A stretch of 64,000 nt of DNA from Nymphaea colorata (taxonomy: Eukaryota; Streptophyta; Magnoliopsida; Nymphaeales; Nymphaeaceae), in assembly GCF_008831285.2 (NCBI RefSeq), contig NC_045140.1, forward strand, positions 25,004,131 through 25,068,130, read 5' to 3'. A program made the position numbers and the translations under genes. Below are positions 1 through 64,000 of this stretch, in pieces (position 1 is the first letter of the stretch; each line of letters opens with the position of its first letter). Under the pieces are notes generated by a model. The model saw nothing but the letters and a program-made list of their open reading frames with translations. It was not told where the DNA came from and did not search any database.

Positions 1-724
1 CAGGGGTGCGACACCGTGTAGTGCATAAACCCACCCCAACCAAATCTTTTTATCTTTTTGAATTTTCCTGGGGAGGCTGAAGACGTCATAAGTGCAACCA
101 GTTCCCAAGGCATTTCCTCACATACAATTAAATTGTGCCGATGAGGAGGCAACTTAAATTACCAATTTCTTTTGAACTTGATAGAACGTTAGAGAGAGAG
201 AGAAGAATAGACGGAGAAAACCGGTGGGAATGGGGCCGCCATTGGCATTTCCTCTGAAGAGCTCGCTTGGCCAACATGGCGTTTGCTTTGATTGATACAT
301 TAATAATGTAATAATGGCAAGCGATACATGTTGGTTTTTAGATTTCCCAATGTTAAATCTAATAATCGAAGCGGTCCTTATTCTATTCATTATAAGCTGT
401 TTGGCATAAGGACTCGTGTGCCCTCTTGTATTGCTATTGGAAGTGAAAATAAGGTACTCGAACTACTTGATTCTTCTGATTCGTGCAACTTCTCCCACCT
501 AGCTCTCGTCCTCTATACCGAACTCCCTTAAGGCGGTTTTATTAATTCCATGGTAGGTGCGGGGCTACTTCCTTTGCTTCCTATTTGCTGCATTCGGTTG
601 CATTTGATTTTCAGTTCCATCACGCTAATTGATTGCTAAGATCAAGTGCAGTAATTAATTGCTGAGTTTCTCATTTGGGGCCTCTATGTCTTCATTTTCT
701 CACTAACTGCTGCCAAAATGAAAA
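1..724. other. Intergenic, no gene recognised
   Basis: This stretch lies downstream of the minus-strand 4CL gene. Only short open frames without recognisable domains are present, and a short GA run sits near 191-203. No RNA gene or transposon end was recognised. Confidence 0.5.
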
Positions 725-744
725 CTTACATTTATTATTGTAAG
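725..744 (-). terminator. Probable 3' end signal of the 4CL gene
   Basis: On the minus strand this is a perfect 6-bp inverted repeat (CTTACA / TGTAAG). Its 8-base loop contains AATAAA, the canonical poly(A) signal, at 731-736. It lies about 165 bases past the 4CL stop codon, a normal 3' UTR length. The role is inferred from position and motif; the hairpin may be coincidental. Confidence 0.4.
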
Positions 745-901
745 TGAAGGATATATGAAACCGCAGTCAAGAACATATCATATGTTGTCTAGCGTATACA
801 TCTTGCATATATGAAACGCTAAAGCCCTTAATATGGTCATAAACTGCGCACATAATCTTTCTGGCTTTTGATCTGAGAAAAGGTGGAAACTACAAAACAA
901 A

Positions 902-2271
902 TTAGTTTGTAGACAAAGCGGCCAGCTTGGCTTTCAAATCTTTCCTTAGAATCTTCCCCGACGGAGCCTTCGGGATCGTCTGTAGAAAGAAAACCTTGTG
1001 TATCTTTTTGTAGAACACCACCTGCCATGACGCACAAACAAACAAGCGGCTCCATTAGCACACACATTTAGCAAATTTTTTTATGGTTCTATTTGTTCTT
1101 TGATTATTGGCATGCTTCTCTAACCTGTTTGGCGACAAAAGCCTTGAGATCATCCTCGAAGACGTCGGAGCCGTGGGATTTGACGACGAATGCCACCGGA
1201 ATCTCTCCTGCTAGCTCGTCCTCCATCCTGCGGAAAAAGAAAAAGGGGTTAACAGATTTCTGACCAAGGCATGACGTCTACTAGGTCATGCCCAAATTTC
1301 AATATAAAAGCGCCAAAGAGGTCGGGGTGGTGCATGCATCATCGTTGGCATAGGAGGCATGGAGGGGCAAATAAATACTCACGGGACGACGGCGGCATCG
1401 ACGACGGCAGGGTGGGTGAGAAGAAGGGCTTCCAGCTCGGCAGGGGCCACCTGAAAGCCTTTGTACTTGATCAGCTCCTTGAGACGGTCGACTATGAAGA
1501 GCTCCTCATCTTCATCCACGTATCCGATGTCTCCGCTGTGCAGCCACCCGTCCTTGTCTATCGTCCTTGCCGTCGCCTCCTCGTCATTCAGATAACCTTT
1601 CAAAGTTCAAACCCAGTCAAACATCAAGAAAATGAGCTCAACAATAGACCATATATATATATATATAAATTGACTGGTAACTCCCTTCTTTTAAAATCAT
1701 CTTATCACTTAAGCTGAACTGAACTGGTCAATTTAAAAGAAAAACAGCAAAAAAAAGTGATAGACATTTTAATGATTTAATATTAATTCATGTTTTGTTT
1801 TCTCTCTAAATGACCTTTGGTTAGATAACTAGATTACTTTGAAAATGACCATGTACACAGTTCCATGCTTGTTCATGATTGACAAACTGAAATTCCATAA
1901 CTTTGTATGATGATTTCATAAACATAAAAGAAGCTATAAATTAAACAATTGATTCTTGTGAGAGTACTCGTTTAAGAGACCGGAGGAGGAGGATGTGTCC
2001 ATGTCACTTAACTTTCATGGTCATCAATGAAGTTTATGGGAACCAAGACAATCGAGATGTGGGGCATCCCTTCCTTCTTTTCAACATAATTGAAGGTCTG
2101 ATCTAGCCGCGTTAGGCAAATTCATTGTTCCACTGTATTTAGGATTACTATTTTATATGAGCCCTTTTAGAGGGAAAAGGTTAAAAAAAATTGCTGTCCG
2201 GTCAGCTTGTCCACCGTTCATGTACCAATTCAGATCATGAATCTAGAATCCGAGGTGCTATATATATACAC

Positions 2272-2323
<52 letters not shown>

Positions 2324-4074
2324 TGAGGGTGGTAGTTCACCTTTCATGATTTGGGCACCTCTAATGCAGATCTCACCGGCCTGATTGTGAGGAAGAGAGG
2401 CCCCTGTCTCTGGGTCTACAATCTTCATCTCTGCGTTCCTTATCACAGTCCCACAGGATCCTGATTTCACCTCCATCGGCTCCTTTGCAAAGGCCAAGCA
2501 CATCGAAAGTGCGCCTGCTTCTGTCATCCCATATCCCTGCACATCTTCCTCTGAATTAGTCACTTTCATCTCTCTCTTTTAATATATATATATAAAAGAA
2601 AATTTGGCATTTTTGTTGACAAACTGCTTTACCAATAAAAAGCATCTAACGACTAAGATGGAGCGAGAACCACCTTCTCGCATAAATTTTTGGGTAGGTA
2701 AGGAAAACATTCCGTTTTCCCTTTCTTTAATATGGGGATTTAGACTAAGAGTCAGGACAGTCTACCCAACTCAACAAGCTGGAGATCAGGCTGCAGAATT
2801 TTGTGAGAACATCAAAAATATTAGTTACTGAGCTAAAAGTATATAATATTTCTTGAAAATGATATTTTCTACTCCATGGTTTCTTAACATGATACTATCA
2901 AATAGAGCCAATGGAAAATGCATTCATCGAGTTTTTCATAAATAGTTTAGGTCGTTGTTAATAAAACTTCATGCGTGATTCGCGGACCCACCTGACCGAG
3001 GGCGGCGTTGGGGATCCTGGCTCGGAGGGCGTCCTCGAGCTTCTTCCCCATGGGCGCGGCGCCGGAGACGACCCTCCGGATGGACGACAGGTCGTAGCGG
3101 TCGACGTCCGGATTCTTCACCAGAGTCAGCACGATGGGCGGCACGATCGGCGCCACCGTCACCCGGTGCCTCTGCACCAGCTCCATCAGCTTCCCTACCT
3201 CGAACTTCTTCATCACCAGGACGGTCGCCCCCGACCTGATCGCTCCGAGCAGCACCGACGTCAGCGCGTAGATGTGGAACATCGGCAGCACGCATAGCAC
3301 CACGTCCCCCTCCCTCAGGTGCATGTTGGGGTTCTCCCCGTCGACGTGCTGCGCCACGCTCGTCACGAGCCCCCGGTGCGTCAGCATCACCCCCTTGGGC
3401 AGCCCCATCGTCCCCGACGAGTACGGCAGCGCCACCACATCCTCCGGCAGCACCTCCACCTCCGGCATCTCCCTCTCGTCCGCCTCCGTCAGGCACGAAA
3501 CGTGCAGGCACCCCTCCGGGTACCCCTCGTCCACGCACACCACCTTCACCCCATCCTTCTCCCGCAGCTCCCTCACCTTCTCCGCGTGCACCGCCAGCGT
3601 CACCACCAGCCGCGCCTTGCTCGCCCTCGCCTGCCTCCCGATCTCCTCCGCGGTGTAAAACGGGTTGGCCGTCGTCGTGGTCGCGCCGCGGTAGCTCGCG
3701 CCCAGAAACACGAACGCGAACTCCGGCGAGTTGGGCAGCAGGATCATCACCACATCGCGCTGCCGAACGCCGAGCTTCGCCAGCCCGGCCGCCACACGGC
3801 GGGCGTTAAGCTCGACTTCGGCGTAGGTGTAGACGTCCCCGGTGCTCCCGTCGATGATGCAGGCCTTGTCCCTCACGGCATCCAGATTCTGGAAGCAGTA
3901 GGCGTGGAGAGGTAGGTGGTTCGGTATGTCTATGTCTGGAAGCTTGGACCGGAAAATGAACTCCTGAGTCTGAGAATCCCCCATTTTAATGGTGGTGGCT
4001 GCGGCGGTGCTGGTGGTGGCGGCGATGGCGGCAGGCATACTGGCTTTCTTTTGCGTTCCTTTTTTGGTGGTCAA
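902..4074 (-). CDS. 4CL: 4-coumarate:CoA ligase (4CL), complete, 5 exons
   Basis: It activates hydroxycinnamates to CoA thioesters with ATP, the branch point to lignin and flavonoids; the enzyme is cytosolic. Exons, in transcription order: 4074-2992, 2536-2341, 1596-1383, 1227-1125, 1021-902. They join in frame to 571 codons plus stop, counted from the first ATG. All introns are GT-AG. Family motifs: AMP-binding box I at residues 219-228 ([10 protein letters not shown]), GYGMTEAG at 362-369, box II GEICIRG at 415-421, and the C-terminal catalytic Lys region [10 protein letters not shown]. Oddities: box I has Met where Thr is usual (residue 223); the pocket segment reads AGALSM instead of AGPVLSM, one codon short; and a lone upstream TATA box suggests translation starts at Met13 (4038) or Met31 (3984), where similarity to the family begins. 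Exon 1 is strikingly GC-rich against AT-rich surroundings. Family assignment is certain; substrate range is inferred. Confidence 0.95.
2279..2319. repeat. (TA)n microsatellite in 4CL intron 2
   Basis: An uninterrupted AT dinucleotide run sits about 20 bases past the exon 2 donor on the minus strand. It creates spurious Tyr-Ile open frames on both strands. Confidence 0.95.
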
Positions 4075-4090
4075 GTGGGTGGGGTTGCAG

Positions 4091-4097
4091 ATATATA
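4091..4097 (-). promoter_or_regulatory. TATA box of the 4CL gene
   Basis: The minus strand reads TATATAT. Transcription would normally start about 30 bases downstream, near 4067, which is past the ATG at 4074. The box therefore argues for a start at Met13 or Met31. Farther upstream the minus strand has ACCAAC at 4153-4148, one base short of the AC-II element (ACCAACC) typical of phenylpropanoid promoters. Confidence 0.6.
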
Positions 4098-5118
4098 AGG
4101 ATTGGCATTTGAGTGCGCAGTGAGGAATGGAAATGAGAGGTAATGGAGTTGGTGGGGGTCAGAAGGAGAGAGTGGTTGACAGAACTGAGAAAAACGACGA
4201 CGAAGTCGTGGGGAACGGGGATGACGTAGTGCCCAGCATACGCACATGGGGTCCAATATTATACGTTTTTATCCACCTTCTTATATAGAAAAAACATATT
4301 CATATTTGCTAATGCTGTTTTAGAAATAAATTCTGTAATTTCGACCATCCAAACATAGAGATACTTTTGATAACGTGGATTCAAAATTTCGGATAGTTTA
4401 GCATGCAAAGCAACTTTGTAAATGCTTGTTAAATTTGTTTAAAAAATTAAAATAGGTTTATGAAACAATAGTTGAATTTAACCAATGTTTAATAAAGATT
4501 TTTGAAACACTCACCCGCAAAATGTCTCTGCTGTCAATAATACAGGTTGAATTGATGGCGTGTGAATTATGATGAATTTATTGAACCAAATGCTGAGCTG
4601 CGCATTTAAAGACAACAAATACGCTAAAAACAGAGTATGTGTGTCTTTTGGTCTAAAGAGTCCACCGCTCGTTCGAAAGATGAGGTGGAAAACACAAATT
4701 GTTGTTTCAAGTAAAGAGCTTGGTGGCGGCCGAGACTGAAATGGATGGTCGCCATTTGTCTCACCAGTCGTCATTTGAGACTTTACTTTCGATTTAGCAT
4801 CAAACTTGGCTCGACCTGATCGTGCTCGGAGTCTGCTGGCTGCCGACAATGGATATGGACACTTTGAGTCGCCTTCAATTAATTGGTTGGTGCACAGAGG
4901 GTTACATGCTCGGCCCGAGCATAAATCAGCCACCCTAATAACTCAAGACTGCTAAAAGAGGAACATCCTTCTAAATTCGAAGGGGTAGATACTTAAGTTC
5001 CGTTTAAAACGAGTGAACAGCAGAGCCAGACGTACCAACCCCATCACTGTACAAATTCAGAAAGTAGAAGGAAAAAAAAAAAACAGTTCAACATTTGTTT
5101 TTGTAAAAAAAAATTGTT

Positions 5119-5383
5119 TTAGGAGTTAGTTTGGATGACACTTCAAAATTAGATTTTGCTGTGAAAACCTGATTTTGTTTTTGAACTGGATTTGATAAAA
5201 GAGAACTGAATTTGATAAAAGAGAGCAAAAAAACTCACATCCCCGCAATTTATTCACAAAAATCCAATTTAGAAGTGTTACCCAGACAAACAAACCAAGT
5301 TTTTGAAACCCATTAAACTTGGCTTTTATAAAACTTTGCATAAGAACTGACTTAGATGAGGTTGTCATCCAAACGCTCCCTTA
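5119..5383. mobile_element. Tourist-like MITE with TTA target duplication
   Basis: The ends are inverted: the left end contains GTTTGGATGACA and the right end TGTCATCCAAAC, each preceded by a GGA/GGG cap. TTA flanks both sides (5119-5121 and 5381-5383). A TTA duplication with a GGG-type terminus is the hallmark of PIF/Harbinger-derived Tourist MITEs. The 259-bp interior is AT-rich and non-coding. Confidence 0.7.
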
Positions 5384-5484
5384 AACAACTTGAAGAATAT
5401 ATTCTCGGAGTCGGGTACATGTCTAATGGTCAAATTGACCTCTGCAACGATCACAGAAGAAATCCACAGCTCACCAAACAAAAC

Positions 5485-5536
5485 TCGAAATCCAAACTTG
5501 TGATCCTCATTCGAAATCCAAACTTGTGATCCTCAT
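5485..5536. repeat. Exact 26-bp tandem duplication
   Basis: The 26-bp unit beginning TCGAAATCCAAACTTG occurs twice head to tail without a mismatch. It is a recent local slippage or repair event with no coding context. Confidence 0.85.
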
Positions 5537-5539
5537 TGA

Positions 5540-8500
5540 TCTTAAGTTCACAAATATCTTATCCTTCCATTGATCTATATATATTTTTAGTTTTTCACCG
5601 GTTTGTGCTGACAATAGTTATGGATTTCAAGATAATGAAAAACACAAGAAAATTTCATACCTTCCCTTTCCATTTAAAAAATATTTTTCCGATAAGTTTT
5701 GGCCGCCCGCCGGCATGACCTAACTGAACCTAATTTGAGCACCTGACCTAATAGGCGACCAGCTTAATTTGATTTGTCGGAAATAACGTCACAAACAAAG
5801 ACTATAATAAGTTTGTGTGATATATTATATAATCATTTAAGTCCCTATTAGAAAGTTTCCGCCTGCAACAGTACTCAACGTACTCGCTGTCCCCACCGTT
5901 GCTGGTTTCATTTGAAATCTATTTATTAGTCAGATGTGACGACGAAATCCATCTCTGATCAGATTATTAATTGGTATAGGATTAAATCGGCATACAGTTT
6001 CATACCGAAACTTGGAATTAGATATGTGTCTGAGATATGATAAACAAATTATGTGGATTACATATCATATGGCAGTAAGTCTGCGTTCAATCAAGTTTCT
6101 CCACATGCCTTATTTTATACATCAAGATTGCTTGTGGAAGTCACCCATGCATGCTACAGACTTTGAACTAATTTGGTGCCTTTGTTAGCCTGTGAGGCGC
6201 TCTCTCCATTAGTTTAATACCTTTCCAGCAAGCATTGGATGTACAATACTAGTATGTTTTTATAGTTTATTAAGAGAAAATTGAAATAAGCTGGCTAGTT
6301 ATGTGGCCAGATGGGTATTTTTTATTTCGTATAATTAAAAACCATGGTAAAAGATGCATTTTATTGCTAAAAACTTTGGCCAAACAATTAGCTGTTGCAA
6401 ATGCACATTTTACAATAATATTTAATAACATAAAATAAAAAATAATCATCCACCTTAGAAATAGCCAGCTCGACCCCGTTTATTAAATGTTTATTAGTCA
6501 ATAATTGTCTATGCGTATCTTCAATTATTGTGGCCATTTCTGTTTTTTTGTGAAGACGATGCAGAATGACCAGCTCGTTTTAGAGGTTGATGTGTGGGCC
6601 TATTAAGATCCACTAGAGAAACATGGAACCAAGAGCATTAGGTGTGTTTTGAAAGGATCTCAATAGCATGGATTTTAAATCTATGGTACATGTTAAAAAC
6701 CATGAATCTAAAGTCGAATGGAAGGAGGTCTAACCTAAAATTCATGAATTTAAGATTTTAGGAATTTCATATGAGTGAAGATCTCATACAATTAAGTAAA
6801 TATTTTAAACTTCAACGAAACGTCTGTGATATGACTTGGTAGTGACGTTTATTCCCGAGCAAAATTCATGTCGGATGTACTTATGCAGGACTAAATGTTT
6901 AGTAATTTTTTTCTTTTTTACTGGTATGAACTTATGGATTGATTTTGGCTCTTAAGAAGTTCTGAAAAATATGGGGCGATCAGGATAAGCATATGCTAAC
7001 AGGATAACCTTGATTTTGAGAAAAGAATCTAAAAATAATTGAAGTTTCGCCATAATGTTGCTACCACTAAGACTTTTCGAAGTTGGTCGCCTCTGTGTTG
7101 TCGTTCTCTGCACACAAATGAGCAACAACATAAAAGAGCGAAGTTGTTGAATGAAGACGACACTTTTGAGATCATTCAACATCGTGTGGCGTAAGACTCA
7201 TCTTACCTACCGTCCGTTTAATCATTGTTGTTGCAGGACGTGAATCTCTCGGCCGTCCGGATGGTCCTGCCTTTAACACTCACCCAGCTCGCCGGAGCAT
7301 CTGGATGGCCGGAGAATTTCAACTGTCTTGTTATCGTTGTTGTGATTCTTGTTTCGTATGTGTTTATTCAATTTTGAACTTTCCGCTTATTCATTAGATA
7401 TATTTTTAAAGATATTATGAAAAAATAACCTGAAAAGGCCCCATCCACCAACTTTTTATGAGACAAAAGCAGCCGCCCCTACCCCGCCGGTAAGTATTAG
7501 CACTAAAGTCCAAGTTTTTAGCGTTATTCAAGAATTAGTACGCCTAACTTTATCTTGTGCAAAGGGTGTCAGTGTCAATCACCTATGGTGAAAAATGAAC
7601 CACGAGGTGAACCGACGTTTATACTTCCAATCAACTTACCGCCATTTGATGCTGATTAATTATACTTTGAACTAACCAATCATTGTTAATTATCGGTTGC
7701 TTTGTTTTCAGCATTTTTAACAAATAGCTTTCATTTTCTTAAAATTTTTTTCGTCATCTTTATTAGTCTTTAAACATCAATTAAAAAAAAATCAAGCTTC
7801 AGTAATTAAATAATTTGATTAGCGATTTGGACACGATTCCGTTGGGGGCGAATTCCTTGACTCCATTTCTAAAAAGAAGAATACAAACTGGATTACATCA
7901 ACCAGGGTAGCGTAGCGTGGACGTATTTCCAACATGACAGACAAAAAACGTCATTTCTGCGGCTTTCTGTCTTCTAGAAGACCACAAACTGGGAATGAGA
8001 CGGCTACAGGTGGAGCCAGGGCGTCCCCATGAGCTACGCCGTTAGGTCCAACGTAGTTTATGAGAATCAGCCAATTATTCAAATTCTGTGGCCGGCTCTT
8101 GGTACTAAACCGTCAAAATGTCAACTATATAGGTGCATATATCCAATAAATGTTGCCAATTTATAATATCTTTTATTTTGAGACATTCTCCTCAGTAGCA
8201 TGAATTTGAAAAACATTTGCTTTGCTACGCGTCACAAGCAAAACATCCATGATTAGCTAAAACCATGTACTTTTGATGCTTGCTTATTTAGCTTTTGTTT
8301 TTAGTGAGGGAGTGGTATTAATCTCATTGTTTGAAAAAGGCTCGAAGGCCCCCTAATTCTCTTTGTTTTTGGGGTTTTAAGCTGTGTCGGTGTCACTGAT
8401 AGCAACGGTGTATCCTTCAACTTGGATGTCGCGTCCTACCACCTTGAGATACGAGAACATAGCGGTCATAAGAATCTCATTGTCTTTATACAGATCCTTA

Positions 8501-9280
8501 ACCCGACTAGCTATGCTGCTCTAAAACTTTGGACAATGTTTTTTATCTTTTATATAAGTTACACGAATTGGAGTGGCATCTTTTGTCAATGTGTGATATA
8601 TATATATATATATATATACCACTCCAATTCGGTATAACTGAGGCAGATTGCATGTATTTTTATGGCCATTGGTGAGAGCAACATCACATGGATGAAAGGC
8701 CAATTAATTGAGATTGCAAAACAAATTCTGCATCCCAATGGATTTGAAGATTGGGGATATGCAATTTCAGTTCATACAGCCTGCAGAACCTTACTTTCAA
8801 GTTCTTTTAACACCAGAAACTGACCTCTCAAGTTGACCATCTCTACTTCGAGGCATTGATTGATAAAGAATTTGATCACCCACAACCTGGTTTGAAAATT
8901 TTAATAAAGAATTTTAAAATATTAGTAACATATAGTATGTCGAATATTCCGCTCAAATTTGATCACCCCATCTGATCTCATAGACCATGCTTTAGAATAG
9001 AATTGTCAAGAAAAATCCTATTTTAGCGTGTCACCTTCACAAACAACCAGTTTTGATGTTTGAGCTTTGCATCAAGTTAGGTGCAAAAGTTTATTGAACC
9101 AGGATTCTAATTTGGTTTTACTATTACCCAAGTGAATCATAACTTTAACTGAAGATAGAAATGCAATTCGCCTTCACTTGTGATACAACAACATTCTACT
9201 TCCAATCTAAGGCTAGTGTCACCACCACAAGGAGCTGGTTAGAAACATAACCCCAACTGATTTGACCATCTTTCCTAAAT
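5540..9280. other. Intergenic, no gene recognised
   Basis: AT-rich DNA with only short, domain-free open frames. A (TA)n run at about 8598-8619 is flanked by matching arms (CCACTCCAATTCG versus CGAATTGGAGTGG), giving a small foldback at 8563-8633. No promoter or RNA gene was recognised. Confidence 0.5.
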
Positions 9281-9289
9281 AAAAATCCA

Positions 9290-9770
9290 GGCTGACTCAA
9301 AGCTCAACAAGGTTGGGCTCGGTCTACCCTAAAGCTCTTGCTGGCAGCTCAAGCTCACTTAGTTTATTTATTGGGTTGAGCTTGACCATCAACTTTATGC
9401 CCGTCAGTCAGCTACTAGGTTTGATATTTATCTTAGGTTTGATGTTTATCTTTGCTTGAAACCTTTAAATTTCATTTTTTAATATATCAAAAACACTTAG
9501 TAATGTTTTCAGAGTTTTTAAGATAGTCATTGGCAATACACTAAAAGTTTATAAAGGAGCTATTGGCTACGTGTATATATATATATATATATAGAAAGAG
9601 AGAGAGAGAGAGAATTAAAAATCTCTTATAAACAAGTTTTAATATATATATCGGGTCGAGTTGGGCCTCCAATACCTTACTCGGACCAGGTTGGCCCAGT
9701 AGATTTCTCTTATCGAACTTACTCAAATGTCAAATAACCAGTACAAGACCGACCCATTGGTGCGGTACCC
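9290..9770. repeat. Dispersed GGGTTGGGC-type repeat, degenerate
   Basis: The segment is rich in GGGCTC, GGTTGAGCTTGAC and GGGTCGAGTTGGGCC motifs around an AT-rich centre with a (TA)n/(GA)n microsatellite (9575-9613). The same motif set recurs at 49480-49820. The ends could not be defined and no target duplication was seen. Confidence 0.4.
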
Positions 9771-10183
9771 AACTATCTATCGACTACCTAGCCGGTTGTC
9801 TTCCTTACGCACAGGACTTTAGTTAAATGCCTTAGTAATCAAAGCAATTTCTGAGGACCCCGGGCCCCAGCGTCACAACAGGTCGCCATCGCTACGAGCC
9901 ACAGAGAGAGAGTAAGGACTCTGGGTTTGTAAACGGATCCATGTGATTGTTTAACACACCCTAATGGTTTCCGGTACGAGGTGAGACCGGGTCGTGTCCG
10001 ACCCGGTGATTGCCCTAACGAATACTGAGTTCAGTTCCAGGGTGACAACACACGGGCCGTTGCTTGACCCTTATTAAACCCGTTCCCGGTACTCTTCAGC
10101 TCTGTTTTTCCCGCCCAATCTATCTACACCTCCAAGGGATCGAGTTTTTCCTCCCTTCCTGTCTCTCTCGGATTCCATCCCTA

Positions 10184-13100
10184 ATGGCGGAATCGGAAAT
10201 GCTGATCGACGAGCCTCCGGAAACCATCCCGTTCCAACTCCAGTTCGACAATCCGGTGGCCTCGGAGGTGCTCCCTCTCTTTCTTTCTCTTCTCCTATCA
10301 AGAGTCTTTCTGTTGATCCTTTCGGGATCAAGATTCAGAAAAATGTAATCGGTGATATCGATTTTTCCTCGTTTGTGATCTTGAAGATCAAGCTAGCCGA
10401 ATGGAATCCCGAGAAGGACCTGCTTGCGATGGTCACCGAGGAGTCCAAGATTGTTCTGCATCGTTTCAATTGGCAGAGGCTTTGGATCACTTCTTTAGGT
10501 ATATCTTTCTCCTTTTCCGGACGCAATCTAGGGTTAGGGTTTTCGTATGTCGTTGTCTAACCGAAATCAAATCGGTTGAAAGCAGATATATATAGTTGTT
10601 CTGTTGAGCCATAAGTGCATGAAAGTTGCGATCAATTACACGAAATCGGCCTCTTCATTCCTGTCCTTAAGATGGCGAGGCCAATTCATCTTCGTTCAAA
10701 TGGAGGGGAAGTCCACTTCTTTGGCCATGCCTCCTCCTTTGAGGACGATACTGATACAAAAAGGAAGAAAGAGACGATGTGATTGTTCTTTAAATCTTGT
10801 GGTTTATTTATTCAATCGCCTGAAAATGGTATGGAATTAAATTCAGAAGCATATTTAACATGCAAGAATATAAATGCACAAAAATGGGGTATATTTTATT
10901 TTATCATGAAAAAAGGGTTATATCACGCATTACAGTGTATTCCTGAGGATCTTGTGGCTACCACTCTGATTAGTCTACCGACAGGGTAAAATAAAAATTG
11001 AAGCAGTATTTGTCATCTTTCGTGATATCACGCTGACGTAACCATCGTAATCTACAGGGAAACCTATTACAGCGATATGTTGGCGTCCTGATGGTAAAGT
11101 GCTAGCTATTGGCCTTGAAGATGGATCGGTTTCACTGCATGATGTTGAAGTGGGTGTCTTGAGACTACTTTGCTTTCTTGTGGGCTTCATGCATATGCTT
11201 TTGTAGTTCGTCAACGTTAGAATGTATTTTCGCCTGTCTATTATACTGTCAATAGCAGCTATGCAGTTTGTTGCTTTTCAAATCTTGGACAGTGACAGAC
11301 TGAAGCTTAGTTTGCTTGCATCCGTTCATTATACACTTTTTGATCTATTGGTATGTTTATTGTCGATTCTGTCTGAGAAACTGTATTATATATTAAACTT
11401 TACTTACACCTAAACTGCAGAGTGGGAAGGTGTTGAAGCAGGTTAAATTACACATAGCAGCAATTGTCTGTCTCAAGTGGGAAGTCGAGGATCAAACGGG
11501 AGAGTCTGTAGGGGTATAAATCCATCTAGTTAAGCGTTTTAAACTGATTATTTCTTTTGCTTATAACTTGATTGACATCTGTCTACCTGTTCTTGCTGGT
11601 TAATGGTCTTTGCCACCACTTGCATGAAATACACTTTTATGTATGACATATGACGACTGACTTTTGTAAGTATAAATTGTGAGACAAATGAGCTTCTTCA
11701 TTTGTGATATTCCTTTTACACTTTTGGTATTCTGTTCTGGAGTCTGGATTATGATCAGGATGTTTGACAAAAAATGGGCATGTTATGTGTCTGCCGATTT
11801 TCAATTATTTAAATGCGTGGTTAAGCTGTTGTCAAAGTTACATGCTAATTGAGAAACCAAATTTGGAAAAGTTCACTTGTTTGCTAGTTGTCATGTCCTG
11901 TTTGGACATGCAAGTGCTAAGACAGCTGCTACAACTCGTGGAGTCTCCATCATCTTTCTGTTTTTTTCTCCATTTCTATTAATTCCAAAACACCCTGACC
12001 TTATACATATAGCATCATGAGGCAAAAGCTTTTTAAATTTGTATTAAATTTAATTTCTATATTCATATATTGCTAATGTAACAGTAGCATCTTCTGTTGG
12101 TTTATCTTGGTATGGTTTCCAGAGAACAAATGCATATTGTTTGATACTTTCTATTAGCTTCTTAATTGACTAGACAGTTGATGGCATTTAAAAGGTCAAA
12201 GTCAAACATCAGATGCATGATGAACCAGACATAGAACTACGGCAGGATCAACTTTTTTTTTGGTTTTAATTGATCATGATAAGGGAAATATGGTAGATTT
12301 GTGATTCACCTAATGCTTCTTCTCAGTTGCTTAAGATAGTTACATGGCCCATATTTGAAGGTTCATCTCATCAGTTCATTTCATAGATGGCTGTTTCAAG
12401 ACTTGGCAGATGGGAAAATGGGACATTCAACTTTTATGCAACGAAGTTTGTCAATTTTTTGATCTTGAGTTGCCTAGCTGGAGGATATGGACTGGGCTCA
12501 GGTTACTTGTACCACCATCACAAATATCGTGAGATTATAAAAAATCTCGCGATATTTACAAGAAAAACAGGTAACATAAAAGAAAACAGCAAAATGTCAC
12601 GAAATTTTGAAAATCTTGCCAAAAATGAAAATCTCACGATTTTTCCTGAGATTTTGGGATTTTCTACTTTTTAACGATTTTTTAAGCTTTTTATACAAAT
12701 TTTTTTAAATTCTGTTGAGATTTTCCTGAGAAGAATAACTTCGCTGAAAAATTACACAAGCAAAACATTGCCGATATCTTCCCAAGGATGATATTTGTGA
12801 CAATGACATGTACCTCAATTACCACACCCAATTAATGGAAGTCCAGAATTGGATTAGGGCTTGGATGAAAAAGCTGTTACTTAGGTAATTGTCTTGTTTG
12901 GATATATATGTTGGAACATGATATTTGCTGAATTTAGATGGAATATCCTAAACCATGTAAAACCGTTATCAACTCATTTCTGTCTGGCAGTGGTGGATAT
13001 ATCCAGTTGACTAGTATCCTGTATCTAGTACTTTCTAGCTGTTAGGAGTTAGGATCAATATGCTACCCTATCCAACTCTTTAAATCCTGAACAGATGGTA

Positions 13101-16054
13101 TAAGCCTATAAGGGACAAGAACTATGCTGTCCAGGTTTGTTGGCTATTTGAAAATTTTCTGTCATTGCCAGATCAGGCCTCAGATGTACTTAATGCTTTT
13201 TAGCATAATATCTGCAGTGGAAAATTTGTTATTACTTTTCTCATTTTTATTTCATTTTCTTACAAGAAATGATTCCTTCTGGGAAGCAAGTGGTTGTCAT
13301 CTTTTCTGAAGGTTGTGCAAAGGGGTCTTCACACAGAGAAGTCACTCAGCAGTGTGCAGTAACAATGTTCTGCTGAAATTTGATCTATAATGCAATTTGT
13401 CCTATGTTTTGGAATTGAGCGCGGGTTGTTAATTACTGAAGGAATCAGCATTCTTATCTTTGTCAAGCTAAACTTTCATTGGTTAATGACTGTTGGCTTG
13501 CAGAATTAGGAGCATAAGCTTCCAATTGTTCTTATAGTTTATTATAGGAAATACTAGTAGATTATGTTTTCCTTTGATCTTTTGCTGAATATTTACATAA
13601 TTGTGCTTTTGAAATCTGATTAATATTGCTTCATCTTGATAAAAAAAAAGAACTAATAATCCAGTTTATGATCAGATTCTGCTGTTTCATGCTTATAAAT
13701 TTAAATATTCATGTGACAGATTTATCCCATGATTGGGTGAGGCAGGCTATTTCTTGTTATTTTCGTTTATTCGTATGAGAAAAGCTATCTGACCCAAGGC
13801 TGTGATCAGGTGGGACCATGGCTGGGTAGTGGTTGGCCCTGATCTGTTAGATTCAAATTTGTCTTTGGTTAGTTATTGGTGAGCTGTGCAAGAAACATAT
13901 CTGGCCTCGTATTTTATCAAACTTGAATGCAGATTGACCTATCAATGGGTTGGATTTGTTGTCTTTGTCTTTGGGATTGGGCATTGGTTATTGTGTTGAC
14001 ATGTAAAATGGCTAGAAATATGCCCTTGAGTTTTGACCATGATTTGGTGCTTTAGAGTCTTAGACACTGGATCACTATTGAAGAACAGGTCTGACTTTAA
14101 ACTCAGTTCGGCACCTTTTCTCATTTTTCCCGTCTGAAGTTGTGAGCTGCCAGCTGTTGGGATTATGTCTTCATAGGCAGATCTGAATATTGTTTTGTAT
14201 ATAGCTCTGAATTTGTCATCTAAATTTGAATAATGAGGTGTGGATTAGATTGTATATTTGTATTAAACCTGATCTCTTTGACAACCCTGTTTTCATCTAT
14301 AACTTTTTGCTGATGCTTGTTCAAGTGCTAAATTTAATTTTGATGTTTTAAAGTGCTGTAGTTGCATCTTTATATCACCAATCATTATTTGAGTTGGCAG
14401 ATGGAGCTCTTTGCAGAAAACTAGATATATTATTCCACCTTTTGTTCTTCCAATTTTAGCTGCTACTTGTAAGTTTTGAATTTTGATAATATGCTTTTAA
14501 CTTCTCTGTGATTCTTCCGGATGATCCTGCAGGATGAGAACAGAAACATGTTCCGCTATGAGGATCGTACTTCACGCTTCTTTCCACCAGCCCCAAGAAT
14601 TCCTCGAATATCTGGGGTGGGTTCTGGGGATCCTGGTTCAATGGAGAACAATGAAGATTCAAGTCAGGAGCTGTTGAATTTTTCACTTCAACGATTTAAT
14701 CTTCTCTGCAGTGGAGATAAGGATGGAAGTGTTTGCTTCAGTATCTTTGGGATCTTCCCAATAGGGAGAATAGTATGTTATAATCGCTGCATTTTCTTTT
14801 AGTGTTGATGGACTTTTTGCTTTTTAATTTCTCTCTTTTGAAGCTGCTGGCGTTTTCACTTGCCATGTTCATGTGACCTATCCGTCTTCTTTTTGCTTTA
14901 TCACCCATCGTGTCCTTTCCTGTGCTCATCTATTGGCATGGTTCGTTTCAATGTATGATGGCAATTTTAGTTAAACAGCCTAAAACACTTCCTATTCCTG
15001 TCTTCTATATGAGTGTTGTAGTGGGTAGCAGATTTGCTTCCTTCTAGACTGGTAGCAAACATTGCTATAAAGCAACATTCATATATGGCATGTTTTTTAT
15101 ACAAAACAAATTTTTGTTGTTTTTCCCAAATTTTTCTCTATTGTTCCTTACTTTTCTATTTACTGAATTTTTTAATATTAAAAAAATAAATTTACAATTT
15201 TTTTTGCAATATGTTACAGTGCATTATGATGCAACATAACTATTGGCCTGACAGATGCATGTTTTAATGCACACTTTACAACATTGATTCTTATAGTTGT
15301 AAATGTTGACATGACCTTGACCTCATGCTAAGTGTAATGCAAAAGGCAGGATGAGAGAGAGAGAGGTGAATGCTTAGATGCATCCAGCCTCATGAATAAG
15401 GTCTATTTGGAAGGGATGTTCAAACCACTAACAGGTCAAGATCAACGCAAGATATTCATAGCAGTTGTCCATTTCTAGCACTTCTACCATGCTAGTACTA
15501 CACAAATATAGCCTTCATGGATTCTGCTTTCATATGAGTTCTGTTTCATGCTTGTGCAAATTATTTGTGTTACTTGGACATGTTTGATATTTTTACTTTA
15601 TAAGTGGTTTTTTGGTTTTTTGCTCCCCATGTGTCAATGTCCTCATGTCTATTCTGTTCGTTGTGGTCCTTTATCAGAATATTGGAGACTTTGTTGTTCA
15701 TACGGGTCACCAACACAAGAAATATACGTGTAACTTAGCCAATGCATCCATTCAGAAGGTACACCTCCATCTTTTTGCAGTTTTGAATCATAATCTGGTG
15801 TGCACAATCACTTGTACAACTTTAATTACTTACATGCATTTCCAAGTTGGCAGAAGGACAAGTTATCCTTGAACTATGATATTATAAAATGAACCGTGAA
15901 GCAGAAGAAACAAGAAAAGTTCAGTAACTCTAAAGGTGGATGTCCACGTTGATACTTTTGGAGGGCTTAGTCATTTTCTGACCGTGCTTTTGGAAAAGCA
16001 TGTTTTCCACAGAAACATATTATTGATTTGATTATGGAGAAGAAGAGGAAGAAG

Positions 16055-16116
<62 letters not shown>

Positions 16117-19100
16117 ATTTTATTTCATTGACCCTAATCCCATGTTAAAAATGGATTTGGGGGTGGCAACATAATTACAAGATAAGTCCACACAATAGCA
16201 CAAAATTATTAAAGAAGACCACCCACACTAATAAATGTTAACCCACGACTTCTAATTATTTATTAAAATGCCCTTCACAAAATTAACTCTCAACATTCCT
16301 CCAGCCCCCTCAAGTTGTAGCATAGATGTCAACTATGCTCAACTTGTTGCGATATTTTGTAAAATCAACAATGGGAAAAGGCTTGGTAAACACATAAGCT
16401 ACTTGACCTTTGAAGATGCGAATAGTCGATATAACTCCTGGCTGAACAATGTTTCAAATGTAATTGCAATCAACTGTTATATGCCTGATCCTTTCATGAA
16501 ATACATGATGGTTGGCAATATAGGTGGCCGCCTTGTCGTCACATCTCATCGTCATAGGTAACTTCACCTAAACTGTTAGATTGATGAGCTCAGTCTTTAT
16601 CCACGTCAGCTCAACAGTTGTTTGGGTTATAACTTTATATTTTGCCTCAGATTGGATCTAGCCACAACAGCCTGCTTCTTGCTTGTTTACGAGATCAAGT
16701 TTTCACCCACAAACACACAAAAACCTGTAATAGACTATCTATCATCAACTGTCCTACATAATCTGCATCAGAGTGAGCTTCTAGCCTGGAGAAGACTTCA
16801 AATATCTCAGGGCCATCATAGATGCATCCCAATAAATTTTCTTTGGCTTGATCATAAACTGGCCTAGTCATAGTCACGTAGAGGAGTTTCCCAATCAAAT
16901 ACCTATATGACTTGCTATCCACAGGTTCTGACTCATCATCATGCAAATGTAATTGTGGACTCAAGGGATAGTAGCTAGTGGGGCACCAAGTAAACTCGTT
17001 TCCTGCTCAACTTTGACTTGCAGGTCAGTGGTTCACCCAGTTGTCTGGATGGGTTAGGACATTTTTTTGTTTGTTTGTTTGTTTGTGAGCACTTGAATGA
17101 AGTGTAGACATACTCAAAGTTCCAAGCATTAAAGTCTCTAAATAATATGTGATATCATTAATGAAGCAAACTAGTCTAGTTATACATGATTGTTGGCATT
17201 ATGTTTAACAAGATTTGATTTTCTGAAACAAGTTTTCCTAATGGCGTTGTGTTTTTGAATATTATGATGCATGATGTAAAAGCTGGAAAATGCATACTTG
17301 GATATCCAATCTTGACCTTATTGAAGACTTCAAGCTCTCAATTATTTTTAACCTAAATATCTGGCAAGATGGTCGTGAATTGGTGACTAATTGGTGTCTG
17401 ATGTAGGCCATCTTGGATGACTCATAAGTCAGCTTGCTGGTGGCTATGATTTTACATGTATGCCCCCAATAGTATGTACCTTGGATGCTTAGGCTGTTGA
17501 AATGGATGAAACAGGTAAATGTGTTATTGACTTGGGACCTGCACAAGTATCTGTAAGGCCCAAAGAATATTAAATAAGGGTGCATATAGATTTCTCACCA
17601 ATTATAGTATGCAGGGTGAGTTTTTGGCTTGATGTTTCCAGTGGTCTATTTCATGGTGAGGCTGGATTTATCTTATCTACTCTGGGCCTTTTTCTGGTTT
17701 TCCTTGTGATCGTGTTCATGCATATGCTTCTATCTGCTATCTTCTTTTTCTTCAGTATAGTGGCACGTATGTCCATGCTTCTTGAGTTTTCTAGTGATTT
17801 AAGAAAGCTAATGGTATATTCTTGTGTACAGATAGCTCTTTCGAAAGATCTATCCCATTTGGAATTGCTTTGCTTCGGAGAGTTGGTTAACAGAGACTCC
17901 TTGAGTGAGGAAGCCTCTTGCTTATACAAGGGTTCCACTCAAAATGGATTGCATTATTTACAAGTAAATACATCCATATTCTGTGAAAGGTAACAAGCCT
18001 CAAAATTGTATTATGGTCCTAATTTTGCTTCCTGTGCATGGAAACGTTTACAGAATGATAAGTTGCATGAACACATAAGATCTTGCATTACAACATTTGT
18101 GCACTCAATTTTGGGAGATTCACTTTCATTTGGATAAATTGGCTTTTTCATGTAACCAAAATTTTATCTTTTTTTTTTAATAAAGTAACGAGAATGCCCT
18201 GAATCCTGATATGCATTCCAGTGGTCTGTTTTTGTGAATGGTTTGGTTTCTATATAGATTTCTAGTAGGCTCCAGATTACATTCCACAATATATAAATAA
18301 TAAGCATCTAATATGTAAATTATATGATAGCATCTACAGCAGTAGGAAAATGATTTTACACTTTTTACGCATCATGCAACAGATACAATATTTTGTGATG
18401 CTTATGAAGTACATTTATCATCTTTATCAATAATAGCTTCAAGATTTGAGGTTCTCAGTGAGCTCTCCTTTGATGTGAAAAATACAAGCCACTGATGCGA
18501 TGTTTCTGTTCTTGTGTGGGAACAGCCATTTTCTTCTTAAGCTGCTGCCTGAGCAAACAACTTTTTCTCCAAGTTCTTTATTGAATTTCTGCAGTACTTT
18601 ACACTTCATCCTGATCTGTGTAGTTGGAATGGTTGTATCTGAATCAAGCCTTCAATGTGGATAGATCCTCTTACCAGATTGAGTTTGATAACACATTATG
18701 CACTGGAAATTGGCATCCATTTTGACCTTGGTCTTCCATGATGTTAAAAGTTGAATGTGTTTTCCACTTGTATGGCAACTTAGTAATAGACACTAGCTAT
18801 GTAGCATGAAGAGTTTGTGCATTTTTTTGAAACTGTGTTCCTTGCTGCCGTTAAACTCAATTGAATTATAAATGTTTCTCGTCTTACTTGTGTTCCTTTT
18901 CTAGGAAAAATGAGCTCCATCAAGTGGCACAACAAGCTTCGAACATTCTTGAGCTCATTGAAGTTGTTCGGTTTTCTCTATCATTGATGCACAAGCAATG
19001 GTCTGAAGTCTTGACTATCTTTCATGAGAAGTTCCGTTCTCTATCTTCTTTGATTGTTGATCATGGTAGTCACTAGTAACTTATAAAGATAGTTTATTTA

Positions 19101-20733
19101 AATGCATTTATTTTTTTCGTCCATTATATGCTGCATTAGGTCAACCAGTTGTTTCCTTATCATTTGGTTTAGATGTATTTTCAGCTATTTTTTATTTTTA
19201 TTTAGGACTCGATTCCAGTTCCCATGAAGAGCTTCTCAGTCTTTTATGTGGAGCCAGGACAAGCCCAGCCATTCATCAGTTTCTAGTGAACTCCCTTGGT
19301 GAACTGGTACTCCCAAGTTGTACATTTTCACTTTATTAATGTTCTGTTCGCAGTGTTTAATATATCCTTCATACAGGGATTAAAACGTGTCTCAAAATCT
19401 TTTGATAGTACTGGGAAAGAGATGTATCTGATAATCCGTGAACATCTTCAGGTAAATAGATTCATCTGATGAATTAATGGAAATGATTCGCCTTAAAAAA
19501 TGGTTCATCACTCTTTTTGAACTGTGGTGCCAGGATGAGGAATAAATAAATCACAACTTCTTCCTAAGAAAAGAATCTTTTTATACATTTATCTGAAAGC
19601 TTGTATGCAATGGGCAGCACTTTTGTAGTTTGTTATTTAGCTTGTTCCTTTTTTTTTTGTCAATGCTAAGATGCTGATGTGTACAGAAATGATTAATGCA
19701 GGAGAGGTAAATTTTGGGAAGTGTAAAATTTGGTCAGGAATGTGTAGCATCTTTATATGTGTATATGCAATGTTTTGGATCCTTGACAGATAAATATTGG
19801 AAAAATGGGATAACACCATATGAGACCTGACCCATCTTCATCCATGGCATGCATGTGTTTGGGGAAATGCTATAGTGATTATCCATACTGTCATGATCCA
19901 ATTTCTCTAAAGTCTGTAAGCATGCAGCAACCCCAGTTGCCACTTGCATCCACACAGGCTGTAATGGATGAAACAGAAACATGAAGAAATGAAAGTCAAA
20001 AGTTTCCACTATGTTGAGAGATAATAGGCTGGCCGAGGGTTTGAGGCAACCCTTAGCATTGCATGGGCCTAAAAGTTATCGAAATACTCAATTTAAATGT
20101 TTCAATGTCTTCAGCATGAATTACATATCATATTAGTAAGTTTAATCACTTTGATGTACAGTATGCTTTGGAATGGTGAACACTAAATATTCACGATTCA
20201 TGAATGGAGGAATGCTTACAGTCAGTTCTTTGTAACAATCAAAGAAAATATATGAAGACCACCAAAGTGGATGCAGTCTTTGAGGTCTGTGATTGTGATG
20301 GATTGCAAAATTATCCATCTTTGGTGCATAAGAGTGAGGCCTCTTCTACTACTCTCGCTGAGACAGATCAACACCTGGAATCTGACGTGAATGCTCTTCG
20401 AGGCATTGAGTTACTTAGTTCATGGGACCATTAGAAGCTGACATGTTTTCAGATCATGATATCACGTTGTATGTGCTTTTAGGCTGTTGTGCTATGCGAT
20501 ACGGGTACGTGACATTTCACAGGTACTCGTGTCAATACGTGGGTACGGCGACACTGGTATGTGGGTGTGGCTGGGTATGGCTGCATTTTAAAACATTTAA
20601 AATTATATTTTCAAACTTAAGTTTTTTCTTTAATTTTGATTTTTCCATACTTTTATATTTCCTTTCCAATAAGGTTCTATATTTTCCATTTTTCCTCTCT
20701 TTTTTATTTAATTTTGAGAATTTTTGTGGATTG

Positions 20734-20773
<40 letters not shown>

Positions 20774-23700
20774 CTGTACCTCGTACCCAAATTTTCTAAA
20801 ATCGTTGTACCCATACCCGCATCTCCGTGCCTGTATCGTACCCGCACCCACGTGACATAGCTGTTGTGGATGATAAGTTGTGACGAAGAGGCTTACAGAT
20901 TCTGTTTTGTAGAATTTGAGGAGTGTTCTTATTCAAGGGAAAGCAATGATGCTTTTCTCCACGTCTTTCTGATCAACAGCATGTTTCTAGATGTTTTCTT
21001 TGGCAGGAGAATCTTTCAAGCATGCTCTATTACTTCGAGCAAATAATTAAATAATTTTTTTGAACATCATGACTTTATTTGACCAGTTTCATTACTTTGA
21101 TGCATGTCATGTTACCAGTCATAAACAAGGTTTAAACAATTTGCTTTTGAATACGACAGGCTGCTCTTCTTTGTCTGTTCTGCAAATATGTGCTTGTACC
21201 CGTAGTTGCAATTGCAAGTTCATGCTTATGAGAATCTTGGGGGTGGGGGTATATCTTGTAATGCCTCACGAGTCGTTTGATGCCCTAAATTTTTTTAAGG
21301 ACCATTCTTCTCCTATACAGCAGGTGTAAGATTTCAGGAAAAATAAGACTCGCTGGCCAAATTTTTTCTCCCGAAATGTTAGGGAGCATTGTAACACCTG
21401 TGTGTGATTTCAAGGGTCTAATTTTTCACTGCAACCTTAAATATTTTCATTATTAGCAAATGCCTCCTCCGAGACTGGTGGTTCCTGGAAAAGAGATTAA
21501 CATAGATATGTATGCATAAAAATATGTAAAAATAAGAACTAAAATGTAAATAACAGAAAAAATCAGAAAATTTCCCTGGATATGTTTTTTTGTTCGTTTT
21601 TATGTATTGTGTCAGCTATTAAAAAACTTGCAACGAGAATAGGAGATGAACAAATGAAAAGTGGTTGTAACTGTGGCTGTAATTTGCTTTTTATAGGAAA
21701 ATTGTTGCAGTATCAGCGTTTGTAAAGTCTGGGGTACCCTCCATCAATCTTTACCTAAATGCATCTTCACCTCCTTCTTTTACAATTTATGCTAATTGAA
21801 TTTGAGTTTGGCATTTAAGGCTTGTATTGCACATGCAACTTTTAAAAGTATGAAAAAGAAATGGTTTTCTGTGCTGGCTTTAACTCTTTTTCTTTCATGA
21901 TACTTGTTTTCCTTCTTTGGGTAAAGCTGTTCATGCCATCGTGTTTGTGGCAATTATGATGGCTGTTCTTTCACTACATTCACTGCATGGATCTTAGATA
22001 ATTTTCTGGCTATTATTTGGCAGATCATGTAATCTATTGACTATTTTTTAGTGACAGATTTTTAAATGTTAACCATCAGACAACCTATGACACATGATAG
22101 CATTGAATTCCCATATAATACATATATATGGATGTAGTATCAGCTAAGTAAATCCATCACCATATTTTTCTAAAAAAAAATATGAAAAAAACGTGATAAA
22201 TAAAATGGCCATTTAAAACTTCAAAATAACGCCATTAAAAAAAATAAAACGAAAAATACCAGAAAAACGTGCTTTTTGCGTTTTTCCTTTTTTTTTCATT
22301 TTTTTAATGCCAAGTTTTTTTTTTCTATTTTCTGATTTTTATTTGTTGCAAATCTACTTATGATGTTTTTATTATTAGTTTCTCACTTATTTTATTTTTC
22401 TTTCACTTTTATTTTTTTATTTTTTTTAAAATTTACCATATTTTTTCCATGTTTTCCCATTTTTTTAAAGCTCTAAAAATCCTCACCGCTTAAAACATTA
22501 GAGAGTTTTTTGTGACTACAGTATGAAGATCATTGTAGAATCTGATTGAATGACGGGTTGCTTGTCGAAGGTTAGAAAATTATCCTTCATTTGTAATCTG
22601 CCTTTTCAAAAGTCACATTTAACATGGTAACCTATGTGCCTTCTTTCAAATTGATCAAATGGCTCACACTGGTCCTCATGATTGTCATGCTTCCTAATCT
22701 TCAGGTTTCGGAAGCCATGAATATATATGCATCAGGTCTGTGTTTTTTGTTATGGATGGATTGATGCTCCACATTCTAGTCTCCTCTTGCATATCTCACT
22801 GCAAAACCATCCAATCAGGATTGTTGAAAAGACTGATGGACATGATCTTGACAAATAACTGATCTATTGTGTTTTGGATCCTCTTTATTACTTTTTGGAT
22901 CCACTTTGTCAGTTTTGGAGCCTTTTATATCTTTTTATTATTGTTGGACTTTTCTTTGGATTGTCGATCCAGTTTGTTTTGGTAACCATATTTAAGGTGT
23001 GTGCACTCTTTTGGAGGAATTAATTAGAAGTTATTATGAATTGTTTGCCCTAATTTCTTTGCTCATTTTGAACTTCCTTTTTAATTTCTGTCACTCAATT
23101 TGTTTTCAATTTTCTTTCCATTCGTTCTTCTGCAGGGATTAGAGCAAGAAACTCTAATCACTGCATCAGATCTAGAAGGCTTTGGACTGCATCTGTTCGA
23201 CGTTTAGGAAAAGATGATCAAGCACATAAAAACAATGACATTCAATGCACCAAAACTTTTTGGTTTATAAAATTAATATTTTTATCTAGAAATTCCATAT
23301 TACGATTTTTAACAAAAAGACTGCTAAATCCATTTATACAATCAGATTGAGTGCAAAAATTACTTTTTAGCCTAAGCCATAAAGGGCCATGCCAAAGCCT
23401 GGAGCACTACGTCTAATTTTTCTCTCTTTTCAAATGGGGCTCAACGTTATTTACAATTCATGTTACTAAAGAAGATTTAGTGGCTAATGGAGCTTAATGT
23501 TAGTTCATTGTAAGAGCTATTGCACAAGAAAACACAGAAAAGATCATATGCTGGGAAATGATAGAGAAAAGTGATACAAGAAGAGATGGAGAGGAAAGAA
23601 CACAAATATGATGAAATAGGCAAAAAGAAATATTCTAGTAATAAATCTGTATACATTGTGTATACAATGCGTTTTGGTAAAATGGCCGATGGTTTGTCTG

Positions 23701-25937
23701 TTTGTGTGTTTTTTTGGCATAAATTGTTGGATGTGTGTATCTTTGCATAATCAATGGAAGCATGCAATTAGGTGTTTCTCATGTTTGAGTATTTTTTGAT
23801 GTAAAAAATCGCCTCAGATTTGCCTTTCAATTTCGTTGCCACTATCTCACTTGGGGACAAAGTATTTATTATTAGTTGAAATTTGATTGGTTTTTGTCAA
23901 ATAATCTTTGTCGGTTTTTGTTTAATATTTTAGCCAGCCGTCGAAATAATTGGATTTAGAGTTGGAGAACTGAGGGCCCTCTCAAGATTTCATGCTCGCT
24001 ATAATACTATTGGATTGAATGAAAAGCTGATTGATCATTTTGAGGAAAAGGCTGGCATGCTATTAATACAGGTTGAAAGATTATCAAGAATTCTCTCAGT
24101 AACGTTACTTCAGGTACCATTAGTGACACTGCTTTGGTGACTTTGGAAATAGTATTTGTAGCATACAGTATAGTTGGACATTCCGCAAATTGACATTTAT
24201 AGACATCATGCTTCTTCACAAGTTGGTTTCATCTTTCTTTTCTTGCGCTTTGGCATGTTGCTGGTGGTTGTTTAATTAATTTTATTTGCTACATGGATAT
24301 CTACAATCAGTAAACAGAGTAGCATTAAATGAAAGTATCTACGTGTGGACTTTCAATTTCAAGTCACTACGGTCTCCTGCTTAAGTTTGTGAACCAGAAT
24401 CTGAATGAATAATGAATACCAACTTTGTAGTGCACCACCATATTAGTTTGTAATGTACCCGATCACCAACGCATTAGACCTACTGCTTATGTACCAGATT
24501 ATTTAACCACTGCTCTGGCACTATGTGGTGCTGTGTACAAAAAGTACAAGTTTTAGGTGCCTAATTGGGCATGATTTCTGCACATCTGTTCTGTGTTCAG
24601 CTTTCTGAGCCTATTTTGTTGCTTCAGAGTTCAGACAAGCTTTATAACGGAGCTTAAGTGAAGCCATGACCAACCTGCCCCATTTCCCTGACCCATCAGT
24701 CAGACCGCCTCAGCTGAATCTCTATTTAACTGCTTTTTTCTTTGGTTGTTTGTCACTTTTTTCCATGTTGACAGTCTTGGCATGCTTGTTCAATCTATGA
24801 TTGGTGAACATTTTGAATGGTGTAGTGAAAAATTTAACTCATTCAAATTCTTCTTGTCTGCAGTTTCAGAACTTCTTCAGTTGGCTATCGAAGTGTATAA
24901 AGTTAATGTCTGAACAAAGCGATCAGCTTCCTCAGCCAAATAGGTTGTGTTTCATTAGTACTCTTGGTTTGGTTATTTAGTTTCTGTTTCTTAGAGACTC
25001 TGTGCTTTTGATTGTACAGTGAGCTCGTGGTTGTATTCTTGAGGTCTTTGTTCAATCACGATCCTTTAGGGATTCACTTGAAGTATTCAAAGCAATGCCC
25101 TCACATTAAAGTTCATGCGTAAGTCTCTTTGATCATTATTATTATAGGTATATACCTTGGGATCTAGAACCAAATAACTTTTTTCTGCTGCTGATTCACT
25201 AGTCTCATTTGAATTTTCCAGCTTCATCATTTGAGTTTGTCAAACATTGTTGTGTGTCCCATATTGAAATATGCTCATCTATCCTGTGTTTAGATTTCTT
25301 TAACAGTCTTTGGTTCTTTGGTTTCTTAAAGTTTTTTTACGGTTGAGTTGATTATTATTCTTGTAGAGCAACAATGGAAAGGGTGGAAGAGCTTATGATG
25401 ATTGGAGGGTTTGCTGACCCTAAGTTTTTGCAGAGGACTCTTGTTGAAGAATTTGACTTGTTACAGAATAGGTATTTTTTCTTTTTTCAAATATCCCAAG
25501 CTGCTGTAGTCAATTTTGGCTAAAGAGTTTCTGCTTGTACGGTAGATACTTTAAATGGCAGATTTCTTCCTTTTGTGTTGATCACATTTCTCCTTATTTA
25601 GTAAAAACATAGATTGCTATCAGACTATTGAATTACCTATTTATCTATCTATCTATAGAGGACGTGAAATCCTCCAGCCCTCCGTCCAAACACAGCTGTC
25701 TGATGTAATGCATCAGGTGGTGTGCTGTGAGGAGCTGGAGGATTTTGCCATCCAAACTTGGATTGAGAAATCCAATGATCCTATATATATATATATATAT
25801 AGTTCTATGTTGCCAAATGACTGAAAATAAAAAATTTATTGCATTAGTGACAGTTTATGATGCAACAATGGTATGCTGTTTTTAGCAATGATTCCAGATT
25901 TTAATTTTTTGCCATCCAGCATGCAGCAGGATGGGGT

Positions 25938-25986
<49 letters not shown>

Positions 25987-26139
25987 GAGATAAATTCTTC
26001 ACCTACTTTTTCTCCACCTTCTTTTGTCTCTTTCATTGTTTATCTTGATAACCATCGTTACTTAGGACTGGTGGATCCTAGGGAGGGAAGGGGGACCTGA
26101 AAAACCAGTTCCAAGATGAGTGTGGTTTAACTCATTTCC

Positions 26140-26170
<31 letters not shown>

Positions 26171-29100
26171 TTGCATACTGTAATCTTTCCTGTTTATACA
26201 TTTTCAAGGCTGTCCTTGGTCTTTCATAGCACTAGGGTGAATACCTCTTCTGTGAAGCCAATATCAGAACTGGTAAGAAAACCTTCCAAATACTATATAT
26301 TCCTTGCCAGAATTGAGCTTATTATAATATTTTTGTGCCTACTTGAAATATCTTCTTGGTAACTTTACCTTCTCAAGGTGGTGATATCTTCTTTTGGCAA
26401 CACCTACCTACTGAAAACCATACTTCTCGTCCACCTTCTCTTCTCATCTGCCAAAACAAGGACTGGAAATTGACTGCCTAGTTTCCTTTTGTTTCCCCAG
26501 ATGGTTAGCTTAGGATAGAACCACAAGCAGCATTTCTCTATCTGATAGGTGAATTAGGTACTGTATCAATGGCAATTCGGACGACCCAACTTCTAGTCTT
26601 TCGAATCCTATATATAGGGGGATTTCATTCAATTTTAGCTTTTGTGCCTTTCATACTTATTGTTTAGTGACTGATATATCTTTATTGTGTGTCTGTTTGC
26701 TCCATGTATTTATGTATGGAAAGTTTTTTGTAGCCTTTTCTTCTTAGTCTTGTGACATTTTTGTGAGCACTCACTTTATTCTTCAAACCCTTGAGAGCTT
26801 TTTCTCGTGGAAGCCATTCAAGATATTACCCTTGGATTTGAACTTTAGGGGCAAAAGGAGAAGCAAAAATTGGCTGACTTGCACCGTTAGGTCCTTGTTT
26901 TGCCAAAATCCTCAATTTGGGTTAACTGGGTCTCCAATCTTGGTAGGGGTGTCAGGAAAATGAGGGAGAAAGAGCAATGAAGGGGAAGAATGCTACGGAT
27001 TTGGGCCACTTGTACTGGGCTAGTGTGTGGGACACACATGGTAATTAGGCTTAGGCATTTATCACCTCTATTCTCTTCCAAATTTCTATTTATGTGATTG
27101 TTCCCAAGTCATTATCACATATGAAATGTTAAAGTATAAACTTTAAACGGTTTTTCATTTTTTTATCTTCTAATCTGTTTGAGTTTGAATAACTAGCACT
27201 CCCTTTATCATTTTCTTCAAAATATCTTCAGCCTACTATTTCTCTATCCTCAGTGGTAATTGTTAAGAATTAAGATAGTTGGAAAGAAGCAAATGTGGAA
27301 AATGCATTTCTTTCTAAATTCTAAGAGTAACATCTGGAACGTTTTTGAGGGGACCAACATAAGACAGAGTTTGAGCAGAGAGGAATCTCTTTTATCAAGT
27401 TTGGCTAATATGCAATATAGTGCTGTTTGGAGAAATATTTGTTTCCTGTGGAGAAATTAACATCTTCATGTTGGTGACTAGAGAATGTTGTGAGGCACGT
27501 CTTGGATTATCTCCTGTGCTTCTATTTGTTTGCTGTCATTTGTAACTGCATGTAAATGCTTGCATTTGGTTGTTGTATCTTCATTTCATCAGTTTATTTA
27601 CTGCTGTTTATTGTGTGACTATGTGATGGCATATGGCCTATTAATACTGCAGTTGCAAGGAGGCCTTTTTATTACCTTTGACTGTGATTTCCCAGAAGCT
27701 CCACTGCGAAGACGTGATGCCCCTATACTCATTTCCATCAATGTCAAGTTTTGATTCAGCTGCTGTACCTACTTCTTTAGCGTACTACAAGGTCCGCACT
27801 GTGCATGGATTTGCCATTCATTTCCAGTACTTACCCTTTTTCATTCAAAATGAAAAGAGAAAGCCACACTAACGTCATGCTTGTAGCTTGAGTCTTTTAG
27901 AGATCAAAGTGACAGTTTGAATATTCATCTTCATTGCTGATCATAAATCCATGAGATTTCATTTTCCTATGATATGATTCTATGGTTTTTCTTATACGTT
28001 ATTGCAATATACCTTGAGCCAAAGGGGGAGGGGTGCAGAACCTATGCCATTGGAGGAGCTTTGGCTCTTGGCCACCTTTCGTGAGCTATGGATAGAGCCA
28101 TTTGACTTGTTAGTGAAAAAGTGGATTGGCTTAGTAAGTATATTTTCTGTTGGTTCCAGGTTAAATATTTTGGATGACTGGTTTTGTCCCTTTTACATGG
28201 TTTATCGATTTATCAAAGCAAGTAAACAACACCACCAAGTATTTTCTGTTTACCTCCTTTTTAGTAGTTGGAAAACATTAGTAATTTATGACTGCTGATG
28301 AAAATTGATGTTTAACCACAAGTTGGATAGGGGTGGAAGATGATGTCTGAGGGAATTATCGACATACAAATCAGTGTTGATGCTCTCAAAGAATGAGAAC
28401 TCATTGGTAAAAAGCTCCCAGTTGTAATTCATGCATGAGGCTTATGTCATCTCTTTTATTTGGTTTTCAACACCTTGCCTTCTTGATGACCTTAATTAGA
28501 AACAAATATGTGAAAGAGCGTGTGAAGAGTTTTCTTTTGCTAACCCTAATGCTGCATGATGCATAATCTTACAAATGCTAATGATGTGTTGTCAATTAGC
28601 ACCTCCAAAGCTTAAAACTCCCCTCGTTGCAACAAATATTGATGCATCTTATTACTGAAGCGATTTTTTTTTGTTTGCAGAATCTTTGTGCTGATGTCTC
28701 TACATGTTCAAGGTCTAGAAATGTGGATTATGCATGTTTCAGAATACCTAATGAATCCCCAGACAAAACGAATACTGTTGGTATAGTAAGAGGCTTGTCA
28801 TGTAGTTCACAGTCTTTTGACAAAGAAGATGCATTGGTAGAAGCTATTTTTTTACATATTCAAGATGGATATCATTGTGTAGATCTTGCACTATATAAGG
28901 TAAACCATTTTATACCTTCATAGTTTCCTTCTACCTTTGTTCTATCTTGTCAAATTAACTTTTTTGGACAACAGGACTGCCAGCTTGTTCTGTTGTTGAA
29001 TGAAACTGTTGTGTCACCAAATTCCATGGATAGAGCTTATATGATGCTTGTAGACGTAAAAGAACTTTCATTCTTTTCCGTTTCAAGGTTATCAGCTGGA

Positions 29101-31109
29101 GAAAACATCTGGGAATTCTGCTACTCTAAGGTACTTCTATGGCTCTGTTTTAACTGGATTAGGCTTATTAGATGTAGGTTAGTCTTGACTATCTCTTTGA
29201 TACTTTTTCAGAGTATGCCTCTACACCTTGCAAATAGTGTGTCAGGAACTTTAGATTTTGGAGTTCTAGTTCCATTTGCATGGGATGAATAAGTTACAAA
29301 TGTCTATTTTGTCTGCATTTTTCATTAATTGCATTTTGTATTTTGGCATCTATTTTTGTCAATTTTTAGCTAGCGTTTAATAAATGTCTCATTCAATACA
29401 ACTTTGTTGTTGATTCTCTATACCATTTATCTTGAACATAGTGGTTTCAACATTGTGTTTTAATAGGTTTCATTAAAATTTTCTTCAGGGTTATGTTATT
29501 GACTTGGACCCGAAGGACTGGAGAGTGCGGTGTGTTCCTCATTCTTTGGTAGCACCACTGGCTGTTAGCGGTAAACACCCTTTCCTCATTACATGCATAA
29601 TCTAATAAGCTTTTTTTGTTAGGCACTATAAATTTAAATCTCATATCTAAATCACTCGGGTGTGCCAAAAATGGTGATGCACCCGAGTCCACTCCGGGTG
29701 CAGGTTTGAACTGACATGGCACTGGACTCGGTCTAACCGAGTCGAGTGCCGCTGACCGCATCCACTCTTTTTTTATTTTTTTTTTTCATTTTTTTCTTCT
29801 ATATTTTCATTCTTCCTTTTTCCCTCTTCTCTCTGTCCTCCCCCATTTTATTTAATAAAACTTTGAATGTTTTATGAGATTAAGGTAACCTTGATAAAAA
29901 AATTTTAAAATATAGACAAATAAAATTACTTATATAACATATATATGTATATATATATAACTATGTGCCCTCGCTGCACCTACATCCAATTTTTTTTGGA
30001 ATTTACCGCATCCATCACCTACACCTGCACTCGCACCCTGCACCCATGTATGGTCTCATATAGATGTCCTGTTTTGCCATGAAAAATTGCCTTTCTGATT
30101 TTGCAGTACATTATGTGAGAAAAAAATGGTACCATAACCATCTAACTTTGCTAGTACAGTGGCTTTCTTTCTCAATTGTAAGTGGAAGGTTTTGGAGAAT
30201 ACTATTGAAAAAATAAAAACCTGGAACGACCAAATCACATCATGATGGTCTCGCTCTCTCAAATGCCTAACAAAAATTAATAAGTGTGCAGTCTATATTA
30301 TTGATGGACGTTTTAGCATCATGGTGATTCTCTATCAGTCTATAACTCTCTTTACTTTGTCTTGCAAATTCAATGTTTCCCTTAGGCTAATTCACATGAG
30401 TATGGGTTCTGGTACAGGTACAGTGAGGCCGGTAGGGGTACAGCAAGTTTAGAAAATCCAATTACAGGGGTACAAGATTGTATATATAAAAATATATATT
30501 ATATATATAACAATCCATAAAATTTCTCAAAATTAATGAAAATGAGAAGAAAATATAAAATCTAGGTGGAAGGGAAATAAAAAAAAGAACGAAAAAATCA
30601 AAATTAAAGCAAAAATTAAGTTTTAAAATACGATTGTGCCCACATACCCGTGTCGCCATACCCATGTACACTACGGACATAAGTACTTGGGCAGCTCACA
30701 TGTACCCATGTGACTTAGGGCCTTGGGAAGTCATAATCTGACAGTTAATGACTAATTCTACCCTTTTTCTGCTATTTCTTCTTTCAATAATCTTGATGTG
30801 CCAACCATGTTCTACCTGTTAAGTTTTTTAACAAAAAACTTGGTTGTGTATTTTCTCTGGTTTCATGACCATTCATCTTAGTCATAGGTACGCGTGTCCG
30901 CTAAAGTGTTATGTGATCGGAAAATGGGATGTTCTGGTACTTCTTTTAAAGGCCTAAATTAGATTTATATTCATATTTAATGCATGTTTTCTTGCTTGTA
31001 ATGATCGTCCACAGCTTCTAGAGGTGTGGCATGTCTCTTCGCACTAAGAAGACGTGCACTGGTTTATATATTAGAAGAAGATGAAGAAGATACTTCTGAC
31101 GTTGAATAG
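10184..31109 (+). CDS. APC4: Anaphase-promoting complex subunit 4, complete, 19 exons
   Basis: A scaffold subunit of the APC/C ubiquitin ligase, which degrades cyclins and securin in the nucleus. Exons: 10184-10267, 10387-10498, 11058-11149, 11421-11513, 14533-14772, 15678-15758, 17832-17989, 18905-19065, 19206-19306, 19377-19451, 23934-24113, 24864-24943, 25020-25118, 25367-25471, 27653-27791, 28681-28899, 28975-29130, 29489-29570, 31015-31109. They sum to 2352 bases, 783 residues, close to the Arabidopsis protein as remembered; every junction is in frame with GT-AG introns. The N-terminal WD40-like part includes [15 protein letters not shown] (about 31-45), WRPDGK (about 74-79) and LCSGDKDG (about 186-193). 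The central part from about 290 is the ANAPC4 helical domain ([24 protein letters not shown]). The tail is acidic ([12 protein letters not shown]). The introns of 4.5, 3.0, 2.2, 2.1 and 1.4 kb carry transposon insertions and foldbacks; no exon is damaged. Confidence 0.95.
12515..12805. repeat. Foldback (MITE-like) element in APC4 intron 4
   Basis: The left arm CACAAATATCGTGAGA is mirrored by a right arm whose complement reads CACAAATATCATCC. The interior repeats CGTGAGATT/AATCTCGCG motifs. TGTAC lies just outside each arm and may be a target duplication. Superfamily not assigned. Confidence 0.5.
16010..16995 (-). mobile_element. Copia LTR retrotransposon, 3' end only, degenerate
   Basis: On the minus strand the segment holds the end of a Copia polyprotein: a reverse-transcriptase tail with a [16 protein letters not shown]-like motif near 16905-16860, an RNase H-like SDADY motif, and the CDDKAA motif near 16535. 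Stops and frame breaks make it non-functional. A polypurine tract lies at 16313-16301, and TGTTGAGAG at 16295 marks the start of the 3' LTR. The LTR runs leftward through a microsatellite; its far end is uncertain. The rest of the element is absent, so it is a truncated relic antisense within APC4 intron 6. Confidence 0.8.
16055..16115. repeat. Compound (GT)n(GA)n microsatellite
   Basis: Ten GT units pass directly into about twenty GA units. It lies within the presumed LTR of the Copia relic in APC4 intron 6. Confidence 0.95.
20492..20860. mobile_element. hAT-type MITE with exact 8-bp target duplication
   Basis: CTGTTGTG occurs immediately left (20484-20491) and right (20861-20868) of the element, an exact 8-bp target duplication diagnostic of hAT transposition. 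The ends are inverted: the left starts CTATGCGATACGGGTACG and the complement of the right end starts CTATGTCACGTGGGTGCGGG. The interior is AT-rich with a (TA)n run at 20734-20770. No transposase. It is in APC4 intron 10; a related copy in opposite orientation is at 30387-30718. Confidence 0.85.
22150..22500. repeat. AT-rich foldback in APC4 intron 10
   Basis: The left half (A-rich, with ATATGAAAAAAACGTG) is followed by a T-rich right half containing CATATTTTTTCCATG, its near complement. The inner palindrome GAAAAACG...CGTTTTTC surrounds 22275. Probably an old non-autonomous element; the ends are not defined. Confidence 0.4.
25660..25757. repeat. Small foldback in APC4 intron 14
   Basis: GAAATCCTCCAGC at the left pairs with GCTGGAGGATTTTGCC at the right, with further pairing toward the centre (CTGATG...CATCAG). 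The roughly 98-bp hairpin resembles a short MITE or its solo tip. Confidence 0.5.
25942..25983. repeat. (TA)n microsatellite in APC4 intron 14
   Basis: About twenty uninterrupted AT units. Two shorter (TA)n runs flank it at about 25783-25801 and 26141-26164 in the same intron. Confidence 0.95.
29647..30053. mobile_element. hAT-type MITE with exact 8-bp target duplication
   Basis: TCTCATAT flanks both sides (29639-29646 and 30054-30061), an exact 8-bp duplication. The left end CTAAATCACTCGGGTG resembles the complement of the right end (CCATACATGGGTGCAGGG) and the termini of the elements at 20492 and 30387. The interior is T-rich, then AT-rich. It is in APC4 intron 18 and carries no coding capacity. 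Confidence 0.85.
30387..30718. mobile_element. hAT-type MITE, inverted copy of the 20.5-kb element
   Basis: The complement of this segment aligns with 20492-20860 along its length: a terminal CTAAGTCACATGGGTAC, GTATGGCGACACGGGTATG, CTTTAATTTTGATTTTT, and GATTGTTATATATA. The left terminus CTAATTCACATGAGTA is the inverted partner. The flanking target duplication has decayed. It is in APC4 intron 18, about 330 bases from another hAT MITE. Confidence 0.75.
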
Positions 31110-33059
31110 AGTGGTATGCTCTGAAAGGTAACTTATGTGCTTATTTTAGTTTTGTTTATTATATTGCGCTTCAGCTTTGTAGTTATTTGGGTCTGTTGTA
31201 CTCAAAATCCCACTGAAGCTGAATAGAAATTGTATCATGAAGAAAATGCTTAGTCGACCATATGGTATCCTCTGCATTCGCTCAATATGTTCTCAAGGAA
31301 TTCATGGTAAGGGATATTTTTTCGGGAAAAGACGAAGCATGACTCTCGTTGATAATTTCTAGTAGAAAAAAGATATATAGTGAAACTGTTTCAGGCAACA
31401 AGCTACCTTTTAGGATCTATAGTTACAGTTTTTGCTTTGGTCGTCTTTCAGCTTTTAAATGTATTTTCAAAATGCTTAACCGAATCCCACACTTTTCTCG
31501 TACTTGGTGCAATCACTCTCTCATGCTGACTTTTTGTGCATTTCCTTTGTTCTCTTCTCTACCTACGGACCAAACATGCTCGCCTTCGTTTTCTCTTCCA
31601 CACGCGTCCCTGTGATATGGATTGGTACAGGTGTAGGTTTTGCTATTTCCGTTTACTAATTTATAATTTTGTGGATAGATATGAATATGTATTTGGTTAC
31701 TTCTATGTATGTGTGTCTATATATACATTATATATATCACCCAGGTTTTCGAAAATTGCTAAACACCCCCTATTGGTAGTCATATAACATAGACACGTAC
31801 ACAGTAGACCCACTCTCATTTCGCGTCATCTTTATTCTTAGTGGAGTGGACCAGTACTTAAGGGGCCGTTTGATGGCCTGAAAATCAGAAATTGGAAATA
31901 TATTTTTGGAAATATATTTCCTGAAAAAATAGAATGGGAAAAATCTTTTCGATTCTCATTTTGATGTGTGTGTGATGACTAAGAAATATATTTCCAGAAA
32001 TATATTTCTGTGTTTGATGATAAAGAAACATATTTCCTGATTTCCAGAAATATATTTCTTAGTTTGATATAAGAAACATATTTCCAGATTTTGTAGAAGA
32101 GAAAGATTGATATAGCATAAATCATCTTCAAAAGCAAGGAAAGATAGATAACGTCCATACAGATCGTAATCTCAATTTATACAGGATGTTGAACAAGATC
32201 ATTGTGTTATTCCAGGACAAAAATTCCTGCTGAAACAGAAATACAGATGCAACAAAGTCTATCCATTTACCAAATCAGAAATAAGGATGCAACAAAGTCT
32301 ATCCAGACCAAAAAATCAGTTCTATTTCAAAAGAGTGCTTGATATAGTAAGTTGATGAAGATGCACTTAGATCAGTTTATAACTCAGTTTGCCAAATGTG
32401 TTAGCTTATATGTCCTATTGATCAACGAGATAAAGTTAGCATGTCGCAAAGCCAAGAGCTGGAAGTGCACCAGTGCTTCTCACTTTTATAGGTCTGTCTA
32501 GAGAGAGAGAGAGAGAGAGCTTCTAGGTATCCATGACTGCAACACTACATGAAGGGCCAAGACTTGACTTGAAAGCACAGTAACAAAGGTAGCCTAGATG
32601 ATCCATTGTGTCAATTGGCAAGAGGAACATTTGGGCAGCCATTCACTCTTGAGAAATTGAGCACATTTACTATGATATCCTCTCTTATTTTATCAAGCAA
32701 CGTCAGTGCAAAGAAAGGAGTACAGTGATATCAATGCTCCTAAAGCAACAGAAAGACACAATTTTCAACAATCCGATGACATTGAAGCAAGATTAACAGA
32801 AACCCAAGTTAATCTCTTACTTCTTGCTTCTCAAGAACAAAAAAAAAGGTGGCTTTTTTTAAGAGGAAGGAAAAACGATTAAGCTGGTGCTGGACGGGAG
32901 CCCTTCCAACGATCTGTTGAACTGTAAGACGATATATAGTTATCTCGTAACAAGTTGAGAAATGCACTAATTTTTAGACCCGATGAGAAGTAGTGGCATA
33001 CCTGGAACTTGATCTGGAAATGTTGTTTTAATATTTTGGCCTAATTCAAAACTCTGTCG

Positions 33060-33345
33060 ATCTGATCCAGGAGCCTATTCTTCACGAAGATTGGAGATCC
33101 ACCATATGGGCCAGGCATGTTTTGCCTTCAGCCTCTTGGTTCCTTTTCCTAGCTGTGGAACATAGATTAGACCCCAACAGCTCGGTATTTTCCTGGCTAG
33201 TAGGTGTCCTGCTTGTGGATTGGGTTCAGAATCGTCCTCCCATTTGCTTCTTTTCTATCCTAGAGCTAAGGAACTATGGAAATTTTGGTGCAGTAAGTTT
33301 CAAGAGCAAGTGCCTCTAGTAGTGAACATCAAGGATCTGATCAGA
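33060..33345 (+). pseudogene. Non-LTR retrotransposon fragment (zf-RVT region)
   Basis: The frame from about 33060 reads STIWARHVLPSASWFLFLAV, like the segment before the zinc-binding domain of plant LINE reverse transcriptases. After a frameshift near 33200 it continues with RCPACG and SSHLLLFYPRAKELW, the CxxC...HLxFxCP pattern, with the last Cys replaced by Tyr. No reverse transcriptase core is present. It is a short dead fragment inside the larger inverted-repeat-bounded element. Confidence 0.6.
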
Positions 33346-33876
33346 AAATGGAAGGGTAGTGGAAACTCGACCTCTCATTCAAACCCCTGTCGCAACTGCA
33401 TATGAGCGATTCGTTTTATTATGAAGGACATTGAAAGGTGAAGCATGATTAACAAAAAGACACAATTCACTGTGTATGACATGCCTAATCCGATGGACAA
33501 TCCGGTGACAGTAATCAACCAATACAAAAGCACCCAAAGAAGCAAATAGGATCAAGGAAACGCATGATTGTACAGAGCCATATAGCAGGAAAAAGGGTCA
33601 AACCATCAAAGATGATAACCAGATTCAAACAATGGAAAAGATGAACTCTAAAATTTTCGAACCATGCTGAAACAACGGAAAGGATCTTCTCAAAAACGTT
33701 CAAGCCAAGGCGCAAAAGGCTTCCCAAGCCACATGACTAAATCAACAAGATGAAAAACAAAAGCGCTAGAGTATTGATCTTACGCACCGGAGCAGGCAAG
33801 TGGCAGGAGCAGGCCAGTGTGAGGGAGACGACGAGGACGAACGTGAGCGAGCAGCGGCTGCGGCTGGAAGGAAGAG

Positions 33877-34230
33877 GCAGAACACGAGCGAGCGGCTGGG
33901 TGAGGAACTCGTGGCAGGAAGAAAGGGGCAGAACGTGAGCGAGCAGCGGCTGCAGCTGGGTGAGGAACTCGCTGCAGGAAGGAAGAGGCAGAACACGAGC
34001 AAGCGGCTGGGTGAGGAACTCGCAGCAGGAAGAAAGGGGCAGAACGTGAGCGAGCAGCGGCTGTAGCTGGGTGAGGAGCTCGCGGCAGGAAGGAAGAGGC
34101 AGAACGTGAGCGAGCGGCTGGGTGAGGAACTCGCGGCAGGAAGGAAGAGGCAGAACGCGAGCGAGCAGCGGCTGTGGTTGGGTGAGGAACTCGCGGCAGG
34201 AAGGAAGAGGCAGAACGCGAGCGAGCGAGC
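33877..34230. repeat. GC-rich minisatellite, alternating 51- and 60-bp units
   Basis: The anchor GCAGAAC recurs at 33877, 33928, 33988, 34039, 34099, 34150 and 34210, so spacings alternate 51, 60, 51, 60, 51, 60. The higher-order unit is 111 bp, three times over. Because all units are multiples of three with few stops, long open frames appear on both strands; these are repeat artefacts rather than genes. Confidence 0.9.
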
Positions 34231-34426
34231 CCTAACGGGCCAAAAGAAAATTCCGGAAATATGTTTCCACCCCTGCCGGTGGAAACATATTTCCGGAAAT
34301 ATGTTTTCGGAATCGACCTGAACGGTCGAAAAAATATTTCCACGTTTGTTACGCTGGAAATATTTTGAAAACCAGAAAAATGTTTCTGGTTCCACAAGGA
34401 AATTTCCGTCCGTCAAAAGGTTCCCC

Positions 34427-36670
34427 GTTGTTTTCACTGAATAGAATTTGATAGTCTACCCAATCTTTTTGCTTCAATCTTTTTGCTTCCATATTTTTCC
34501 GTTGAAGCACTAAACAAGTTCTCTTTAAAGATGTCAAATGTGCGTTGAACATACCGAACGCCATCCTTCCCATGGTTGTACCATATACGAGTGACATGTT
34601 CACAGATCCTCTGGATTCCATGCCTAATCGGTAGTGAGACACGTAAAGCACAGCACAACCTAAGTCTATGTCGGACAATAATCGGAGACCATCAGACCAA
34701 CCTCTATTTCTGCGTGCACAATCAACCCTCTCTCGCGCTTTTGGTGCAGGGGCACCAACACATTGGTAGTTCCAATTTAAGCATCAGAAGTGTAGTCTCT
34801 AATTGTATTTTGAGCTGATGGTTCTATCATGAATCAACGTGTTAAACATTGGGCGATTTCTCTATGGGCTCGCCTACCTGCGAAAGCAAAAATATGAAAA
34901 AAATGATTACTAAACAGATGGAGGAATGAATAAGTTTATCTTGTGGTTTCATGAAGGATACAGAGAGATCCTTTTAATTATCGTAATTTTTCCTCCTACT
35001 TAGATTTTAAAGTTTTACTAACTGTTGGCTGGTGTATGGTGACGGTGTTTATGCGAGTTGAATTGACGGTACAATGAATAATTGGTCAGGCTTTCGAATC
35101 AATTCTCCGTCTGGTTTCAATAGAACTGAATCCCTGACAAACTCTTACCAAGGTTATCCGCCAGTAATTGGACTTGGATTGGATTGGTCATGTATCGGAT
35201 CTGAACCTAAATTTTCACCTGAGGTTAAGAATGTGTCATGAAGGTGTTTGGGTTGGTTCTTGGTTGTGTGCCAATCGCTTTTTTCAAAGGGATAGTGTCG
35301 AAGATCACGGTCAATGCGGGGTAAGTGAATGCATTCTCTATCAATATGGGGCCCTCCTGGATCTCAATTCGTTTGGATGGCTTTCAAGAGATGGTCAGAG
35401 GAGGCTTATCCGTTTGAATTTATTGCTTGTATCAATCGTTCGTTTAATATCTCTAATGCCGTTATGACCTATATGGTAGAATAATATTTGGCTTTAGTGG
35501 ACAGCGGCGTGCTGACGAGCATCATTGTGGTCAATTGACCTTCTATACCGAAACTTGACTTGCAATTAAGTGAGGACTGAGATGCCATGTGTCCTCGTTG
35601 ACTTGACGTGAACCCTTGTCCATTTCCGTGGCTCGTTGTTACATTTATTGAGTCAAGATCACATTCAGATTCGTTAAATTGACTACAGATGAAAGATGTG
35701 CATTTCTATGGCAGAATGACACTATTGTGAAGTGTTGCTTGATATATCTTTCTTTCCCCTGTATATTAGTCAGTTCTTTTGTTTTATGTTTTTACCCAGA
35801 GATACGGAAGACTTAATTGAGTGTAGGACTACATGTTTAATTAGACGCTGCAAGTCTGTTTACTACGGCTTCCTGCTGGAAAACTTTGCTTTATTCATGG
35901 TGTATAAGTTATTCAGATCACCATGAATGTGGACAAAGAATTTAGTTATGGTCCTTAATGCTACTTGCCCTTGCCTGCTTCAACTCTTCAATGTTCCTAT
36001 TCTCCTTTGGCTTAATTTTCACTTGGCATCAAGTAAACATTCTTTCGTTGCATGGAGTTATCATACACAGGGCCAAGAAATCTTTGGCCAGAGACTGAGA
36101 TTTTTCACTTCAGCACTGAAATTCCCTAAGTGGATGCCGTCCTGCTCATTAGTCATTCTCGATGTTAACTTGTCACACTACATGTCTATCTTTGTACATG
36201 CATTGTGGCCTCAAATCTGCGACTTGAATGCTCTCTTCATGTTAAACAGAAGAAAATCATTTAATTACAAGGTACATTTTTATAAACGGAGGACAGTAAC
36301 TGCCTCTATTTTTCTCACCCAGCTCCGATACTGCCCGTGATGTCTTTCATTAATGCCGCTATCTTATTAAACCATTCACTTCCTCGGTACTCGAAGCTTA
36401 TGGTGCCATTTAATTTCAAATTTTGGACATCACATTTTTTCATTCGTTAGTGTCCTAGATATCCTTTAAAGCAAATATCATATATGGACATCGGTAACTA
36501 TGAAGTTGTAACATGCCACCTTTATATGTAAAGCATCCTTTTTCCCTATTATTCGTCATATCGTGGCAACGTGAGGTAGGCTCATGAATCAGGAACTGCT
36601 TTGGTGATGTGTGCGTACAAGCGGGCGAGTGGATCTGGAGATTGTTTGACTTGGCTCAAGTACTCTCTTC
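34427..36670. other. Intergenic, no gene recognised
   Basis: Several short open frames occur on both strands (for example minus-strand frames at 34434-34678 and plus-strand frames at 35168-35467 and 35927-36340). None shows a domain I recognise and none has supporting splice structure. The region may include remote remains of the NLR locus that follows. Confidence 0.4.
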
Positions 36671-36677
36671 GGATGTT

Positions 36678-36770
36678 TGGCAACAAGAGTGCTAACAGAG
36701 TGTTCCATAAATGGATTCTGTAAATCTGCCTCAATCATTAATATAGATTCATGGAATACTGTGTTAGTGT
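36678..36770. repeat. Small foldback element
   Basis: GTGCTAACAGAGTGTTCCAT at left is mirrored by a right arm whose complement reads CACTAACACAGTATTCCATG. About 93 bases; a short MITE-like hairpin. Confidence 0.45.
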
Positions 36771-36939
36771 TTTAAAAATATCCTCTTTAAAACTCACTTC
36801 AAATTTGGCTTGACAGAACTTAACACAAAATACGACTAAATAGAGCTCGACTGCCTGACCCAAGTATAGCTTTTTCTAAGATGTATAGTTGATAAACGCC
36901 AACAAATTTTGAATAGGAAAGCTCATTAGGAACGACTCA

Positions 36940-37200
36940 ATGAACTCATACGGTCGTCCGTGCTATGATACAGGTGCAATACTGCTGTCCGCTGCTGGTC
37001 CGCTGCCTTTAACCCTTCAATTGCTCGGATCACTTTTATCTAATGAAATGGGTGTACAAGTATGGAAAGATATGTTAGAGAAACTGAAAAATATTCCTTC
37101 CAGCAGAGTTCAACAGAAGTCGAAGCTAGCTATAGTGGATTAGATGAACTAGAGAAAATATTTCTAGATATTTCATGTTCTTTATTGGTTGGGATAGGGG
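36940..37200 (+). pseudogene. NLR (NB-ARC) resistance-gene fragment, broken
   Basis: The frame encodes AAGPLPLTLQLLGSLL, a version of the GLPLAL motif of NB-ARC domains, followed by VWKDMLEKLKNIP. After a frameshift near 37130 it continues as GLDELEKIFLDISCS. That spacing and the EKxIFLDIxC motif are typical of TIR-class NLRs. No P-loop, TIR domain or LRR was found nearby, and in-frame stops end each piece. The original gene would act in pathogen recognition; this copy cannot. Confidence 0.7.
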
Positions 37201-39180
37201 AAAATGCTACTTAGGTGGGAAAACCCTGGCTGGTTCCCAAATTTTAGCGATTAAGGTATTTCCAGCTCAGTCATCCAACTCATTTAACTAACCAGGACTA
37301 GCCATTGGGTTGAGCTACTCAACTCGACGTACAGCGTTACCCATAGCTCAGAATTGCCGTCCACCACAGGTTTGCCTTTCGCGTGTCTCAGAAAAAGGGC
37401 AGCTTTTAAAACCCACAACCACCAAAAGGACTTAGGTGGCATGGAAACATCGTTAATGATTTTATCGTTTTCATTGATTCATCAACTCTGCCAGAAGCAA
37501 CAGAAAGAAATCATTGGTTCTCCAAATAGGACAAAGCAATGTCAGTCTTTTTGTGCGTGTGTTTTACATATATATACGAGAGAGAGGCATATGCCGGACG
37601 GGACATATATTTTTATTATTTGCATTTCGTTTTTAAATTGATCCAGCCCTGTATATAATTTATTGGTTGAGTAAGAAGTGTAATTTGCAGCTTAAATGTG
37701 TTTTCTTAATCATAAAAATAAAAAGTCGATTATTCATATGATGCCAGAACTTTTACAGCTATTACCATTCGATAGTTAAGAGAAAATGAACATGTATATT
37801 TATGTGTTTTAGAGTAAGTTGAAATAATGTAAAAACATATGTTTTTTTAAAGTATATATCTAGTTTCATTTCAGATATAAACTGTTAGAGACCTCTCTTT
37901 GGTCCAATTTAGGCCTTTAGGTAGGCATCCGTCCCTTGCCTGAGCAGGCTAGCCTTCGGCCTGAACTCAGTTGACTAAGCCCAAAACACAGGCAGATTAG
38001 CATCCCCCAAATATCCAAACCTGGTTATATGAGCTGGTTAATGATTAAAATACCCTTATCCACACTGAAAAAAAAAACTTTTAGTAAAGACAAAAAGGAA
38101 TATGAAAAAAAAAGTAAAAAGATTATAGAAGACAATTTTTTTAACAAATTACCAAAATGTCCTGTACCGTAAACACCGCAACTTTCTCTCTTAGTTCGCA
38201 CCTGCCCCGCGGGCCGCTTGAACAGTAACCCGTACAGGTAGGTGAAATGCACGAATTATTTCATCATTTGATTTGGTTAGTGTCCATCTTTCTGAAATCT
38301 GATCTATCCGATATCTTGTGGCCCTCTCCTGCCGGATCTTAGACCAAGGGTACCCCATTTTTCATTTAAAACATGTTATCTTACCTCATAAAAAGGCATA
38401 GACATCATTTTCAAATTTTCTTTTCAGAACTCACGTTTTCATCAAGTTGAAGTGTAGTGGTAAGAAAGAACTTATCTGACAGTTGCTAATAGTTGGAATT
38501 CTCTCAAACACAGCTAAGTAAATCCATCAGAAAACATACATAGAACTGAAACTTCTCAGTCGGAGTACTTTTCTATCTTATTTACCACCAAATGCTGGTC
38601 ACTTTTTCATTTTTCTCTTATAAGGAACACTGCCTGAACTGATCTAATCAACCTTCATAATCAAACATAACAATAAAGGTTACCATTGCAAGAAAAGGCC
38701 TACATTTTTCATTAGAGAGTCAATTAGTCTATGCCCTGTGCTTACATAAACCAATCTGGATGAGCTAGCTAGGTCTCCGTTTTGTCTGATTCGGAGGAAA
38801 AACTTGTTTAGCTAACCAGCAATTAGTCCAAGTTGAAGATTGATGTTAAAACGGTTTGAGGTCTTGCACTTGCCTCGTTTGTGCATGCTATCTATGCTAT
38901 AAATGTGTGTTAAGCACGTAGATAAAACATTTTCTTTTCCATTAAATTAAGTCTCAAGTCTTCAACCCTGTGATCTCATTGCCATTACTTCACCATGTCC
39001 CCCCCTCAATTCATAGGAAAAAAGAAAACAGGTTCTTTACTATTAACAGTCATCGGTCAAACAGCAGGTCCTAACATCATCCAGCTAGTACACTCAAGCA
39101 TCGGAAAGCTATGACCACATATTCTTGCTATTTGCTAACTGATGAGCAACACCATTCTCATCTTCACAATTTACATTGAG
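37201..39180. other. Intergenic, no gene recognised
   Basis: AT-rich sequence with only short domain-free frames. It includes the 3' flank of the minus-strand CASP-like gene. No tRNA or other RNA gene was recognised. Confidence 0.5.
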
Positions 39181-41875
39181 TCATCCTTTGACGGCAATGG
39201 GCCGCTTGCAAGGGTACAACCTGAAAACGTTGTAGGCCGATATACAAGAAACCACGGCTAAGAGGAAGGAGGCTGCCAACCCAAAGAGGAGAGCAGCAGC
39301 CACTTTGTCGCAGAACCTGGTGTAGATGTTGCAGAGTTTCATCCACTGGAACTGTGTCTGTCCTGACACCGCAAAGTAACAGCCCTGGGTTGCAGCAGTA
39401 GTCACAGAAAACGTAGCATATGCCATCACCTTCAAGCAAGTGATCAAAAAGAAGATGGTGAGCGCCGAGTCAATGCACAAGATTTCAATTATAAAAGTAG
39501 GAGAAAGGCTGTAGAAGTCAAGGCACTTGGATACACAACATTGATGCAGATAATGACACGGTCTACGCTTCAATTGACATCATAAATATGATTAAAATCA
39601 CATACCATTATCTGGAATGGCTATTTGCTAATTGATTTGGAAGCTAAGGTCAACTCTGAACCGGATTTAGTGAGTGGAATTGGATGTTATATAAACACAG
39701 GGCGGGCCTTCTCCAGAACAACTTCAGAAAAAATGTGCAATCGATCAAATTTTTAGGCTCATATGTTGTAATTGAATTCTTCCATCTAAGACCCTTGCTC
39801 TGTGGGATAACTTGCAGAGAGAGAGCAGATAATTTGTGACTGTTCCTGTAAAAAGGTGAAGTGTCTCTCTACAGAGGGGCCGCTTACAATTTATGGAATT
39901 GGAAGACCTAAACCAGTCTGCATTCAGTACTTTTCGTTGCAGTAACTTCTGACCATCTATGGACACCAAAAAGATGGTGGGTTAATGCAGGCCGGCACTT
40001 GCACAGATTTAATTAATGGCTTCAACTTTGTGACCAATCTTTCAGCCATGTGGTCCTATCGATTAGCACCCACCCATGTAGCTCATTGCCACCTCCACCC
40101 ATGAGATTGACGTGGCTGAAAACTGTGGATTACTCATAGCGCCATATTATTAGATACGTCCATATCCTAGACGCCCTCCATTGCAGTTTCTTAATCAGAT
40201 AAGGAAGTAATTGGAAATGAAAGTGAATTTATGGCCATCCGTATGTCTATATATCAATTTCCCGGTGAAAAGTTGAGGACATGTACAGTTTGGGATGAGG
40301 GTCCCCTGCTCGGCCACTAAAGTGATAAAATACTGCAATAGATTGTTTTCGTTCTTCCTTATACATGTACTACTAAATTACAAACACGCAAAAGATGAAA
40401 GAGGTTAAAATACTGATGGAGGTGCTCTTTAATCTTTTATGTTTTGCAAGTTTAGTTTTATTGATGTCATAATAATTAAATTAAAGAGTTAACATAGAAA
40501 AAGATCGTTGCTAATCAATTACCTGGTCCATGGAGAAGCTAATCCACGCCAAACCCTTGCTAGGCCTGGACTTAAGGCTGGTCTTACTGCGTGCGAGTAG
40601 GCAGGCTTTGCATAACTGTGCCAAAAGATACCCCGTAGCTATGGAATGTGTGACCAGCAAGACCCTGCAAATGAAAAAGGTGAATAGGGCAATTAATTAA
40701 GGCTCTTGATTAGGTAACTGGTTTTCATCAGTGTTTGAAAGTTAAAATGTCGCTCTTCAGTTAGTTGTGAAGTTATTTCAAGCAAAATAGCAGGAGCGCG
40801 TATATATAACACCAGGTCTTTGTAGAAACTGCAGCACTAAGAATGTCTTACACAGCCATTTCCATGGTTGGCGTTGACGTGCAGCAGAGAAGTATTATGG
40901 TAAAGCATCTGCTCAAATCAGGGGCAGAAGAGTTTTGCCAGGAGCATATTAATAGAAAGCGTTTTGGGCCTCCAAGGGTTCTATGAACGTTGCTTTGTAG
41001 GAGAGCTTTAGGCCTCTAAATTGCAGCAGTTAAATCCGTCATCGGAAAAAAGACCTCTCATGCAATGTTTTTTTTTTTTAAAAAAAAATTGAAACATGTA
41101 AAAGAACCTGGCTTATATATATACTCTTCTCAACCAACAAGAAGACAAAAAGAACCTTACAGAAACATCCTTTTCGATCAACGTATATGTGACGGAATGA
41201 TCTAATGCGCGCTTTTGAAATTGGAAAATACCCATCCACGCCACCAGATTCTTATGATAAAGAAAATGTGCCCCACTTTCTGCAATAGTACTGCTACTCT
41301 AGCGGATAACAGTGTAACAAGATCATACAAAGTGGCCTTAGCTTTAAAGGCTGCCTATATCCTGAATCTTCACAAGATCAAGCATTTGGATACCCATAAG
41401 GACTCTAATGCCTAGCTAGGTCTGCTTAAATCCTCCAAGTTAAAGAAAACTAGGAACCTACTGAAAACGTCCAACTTAAAGGTGAATAAGAGTCGACATA
41501 TCGCAGAATCTGCGAAATTTTTTCTCAGGGGGAGGGAACGATGCGCGGAGCTTTACATGGAGAGGCTACCTAAACAGACTCCTCAAGCGGCAAGTTCAGC
41601 ACGTTCAGAAAACTTGGGTTTTTTCTGATCTCTTCACTGAAAAGAAAAGGGAGATGAAACCTCTATCTCATTCTAAAAACACGAAGAATGTTAATGTAGG
41701 AAGCAGAATCATACACCAAAGCTTGCAGTGAATGGACATTCGCAGTCTCTTTGATAACGCCGAAGACCATCTCTGTTTCCTTGGTTGTGCCAATCAAGAC
41801 AGCGGTTGCCATTGTTAACACAATTGCAAGGAACCTAAGGGCAGCCTCAGCCTTCACCAATCTGCTGTACTCCAT
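39181..41875 (-). CDS. CASP-like membrane protein (CASPL2-type), complete, 3 exons
   Basis: CASP-like proteins are four-helix plasma-membrane proteins of the MARVEL-related family; CASPs themselves organise Casparian strips, and most CASPLs have less defined roles in membrane domains and walls. Exons in transcription order: 41875-41715, 40664-40523, 39429-39181. They join in frame to 183 residues. Likely helices: 11-29 (ALRFLAIVLTMATAVLIG), 55-76, 95-121 and 144-168. The conserved Arg of helix 1 (R14) and Asp of helix 3 (D100, in MDQ) are present, as is the loop QWMKLCNIYTRFC (129-141). Intron 1 could use either of two overlapping donors; GTATGA keeps the frame and was chosen. The subgroup rests on loop and C-terminal similarity to CASPL2 proteins remembered from other plants. 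Confidence 0.9.
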
Positions 41876-41946
41876 CTCTAAGCAAGCACTTCTCGTATGC
41901 CTACAACTTCAACAACTGTACAAGAAAAATAAGAGTAGAGTCCAGC

Positions 41947-41954
41947 TATTTATA
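41947..41954 (-). promoter_or_regulatory. TATA box of the CASP-like gene
   Basis: The minus strand reads TATAAATA, a consensus plant TATA box, 72-79 bases upstream of the ATG. This predicts a start near 41922 and a 5' UTR of about 50 bases. A (CT)n tract on the same strand (41991-41970) lies just upstream, a common plant core-promoter companion. Confidence 0.7.
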
Positions 41955-41999
41955 GACAGAGAGACGCAAAGAGAGAGAGAGAGAGAGAGATTAATATAT

Positions 42000-44900
42000 G
42001 TTTTTTGGGCTACCTTTTTTTCTGGGTGTTAACTTATAATCTCTAGGCCCAATTGTAGGGTCATAATCATGTTAATGTGAGATAGTACAAGTTTCTCACA
42101 AGTTGCAACTGAAAGAATACAATAAATGTTCCCTTCATAAGGGGGTAATGGTAGTATTTGGAGCCTTGTGATAGTCAAACGGATTAAAAAAGTGGTGGGG
42201 CTGCCTGCCAAACTTATAGAAATACGTCGGCAGCTCACTGTTTGATTTTCCTTGGTTCGGTTTTTCTGTTTTTTTAGTGATTGATATTGATAGAGATTGT
42301 TGTTTCATTACTTTTATAATTTGCCAGACTTATTAATTGTCCATTAGTTACTAAAAACGTGGCCTGTATTTGTGTAGAAATTGCAAATTACAGCCTTATT
42401 TCTGCAACCTCTGGTTAATAATATCTTGATTTTCTATGAAGTAACCCTTCCAGCCAGACCAGAGTTGGGCAACCGATCAACCAAGTCACTTCGGATTTTG
42501 TTTGGCCATTAACCCGGAGACGTACACGAAATGATATGGTTCACTTCGCTTTCTGATCATGCATGCCATCTGATGAAACATTAATTCATGAGTTTTTGGC
42601 AGTCCCTCTTAATCATGTGGCGATTATCATATCAATTAGAAAGAGAAAACAGCGAGAAAAAGAAAAAGGGAATCCAAGAAAGAGAAGAAGAAGAAGACGA
42701 AGAAGAACGAAGCATTTTGCCTGTCTAGACGAATTACAAACTGAGCTGCTCATGATGAACAATGTTCACCTTTTTTTTTGGGTGAAATAAATGTTGCCAT
42801 TGACCGCTCGCTTTTAAACTCGTTCACTGTACCCGTCGCTTGAGTTGGTTGGGAGGCATTTAAGTTGCATTAAAGTGCTGACACCTCTCTATCTCTTTCC
42901 TATACAAGAAAAGCAGAGAGCTGCCGACCTTCTGAGACGTGAAGGGTTGATGATTATCCGTGCGTTTCGCATGACATTTTGTCTGCCTTCTGAGCTTCCT
43001 TCTTTAATTTTTCTTCTTCATTTTACAACAGTTTAACTGATTTTTTCCACGCACATTCATGAGATTCAACAGCCGGGTTATTGCGCTGCGAGATCTGGGG
43101 GATTCAGATTCTTCCATATGAATGATCGAATACTGTCATTCTCAACTTTGATCTCTACGTTTACTGTAGAAACCGTACAGAGCCTACCAACTAGCTAGCA
43201 TTTAACCTTGGCTTCAGTAGAACCTCAGACGCGGGTGAGACATGAAGGTAATAATCCAACAGAGCATGTTGGTTTACATTCTTCTTCAATAGTAGCGCAG
43301 TAATGTGCAATACAACTAGGTTTCACCAAGTACATTGTTTAGCTGGGGTGAAGGCCAGCAAGATTTAAGAGATCGGAGCCAAAGAATAACAGGGGCTACA
43401 AAACTGGCTGGCCGGGTTAAGACATTATTCAGAGGGCTCTAACTTGACACGTTTATAACTGCCCACTTTTGCATTCTGATCTTCTCATTCCCAATTCTCT
43501 CTCTTCTTCATGGGGGCACTACCCCTCCTGACTGCATTTACAGTCGCATTGAGAGGTTGCATTAAGCCGCTCAAGTGCTCACTTTTCTCTCTTTCATGTC
43601 GGTGCTACTCTCTTGACTGCATTTAGAGTTGGACTGCGGGGTTGCATTAAGTGGCACAAGCGCCGGACCAGTAATAGTTGTCCTTCCCCCTCTCCCCTTT
43701 CTCACTCCCTTTCTCTCTCTTTCTGTAACATGGGAGAGGATGCAAAATGTATGTTGTTAATGATGGCAGTGGTTAGAAACTTAAAACGCGTCTCAAAAGT
43801 AAGATATGTGAATTGAAGGATTAATGAAACAGATAGGACATAACAATTCCGTTTTCTTTTTCAGGTTGAACATACCTATAAAATGTTGTTGATAATACGA
43901 CCATATCCTAGAAAGGTACATCCCATCTATACCTGTCATATGCGTATAATTAATTGCCATGTCTGAGGATGCCTGTTCCTTTATATTCATATAAATGAGG
44001 TTAGAACGATTTAGATTTGAAGAGCTAGGGACAGATCGAGGAGCATGAAGGATGACGATAAATCAGGTTGGGATTAATTTGTCTTCAAGATAGGCTCTAA
44101 AGCGAGGGCATATGCTCACTTTGGCCTTCTTGGTTCCGCTACTGCCAATTTAATTAATAACTTAATTAATACATAAAAAGTAAGAGAAGCAAATGATTGT
44201 TTCTTTTTAAGTTGATTGTTACAGAAACTCACAAAATGAAATGAAAATGACTTTATTGTACAAGTGAGCTGGTTCATGGCCGATCAACGTCATATAGAAG
44301 AAGTCGAGCTGGGAAGGTGCCGCTAATTGGCATGTGCGGTGAAGTTCATGTTTTTGGTTCTATTCCATGCCACATATTTATTTAGTAGTGGATATGCATG
44401 GGCTGCATGTCCATGTCTTTTAGCCTAAAGTGAAAAATTGGCCTTGTTTGCACTTCTTGTATATAGCCAGTAATATATGATCTTTCATTTAACTGCTTAT
44501 TTCCTATGTAATAGTCTATGTACGTGGTTAGATGTGATCAATAAATTAATCAAAACCTAATTAAGCATGCTTAATTTGCTATTCTAGCACAAGTTGAGCA
44601 TGTTCTTATAAAATCTTCTATAATTTTATGTGTACGATTATGATATCGCCTAGCTATACGCAGTAGGTAATACATATTTAGAAGTGCACCTAGTAAGTGA
44701 ACCTGGTTATATGTGTAGGTCTATGTGCATGACACCTACCTTTGGAGGTGGGTCAGAGGCCCCTAACACGGCCTAGTATTAATCAAATTAAGAAGATATA
44801 CAACGGTTCAAATTAACGGATTTAAACACGAAACCAGAGAAAGAGGTAGAGAAATGATTGAAGATAGAAGTACTGCTTGTGTGGATGATGAATACATGGA

Positions 44901-46290
44901 ACGCCTTATCGATCAAGGATAGTGCTAAGATTTTTTGCCATGGATGTGTAAGGTCACATTATTTTTAATTCCAGCCCGGCCGTGGGGTCACGACAAGTCA
45001 CTAAAGATAGGAACTTTGACATTTATTGGTTTTTATTGTCATTAATAGCGGGGAGCTGCATCTGCCGCATGGAAGAGGGAAAAGCGATATTACATTTTAA
45101 AAGGAAGCTTTGCTATTTTAAAAGGAAGCATTGATGAACGAAAGAGAGAGCCGATAAAATGTATAGTATTATCAAAAAAGAGGACAAGATGCCACTAATC
45201 AAGCAAAAGAGAAAGAGAAAGTAAGTAAAAAAGAACTTGCATTAAACGAAACTAAAAACATCCAAAGAGTAATGGATGCATGGATACAACCACAAAGAAG
45301 TAAAACAAAGGAAATAAAAAAAACGAGCAGTAGAGAAGAAGCGAGAAACCAAATCCAGCAGCGAGAAAGCCTTTATAATAGCCAGAAGTTGCACCCGGAG
45401 GGTTTGCAAGGAAAAAGTTAAGAGAGTTTAATATTTTGTGATCAATCATGTTGAATCAATACTTTGATAAGAAATACATCTATTTGTTTGTTCCGTTGAA
45501 ATCTACGCGTATTTATTGATGAATCTTGAGCCCACAGGATCGAGGTGCAGATACAACTCCTTGCATCTCTATGTGGTCCAATGTGAGAAAGCATGGGAGA
45601 TGATCCCATCCCCATACTTAAGGTGTCCCATCGGTGAAATGAACATGGAACTTCTTCTTCCTTGTAGGGTTCGATCACTGCTTCCTTCACCTCGAGTCCC
45701 TTTGTCTTCTTCCTGCTGCTAGCCTTTTAAGTATTCTCTACCTTGTCGTATTCGATCTTTATTATTCACTTAGTTGGGTTAGCTATAACTCTCTCACAAT
45801 CCCAAATCAAGTTGTTGTCTTATGACGAGATTTTCTTCTGTTTTGTCCATGAAAAGCTCACTGTACTGACACCTTTTACGTTTCGTTGGTATCATTTTAT
45901 TACTGACGGTTCCCTTTATTACCAATATGTCGTTTTTTTTGTAGTGTGACTTCCTTACCTGCGTAAAATCTCAACATATTTGCCTAGTTTGTGGAGCAGT
46001 TGACGAAATTGCTCATGTTTTTATAAAATATCTTAGTGGTCGTTTGGTAGTATGGACATTCTGGGAGTGTCCCATGAATTTAAACCAGGCATTTTTTTAG
46101 ATTCATGAAACATTCAAGAAACAAAAGAACGAAAAGAGGTGTTCACAACCTGCCTCTCAAGTCATTTTTGAAGAAGCAATATGCAATCCCTTCTTGTGGT
46201 AAAAATATCATCAGTCGACTCACGAAAGTCCAACATTGATCACAGAGTCTATGATTCCAATGTGGTAGAAGGTTGGACTTCTTCTCTCTC
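42000..46290. other. Intergenic, no gene recognised
   Basis: No domain-bearing frame was found. A degenerate tandem duplication with a period of about 85 bp lies at 43510-43670 (both copies contain GACTGCATTTA and GGTTGCATTAAG). The rest is AT-rich with purine runs. Confidence 0.5.
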
Positions 46291-46291
46291 T

Positions 46292-46395
<104 letters not shown>

Positions 46396-48008
46396 TGAAA
46401 TGTAGACTGTGAGTTGTCAAGATAAATGCTGTAGGGAAGTCATTTTTTGTTCAAATTATTTGGTTGTCTACTGCGGGTGCTGATTTCAAATACAGAAATG
46501 TACAGTCCCGTTGATAATTTAGTTTCCTGTTAGACGGCGAAAAGATGCAATAAACCGAGGAATTATTCAGCACCAACTTGGGTAGAGTAGATTCTAGTCC
46601 ACGAATGTTTAAATTTTTAAAGTTAAATGTCTCGGTGTTTACTTTTTTTTCTCCTTGAAGGAATGAAAGCGGATTCGAAAGCACTCGTGTGGCCTATAAT
46701 TACGGGTTCGTGATGAAGCGATGGATCCTCACGGATCCATTTTCGGCGGACAAGGACTCGAAGTTGGCGTGGTGACAAGAGAAAAAAAAAAAAAAAAAAA
46801 AACGAACAAAGATGTGCAATGATCAAAATATTCTTATTTAAGAAAAAAGAAAGAAAAAAAAAACAACGTTTTAAAAGGACAAAAAGGGCTTGCAAAAATA
46901 TTTAAAAAATCTAAAATATAATACTACGACGACCCCTTCTCTTATACTGACGCAACTTGCATTCCCATTTTGCTGTGCGATCCCACTTGCCTTGAATGCT
47001 CTGCCACTTTTATGTCCAAGTGCAAGAGATCGCATCCTGGCTTTCTGTAAACTTTTTGGACCATCCGATCCAATTTGCTACCGGGGGAGTTTAAATATGC
47101 AAGCTATGATTGATGGTCAGTTTCATTTAATCGGTGCATTATTCCATTAGGACCAGCAGATGCGTGCCATTATGTCGAGTTCGATTCTTTAGTACTATAA
47201 TTTTTTTTCACAGAATCGAGTCATTATTCACACTACATAGGTTTTAAACATATAGGTCAAATTAAAGTTTCTAAATTTTAATTCGAAATATTATTTTTTT
47301 AAAATTTTTATATAAGACAAATAAAATTATTTAAAATTTATGTGTAAATTTTAAAAAAAATAAGTTGAACCAAAGCCCATGCTCCCCTCCCCTCTTATGG
47401 ACAAAACATTGAGTAGAAGCATCAACTCTTTGTCAAGACGAACTCGGTCTCTCGCTCCTCAATCTCAAAAAAAAAAAAAAAAAAAAAACTATGAACAAGT
47501 TTTTATATTAGGAAGTACAGTTGTTTGCACAAAGTTTAGAAAAAAATAAGCATGTGTGATTAAAAATAATAGCGAAACTTTTTGAGGTACGAGTTGGTTG
47601 GAAAAACTATTTTGGAGTTTTGAACATGAAATGCCGCCCTAGGAGGTAAAATATATCCGTCTGTCCATCTTAGCTGGCTCTTTACAGTGCGTTCAATTTC
47701 ACCTTCCAACTATACAACATGCACCAATCGAGAGATGATACTTAAAATGTCGCCCAGATTATATAAGCATGAGATACAGAAGCTCATGATTATAAGGGAG
47801 AGGATTTTATTTGTTTAAATTCACGATTGGGAGATTGTGATTATGATGACACATTCCATCCAGCATATATTGCAAGTTATGCCGATTCTCATTCAATAAT
47901 ATATAATTGATTGGCTGTCACTGCGCATGTCCCTTCGAATCTCTGTCAAAAATATTTTGCATACCTCTTGGGCTTGACCTGTATGTTGTGCTCTCCTGCT
48001 TTTATGAA

Positions 48009-48263
48009 TATTATGGATGTTTATGGGAACAAAATTATATGTATTTTTTATGAACAAAATTATATTTCTCATCAAAGGGTTTCTTAGTAGTAAATATTAT
48101 GGACGTTTATGGGAACAAAATTATATGTATTTTTTATGAACAAAATTATATTTCTCATCAAAGGCTTTCTTAGTAGTAAATATTATGGACGTTTATGGGA
48201 ACAAAATTATATGTATTTTTTATGAACAAAATTATATTTCTCATCAAAGGCTTTCTTAGTAGT
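48009..48263. repeat. Three-copy 86-bp tandem repeat
   Basis: Units begin at 48009, 48095 and 48181, each starting TATTATGGA. Copies 2 and 3 appear identical over their shared length, while copy 1 differs at two positions, so the last duplication is recent. Each unit contains an internal near-duplicate, ACAAAATTATAT, twice. No coding. Confidence 0.92.
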
Positions 48264-49470
48264 CAACAATCTGCTCCACAACCACCGATGACGTTTCTAA
48301 AATGAAGAGAGCAAAGAGGGCCAACTGTGTGAATCAACGTACTTGAACGTTCAGTGCTGTGCTACGTCTTGTCTTGAAAAAAAAAAAAATCAAATAGTAT
48401 TCTCTTTCATTTTTTTTTTAAATTTATTTTTTTAACCCACTTTTCACTTATAATAAACAATTTTTTGCATTTTGTATAAGAGTCGTGATTTTAAAAAAAT
48501 GTCAAATAAAATTTAAAGTGAGGAAAAAACAAAAAACAAAAATAATTTTTAATGTTATTTTTTTTTTAACTGAATTGCATTCTTATCATTTTCAATAATT
48601 TTTTTTTCTATTGAAGTTAAACAAAGCTTGCTGCGAGTAGGATATCATAACACACAGCACACGTTGCCGTGGTTGTTAAAAGTTGGTCGCTTTTTTTTTT
48701 TTTTTGAAGTTATAGACAAAAGGTTTCAAAAGAAAGATGCCCCCCTACCTTGTTGAGTATGGTTCGAAATACACCCTTGATTTCATTAGGATTTCCAAAA
48801 GGCGCCTGCTTTTTTCTTGATTAATCCAAATGGCTCGCTCAAGTTCCTGGTCGAAATCAAACATGTCACAGACTGTTAGCCTTTTGAATGTGGCATTTTC
48901 CCTTTCCTCCTCGAATCTTTTATTTGGCAAAGGTGTGTTTGAACAGGTTATCCGAAATAAGGTTTGATTTGGATACCCAATTTGAACGGTTAAAACCTTA
49001 TTATATCTGATCTAATATACACCTGAAGTCAGATTTGGTTCAAATCACGAGCACCTTGTATGCTGTTCAATTCAAAATAATTCAATATTCTTGAACCCAT
49101 CGTGCAGATTTCGAAGAACCAAAATTCTTTCGTTTTCTTGAGATTTTATTGGAATTTCCAACCAAGGAACTACTGTTGATTATGAACTTTTTATTTCAGA
49201 ACTAGATCTGACTCACATTGTTATTAAGATAAACAAACCTTTGATGCAAAAGAGAGAAAATACAACTACAGACATGAAGCATGTTTACAACACCTGTTGT
49301 AGATCTGAATCCAAAGTCTGGATTTTCTACCATTACCTCAAATTGGGCATGGATCCAGTTAGATCTGGGAAAGAACTTTGGATTTGGTATCAACACGTCC
49401 AAGATTAAGTAAGGGTCTAATTCAGATAGCAAAATTACAAGATTTTATCCTCTTTTTTAGATAAATATTT
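48264..49470. other. Intergenic, no gene recognised
   Basis: Very AT-rich, with many homopolymer A and T runs. Short frames without known domains only. Confidence 0.5.
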
Positions 49471-49479
49471 TTTTTCCTA

Positions 49480-49820
49480 CGTTGAGTAGGCTGGGAATGG
49501 CCCAACCCTTCTCGGCCCGATAAAGTAAAAGTCAGGCTTTAGCAGGGTGCCACCCATGACCACAACTAAGGCCCAGCTCAAGAGTCGACCTGACCCAATT
49601 ACAATAAAAATATATTTTATAATACAGTCCAATATATGAATATAATTGATTATGATAATATATATAATTAAAAAATAATTTATTAGGTTGAGCTTGGTCG
49701 ACTTGGCCCAGCGGGACCAACAACTTATCAAGCTAACTCGGAGCTCAATTTTAAGGCTAGGCTTGAGTCGGGCCAAGTACTAAATGCTTATAAAGTACCC
49801 AACCCAATGCCCATTCTTAT
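49480..49820. repeat. Dispersed GGGTTGGGC-type repeat
   Basis: The flanks carry GGCCCAACCC, TCGGCCCGA, GGCTTGAGTCGGGCC and ACCCAACCCAATGCCC around an AT-rich centre, the same vocabulary as 9290-9770. It resembles widespread plant non-autonomous repeats. Termini and target duplication were not resolved. Confidence 0.45.
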
Positions 49821-50579
49821 TTCAAGGAATTACTAATTACAATACTCCTCTTCATTTGTTTTAACTTTTTACTACCACATGTGATGGTAGTTGGATGAAT
49901 TGCCATGAATATGAGAAGGGAATGTTGAAGAAAACCACAAAAGTTTTGATCTACTGTCTTTTTTCTTTCACAAGTTTCACAAAAAAAGAAAAAAAAAAAA
50001 AAAATCCACCAAGACAAAATTAAAAGTCAATTATATTTTGGAAAAAAAAAAAACATACCTTTGCACGAAAGACGAACGGTCCTCCTTTGTTATATTGCAC
50101 TATCGTGCCTTGTGACGCAAAATAACCAGAATGCCCTTAATCTGTCAAATAGAAAAGCCAGGCCTATGAGGACGAAAAATAAAAAAATGAAAAATATAAA
50201 TTTTCAAAAGTATCCATTTCTTTTTTAAAATTCTTTAGATGTCCTAAAATTCTCCCCGTATGTTATGGCGCCATGAATTATTGATTAAAATTATCAAAAT
50301 ACCCGTATTAAATAAATGGAAGACACTTCCTCTTAATAAGGGTTTTAAAAAAAAGGTGTAAATATATAAAATACTAGAATGCCCCTCTGATTAGATGTGT
50401 GGGGGCATGCCTTCCCATGTTAACGCGATAACATGGAAAGCGCCTCACGAAGTTTTTAATGAGTTTTTTATTTTAGAAAAACGATAATTTGGCGTGGAAT
50501 ATCTCATTTCTGGAGTTGCTTTGAAGGACCGGATCAGAAGACGGCCCACCTCCTAAGTTAAGGGCTGGTTAGCCGCTAC

Positions 50580-50830
50580 TGTCACGAGCGACAGAGGATG
50601 CCAGGAGACCAGGAGCTCTCCTACTGTCACGGACGGCAAGGAAGACTTGTTTGGTCATTCCAAGAAGTTCTGAGAATTAAGATATCTTATGAAAATTTCA
50701 AAGTTTCTGGTGTCATTTTCTTAAAAGGAAAGATGGTCGCTTTCCTGAGAGCTCAAGATAAAACTCTCTTTGAATCCGTACCCCATCTCTGATACCAATG
50801 TACCCTGTCAACACTGATGGGGACATGCCC
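50580..50830 (-). mobile_element. Possible LTR-retrotransposon remnant with primer-binding site
   Basis: The minus strand reads TGGTATCAGAGA at 50797-50786, matching 11 of 12 bases of the standard plant primer-binding site for initiator tRNA-Met (TGGTATCAGAGC). It is preceded on that strand by TGTTGACAGGGTACAT, an LTR-like TG...CA boundary. The leader downstream shows no gag frame. Only a short relic is visible, and its limits are uncertain. Confidence 0.4.
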
Positions 50831-50872
50831 AAAGAAGGAAAAAAAAGACTGCAAATTCGTTGTTATTTTTCA

Positions 50873-50879
50873 TATATAA
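50873..50879 (+). promoter_or_regulatory. Candidate TATA box for the CLASSY gene
   Basis: TATATAA lies about 270 bases before the proposed first ATG, the best TATA-like match upstream. It is plausible if the 5' UTR is about 240 bases; otherwise the match is fortuitous in AT-rich DNA. Confidence 0.3.
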
Positions 50880-51141
50880 TGGAATTTATCACCATGGAAG
50901 CTAATGGTCGAAAGAGCTCAGCTCCTGCGTTTGCATTCTGGTTTCTTTTTTGCCTTTAAGCTTTGTCTTATGCAGTTGACAGATGTTGAAACAGTCAGAC
51001 AACTCGAGGCAGCCGCTCTCCTTTCCTTTCATGGAACTTTTTGCAGTATGTGAAACCCAGGTAGAAGTGAGCAAAAGATGGTCGTAGTGTAGAGGGACTG
51101 GGAAGTGGGAAGAGCTTCATCATTCATTGCCGAGTTTCTCA

Positions 51142-54100
51142 ATGGATACAGAGGATTCGTCGATCACCAACCAAGTTTTTCGTGAGTATATCATGATCCA
51201 AGCTGCATGCATGTGCATCTATGGATGACAATCTTTGAACTTTTTTCTGTTTTCTTCCCTTTTTGTTTGAAGTGAGCACTCTTGGTTTATTTTCTTTGGC
51301 TGCAATGTATAGCAATGGAGGCATTCAATCATGGTGCATGGTGGGGAGCAAGGAGCGTCAGAATCCAAGAAGGAAGGGTTATTGTGGATTTTGATAATCA
51401 AAACCTTTGCAGTCAGGAAACGTCCCTTGATAAGCTCAGGTGGAGGTCAAGGAAAGCAACGCCATCCGACTGTGGCTATTTCTTAAAACCTGGGGTAGAA
51501 GTTGCTGTATTATCATCATCTCCCAGTGCCATTTCCAAGGGAGACCACAACTTGGTATCTTCTATTTCTTTTCCCTTTTTCAAAATGTCAGGTGATGTCC
51601 TCTGTTGAAAGAAATCATGCACTATACGTTAACTGTAAATCCCTATACGATGTCCCTCAATCATGGAAATGCTGCACTTACATTGCTGCAATACGCTGCT
51701 GTGGCTCAACTAACATGAGAAATCCTGAAATTGCAATTTTGGCCCGTATTCTTTTGCATTCTATGCCAGAAAATGGCCAACCTTTGGGCTTTCTCTGCAC
51801 ATTATGCTATTACCGACCTATGCTGACTAATACAGGGTGGAGAAGATTCTGCTTCTTGCTTCGGAGACAATAAGGTGTCCAGCAAGTTCAAAAGTGCTTC
51901 TTGATCAGGCCAAGTAATAACTCAGGGGTCCTCCGTTTATTTCATAATGGTGAATTAGTTGTAGAGATTACATCCATTGAAGGCCTTTCTTCGCAAAAAC
52001 TCCACGGCAACCAAAATTTCTCCCCAGGATAAAATTCTGGTTTTCTCGGTGTACAGGACTCCAGACGGCCTGCTTGTCCTGCAAATTATTACCATGTATC
52101 CTGCCAGAATTTCTTATGATCTCAAAACCTGTGCGTTAATATGTTCAATTTTCCCACTTTCTGAATGTAGATTTGCATAATAATAAATAGTTAGGTGTCA
52201 AATTTGATCTGCTGTTTTCTAGGTTGTGGTCAGAGAGAACACCCTTGTACAGTTGTACCTTTAAATTTCTATTCTCTGCTTTTCTGCATGTCCTTTGAAA
52301 TACCCGAAGATATTTCTGATAAAAAGTGTTGAGTGTGGATCTTATTTACATTCCACTCTTGCTACTCTTCAAAAGTATAAATCCTTGTTTTCACGTGGTC
52401 TCCAAAAGCAAATATTGGTTTCATTTGGGAGCCTTAGGGTCGCAACTAACAATAAATAACGGAGAGGTGTTCCAGTTGCTTGTGCAGTCTATCCAGCATG
52501 TCGTAAGTGCTAAGCTTAATTCCATGGCAACAACAGAACAATTTTCATGAAATACTATGCTGTGGGCCAATGGTAATACAGAAGCAGGAACGGGATGACA
52601 AGTATAAACAACCAGGAACATTCTAATGGTGGAAAAAGGTTACAGCATGTGATGAAAGAAACTTGAGAAGGCATGATCATACGTAAGCTTATAAACAACC
52701 AAAAGCATTCTAATGCTGAAGAATTTCCCAATTGAGAATATAATGCAAAGTGTTGATTTTAGATTATGTTAAAGTTGTGCTTTGCGAACTTCAGTTATTC
52801 TCTCGGATTTAAACAAGTATTTGACTGTTGTTTCCAATTTATTGCTTGCATCCATAAATGTATCCTACTTCTCTCAATTTTCAATAATGTAAGTGGGTTT
52901 TTTCTTGTAGGCATTGCGTGATGCTAAAATTATTTGTGTAAAGAGAGAGCCACATCAAGATCAATGCACATGCAGTTACTTTGTGAATTTCCGTAAAACT
53001 CAAGATCGACCTACAAGGCATGGTGTATATGCAAGAAATAAAGTAATGCAATCAGTCAGTGATTTTTTTATACTGCAAAAATTGCGTACAAGACCATGTA
53101 AAGTGGAAAGGTTGCAAAGAGAGCATTTTGAAGATTGTCATTCACTGTGTATCAGTAAACTGACAAGTGGAAATTGGCGAGCTGAGATTTCATGGTTAGT
53201 TGTAATTTCTATTCTGAGAGGTCTAGATTTTGATCTGAAGCTTAAAAAAAACAAAACAATATATGTGATATCAAACAAATTTAAGGGCTCATATGATGGT
53301 AGGAGTGTAATGGCTATTAGTTTCGAATGGTGTAGTGGGATTCTGAAACCGAAATTTGAGCCATTTGATGAAGATGCATTGGCAATGGCAATCATTCCAG
53401 TGGATGTCGACTCTGTTGATAAGGGAGAGAGATATGTATCACATTATAATGTTATTGGCCCAAGACGATCTCAGCGCCAACGGAAATGCCCAGACCGCTT
53501 TGTGAGCTATGGTTTTGAGTCTGTTTATGATAATCAGAAACATGAAGAAGCCGGTTGCTTGAATGAAGAAGAAGAAGAAGAAGCCGAAGAAGAAACTCTT
53601 CATCAAATTCTTGGCCGTCTGTATATTAAGAATAGGAACAAGAGAAAGCATACAGATTGTGTTGTTTTTGAAGATGACGGAGGGGGAAAAAGTTTCTACC
53701 AAAGTAAGTTAAGTAACAGAAACCTGGAAGCAATACCTCAAATTCTTGAGGGAGGAATATGTGTAGAAGTCTCTTTTCCAGAAGAAAATACTCACATGAC
53801 TAATAATAAGTTGGTCAGTTTCTCTAACTTCATGGAGTTGAAACAGTCTGAAGGTCAAACTATGGTGCCAGAACATCTTCTGATCTGTGACATTGGGTCT
53901 ACTCATAATATTGACCATAGAATATCTTGCTACCTAAATGAGAACAAACTGCCTGCTGAAGCTGATGAGTACATTATCAAGGAAAACTGGAAACGAAGAA
54001 GACACATACATAATGATGTTTTTATGGGTAGAGATCTTAAGCAACATAATGAAGATGACCATGCTTCTGTACCTGACAGCTTCACATCCATGATGGAGAA

Positions 54101-57100
54101 TTTCCCAGGTATACTTATAATTCATTTATAATTTTTCTTGCAAGTTGTCATGCAATACGTCAGTTTCATCTTTGGGTTTCTGTAAGTAGATGTAGAAAAA
54201 AAAACTGTAAATTCCTGCAGCAGCTGCCAAGCAACTGAAAGCATAAAATGTACTTTGAAAAAGATATTTTGATGATCCACACAGCAGAGTACTCTATTAC
54301 TTTTAATTTTAGGACATCTAATTTTAGAAAAATGGCATGCCATAGGTTATTTTCCTGCATGAGCCCTGATGTAATCCAAGGGAAAGTCAGAGCTGGAACA
54401 AAATCAGAGTGTTCCTCTGTTTGAAATCTATTTAGGTATAAGACAGAGACAGTAAGTGAGGCACTTTATAAAAAAGTCGCAGAAATGCAGCATTTTGCGA
54501 AAGTCACAAGATGAGCTGTAATATCTTGTCCTTGCTTTTGGATTTCAGGTTCTAAAAATGCTCATAACCAGAAGGTCATAGAAGCTGCATCCGAGGACCA
54601 CAACTTCTACAAGATCCCAAAGCATCAGAAAAAAACAAAATCAACCAAAGAAGGAAAAGTAAATGTGAAGTTTTCACACAGGTCACAAATCCAAGGTGGA
54701 AAAAGTTCTAGCCCAAAGCTTTCAGACGGCAAATCACAGACTGTTCAAGGAAAAATTACATATGTTGGTGCAGCCAACAGTTCCTCTATGAAGAAACAAG
54801 GAAAGCCATACACGTCACATGGAAGACAAGCATATAGTTCTATAGTTAGAAATAATTATTTCAATAAAGGAATGTCCAAAAATCTTTTTCACTTGCAGTG
54901 CAATAAACGATTAGAAGTGCTTCGGCAGGTCATTGACTGTGAGCAAAGAATGCTGCCACTGCCTGTTAGTGCTCGGTGGGAAATGATGAAAAGATCAAAG
55001 CAAAGAAATGTTTCCATAAATGTTCTCCAGTGGTCTCCACCCACTGAAGTTGAGAACACCGACTCTGACCTTGATAGTTTGTGGGAAGAGTTGGAACATA
55101 TCTCATTACATGTTCCACACTCTCCAATCAATGAGGTAAAATAATTCATCCTTGTTTTGGTTTGCTATTTATGAATGCACATGGACAACCTAAAGTTGAT
55201 TGACTATGCGATACTTTTTAGCTTTTACTGCATTGAATTACATGATACAACCATGACTGTCCCATATTGCAGCAATGTACCTTTGTTATTTAAGCTGAAT
55301 CTCTTCAATGACCAAGAGGATTAGTTGTCTTATTTTTCTTGTTCTCTTTTCTTATTTCGTTGTTCTGAATAATGCAGCTGAGATCTGTTTTACTTCTTCT
55401 CTGCATTTTGTCACAAATTTGGCTAGCACAAAGTCATGAATGGATTCTTGTTATTTGTGAACGTGTCAAACATGGCATCCTCTTGGACGCTGCTTATCAT
55501 AGGTTTGAATCAGAATGCAAATATGTTGGAGAGGAAAACATGGTATATTCTTCTGCCAATAAAACATAAAAAATTCATGCTTTGAAATAGTGGCAGAAGT
55601 TTACCTGCAGTCTCAATTCAAACAGATAAATAAATGTACGTTGCCTTTGTCAATTTATGATGTGGGTATTAAACAAGGTCAACCGATGAACTGGGATCCT
55701 CATTATATGCAGCAGGTTTTTTAAAACCTGTCTAACTGATATCAGACCCTGTCCTCAGCAGTCTCGTTATACCTTGTCTCTAAAGAGGCCAGGTAGATGT
55801 TACACCCTTGAATACAAACACACCCAAAATAGTGGATGGATTTCCCTAATTACTACTATTATATAAATGTTCCATGACATCCTTCTTCAACTTTGAAACA
55901 AAAAAAAAAAAAAAGGTTGGAGATGCATGTTAAGTATTAACAATCCAAATCAAGCCAACCCAAACTTTTTGAACGAAATTTCAGATGTCACTTTGGGCTG
56001 TTAATGGGCCTTCATTCATCAAACTCGGTACCTTTTAATTTTGCAACAATGGCAACAGGACAACTTGAACTAGGATGAACAATATAGACACCAAATTGAT
56101 TATTGAAGTAGCTTCCTGTCTTCTTTTTGTTCTTTTTTTCTTGGAATCTTTCATTTCACAGCGTTCCTATTCCAGGAGTCAGGCACAGAATTCTTGGATA
56201 TTGTAAGGGAGGGTTCAATACCAAGTTGTGAACACAAATATGTTCTGGATGAAGAAATTGGGATCATATGTGAACATTGCAAGTTTGTAAAGCTGGAGAT
56301 TGGCTATACTTTGCCACCTTTTGTAAGTAACTCAATCTGAAGAAACTAACCCCTTCTAATCTTGTTCTCGATTTGATTTAAACTAAACTGCTTTAATGTC
56401 CTTTGTTGCAGAACTCTTGTTTAAATCTGAGCGAGGACTTAACTGGTAAAGAATGGAATATGAACAGGCTTTCTGAATTAGATGAAGACCTGCCCGGGAA
56501 GTTTAACTTAAGAAACATAACTAATAATTCAGCCAGATCTGAAGATGTTTGGTCCCTGATACCAGACATGAGAAGCAAGCTTCATGTCCATCAAAAGAAA
56601 GCTTTTGAGTTTATATGGAAAAATATTGCTGGATCGGTTGAGATAGGAGAGATGGATCATACATCCGGCAGGGCAGGTGGTTGTATAATCTCACACTCTC
56701 CCGGGACTGGGAAGACACTTCTTGTTATAGCGTTTCTTAAAAGCTACCTCAGTTTGTTTCCAGGGAACAGGCCCCTAGTATTAGTTCCAAAGGTTACACT
56801 CTATACTTGGACAAGGGAGTTTGAGAAATGGGATATGTCAGTTCCCGTATATGAACTCTATGCAACCCGTGATTATCAGGTTATGAAATCCAGGAAAGGT
56901 GAAGCATCAAATGGTTTGCTCGGTGGTCTAAAGCTGCCTGTTGGCATGAAGCGGATCATGGATTGCCTTGAGAAACTGTGCAAATGGCATGAAAGCCCGA
57001 GCATATTATTAATGAGTTACTCATGTTTTTCCTCTTTTACAAGTCCGAGAAAGTCAGACAATGATTTGACTCGAAAGATAGCAGGATTGCTATGCAGAAG

Positions 57101-58361
57101 ACCTGGGATTCTAATCCTTGACGAGGGACATAAGCCAAGGAGCATCGAGTCAATATTGAGGAAAACCCTGATGAATGTCACTACAAATCTGAGAATTCTG
57201 CTTTCAGGCACTCTATTCCAGAACAACTTTGAAGAGTACTTCAATTCTCTTTGCTTAGCAAGGCCAGCATTCATCCAGGAGGTTCTCAATGAATTCCAAC
57301 CAGCCATATCAGTGAGCAAATCGGTTAGGAGACCAAGTGCAAGAGAGAGAAGAAATACGGCAAAAGAGAAGCTTGCGAGAAGCATCTTCATAGAAGAAAT
57401 TGCTAGCCGAATTAACTCAGAAGAAGAAGAAGACAGGAAGAATGGCCTGGAGAAATTGCACAGAATGACTGATGGCTTTATAGATGTGTATGAGGGCCGG
57501 CTTCTAGATAGTCTTCCAGGATTACACACTTACACAATCTTGCTGAAGCCAACACTTCTGCAACAGAAAATATTGAGCAAACTTGAGACTCTGAAAAACA
57601 AGTTGTCCCTTGAGATTGAGCCAATGATCACAAGTGCGGCAATACATGTTTGGCTGGTCAAAACAATATCCAACTCCGGTAAGTTTTTCAGTAGGAGAGA
57701 CCTTGACATTGACAAATATAAGACTGATATCAACCACGGATCGAAAATAAGATTTATCGTTGATCTTCTTAAGCTATGCGTTCATGAGAAAGAGAAGGCC
57801 TTGATATTTTGCAGGTACATTCCTCCAATATACCTTCTCGTTGAGATTTTTTCGAAGATTTTCCGATGGGAAATCGGTAAAGAGGTACTGGTGCTTCAAG
57901 GCAATCAGGACACCGTCGAACGTTCCATAATAATGGATAAGTTCAGTGACCGTGAGGGTTGTTGCCACGTATTGCTTGCATCCACAACTGCATGCTCTGA
58001 AGGCATCAATCTGACTGCTGCGTCGCGGCTTGTTCTATTGGATTCAGAATGGAATCCTTCTAAAACGAAGCAAGCTATTGCAAGAGCATTTCGATTGGGC
58101 CAAGAGAAGATCGTGTATGTCTACCGCCTGCTTGCAGCAGGAACACTTGAAGAAGAGAAGCATGAAAGAACTGCCTGGAAAGAGCTGCTGTCGAGAATGG
58201 TTTTTCGTTGTGAAGATATCAGCGGATCTTCTTACAAGCAAACTAAGCACATTGAAGATGATATGCTAAGAGAGCTGGTGGAGCATGATCACGCCAAGAT
58301 GTTCCATTCTATAATGAAGCATGACAACTTGGTTGAAAATACTGATCACGTCGCATTCTGA
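51142..58361 (+). CDS. CLSY: CLASSY1/2-type SNF2 chromatin remodeller, complete, 6 exons
   Basis: CLASSY proteins recruit RNA polymerase IV to start 24-nt siRNA production in RNA-directed DNA methylation; they act in the nucleus. Exons: 51142-51181, 51313-51554, 52911-54108, 54549-55135, 56176-56322, 56412-58361; total 1387 residues, in frame, GT-AG introns. The N-terminal region holds LRWRSRKATPSDCGYFLKPG, a CLSY1/2 signature, then a basic RRSQRQRK (about 279) and an acidic Glu run (about 313). A CEH...CEHC zinc-like cluster lies at 707-724. The SNF2 core has Walker A PGTGKT (835-840), DEGH (975-978), SGTLFQNN (1003-1010) and the motif VI region QAIARAFRLGQ (1292-1302). All catalytic motifs look intact. 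The 40-base first exon is inferred because it has a clean donor and joins in frame; the alternative start is the ATG at 51315. CLSY1 versus CLSY2 cannot be decided. Confidence 0.93.
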
Positions 58362-60430
58362 TCATCCCCGTATAAATTTTTGCTTTTTTATTTTTCTGCC
58401 TTGGTATACCATATTTTATCTGCGGTATCAGAGGGACAACTTGGAAGATGCTCACTCTCTTGGTGGCATCAAGGAAACCACAATTACCAAGACCGATTCT
58501 ATATAAATATTGAAATTTCTTAATTAACTGCCTATTTTTGGTCTCATGTGATTGTCAATATTTTGCTCTTAAGCATGGTATGGGCATATTTAAGGAAACG
58601 GACTACTTTCCTTAGGGTTCGTCATTCCGAAGAAGCCTAAGCCTTCGCGGTCTGCTTGGGGATCTGGGTGGCAGCATCGTCGTCCTCTGCAGTTTAGAAT
58701 AGTAACCCCTACAAAAATTGAATTAATGATGTGTCATTTACATTCTGCCAGCTCAACCAGCTATACTATTTATTCTTTCCTTAAAGCATCAACAACTTGA
58801 TGGATGGGAATGATTTAGCTATCGGATCTGCCCAATGGCCTGGACTGCGAATAGTCTCTTGAGAGTCGGGCCTAAATGAATCCAACGAATGCATATCAAA
58901 GCATTTGAGGCGGGGACTGCCACCATACCGATGACTATGCTAATCCCTTTCTTGACTTGGTTTGTTGCAAAAGATACAGGGCCGTCAGTAAAACAAGTTG
59001 TTGTTATGAACAACTTAATTCCAATAACGCATTAAATGATCTTGCCCTTGTTTAGAGTACACATCCTGATCAACATGTTTTCTTTCTTTTTTTTTTGAGA
59101 AAAAAAAATGCAAAAGGAATTTAACACTGGTGTTTGATCATGCAGAGAGCTGCTTACAAATAATTTTCTGCTTAAAACTTCTATTTCATGCAAGGTTTCC
59201 ATGTTTTATCACCATGAGGAGCTCCACCCACCCAGTCTGAGGGGTTGGACTCAACTTGTCCAAGTTGATGGAGGTCAAAATTCAGAACCAAAAGGGTGTG
59301 TCAGCCTCTTAGCGCAAGCTGCTGTGTCTAGCTAACTTTAGCTTTACCTATCACATGAGAAAGCGCGGAAAAAATAGAAAAAGAAAAAACTCCTGAAGAA
59401 TCGGCAATGGTAAGGGACACACTTTAATGATATTATTAAACGACGAACGAAGTTTTGGGTTGTTAGCAAAAAATAACATTCTGTCAATTAAACCTTAGGT
59501 TATCATTGACCTTAAGCTGGCTTAATGAGATAGCATGACTAAAGTACCTTCAATAAAAATGAACATCATGTTTATACTTTACATTGACCCATTTAATTAT
59601 ACAATTAATATCAATACATGTTCAAACGTAATCTAAATCAGTCAGCTTTTCTGTCAACATCTAGATTAGCTAGGTGAACTTTTTTCTATTATTCCTAAAT
59701 CTGAAAGTATCGCTTTGAAAAACTCCAAAGAAGAGAAAGAGAGCTGGTCTGAATAAACGGATATGCGAGGGATGTTGAATTGTGATTGGGATGAAGGATG
59801 GTACTCTCGATTTAATATTTGGTTAGCCGTCTCCTTCCGCGAACTCTTTTTCGTTTTTTTTTTTTTCCTATTTTTCAGATGACAACCTTCATCCTCGACC
59901 TTACAAAAATTAAGCAAACACGAGCAGCAAGAACAGTTTCAGGAATTAACCTAAGGAACGGAAACATGCGTGCACGGACAAACTAGATATGCACAAGGTA
60001 AGAACTTGAAGTCTTTCAAACAACCACCTCGTGTCTCTGATGTGCACGCCTCTCAGAACACCCCGTGCATGTGAAATACTTCACGGTTCATGTTTAAGAA
60101 TGATCAACGTTTACATGGATAAACAAGGGAGATATTTGGCGCATGTAGCAGGTATTTACATCACAACTGTAAAAGCCATAAAATTTTCATTCATTTAAAG
60201 ACATATACCATCAAGTCTTGCAATTTGGCAGCATCACAATGGCATCTTCCTGGAATTGAGCTCATTCATAGAAGTTAACTCAAGAAAACATGAAAAAATC
60301 CATGTAAAATCACGATTAACTAGAAGCTGCTCAATTGGGCAGGCAACATTTCCTCTTATCCTGAACATCTCCTAAATCATCATCATATCAATTGTAGAAA
60401 GAACTCCCTGAAAAATTTTCAAGCATAGAA
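58362..60430. other. Intergenic, no gene recognised
   Basis: The 3' flank of the CLASSY gene, then AT-rich DNA. A minus-strand frame at 58819-59013 and another at 59666-59917 lack recognisable domains. No RNA genes or transposon ends were recognised. Confidence 0.45.
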
Positions 60431-60439
60431 CATCTTCAA

Positions 60440-60712
60440 GGTTCAAAAATGTACCTCAAGAACCCATAGCAACTTTGACAAAAATGATGAAGCTGACTCT
60501 TGTTGAGCTGGATGAGTTCCACTATCACTGATGGCTCGGTCTTTCTGTCCTTCTTCAATTAAAGTCCCCTTCTTTGACCCTTGGCTCGCCAACCTCCGAG
60601 CTTCTCTTCTTGCCACTCTTTTTGCAATTTTTAGTTGTTCAAAGCCTTCCTTCAGTTTTTGTTCCTCTTCAGGCGAGAAAAAACCAGCTTCCGTTGCTCC
60701 AATTTTTCATAC
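60440..60712 (-). pseudogene. Unidentified coding-like fragment
   Basis: On the minus strand an open frame rich in charged residues reads SPEEEQKLKEGFEQLKIAKR and then RREARRLASQ, ending at a good donor (TTCTTGAG followed by GTACAT at about 60453). An adjacent frame upstream, WKARIEKMYEKLEQRK, looks like its continuation across a one-base shift. The composition suggests a helical or coiled-coil protein. I do not recognise the family. It could be a terminal exon of a gene or a transposon-derived fragment. Confidence 0.3.
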
Positions 60713-60739
60713 ATCTTTTCTATCCTAGCCTTCCAGAAC

Positions 60740-60945
60740 AAAGTCATCTTGGAGGCAACTGTTGGAAGATTGCATGCATTGAATGCTAGAAACTTCCTAT
60801 AGGCAAGCTACCATTTGTGTCCATGCGTCCTGCTGGTCCATAATAATCCTGGATGAGTGGATCAAGGATTATGTAAGAAACAAAAACTGTAGATTTAGAA
60901 ACCAAATGCCTCTTTCTACACACACATAACAAGTACACACATGTT
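60740..60945. repeat. Direct-repeat copy A (partner at 63585-63770)
   Basis: Shares ATTGCATGCATTGAA, CCATGCGTC, GATCCATAAT-like and AATAAAAACTGTAG-like blocks in the same order with 63585-63770. The partner lies directly upstream, on the minus strand, of the terpene synthase exon, in presumed intron sequence. Diverged, so the duplication is not recent. Confidence 0.75.
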
Positions 60946-61864
60946 TTCTGCTCAATTTCTTGTGCCCCTCTCCTGTCTATTCAATGGGCTGAAAATCAAA
61001 TTATGGCAAAGAGATGTTTCACATGTTTTTGAAAGTATGGCGGCATAATGTAGCTACTCATAACAACCACTTCTCTATTTTGTTTTTACATGGGTCCCTT
61101 GTGTTTGATGTCATGTTTAATTAGGGATAAATAGTCAGAATAGGAGGCCGTTGGTGCATTTGGACTGTAGGTGGCGGGCAAGGAGAAAATAGTTGGGGGA
61201 ACGAGAGATCGAGAGGGAGTGAGTCGGGAAGAGAAACCAGAGAAGGCGAGAGGGAGATGTCACCTATCACAGACATTGCAGGCGGCCGTCGGTGGTCCGG
61301 GTTGCCGACGGCAATTGAGTAAATAGAGGGAATCGAGGAGACAAAACTTTGGGTGTGAAGTTTCTCTCAGGAAATGCTATTAGTCAAACTGGCTCCACCC
61401 TTCGGATCCTACCTACTTCAATTGATTTTCACAGACCGGTGGAGCTCATATGTATCATTCATGTGTATCAGAAACGAAACACTGCCTCGTGTCACTTATA
61501 TGCATCGGCTCACATAATCACTTTCAAATGTGCTTAAGTTTGAAATTAATGTTAAATTGTTATTTATTATGATCTGAAATTTATTGTTTTTTGGGATTGA
61601 GAAGATCTCTTACAAAAATTGGAATAGAAAAAGTGTGCTGAATTTGTCACACCCGCATTTAACATTCCATACATTTTTCTTGCAAAATGTAGACGTAACT
61701 CTTGGTCTTCAAAACAATAGAACTCTACTAAAATGGTGTTACAATACAGAAATAAGATCTTAATAATCAATATCATCCTTTTAAGCTTATAAAACTCATT
61801 TTTGTGTTGTTGTGTAAAACATGAAGATTAATAAAGTTTGAGGAAAAATAATGACAGGTTCTTT

Positions 61865-61913
<49 letters not shown>

Positions 61914-62290
61914 CTTTACTAACTTTATTTCCTTTTCATATTGATACTGACCAAGACCCATTTTGTGTAAGATCTGTAAGTTTATTGAAATAGTGTTTTG
62001 TTCAAGTTACCAAATAAGAGCACTCACACTAAGTCAAACGGTTCTAGGTATACTAAAGCTGAGATTGGAAGCAAGCCAATGAAATTAAACACACTACATA
62101 TACTGTGTGCGTACATGTGCATGTGTGTGTGCGTGCACATGTGAGAGAGAGAGAGAGACATAGAACTAAATTTAATGTATTATTATGCTCAATTTATTAC
62201 ATGATGATACATAGCATCATAAGTAGGATTCGGTTAATGGGCACGAACATGGTTGACATAGTGAGAAGTAGTAATTGGTGGTTTGCTTAG
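60946..62290. other. Intergenic, no gene recognised
   Basis: Contains a purine-rich stretch (61180-61260), a (TA)n run and GT/GA microsatellites (62105-62158). No domain-bearing frame was found. Confidence 0.5.
61869..61911. repeat. (TA)n microsatellite
   Basis: About twenty uninterrupted AT units in intergenic DNA. Confidence 0.95.
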
Positions 62291-62295
62291 GCAGT

Positions 62296-62555
62296 CTAGA
62301 TGAGCTCGACAATGAAAGAGTAGACTCGGTTCATGGACTCATGCTCCAAGACTCCAACCCCATCTACATAGTTGTACATGCATTGGGAGACCCTCGCAAT
62401 GTTGAAAGCCACGTTCATGAAAGAACGAGAGAAGGCGGTCTGTTGCTGCTGCTGCTGCTGAGCCGAGAGCAACCTTGTTCAACCTCCTCCATGCATCCCT
62501 TAGCAAGTTCCTTATGTGTTGTCGTGCTTGCTCCTCCACTACCTTTGCCTCGTTA
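62296..62555 (-). pseudogene. Terpene synthase last exon, interrupted and frameshifted
   Basis: The minus strand encodes VVEEQARQHIRNLLRDAWRR and then, after a frame change, AFSRSFMNVAFNIARVSQCM, followed by a short tail ending at the TAG at 62298-62296. These are the final helices of plant terpene synthases, which cyclise prenyl diphosphates. The shift falls in or near a (CTG)n run at 62444-62461, suggesting slippage. The upstream part of the exon is displaced to 63584-63548 by the LTR element 62556-63547. With the insert and one target copy disregarded the exon would be about 292 bases, the usual size of a terpene synthase last exon. The metal-binding DDxxD exons are not in the window. Confidence 0.75.
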
Positions 62556-63547
62556 TGTTAACGATAAGGTTGAAAGACCATCATTTTAGAAATATTTAAG
62601 GAAAGAATCACAACAAGATCAATTTAAATTAATGATAAAGGAAAAAGAAAATCTTTCCACAAAAATCAGATTTAGTTTTTCATGTTTATCATTGCCAAGA
62701 TTATAGTGTTAATGATAAGATTAAAAGACAATTTTCTAAAGACATTCAAGGAAAGAATCACGGCAAGATCAATCAAAATTAATGATAAAAGAAAAAGAAA
62801 ATCTTTCCACAAAAATCAGATTTAGTTTCTCATGTTTATCATTGCCAAAATTTTAGGAACTTCAACTATTTAAACTCATTTTATGCATTGTGTTACCAAG
62901 ACTCATGGTGGTCTTTCATGGTGAAAAACCATGCACGTTTAATGAAAAGAATCTTTTCATTACTGGTTTTTTATTTGTTTTGTTCCTTCTTTGTTTTTTT
63001 AACTTGGTATCAGAGCATGATGCTTAACAAAAAAGAATGAAGCCCATAGGTGGCCTTCAGACAACCAAATACATCGCTGTTTTTTTTTCACCAAAGCGAA
63101 TACTCAATCTTGTGAAGAAAATCTTGAGGAATCAAACTTGGTTTTTTGAATTGCTGCCAAAGCATGATCTACCTTCACAAAAAACTTTATGAAGCACATT
63201 TGGGCTCATCGAATCACTGTCAAAGATATGGCATGATCACCTTTTACAAAGTTCTGCAGCAAACTTGGACTTTTAGATTCGTCGTCCAGTTTGAAGGAAG
63301 ATGTTAATGATAAGGCTGAAAGGCAATAATTCTAGAGAGATTCAAGGAAAGAACCCCAACAAGATCACTCAAAATTAATGATAAAGAAAAAAAATTTTTC
63401 TTTCCGCAAAAATAAGATTTGGTTTCCCATGTTTCTCGTTGCTAAGATTATAGGAACTTCAACCATTTAAGTGTGTTCTATGCATTGTGTAACCAAGGCT
63501 CATGGTGACCTTCCATGGTGAAAAACCATGCACGTTTAATGAAAAGA
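62556..63547 (+). mobile_element. TRIM-like miniature LTR retrotransposon
   Basis: LTR copies starting TGTTAATGATAAG lie at 62707 and 63302, and a partial tandem copy of the first 151 bases (TGTTAACGATAAGG) starts at 62556. A perfect primer-binding site for initiator tRNA-Met, TGGTATCAGAGC, is at 63005-63016, and a purine tract at 63291-63301 precedes the right LTR. The interior is only about 300 bases and non-coding, the definition of a terminal-repeat retrotransposon in miniature. Flanks CGTTA (62551-62555) and CATTA (63548-63552) match at 4 of 5 bases, a decayed target duplication. The right LTR lacks the last stretch seen before the primer site. Confidence 0.8.
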
Positions 63548-63584
63548 CATTAAACCCACATGTACAACCCACCATTTGAGACCG
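63548..63584 (-). pseudogene. Upstream stub of the interrupted terpene synthase exon
   Basis: After an acceptor-like CAG (63587-63585, minus strand) comes CGGTCTCAAATGGTG, translating as RSQMV, like the SxMVECYM segment that begins the last exon of many terpene synthases. The following residues are degenerate. It stays in frame with EAKVVEEQ across the insertion when the insert is ignored. Short, so the call depends on the neighbouring fragment. Confidence 0.5.
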
Positions 63585-63770
63585 CTGTTCGGAAATTGCA
63601 TGCATTGAAAGTCACAGACTTGCTATTCACAAGCCATCATTTGTGACCATGCGTCTTACTGATCCATAATCTTGGAAGATGAGTAGATCAATGATTATGA
63701 AATAGTTAAGAAATAAAAACTGTAGTTTGGAAACCTAATGTCTCTTTATACAAAAACATAACAAGTACAT
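63585..63770. repeat. Direct-repeat copy B (partner at 60740-60945)
   Basis: Same block order as copy A about 2.8 kb away, including ATTGCATGCATTGAA and CATAACAAGTAC. On the minus strand it is the presumed intron before the terpene synthase last exon. This suggests either a local duplication of the locus or a shared dispersed repeat. Confidence 0.75.
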
Positions 63771-64000
63771 TGCTGATTTCCTACAAACCTCAACTATCCA
63801 AAATCATGGAAAACTGTTCTCTAGGAAATAAGAAAGAGAAATAGATAACTACCTTATAAAAGATTAATCCACTGGATTTGTTGATGATAAAGAGACTGTA
63901 AATAGCAGCTATGAGCTTAACCAGAAAACAAATGGAAAGTCTATCAATTTATCAAGTCAACAATGTAAGAATTTTCATGCATGCCAAGAATCAAATAAAG
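63771..64000. other. Window edge, no gene recognised
   Basis: AT-rich sequence; earlier terpene synthase exons, if any, would lie beyond this edge on the minus strand. Confidence 0.4.

What the first reader, a model, noticed from the sequence alone, without database searches (positions are those of the whole stretch)
2507..2536. 4CL lacks one residue in its substrate-binding pocket (AGALSM instead of AGPVLSM)
Seen: the exon 2 minus strand reads GYGMTEAG then ALSM, so the usual Pro-Val pair is replaced by a single Ala without a frameshift. Established: this Pro-Val-Leu segment lines the hydroxycinnamate pocket, and the rare sinapate-activating 4CLs (a soybean and an Arabidopsis isoform) lack one residue here. 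Two other pocket positions also differ from common class I enzymes: Thr for Asn in HIYALTS, and Val for Lys before SGAAP. Inference: the enzyme may accept bulkier substrates such as sinapate.
Basis: partly seen in the sequence, partly recalled or inferred. Interest (0 to 1): 0.75.

Follow-up and report, generated by a model that had tools for sequence, protein, structure and literature searches.

The report
Water-lily 4CL with shortened substrate pocket
A water-lily gene for a key lignin and flavonoid enzyme has lost one amino acid in the wall of its substrate pocket, and its neighbouring sister gene has lost a different one in the same pocket, so the plant may activate bulkier plant acids than usual, which is untested.

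Summary
A complete five-exon 4-coumarate:CoA ligase (4CL) gene on the minus strand (902-4038) reads AGALSM where comparators read AGPV(L/I)(A/S)M: one codon less, in frame. It is not a read error: a broken second copy about 29 kb away has the same deletion although its introns differ by 6.7%; exons differ by 1%, so the shortened protein was probably kept by selection. The genome is most likely the water lily Nymphaea colorata. Two genome searches found three intact true 4CLs: this one; its tandem sister, with a full loop but one residue missing in another pocket segment, HIYSL-S; and a canonical one on C4. The lost residue lies where tobacco 4CL2 chain 5bsw is also one residue short (its sinapate activity, and that of soybean and Arabidopsis isoforms, recalled). 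Differences: no Pro is left in the loop, and box I reads SGTMG, not SGTTG, replacing a Thr 93% conserved in the superfamily, which could lower activity. Best reading: a working 4CL with an enlarged pocket, plausibly taking 3,5-dimethoxylated acids such as sinapate; not shown.

The parts
2992..4038 (-). 4CL gene (copy A), exon 1, 349 codons; a second in-frame Met at 3982-3984 lies next to where the sister protein starts in the alignment and may be the true start
2341..2536 (-). exon 2, begins [12 protein letters not shown]
   Evidence: AG acceptor, GT donor
1383..1596 (-). exon 3
1125..1227 (-). exon 4
902..1021 (-). exon 5 with stop codon
2501..2518 (-). AGALSM: pocket loop one residue shorter than AGPVLSM
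3406..3408 (-). Met 211 in box I ([10 protein letters not shown]), Thr in the five comparators
3259..3261 (-). Thr 260 in HIYALTS (Asn in four comparators, absent in the tandem sister)
3067..3069 (-). Val 324 before SGAAP, a variable pocket position (K, K, M, M, L in the comparators)

Best explanation
Copy A is a working 4CL of a two-gene tandem group in Nymphaea colorata whose hydroxycinnamate pocket has been widened by loss of one residue from the loop that follows GYGMTE and faces the substrate ring. Shown: the in-frame deletion, the intact gene, the same deletion in a second copy, and fewer changes in exons than in introns between the copies. Inferred: with one small Ala in place of Pro-Val at Nt 340-341, and Val rather than Lys at 324, the pocket has room for a second meta-methoxy group, so the enzyme accepts 3,5-dimethoxylated acids (sinapate) and perhaps 5-hydroxyferulate, besides 4-coumarate, caffeate and ferulate. 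The tandem sister C, with a full PVI loop but a residue lost in HIYSL-S, probably has a different substrate range; the two may share the job of a single ancestral enzyme.
For: Intact gene, splice sites and checked active-site residues: H237, Y239, D420, R435, K437, K441, Q446, K526 of Nt4CL2 numbering are all kept. Same deletion in copy B, with exons 6 of 623 aligned bases different against 51 of 763 in introns, Fisher P 1.5e-8. dN/dS 0.22 between A and C. A evolves no faster than C: relative-rate tests with four outgroups, p 0.53 to 0.90. Of the three length differences between A and C inside the aligned span, two are these pocket residues and one lies in the C-terminal tail. Print names the Gly339-Leu342 segment as the bar to 3,5-disubstituted substrates. 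Best PDB score is to the one-residue-shorter Nt4CL2 chain 5bsw. Five assayed 4CLs were reported without sinapate activity in passages that I saw: Ma4CL3, Pp4CL1, Cc4CL1 and Cc4CL2, St4CL1; I did not see their loop sequences.
Against: No assay, expression data or model of this protein. No Pro is left in the loop, unlike 5bsw. Box I Thr to Met is rare and could cut activity. At the site where A has Val, Met-to-Ala abolished 4-coumarate and ferulate use in Pp4CL1, so a smaller residue there can be harmful. dN/dS of 0.22 is above the 0.089 reported for angiosperm 4CLs (other method). Part of the exon/intron contrast between A and B may come from gene conversion or from poor alignment of AT-rich introns. 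No other Nymphaeales genome was available to date the deletion.
Confidence: 0.5

Rival explanations
1. A weakened 4CL: the shortened loop and the box I Met reduce adenylation, and the gene is drifting or has a minor or non-catalytic role while copy C and the C4 gene carry the flux.
For: Met replaces a Thr found in 13 of the 14 AMP-binding loci examined in this genome, A being the exception (one search had scored 14 of 94 candidates), and 93% conserved in an alignment of 374 superfamily sequences (PMC6122825, Table 1). dN/dS of 0.22 exceeds the 0.089 reported for angiosperm 4CLs (PMC4569036), though the methods differ. A broken copy B exists.
Against: Intact frame, all checked active-site residues kept, exon conservation against B, no rate acceleration. 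For this Thr the table lists packing contacts, not phosphate contacts, in the Thermus structure, so Met may be tolerated.
Confidence: 0.25
2. A 4CL specialised for some other bulky or non-hydroxycinnamate acid, not sinapate.
For: One Ala in place of Pro-Val differs from 5bsw; N242 to T changes a second pocket segment.
Against: No candidate substrate was identified; the changed loop is the one tied to 3,5-substitution in print.
Confidence: 0.15
3. Neutral pocket change: substrate range is the ordinary one (4-coumarate, caffeate, ferulate).
For: Pocket positions of 4CL vary (site 306 is V in A and M, L, M, K, K in the five others).
Against: The loop has the same length in all five comparators and is changed only here.
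Confidence: 0.1

Closest known systems
Tobacco Nt4CL2 one-residue-shorter chain (PDB 5bsw; recalled as the engineered Val341 deletion that gains sinapate activity)
   Same: One residue missing in the same loop; best score among 177635 distinct PDB sequences for residues 19-559 of the window protein
   Different: 5bsw keeps Pro (AGPLAM) and SGTTG; the window protein has Ala (AGALSM) and SGTMG; engineered (recalled), not natural
Soybean Gm4CL1 and Arabidopsis At4CL4, natural sinapate-activating 4CLs (recalled; the Arabidopsis primary paper is not held, its title seen in reference lists)
   Same: Natural loss of one residue in the Pro-Val-Leu segment (recalled)
   Different: Recalled to keep Pro; in eudicots; separate origin likely, since the sister gene C still has the full loop
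Copy C of the same genome (C3:24978065-24980784)
   Same: Tandem sister, 80.7% identical, grouped with A at 100/100 support
   Different: Full PVI loop and SGTTG, but lacks the residue equivalent to Asn in HIYSLNS
C4 gene of the same genome (C4:22178005-22183274)
   Same: Intact 4CL, 63.1% identical
   Different: Canonical pocket (AGPVLSM, HIYSLNS), one more intron; class II by recalled features

Membership tests
4-coumarate:CoA ligase (4CL) | AMP-binding enzyme domains PF00501 and PF13193 | tested here: met
   E 2.9e-98 and 4.7e-18
4-coumarate:CoA ligase (4CL) | Box I SSGTTGLPKG exactly | tested here: not met
   [10 protein letters not shown], one residue off; so filed as a 4CL by descent with an altered box I
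4-coumarate:CoA ligase (4CL) | Box II GEICIRG | tested here: met
   exon 2
4-coumarate:CoA ligase (4CL) | Active-site residues (Nt H237, Y239, D420, R435, K437, K441, Q446, K526) | tested here: met
4-coumarate:CoA ligase (4CL) | Groups with bona fide 4CLs rather than 4CL-like proteins | tested here: met
   65.5 to 67.4% identity to Pt4CL1, At4CL1 and Nt4CL2; the six 4CLs split from two 4CL-like rows at 100/100
4-coumarate:CoA ligase (4CL) | CoA ligation of 4-coumarate | not testable with these tools
   needs recombinant enzyme
Class I (lignin-type) 4CL | Tree position with class I enzymes | tested here: inconclusive
   branching among the three class I references, A+C and the C4 gene is weakly supported
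Sinapate-activating 4CL type (Gm4CL1, At4CL4, engineered Nt4CL2) | Loss of one residue in the Pro-Val-Leu loop | tested here: met
Sinapate-activating 4CL type (Gm4CL1, At4CL4, engineered Nt4CL2) | Pro of the loop retained, as in 5bsw | tested here: not met
   AGALSM against AGPLAM
Sinapate-activating 4CL type (Gm4CL1, At4CL4, engineered Nt4CL2) | Activity on sinapate | not testable with these tools
   needs assay

The most novel reading that the evidence does not exclude
In an early-branching flowering plant, a tandem pair of 4CLs has split an ancestral substrate range by two independent one-residue losses in different segments of the same pocket (A: Pro-Val-Leu loop; C: HIYSL-N-S), leaving the C4 gene as the only 4CL found with a full-length pocket; A has independently become a sinapate-type ligase, a further natural origin of that trait.
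Probability: 0.3. Interest if true: 0.65.

Novelty: new variant of a known kind. Interest (0 to 1): 0.5.

Why it matters
If A takes sinapate, it would be a natural, independently evolved test of the 4CL substrate code far from the eudicots in which it was worked out, and would bear on whether early flowering plants could make sinapoyl-CoA directly. The pair A and C offers matched natural deletions in different segments of one pocket. It also shows a plant in which, as far as this assembly shows, two of three intact true 4CLs have a shortened pocket segment.

Tried and rejected
Sequencing or assembly error: rejected, because copy B carries the same deletion with a different base (GCG for GCA) and diverged introns. 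Pseudogene: rejected for A (intact), accepted for B (no exon 1, one-base gap in exon 3, nine-base gap in exon 5). Alternative splice acceptor restoring the residue: the changed codon is the ninth of exon 2, so no nearby acceptor choice would restore it (reading). Val at 324 as a special pocket change: rejected as distinctive. A tree with 4CL-like outgroup rows did not resolve the branching inside the 4CLs; without them A and C group at 100/100 and the rest is weaker, so class I membership of A and C is not established. NCBIfam matched 92 families; the 25 shown are acyl-CoA ligase models, all below their cut-offs. tRNA search of the window found none. Literature on water lilies: 15 of 23 papers listed for Nymphaea with 4CL and lignin, 8 of 3,550 and 12 of 1,091; in these listings and the passages read I saw nothing on A or C or on sinapate activation. 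One paper names a 4CL gene on Chr02 of Nymphaea 'Paul Stetson' with highest expression in late stamens (PMC12899119, passages); I could not link it to A, C or the C4 gene. The N. prolifera scent paper (passages) did not bear on it. First motif scripts had too narrow a pattern or missed one strand and were redone. Structure prediction was not run: the tool takes proteins that the window DNA gives letter for letter, and this one is spliced from five exons.

Full report
What is there. The window's minus strand holds a complete 4CL gene in five exons, 4038-2992, 2536-2341, 1596-1383, 1227-1125 and 1021-902, with GT-AG introns, joining to 559 residues without an internal stop. Exon 2 starts [20 protein letters not shown]. 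In an alignment with Nt4CL2, Pt4CL1 and At4CL1 (sequences taken) and two intact paralogs from the same genome, the window protein alone lacks a residue at Nt P340/V341. Most simply it is a loss of three bases plus one or more substitutions: either Val lost and Pro to Ala, or Pro lost and Val to Ala; the sequence cannot tell which.

Where it comes from. The window lies in a 407.8 Mb assembly, contig C3. A forward primer published for chromosome 3 of the water lily Nymphaea colorata (Ny-3.2, PMC9601493, part of its table seen) occurs exactly once, on C3, with its reverse primer 160 bases on. The published genome is 409 Mb in 804 scaffolds (PMC7015852, passages). I take the window as N. colorata chromosome 3; this is an inference from one primer pair and the genome size.

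The family in this genome. A search with exon 2 scored 20 of 20 candidates and gave 13 matches, four of them at 80% identity or more: A (the window gene), B, C and a gene on C4; the other nine are at 51% or less. A search with exon 1, answered only, scored 28 of 28 candidates and gave 22 matches: A (100%), C (81%), the C4 gene (60%), and the other 19 at 51% or less, the best-scoring of them at 38%. A search with PF00501, which scored 14 of 94 candidates, showed the same three. So this assembly shows three intact true 4CLs; the tool calls its counts lower bounds for large families. B (C3:24974733-24976161, + strand) has exons 2 to 5 only, with a one-base gap in exon 3 and a nine-base gap in exon 5, so it is broken; the 741 bases before its exon 2 match window 10939-11681 at 94.1%, so B looks like an inverted copy of this locus that lacks window 2537-10938. 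C (C3:24978065-24980784, - strand) is intact and 80.7% identical to A; it ends 24 kb from A. A fragment of the exon 3 region lies at about C3:24998431-24998748.

Not an artefact. B reads AGALSM too, with GCG for GCA. In A against B, exons differ at 6 of 623 aligned bases, introns at 51 of 763 and the 3' flank at 29 of 332; exon against intron Fisher P 1.5e-8. Two copies with separately diverged introns are very unlikely to share a base-calling error, and the contrast suggests that the shortened protein was under selection for much of the time since the copy was made. Caveats: gene conversion and AT-rich intron alignment could inflate the contrast. A against C gives dS 0.56, dN 0.125, ratio 0.22, above the 0.089 reported for angiosperm 4CLs with a different method (PMC4569036, Table 1, passages). 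Relative-rate tests between A and C with four outgroups give p 0.90, 0.54, 0.53 and 0.90, so A is not running faster than C.

The sister has its own pocket deletion. C has the full AGPVISM loop and SGTTG in box I, but reads HIYSLSILL where the others read HIY(A/S)L(N/T)S: the residue at Nt N242 is gone. Inside the aligned span these two are the only length differences between A and C apart from one in the C-terminal tail. Both sites belong to the twelve pocket positions of the 4CL substrate code as I recall it (Schneider and others 2003, not held). If two one-residue losses fell at random over about 535 residues, both would hit those twelve with a chance near 5 in 10,000; this is a rough, after-the-fact figure, and losses are not random. 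A and C group together at 100/100, and C keeps the loop while A keeps a residue at N242, so most simply each loss came after the two genes parted.

What the change should do. The PDB chain with the best score to the window protein, 5bsw, is Nt4CL2 with one residue fewer in this loop, AGPLAM; that it was made to accept sinapate is recalled. 4CLs reported without sinapate activity, in passages that I saw, are Ma4CL3, Pp4CL1, Cc4CL1 and Cc4CL2 and St4CL1; their loop sequences I did not see. So a wider pocket is the best reading, and sinapate the best guess at the extra substrate.

What speaks against it. No Pro is left in the loop, which 5bsw keeps. Most important, box I reads [10 protein letters not shown]. 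Of the 14 loci L015-L028, 13 have Thr there and only A has Met; Thr is 93% conserved at index 326 in an alignment of 374 adenylate-forming enzymes (PMC6122825, passages and Table 1; the matching of index 326 to Nt T193 is mine, by motif register). That table lists packing contacts for the side chain, and the part of the mutant table that I saw has none at this index. B lacks exon 1, so the age of the Met cannot be told. The Met could lower the rate, or be harmless.

Regulation. ACCAACC, recalled as an AC element of phenylpropanoid promoters, occurs 853 and 1002 bases before the first ATG of A, once 256 bases before that of C, and ACCTACC once 189 bases before that of the C4 gene; no chance expectation was computed, and with short motifs this is weak.

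Verdict. The gene is a new natural variant of a known kind. The tandem pair with two different pocket losses is the more interesting part, and an enzyme assay would settle it.

Noticed in passing
window 3406-3408: Box I of the window 4CL reads [10 protein letters not shown]; the Met replaces a Thr that is 93% conserved in the superfamily.
   Followed up: yes
G000:C3:24978065-24980784 (in L010): The tandem sister 4CL lacks the residue equivalent to Nt4CL2 Asn242 (HIYSL-SILL).
   Followed up: yes
G000:C3:24974733-24976161 (in L010): Broken inverted copy of the window 4CL without exon 1; the 741 bases before it match window 10939-11681 at 94.1%.
   Followed up: yes
window 10078-10557 (+): Frame matching the anaphase-promoting complex subunit 4 WD40 domain.
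   Followed up: no
window 56397-58358 (+): Long open frame with SNF2-related and helicase C domains, possibly a CLASSY-like chromatin remodeller (recalled); the frame at 52911-54128 may belong to the same gene.
   Followed up: partly
window 39184-39579 (-): Frame matching the Casparian strip membrane protein domain.
   Followed up: no
window 33769-34455 (-): Open frame with a repeated motif (CLFLPAASSSPS), no Pfam match; probably a tandem DNA repeat.
   Followed up: no
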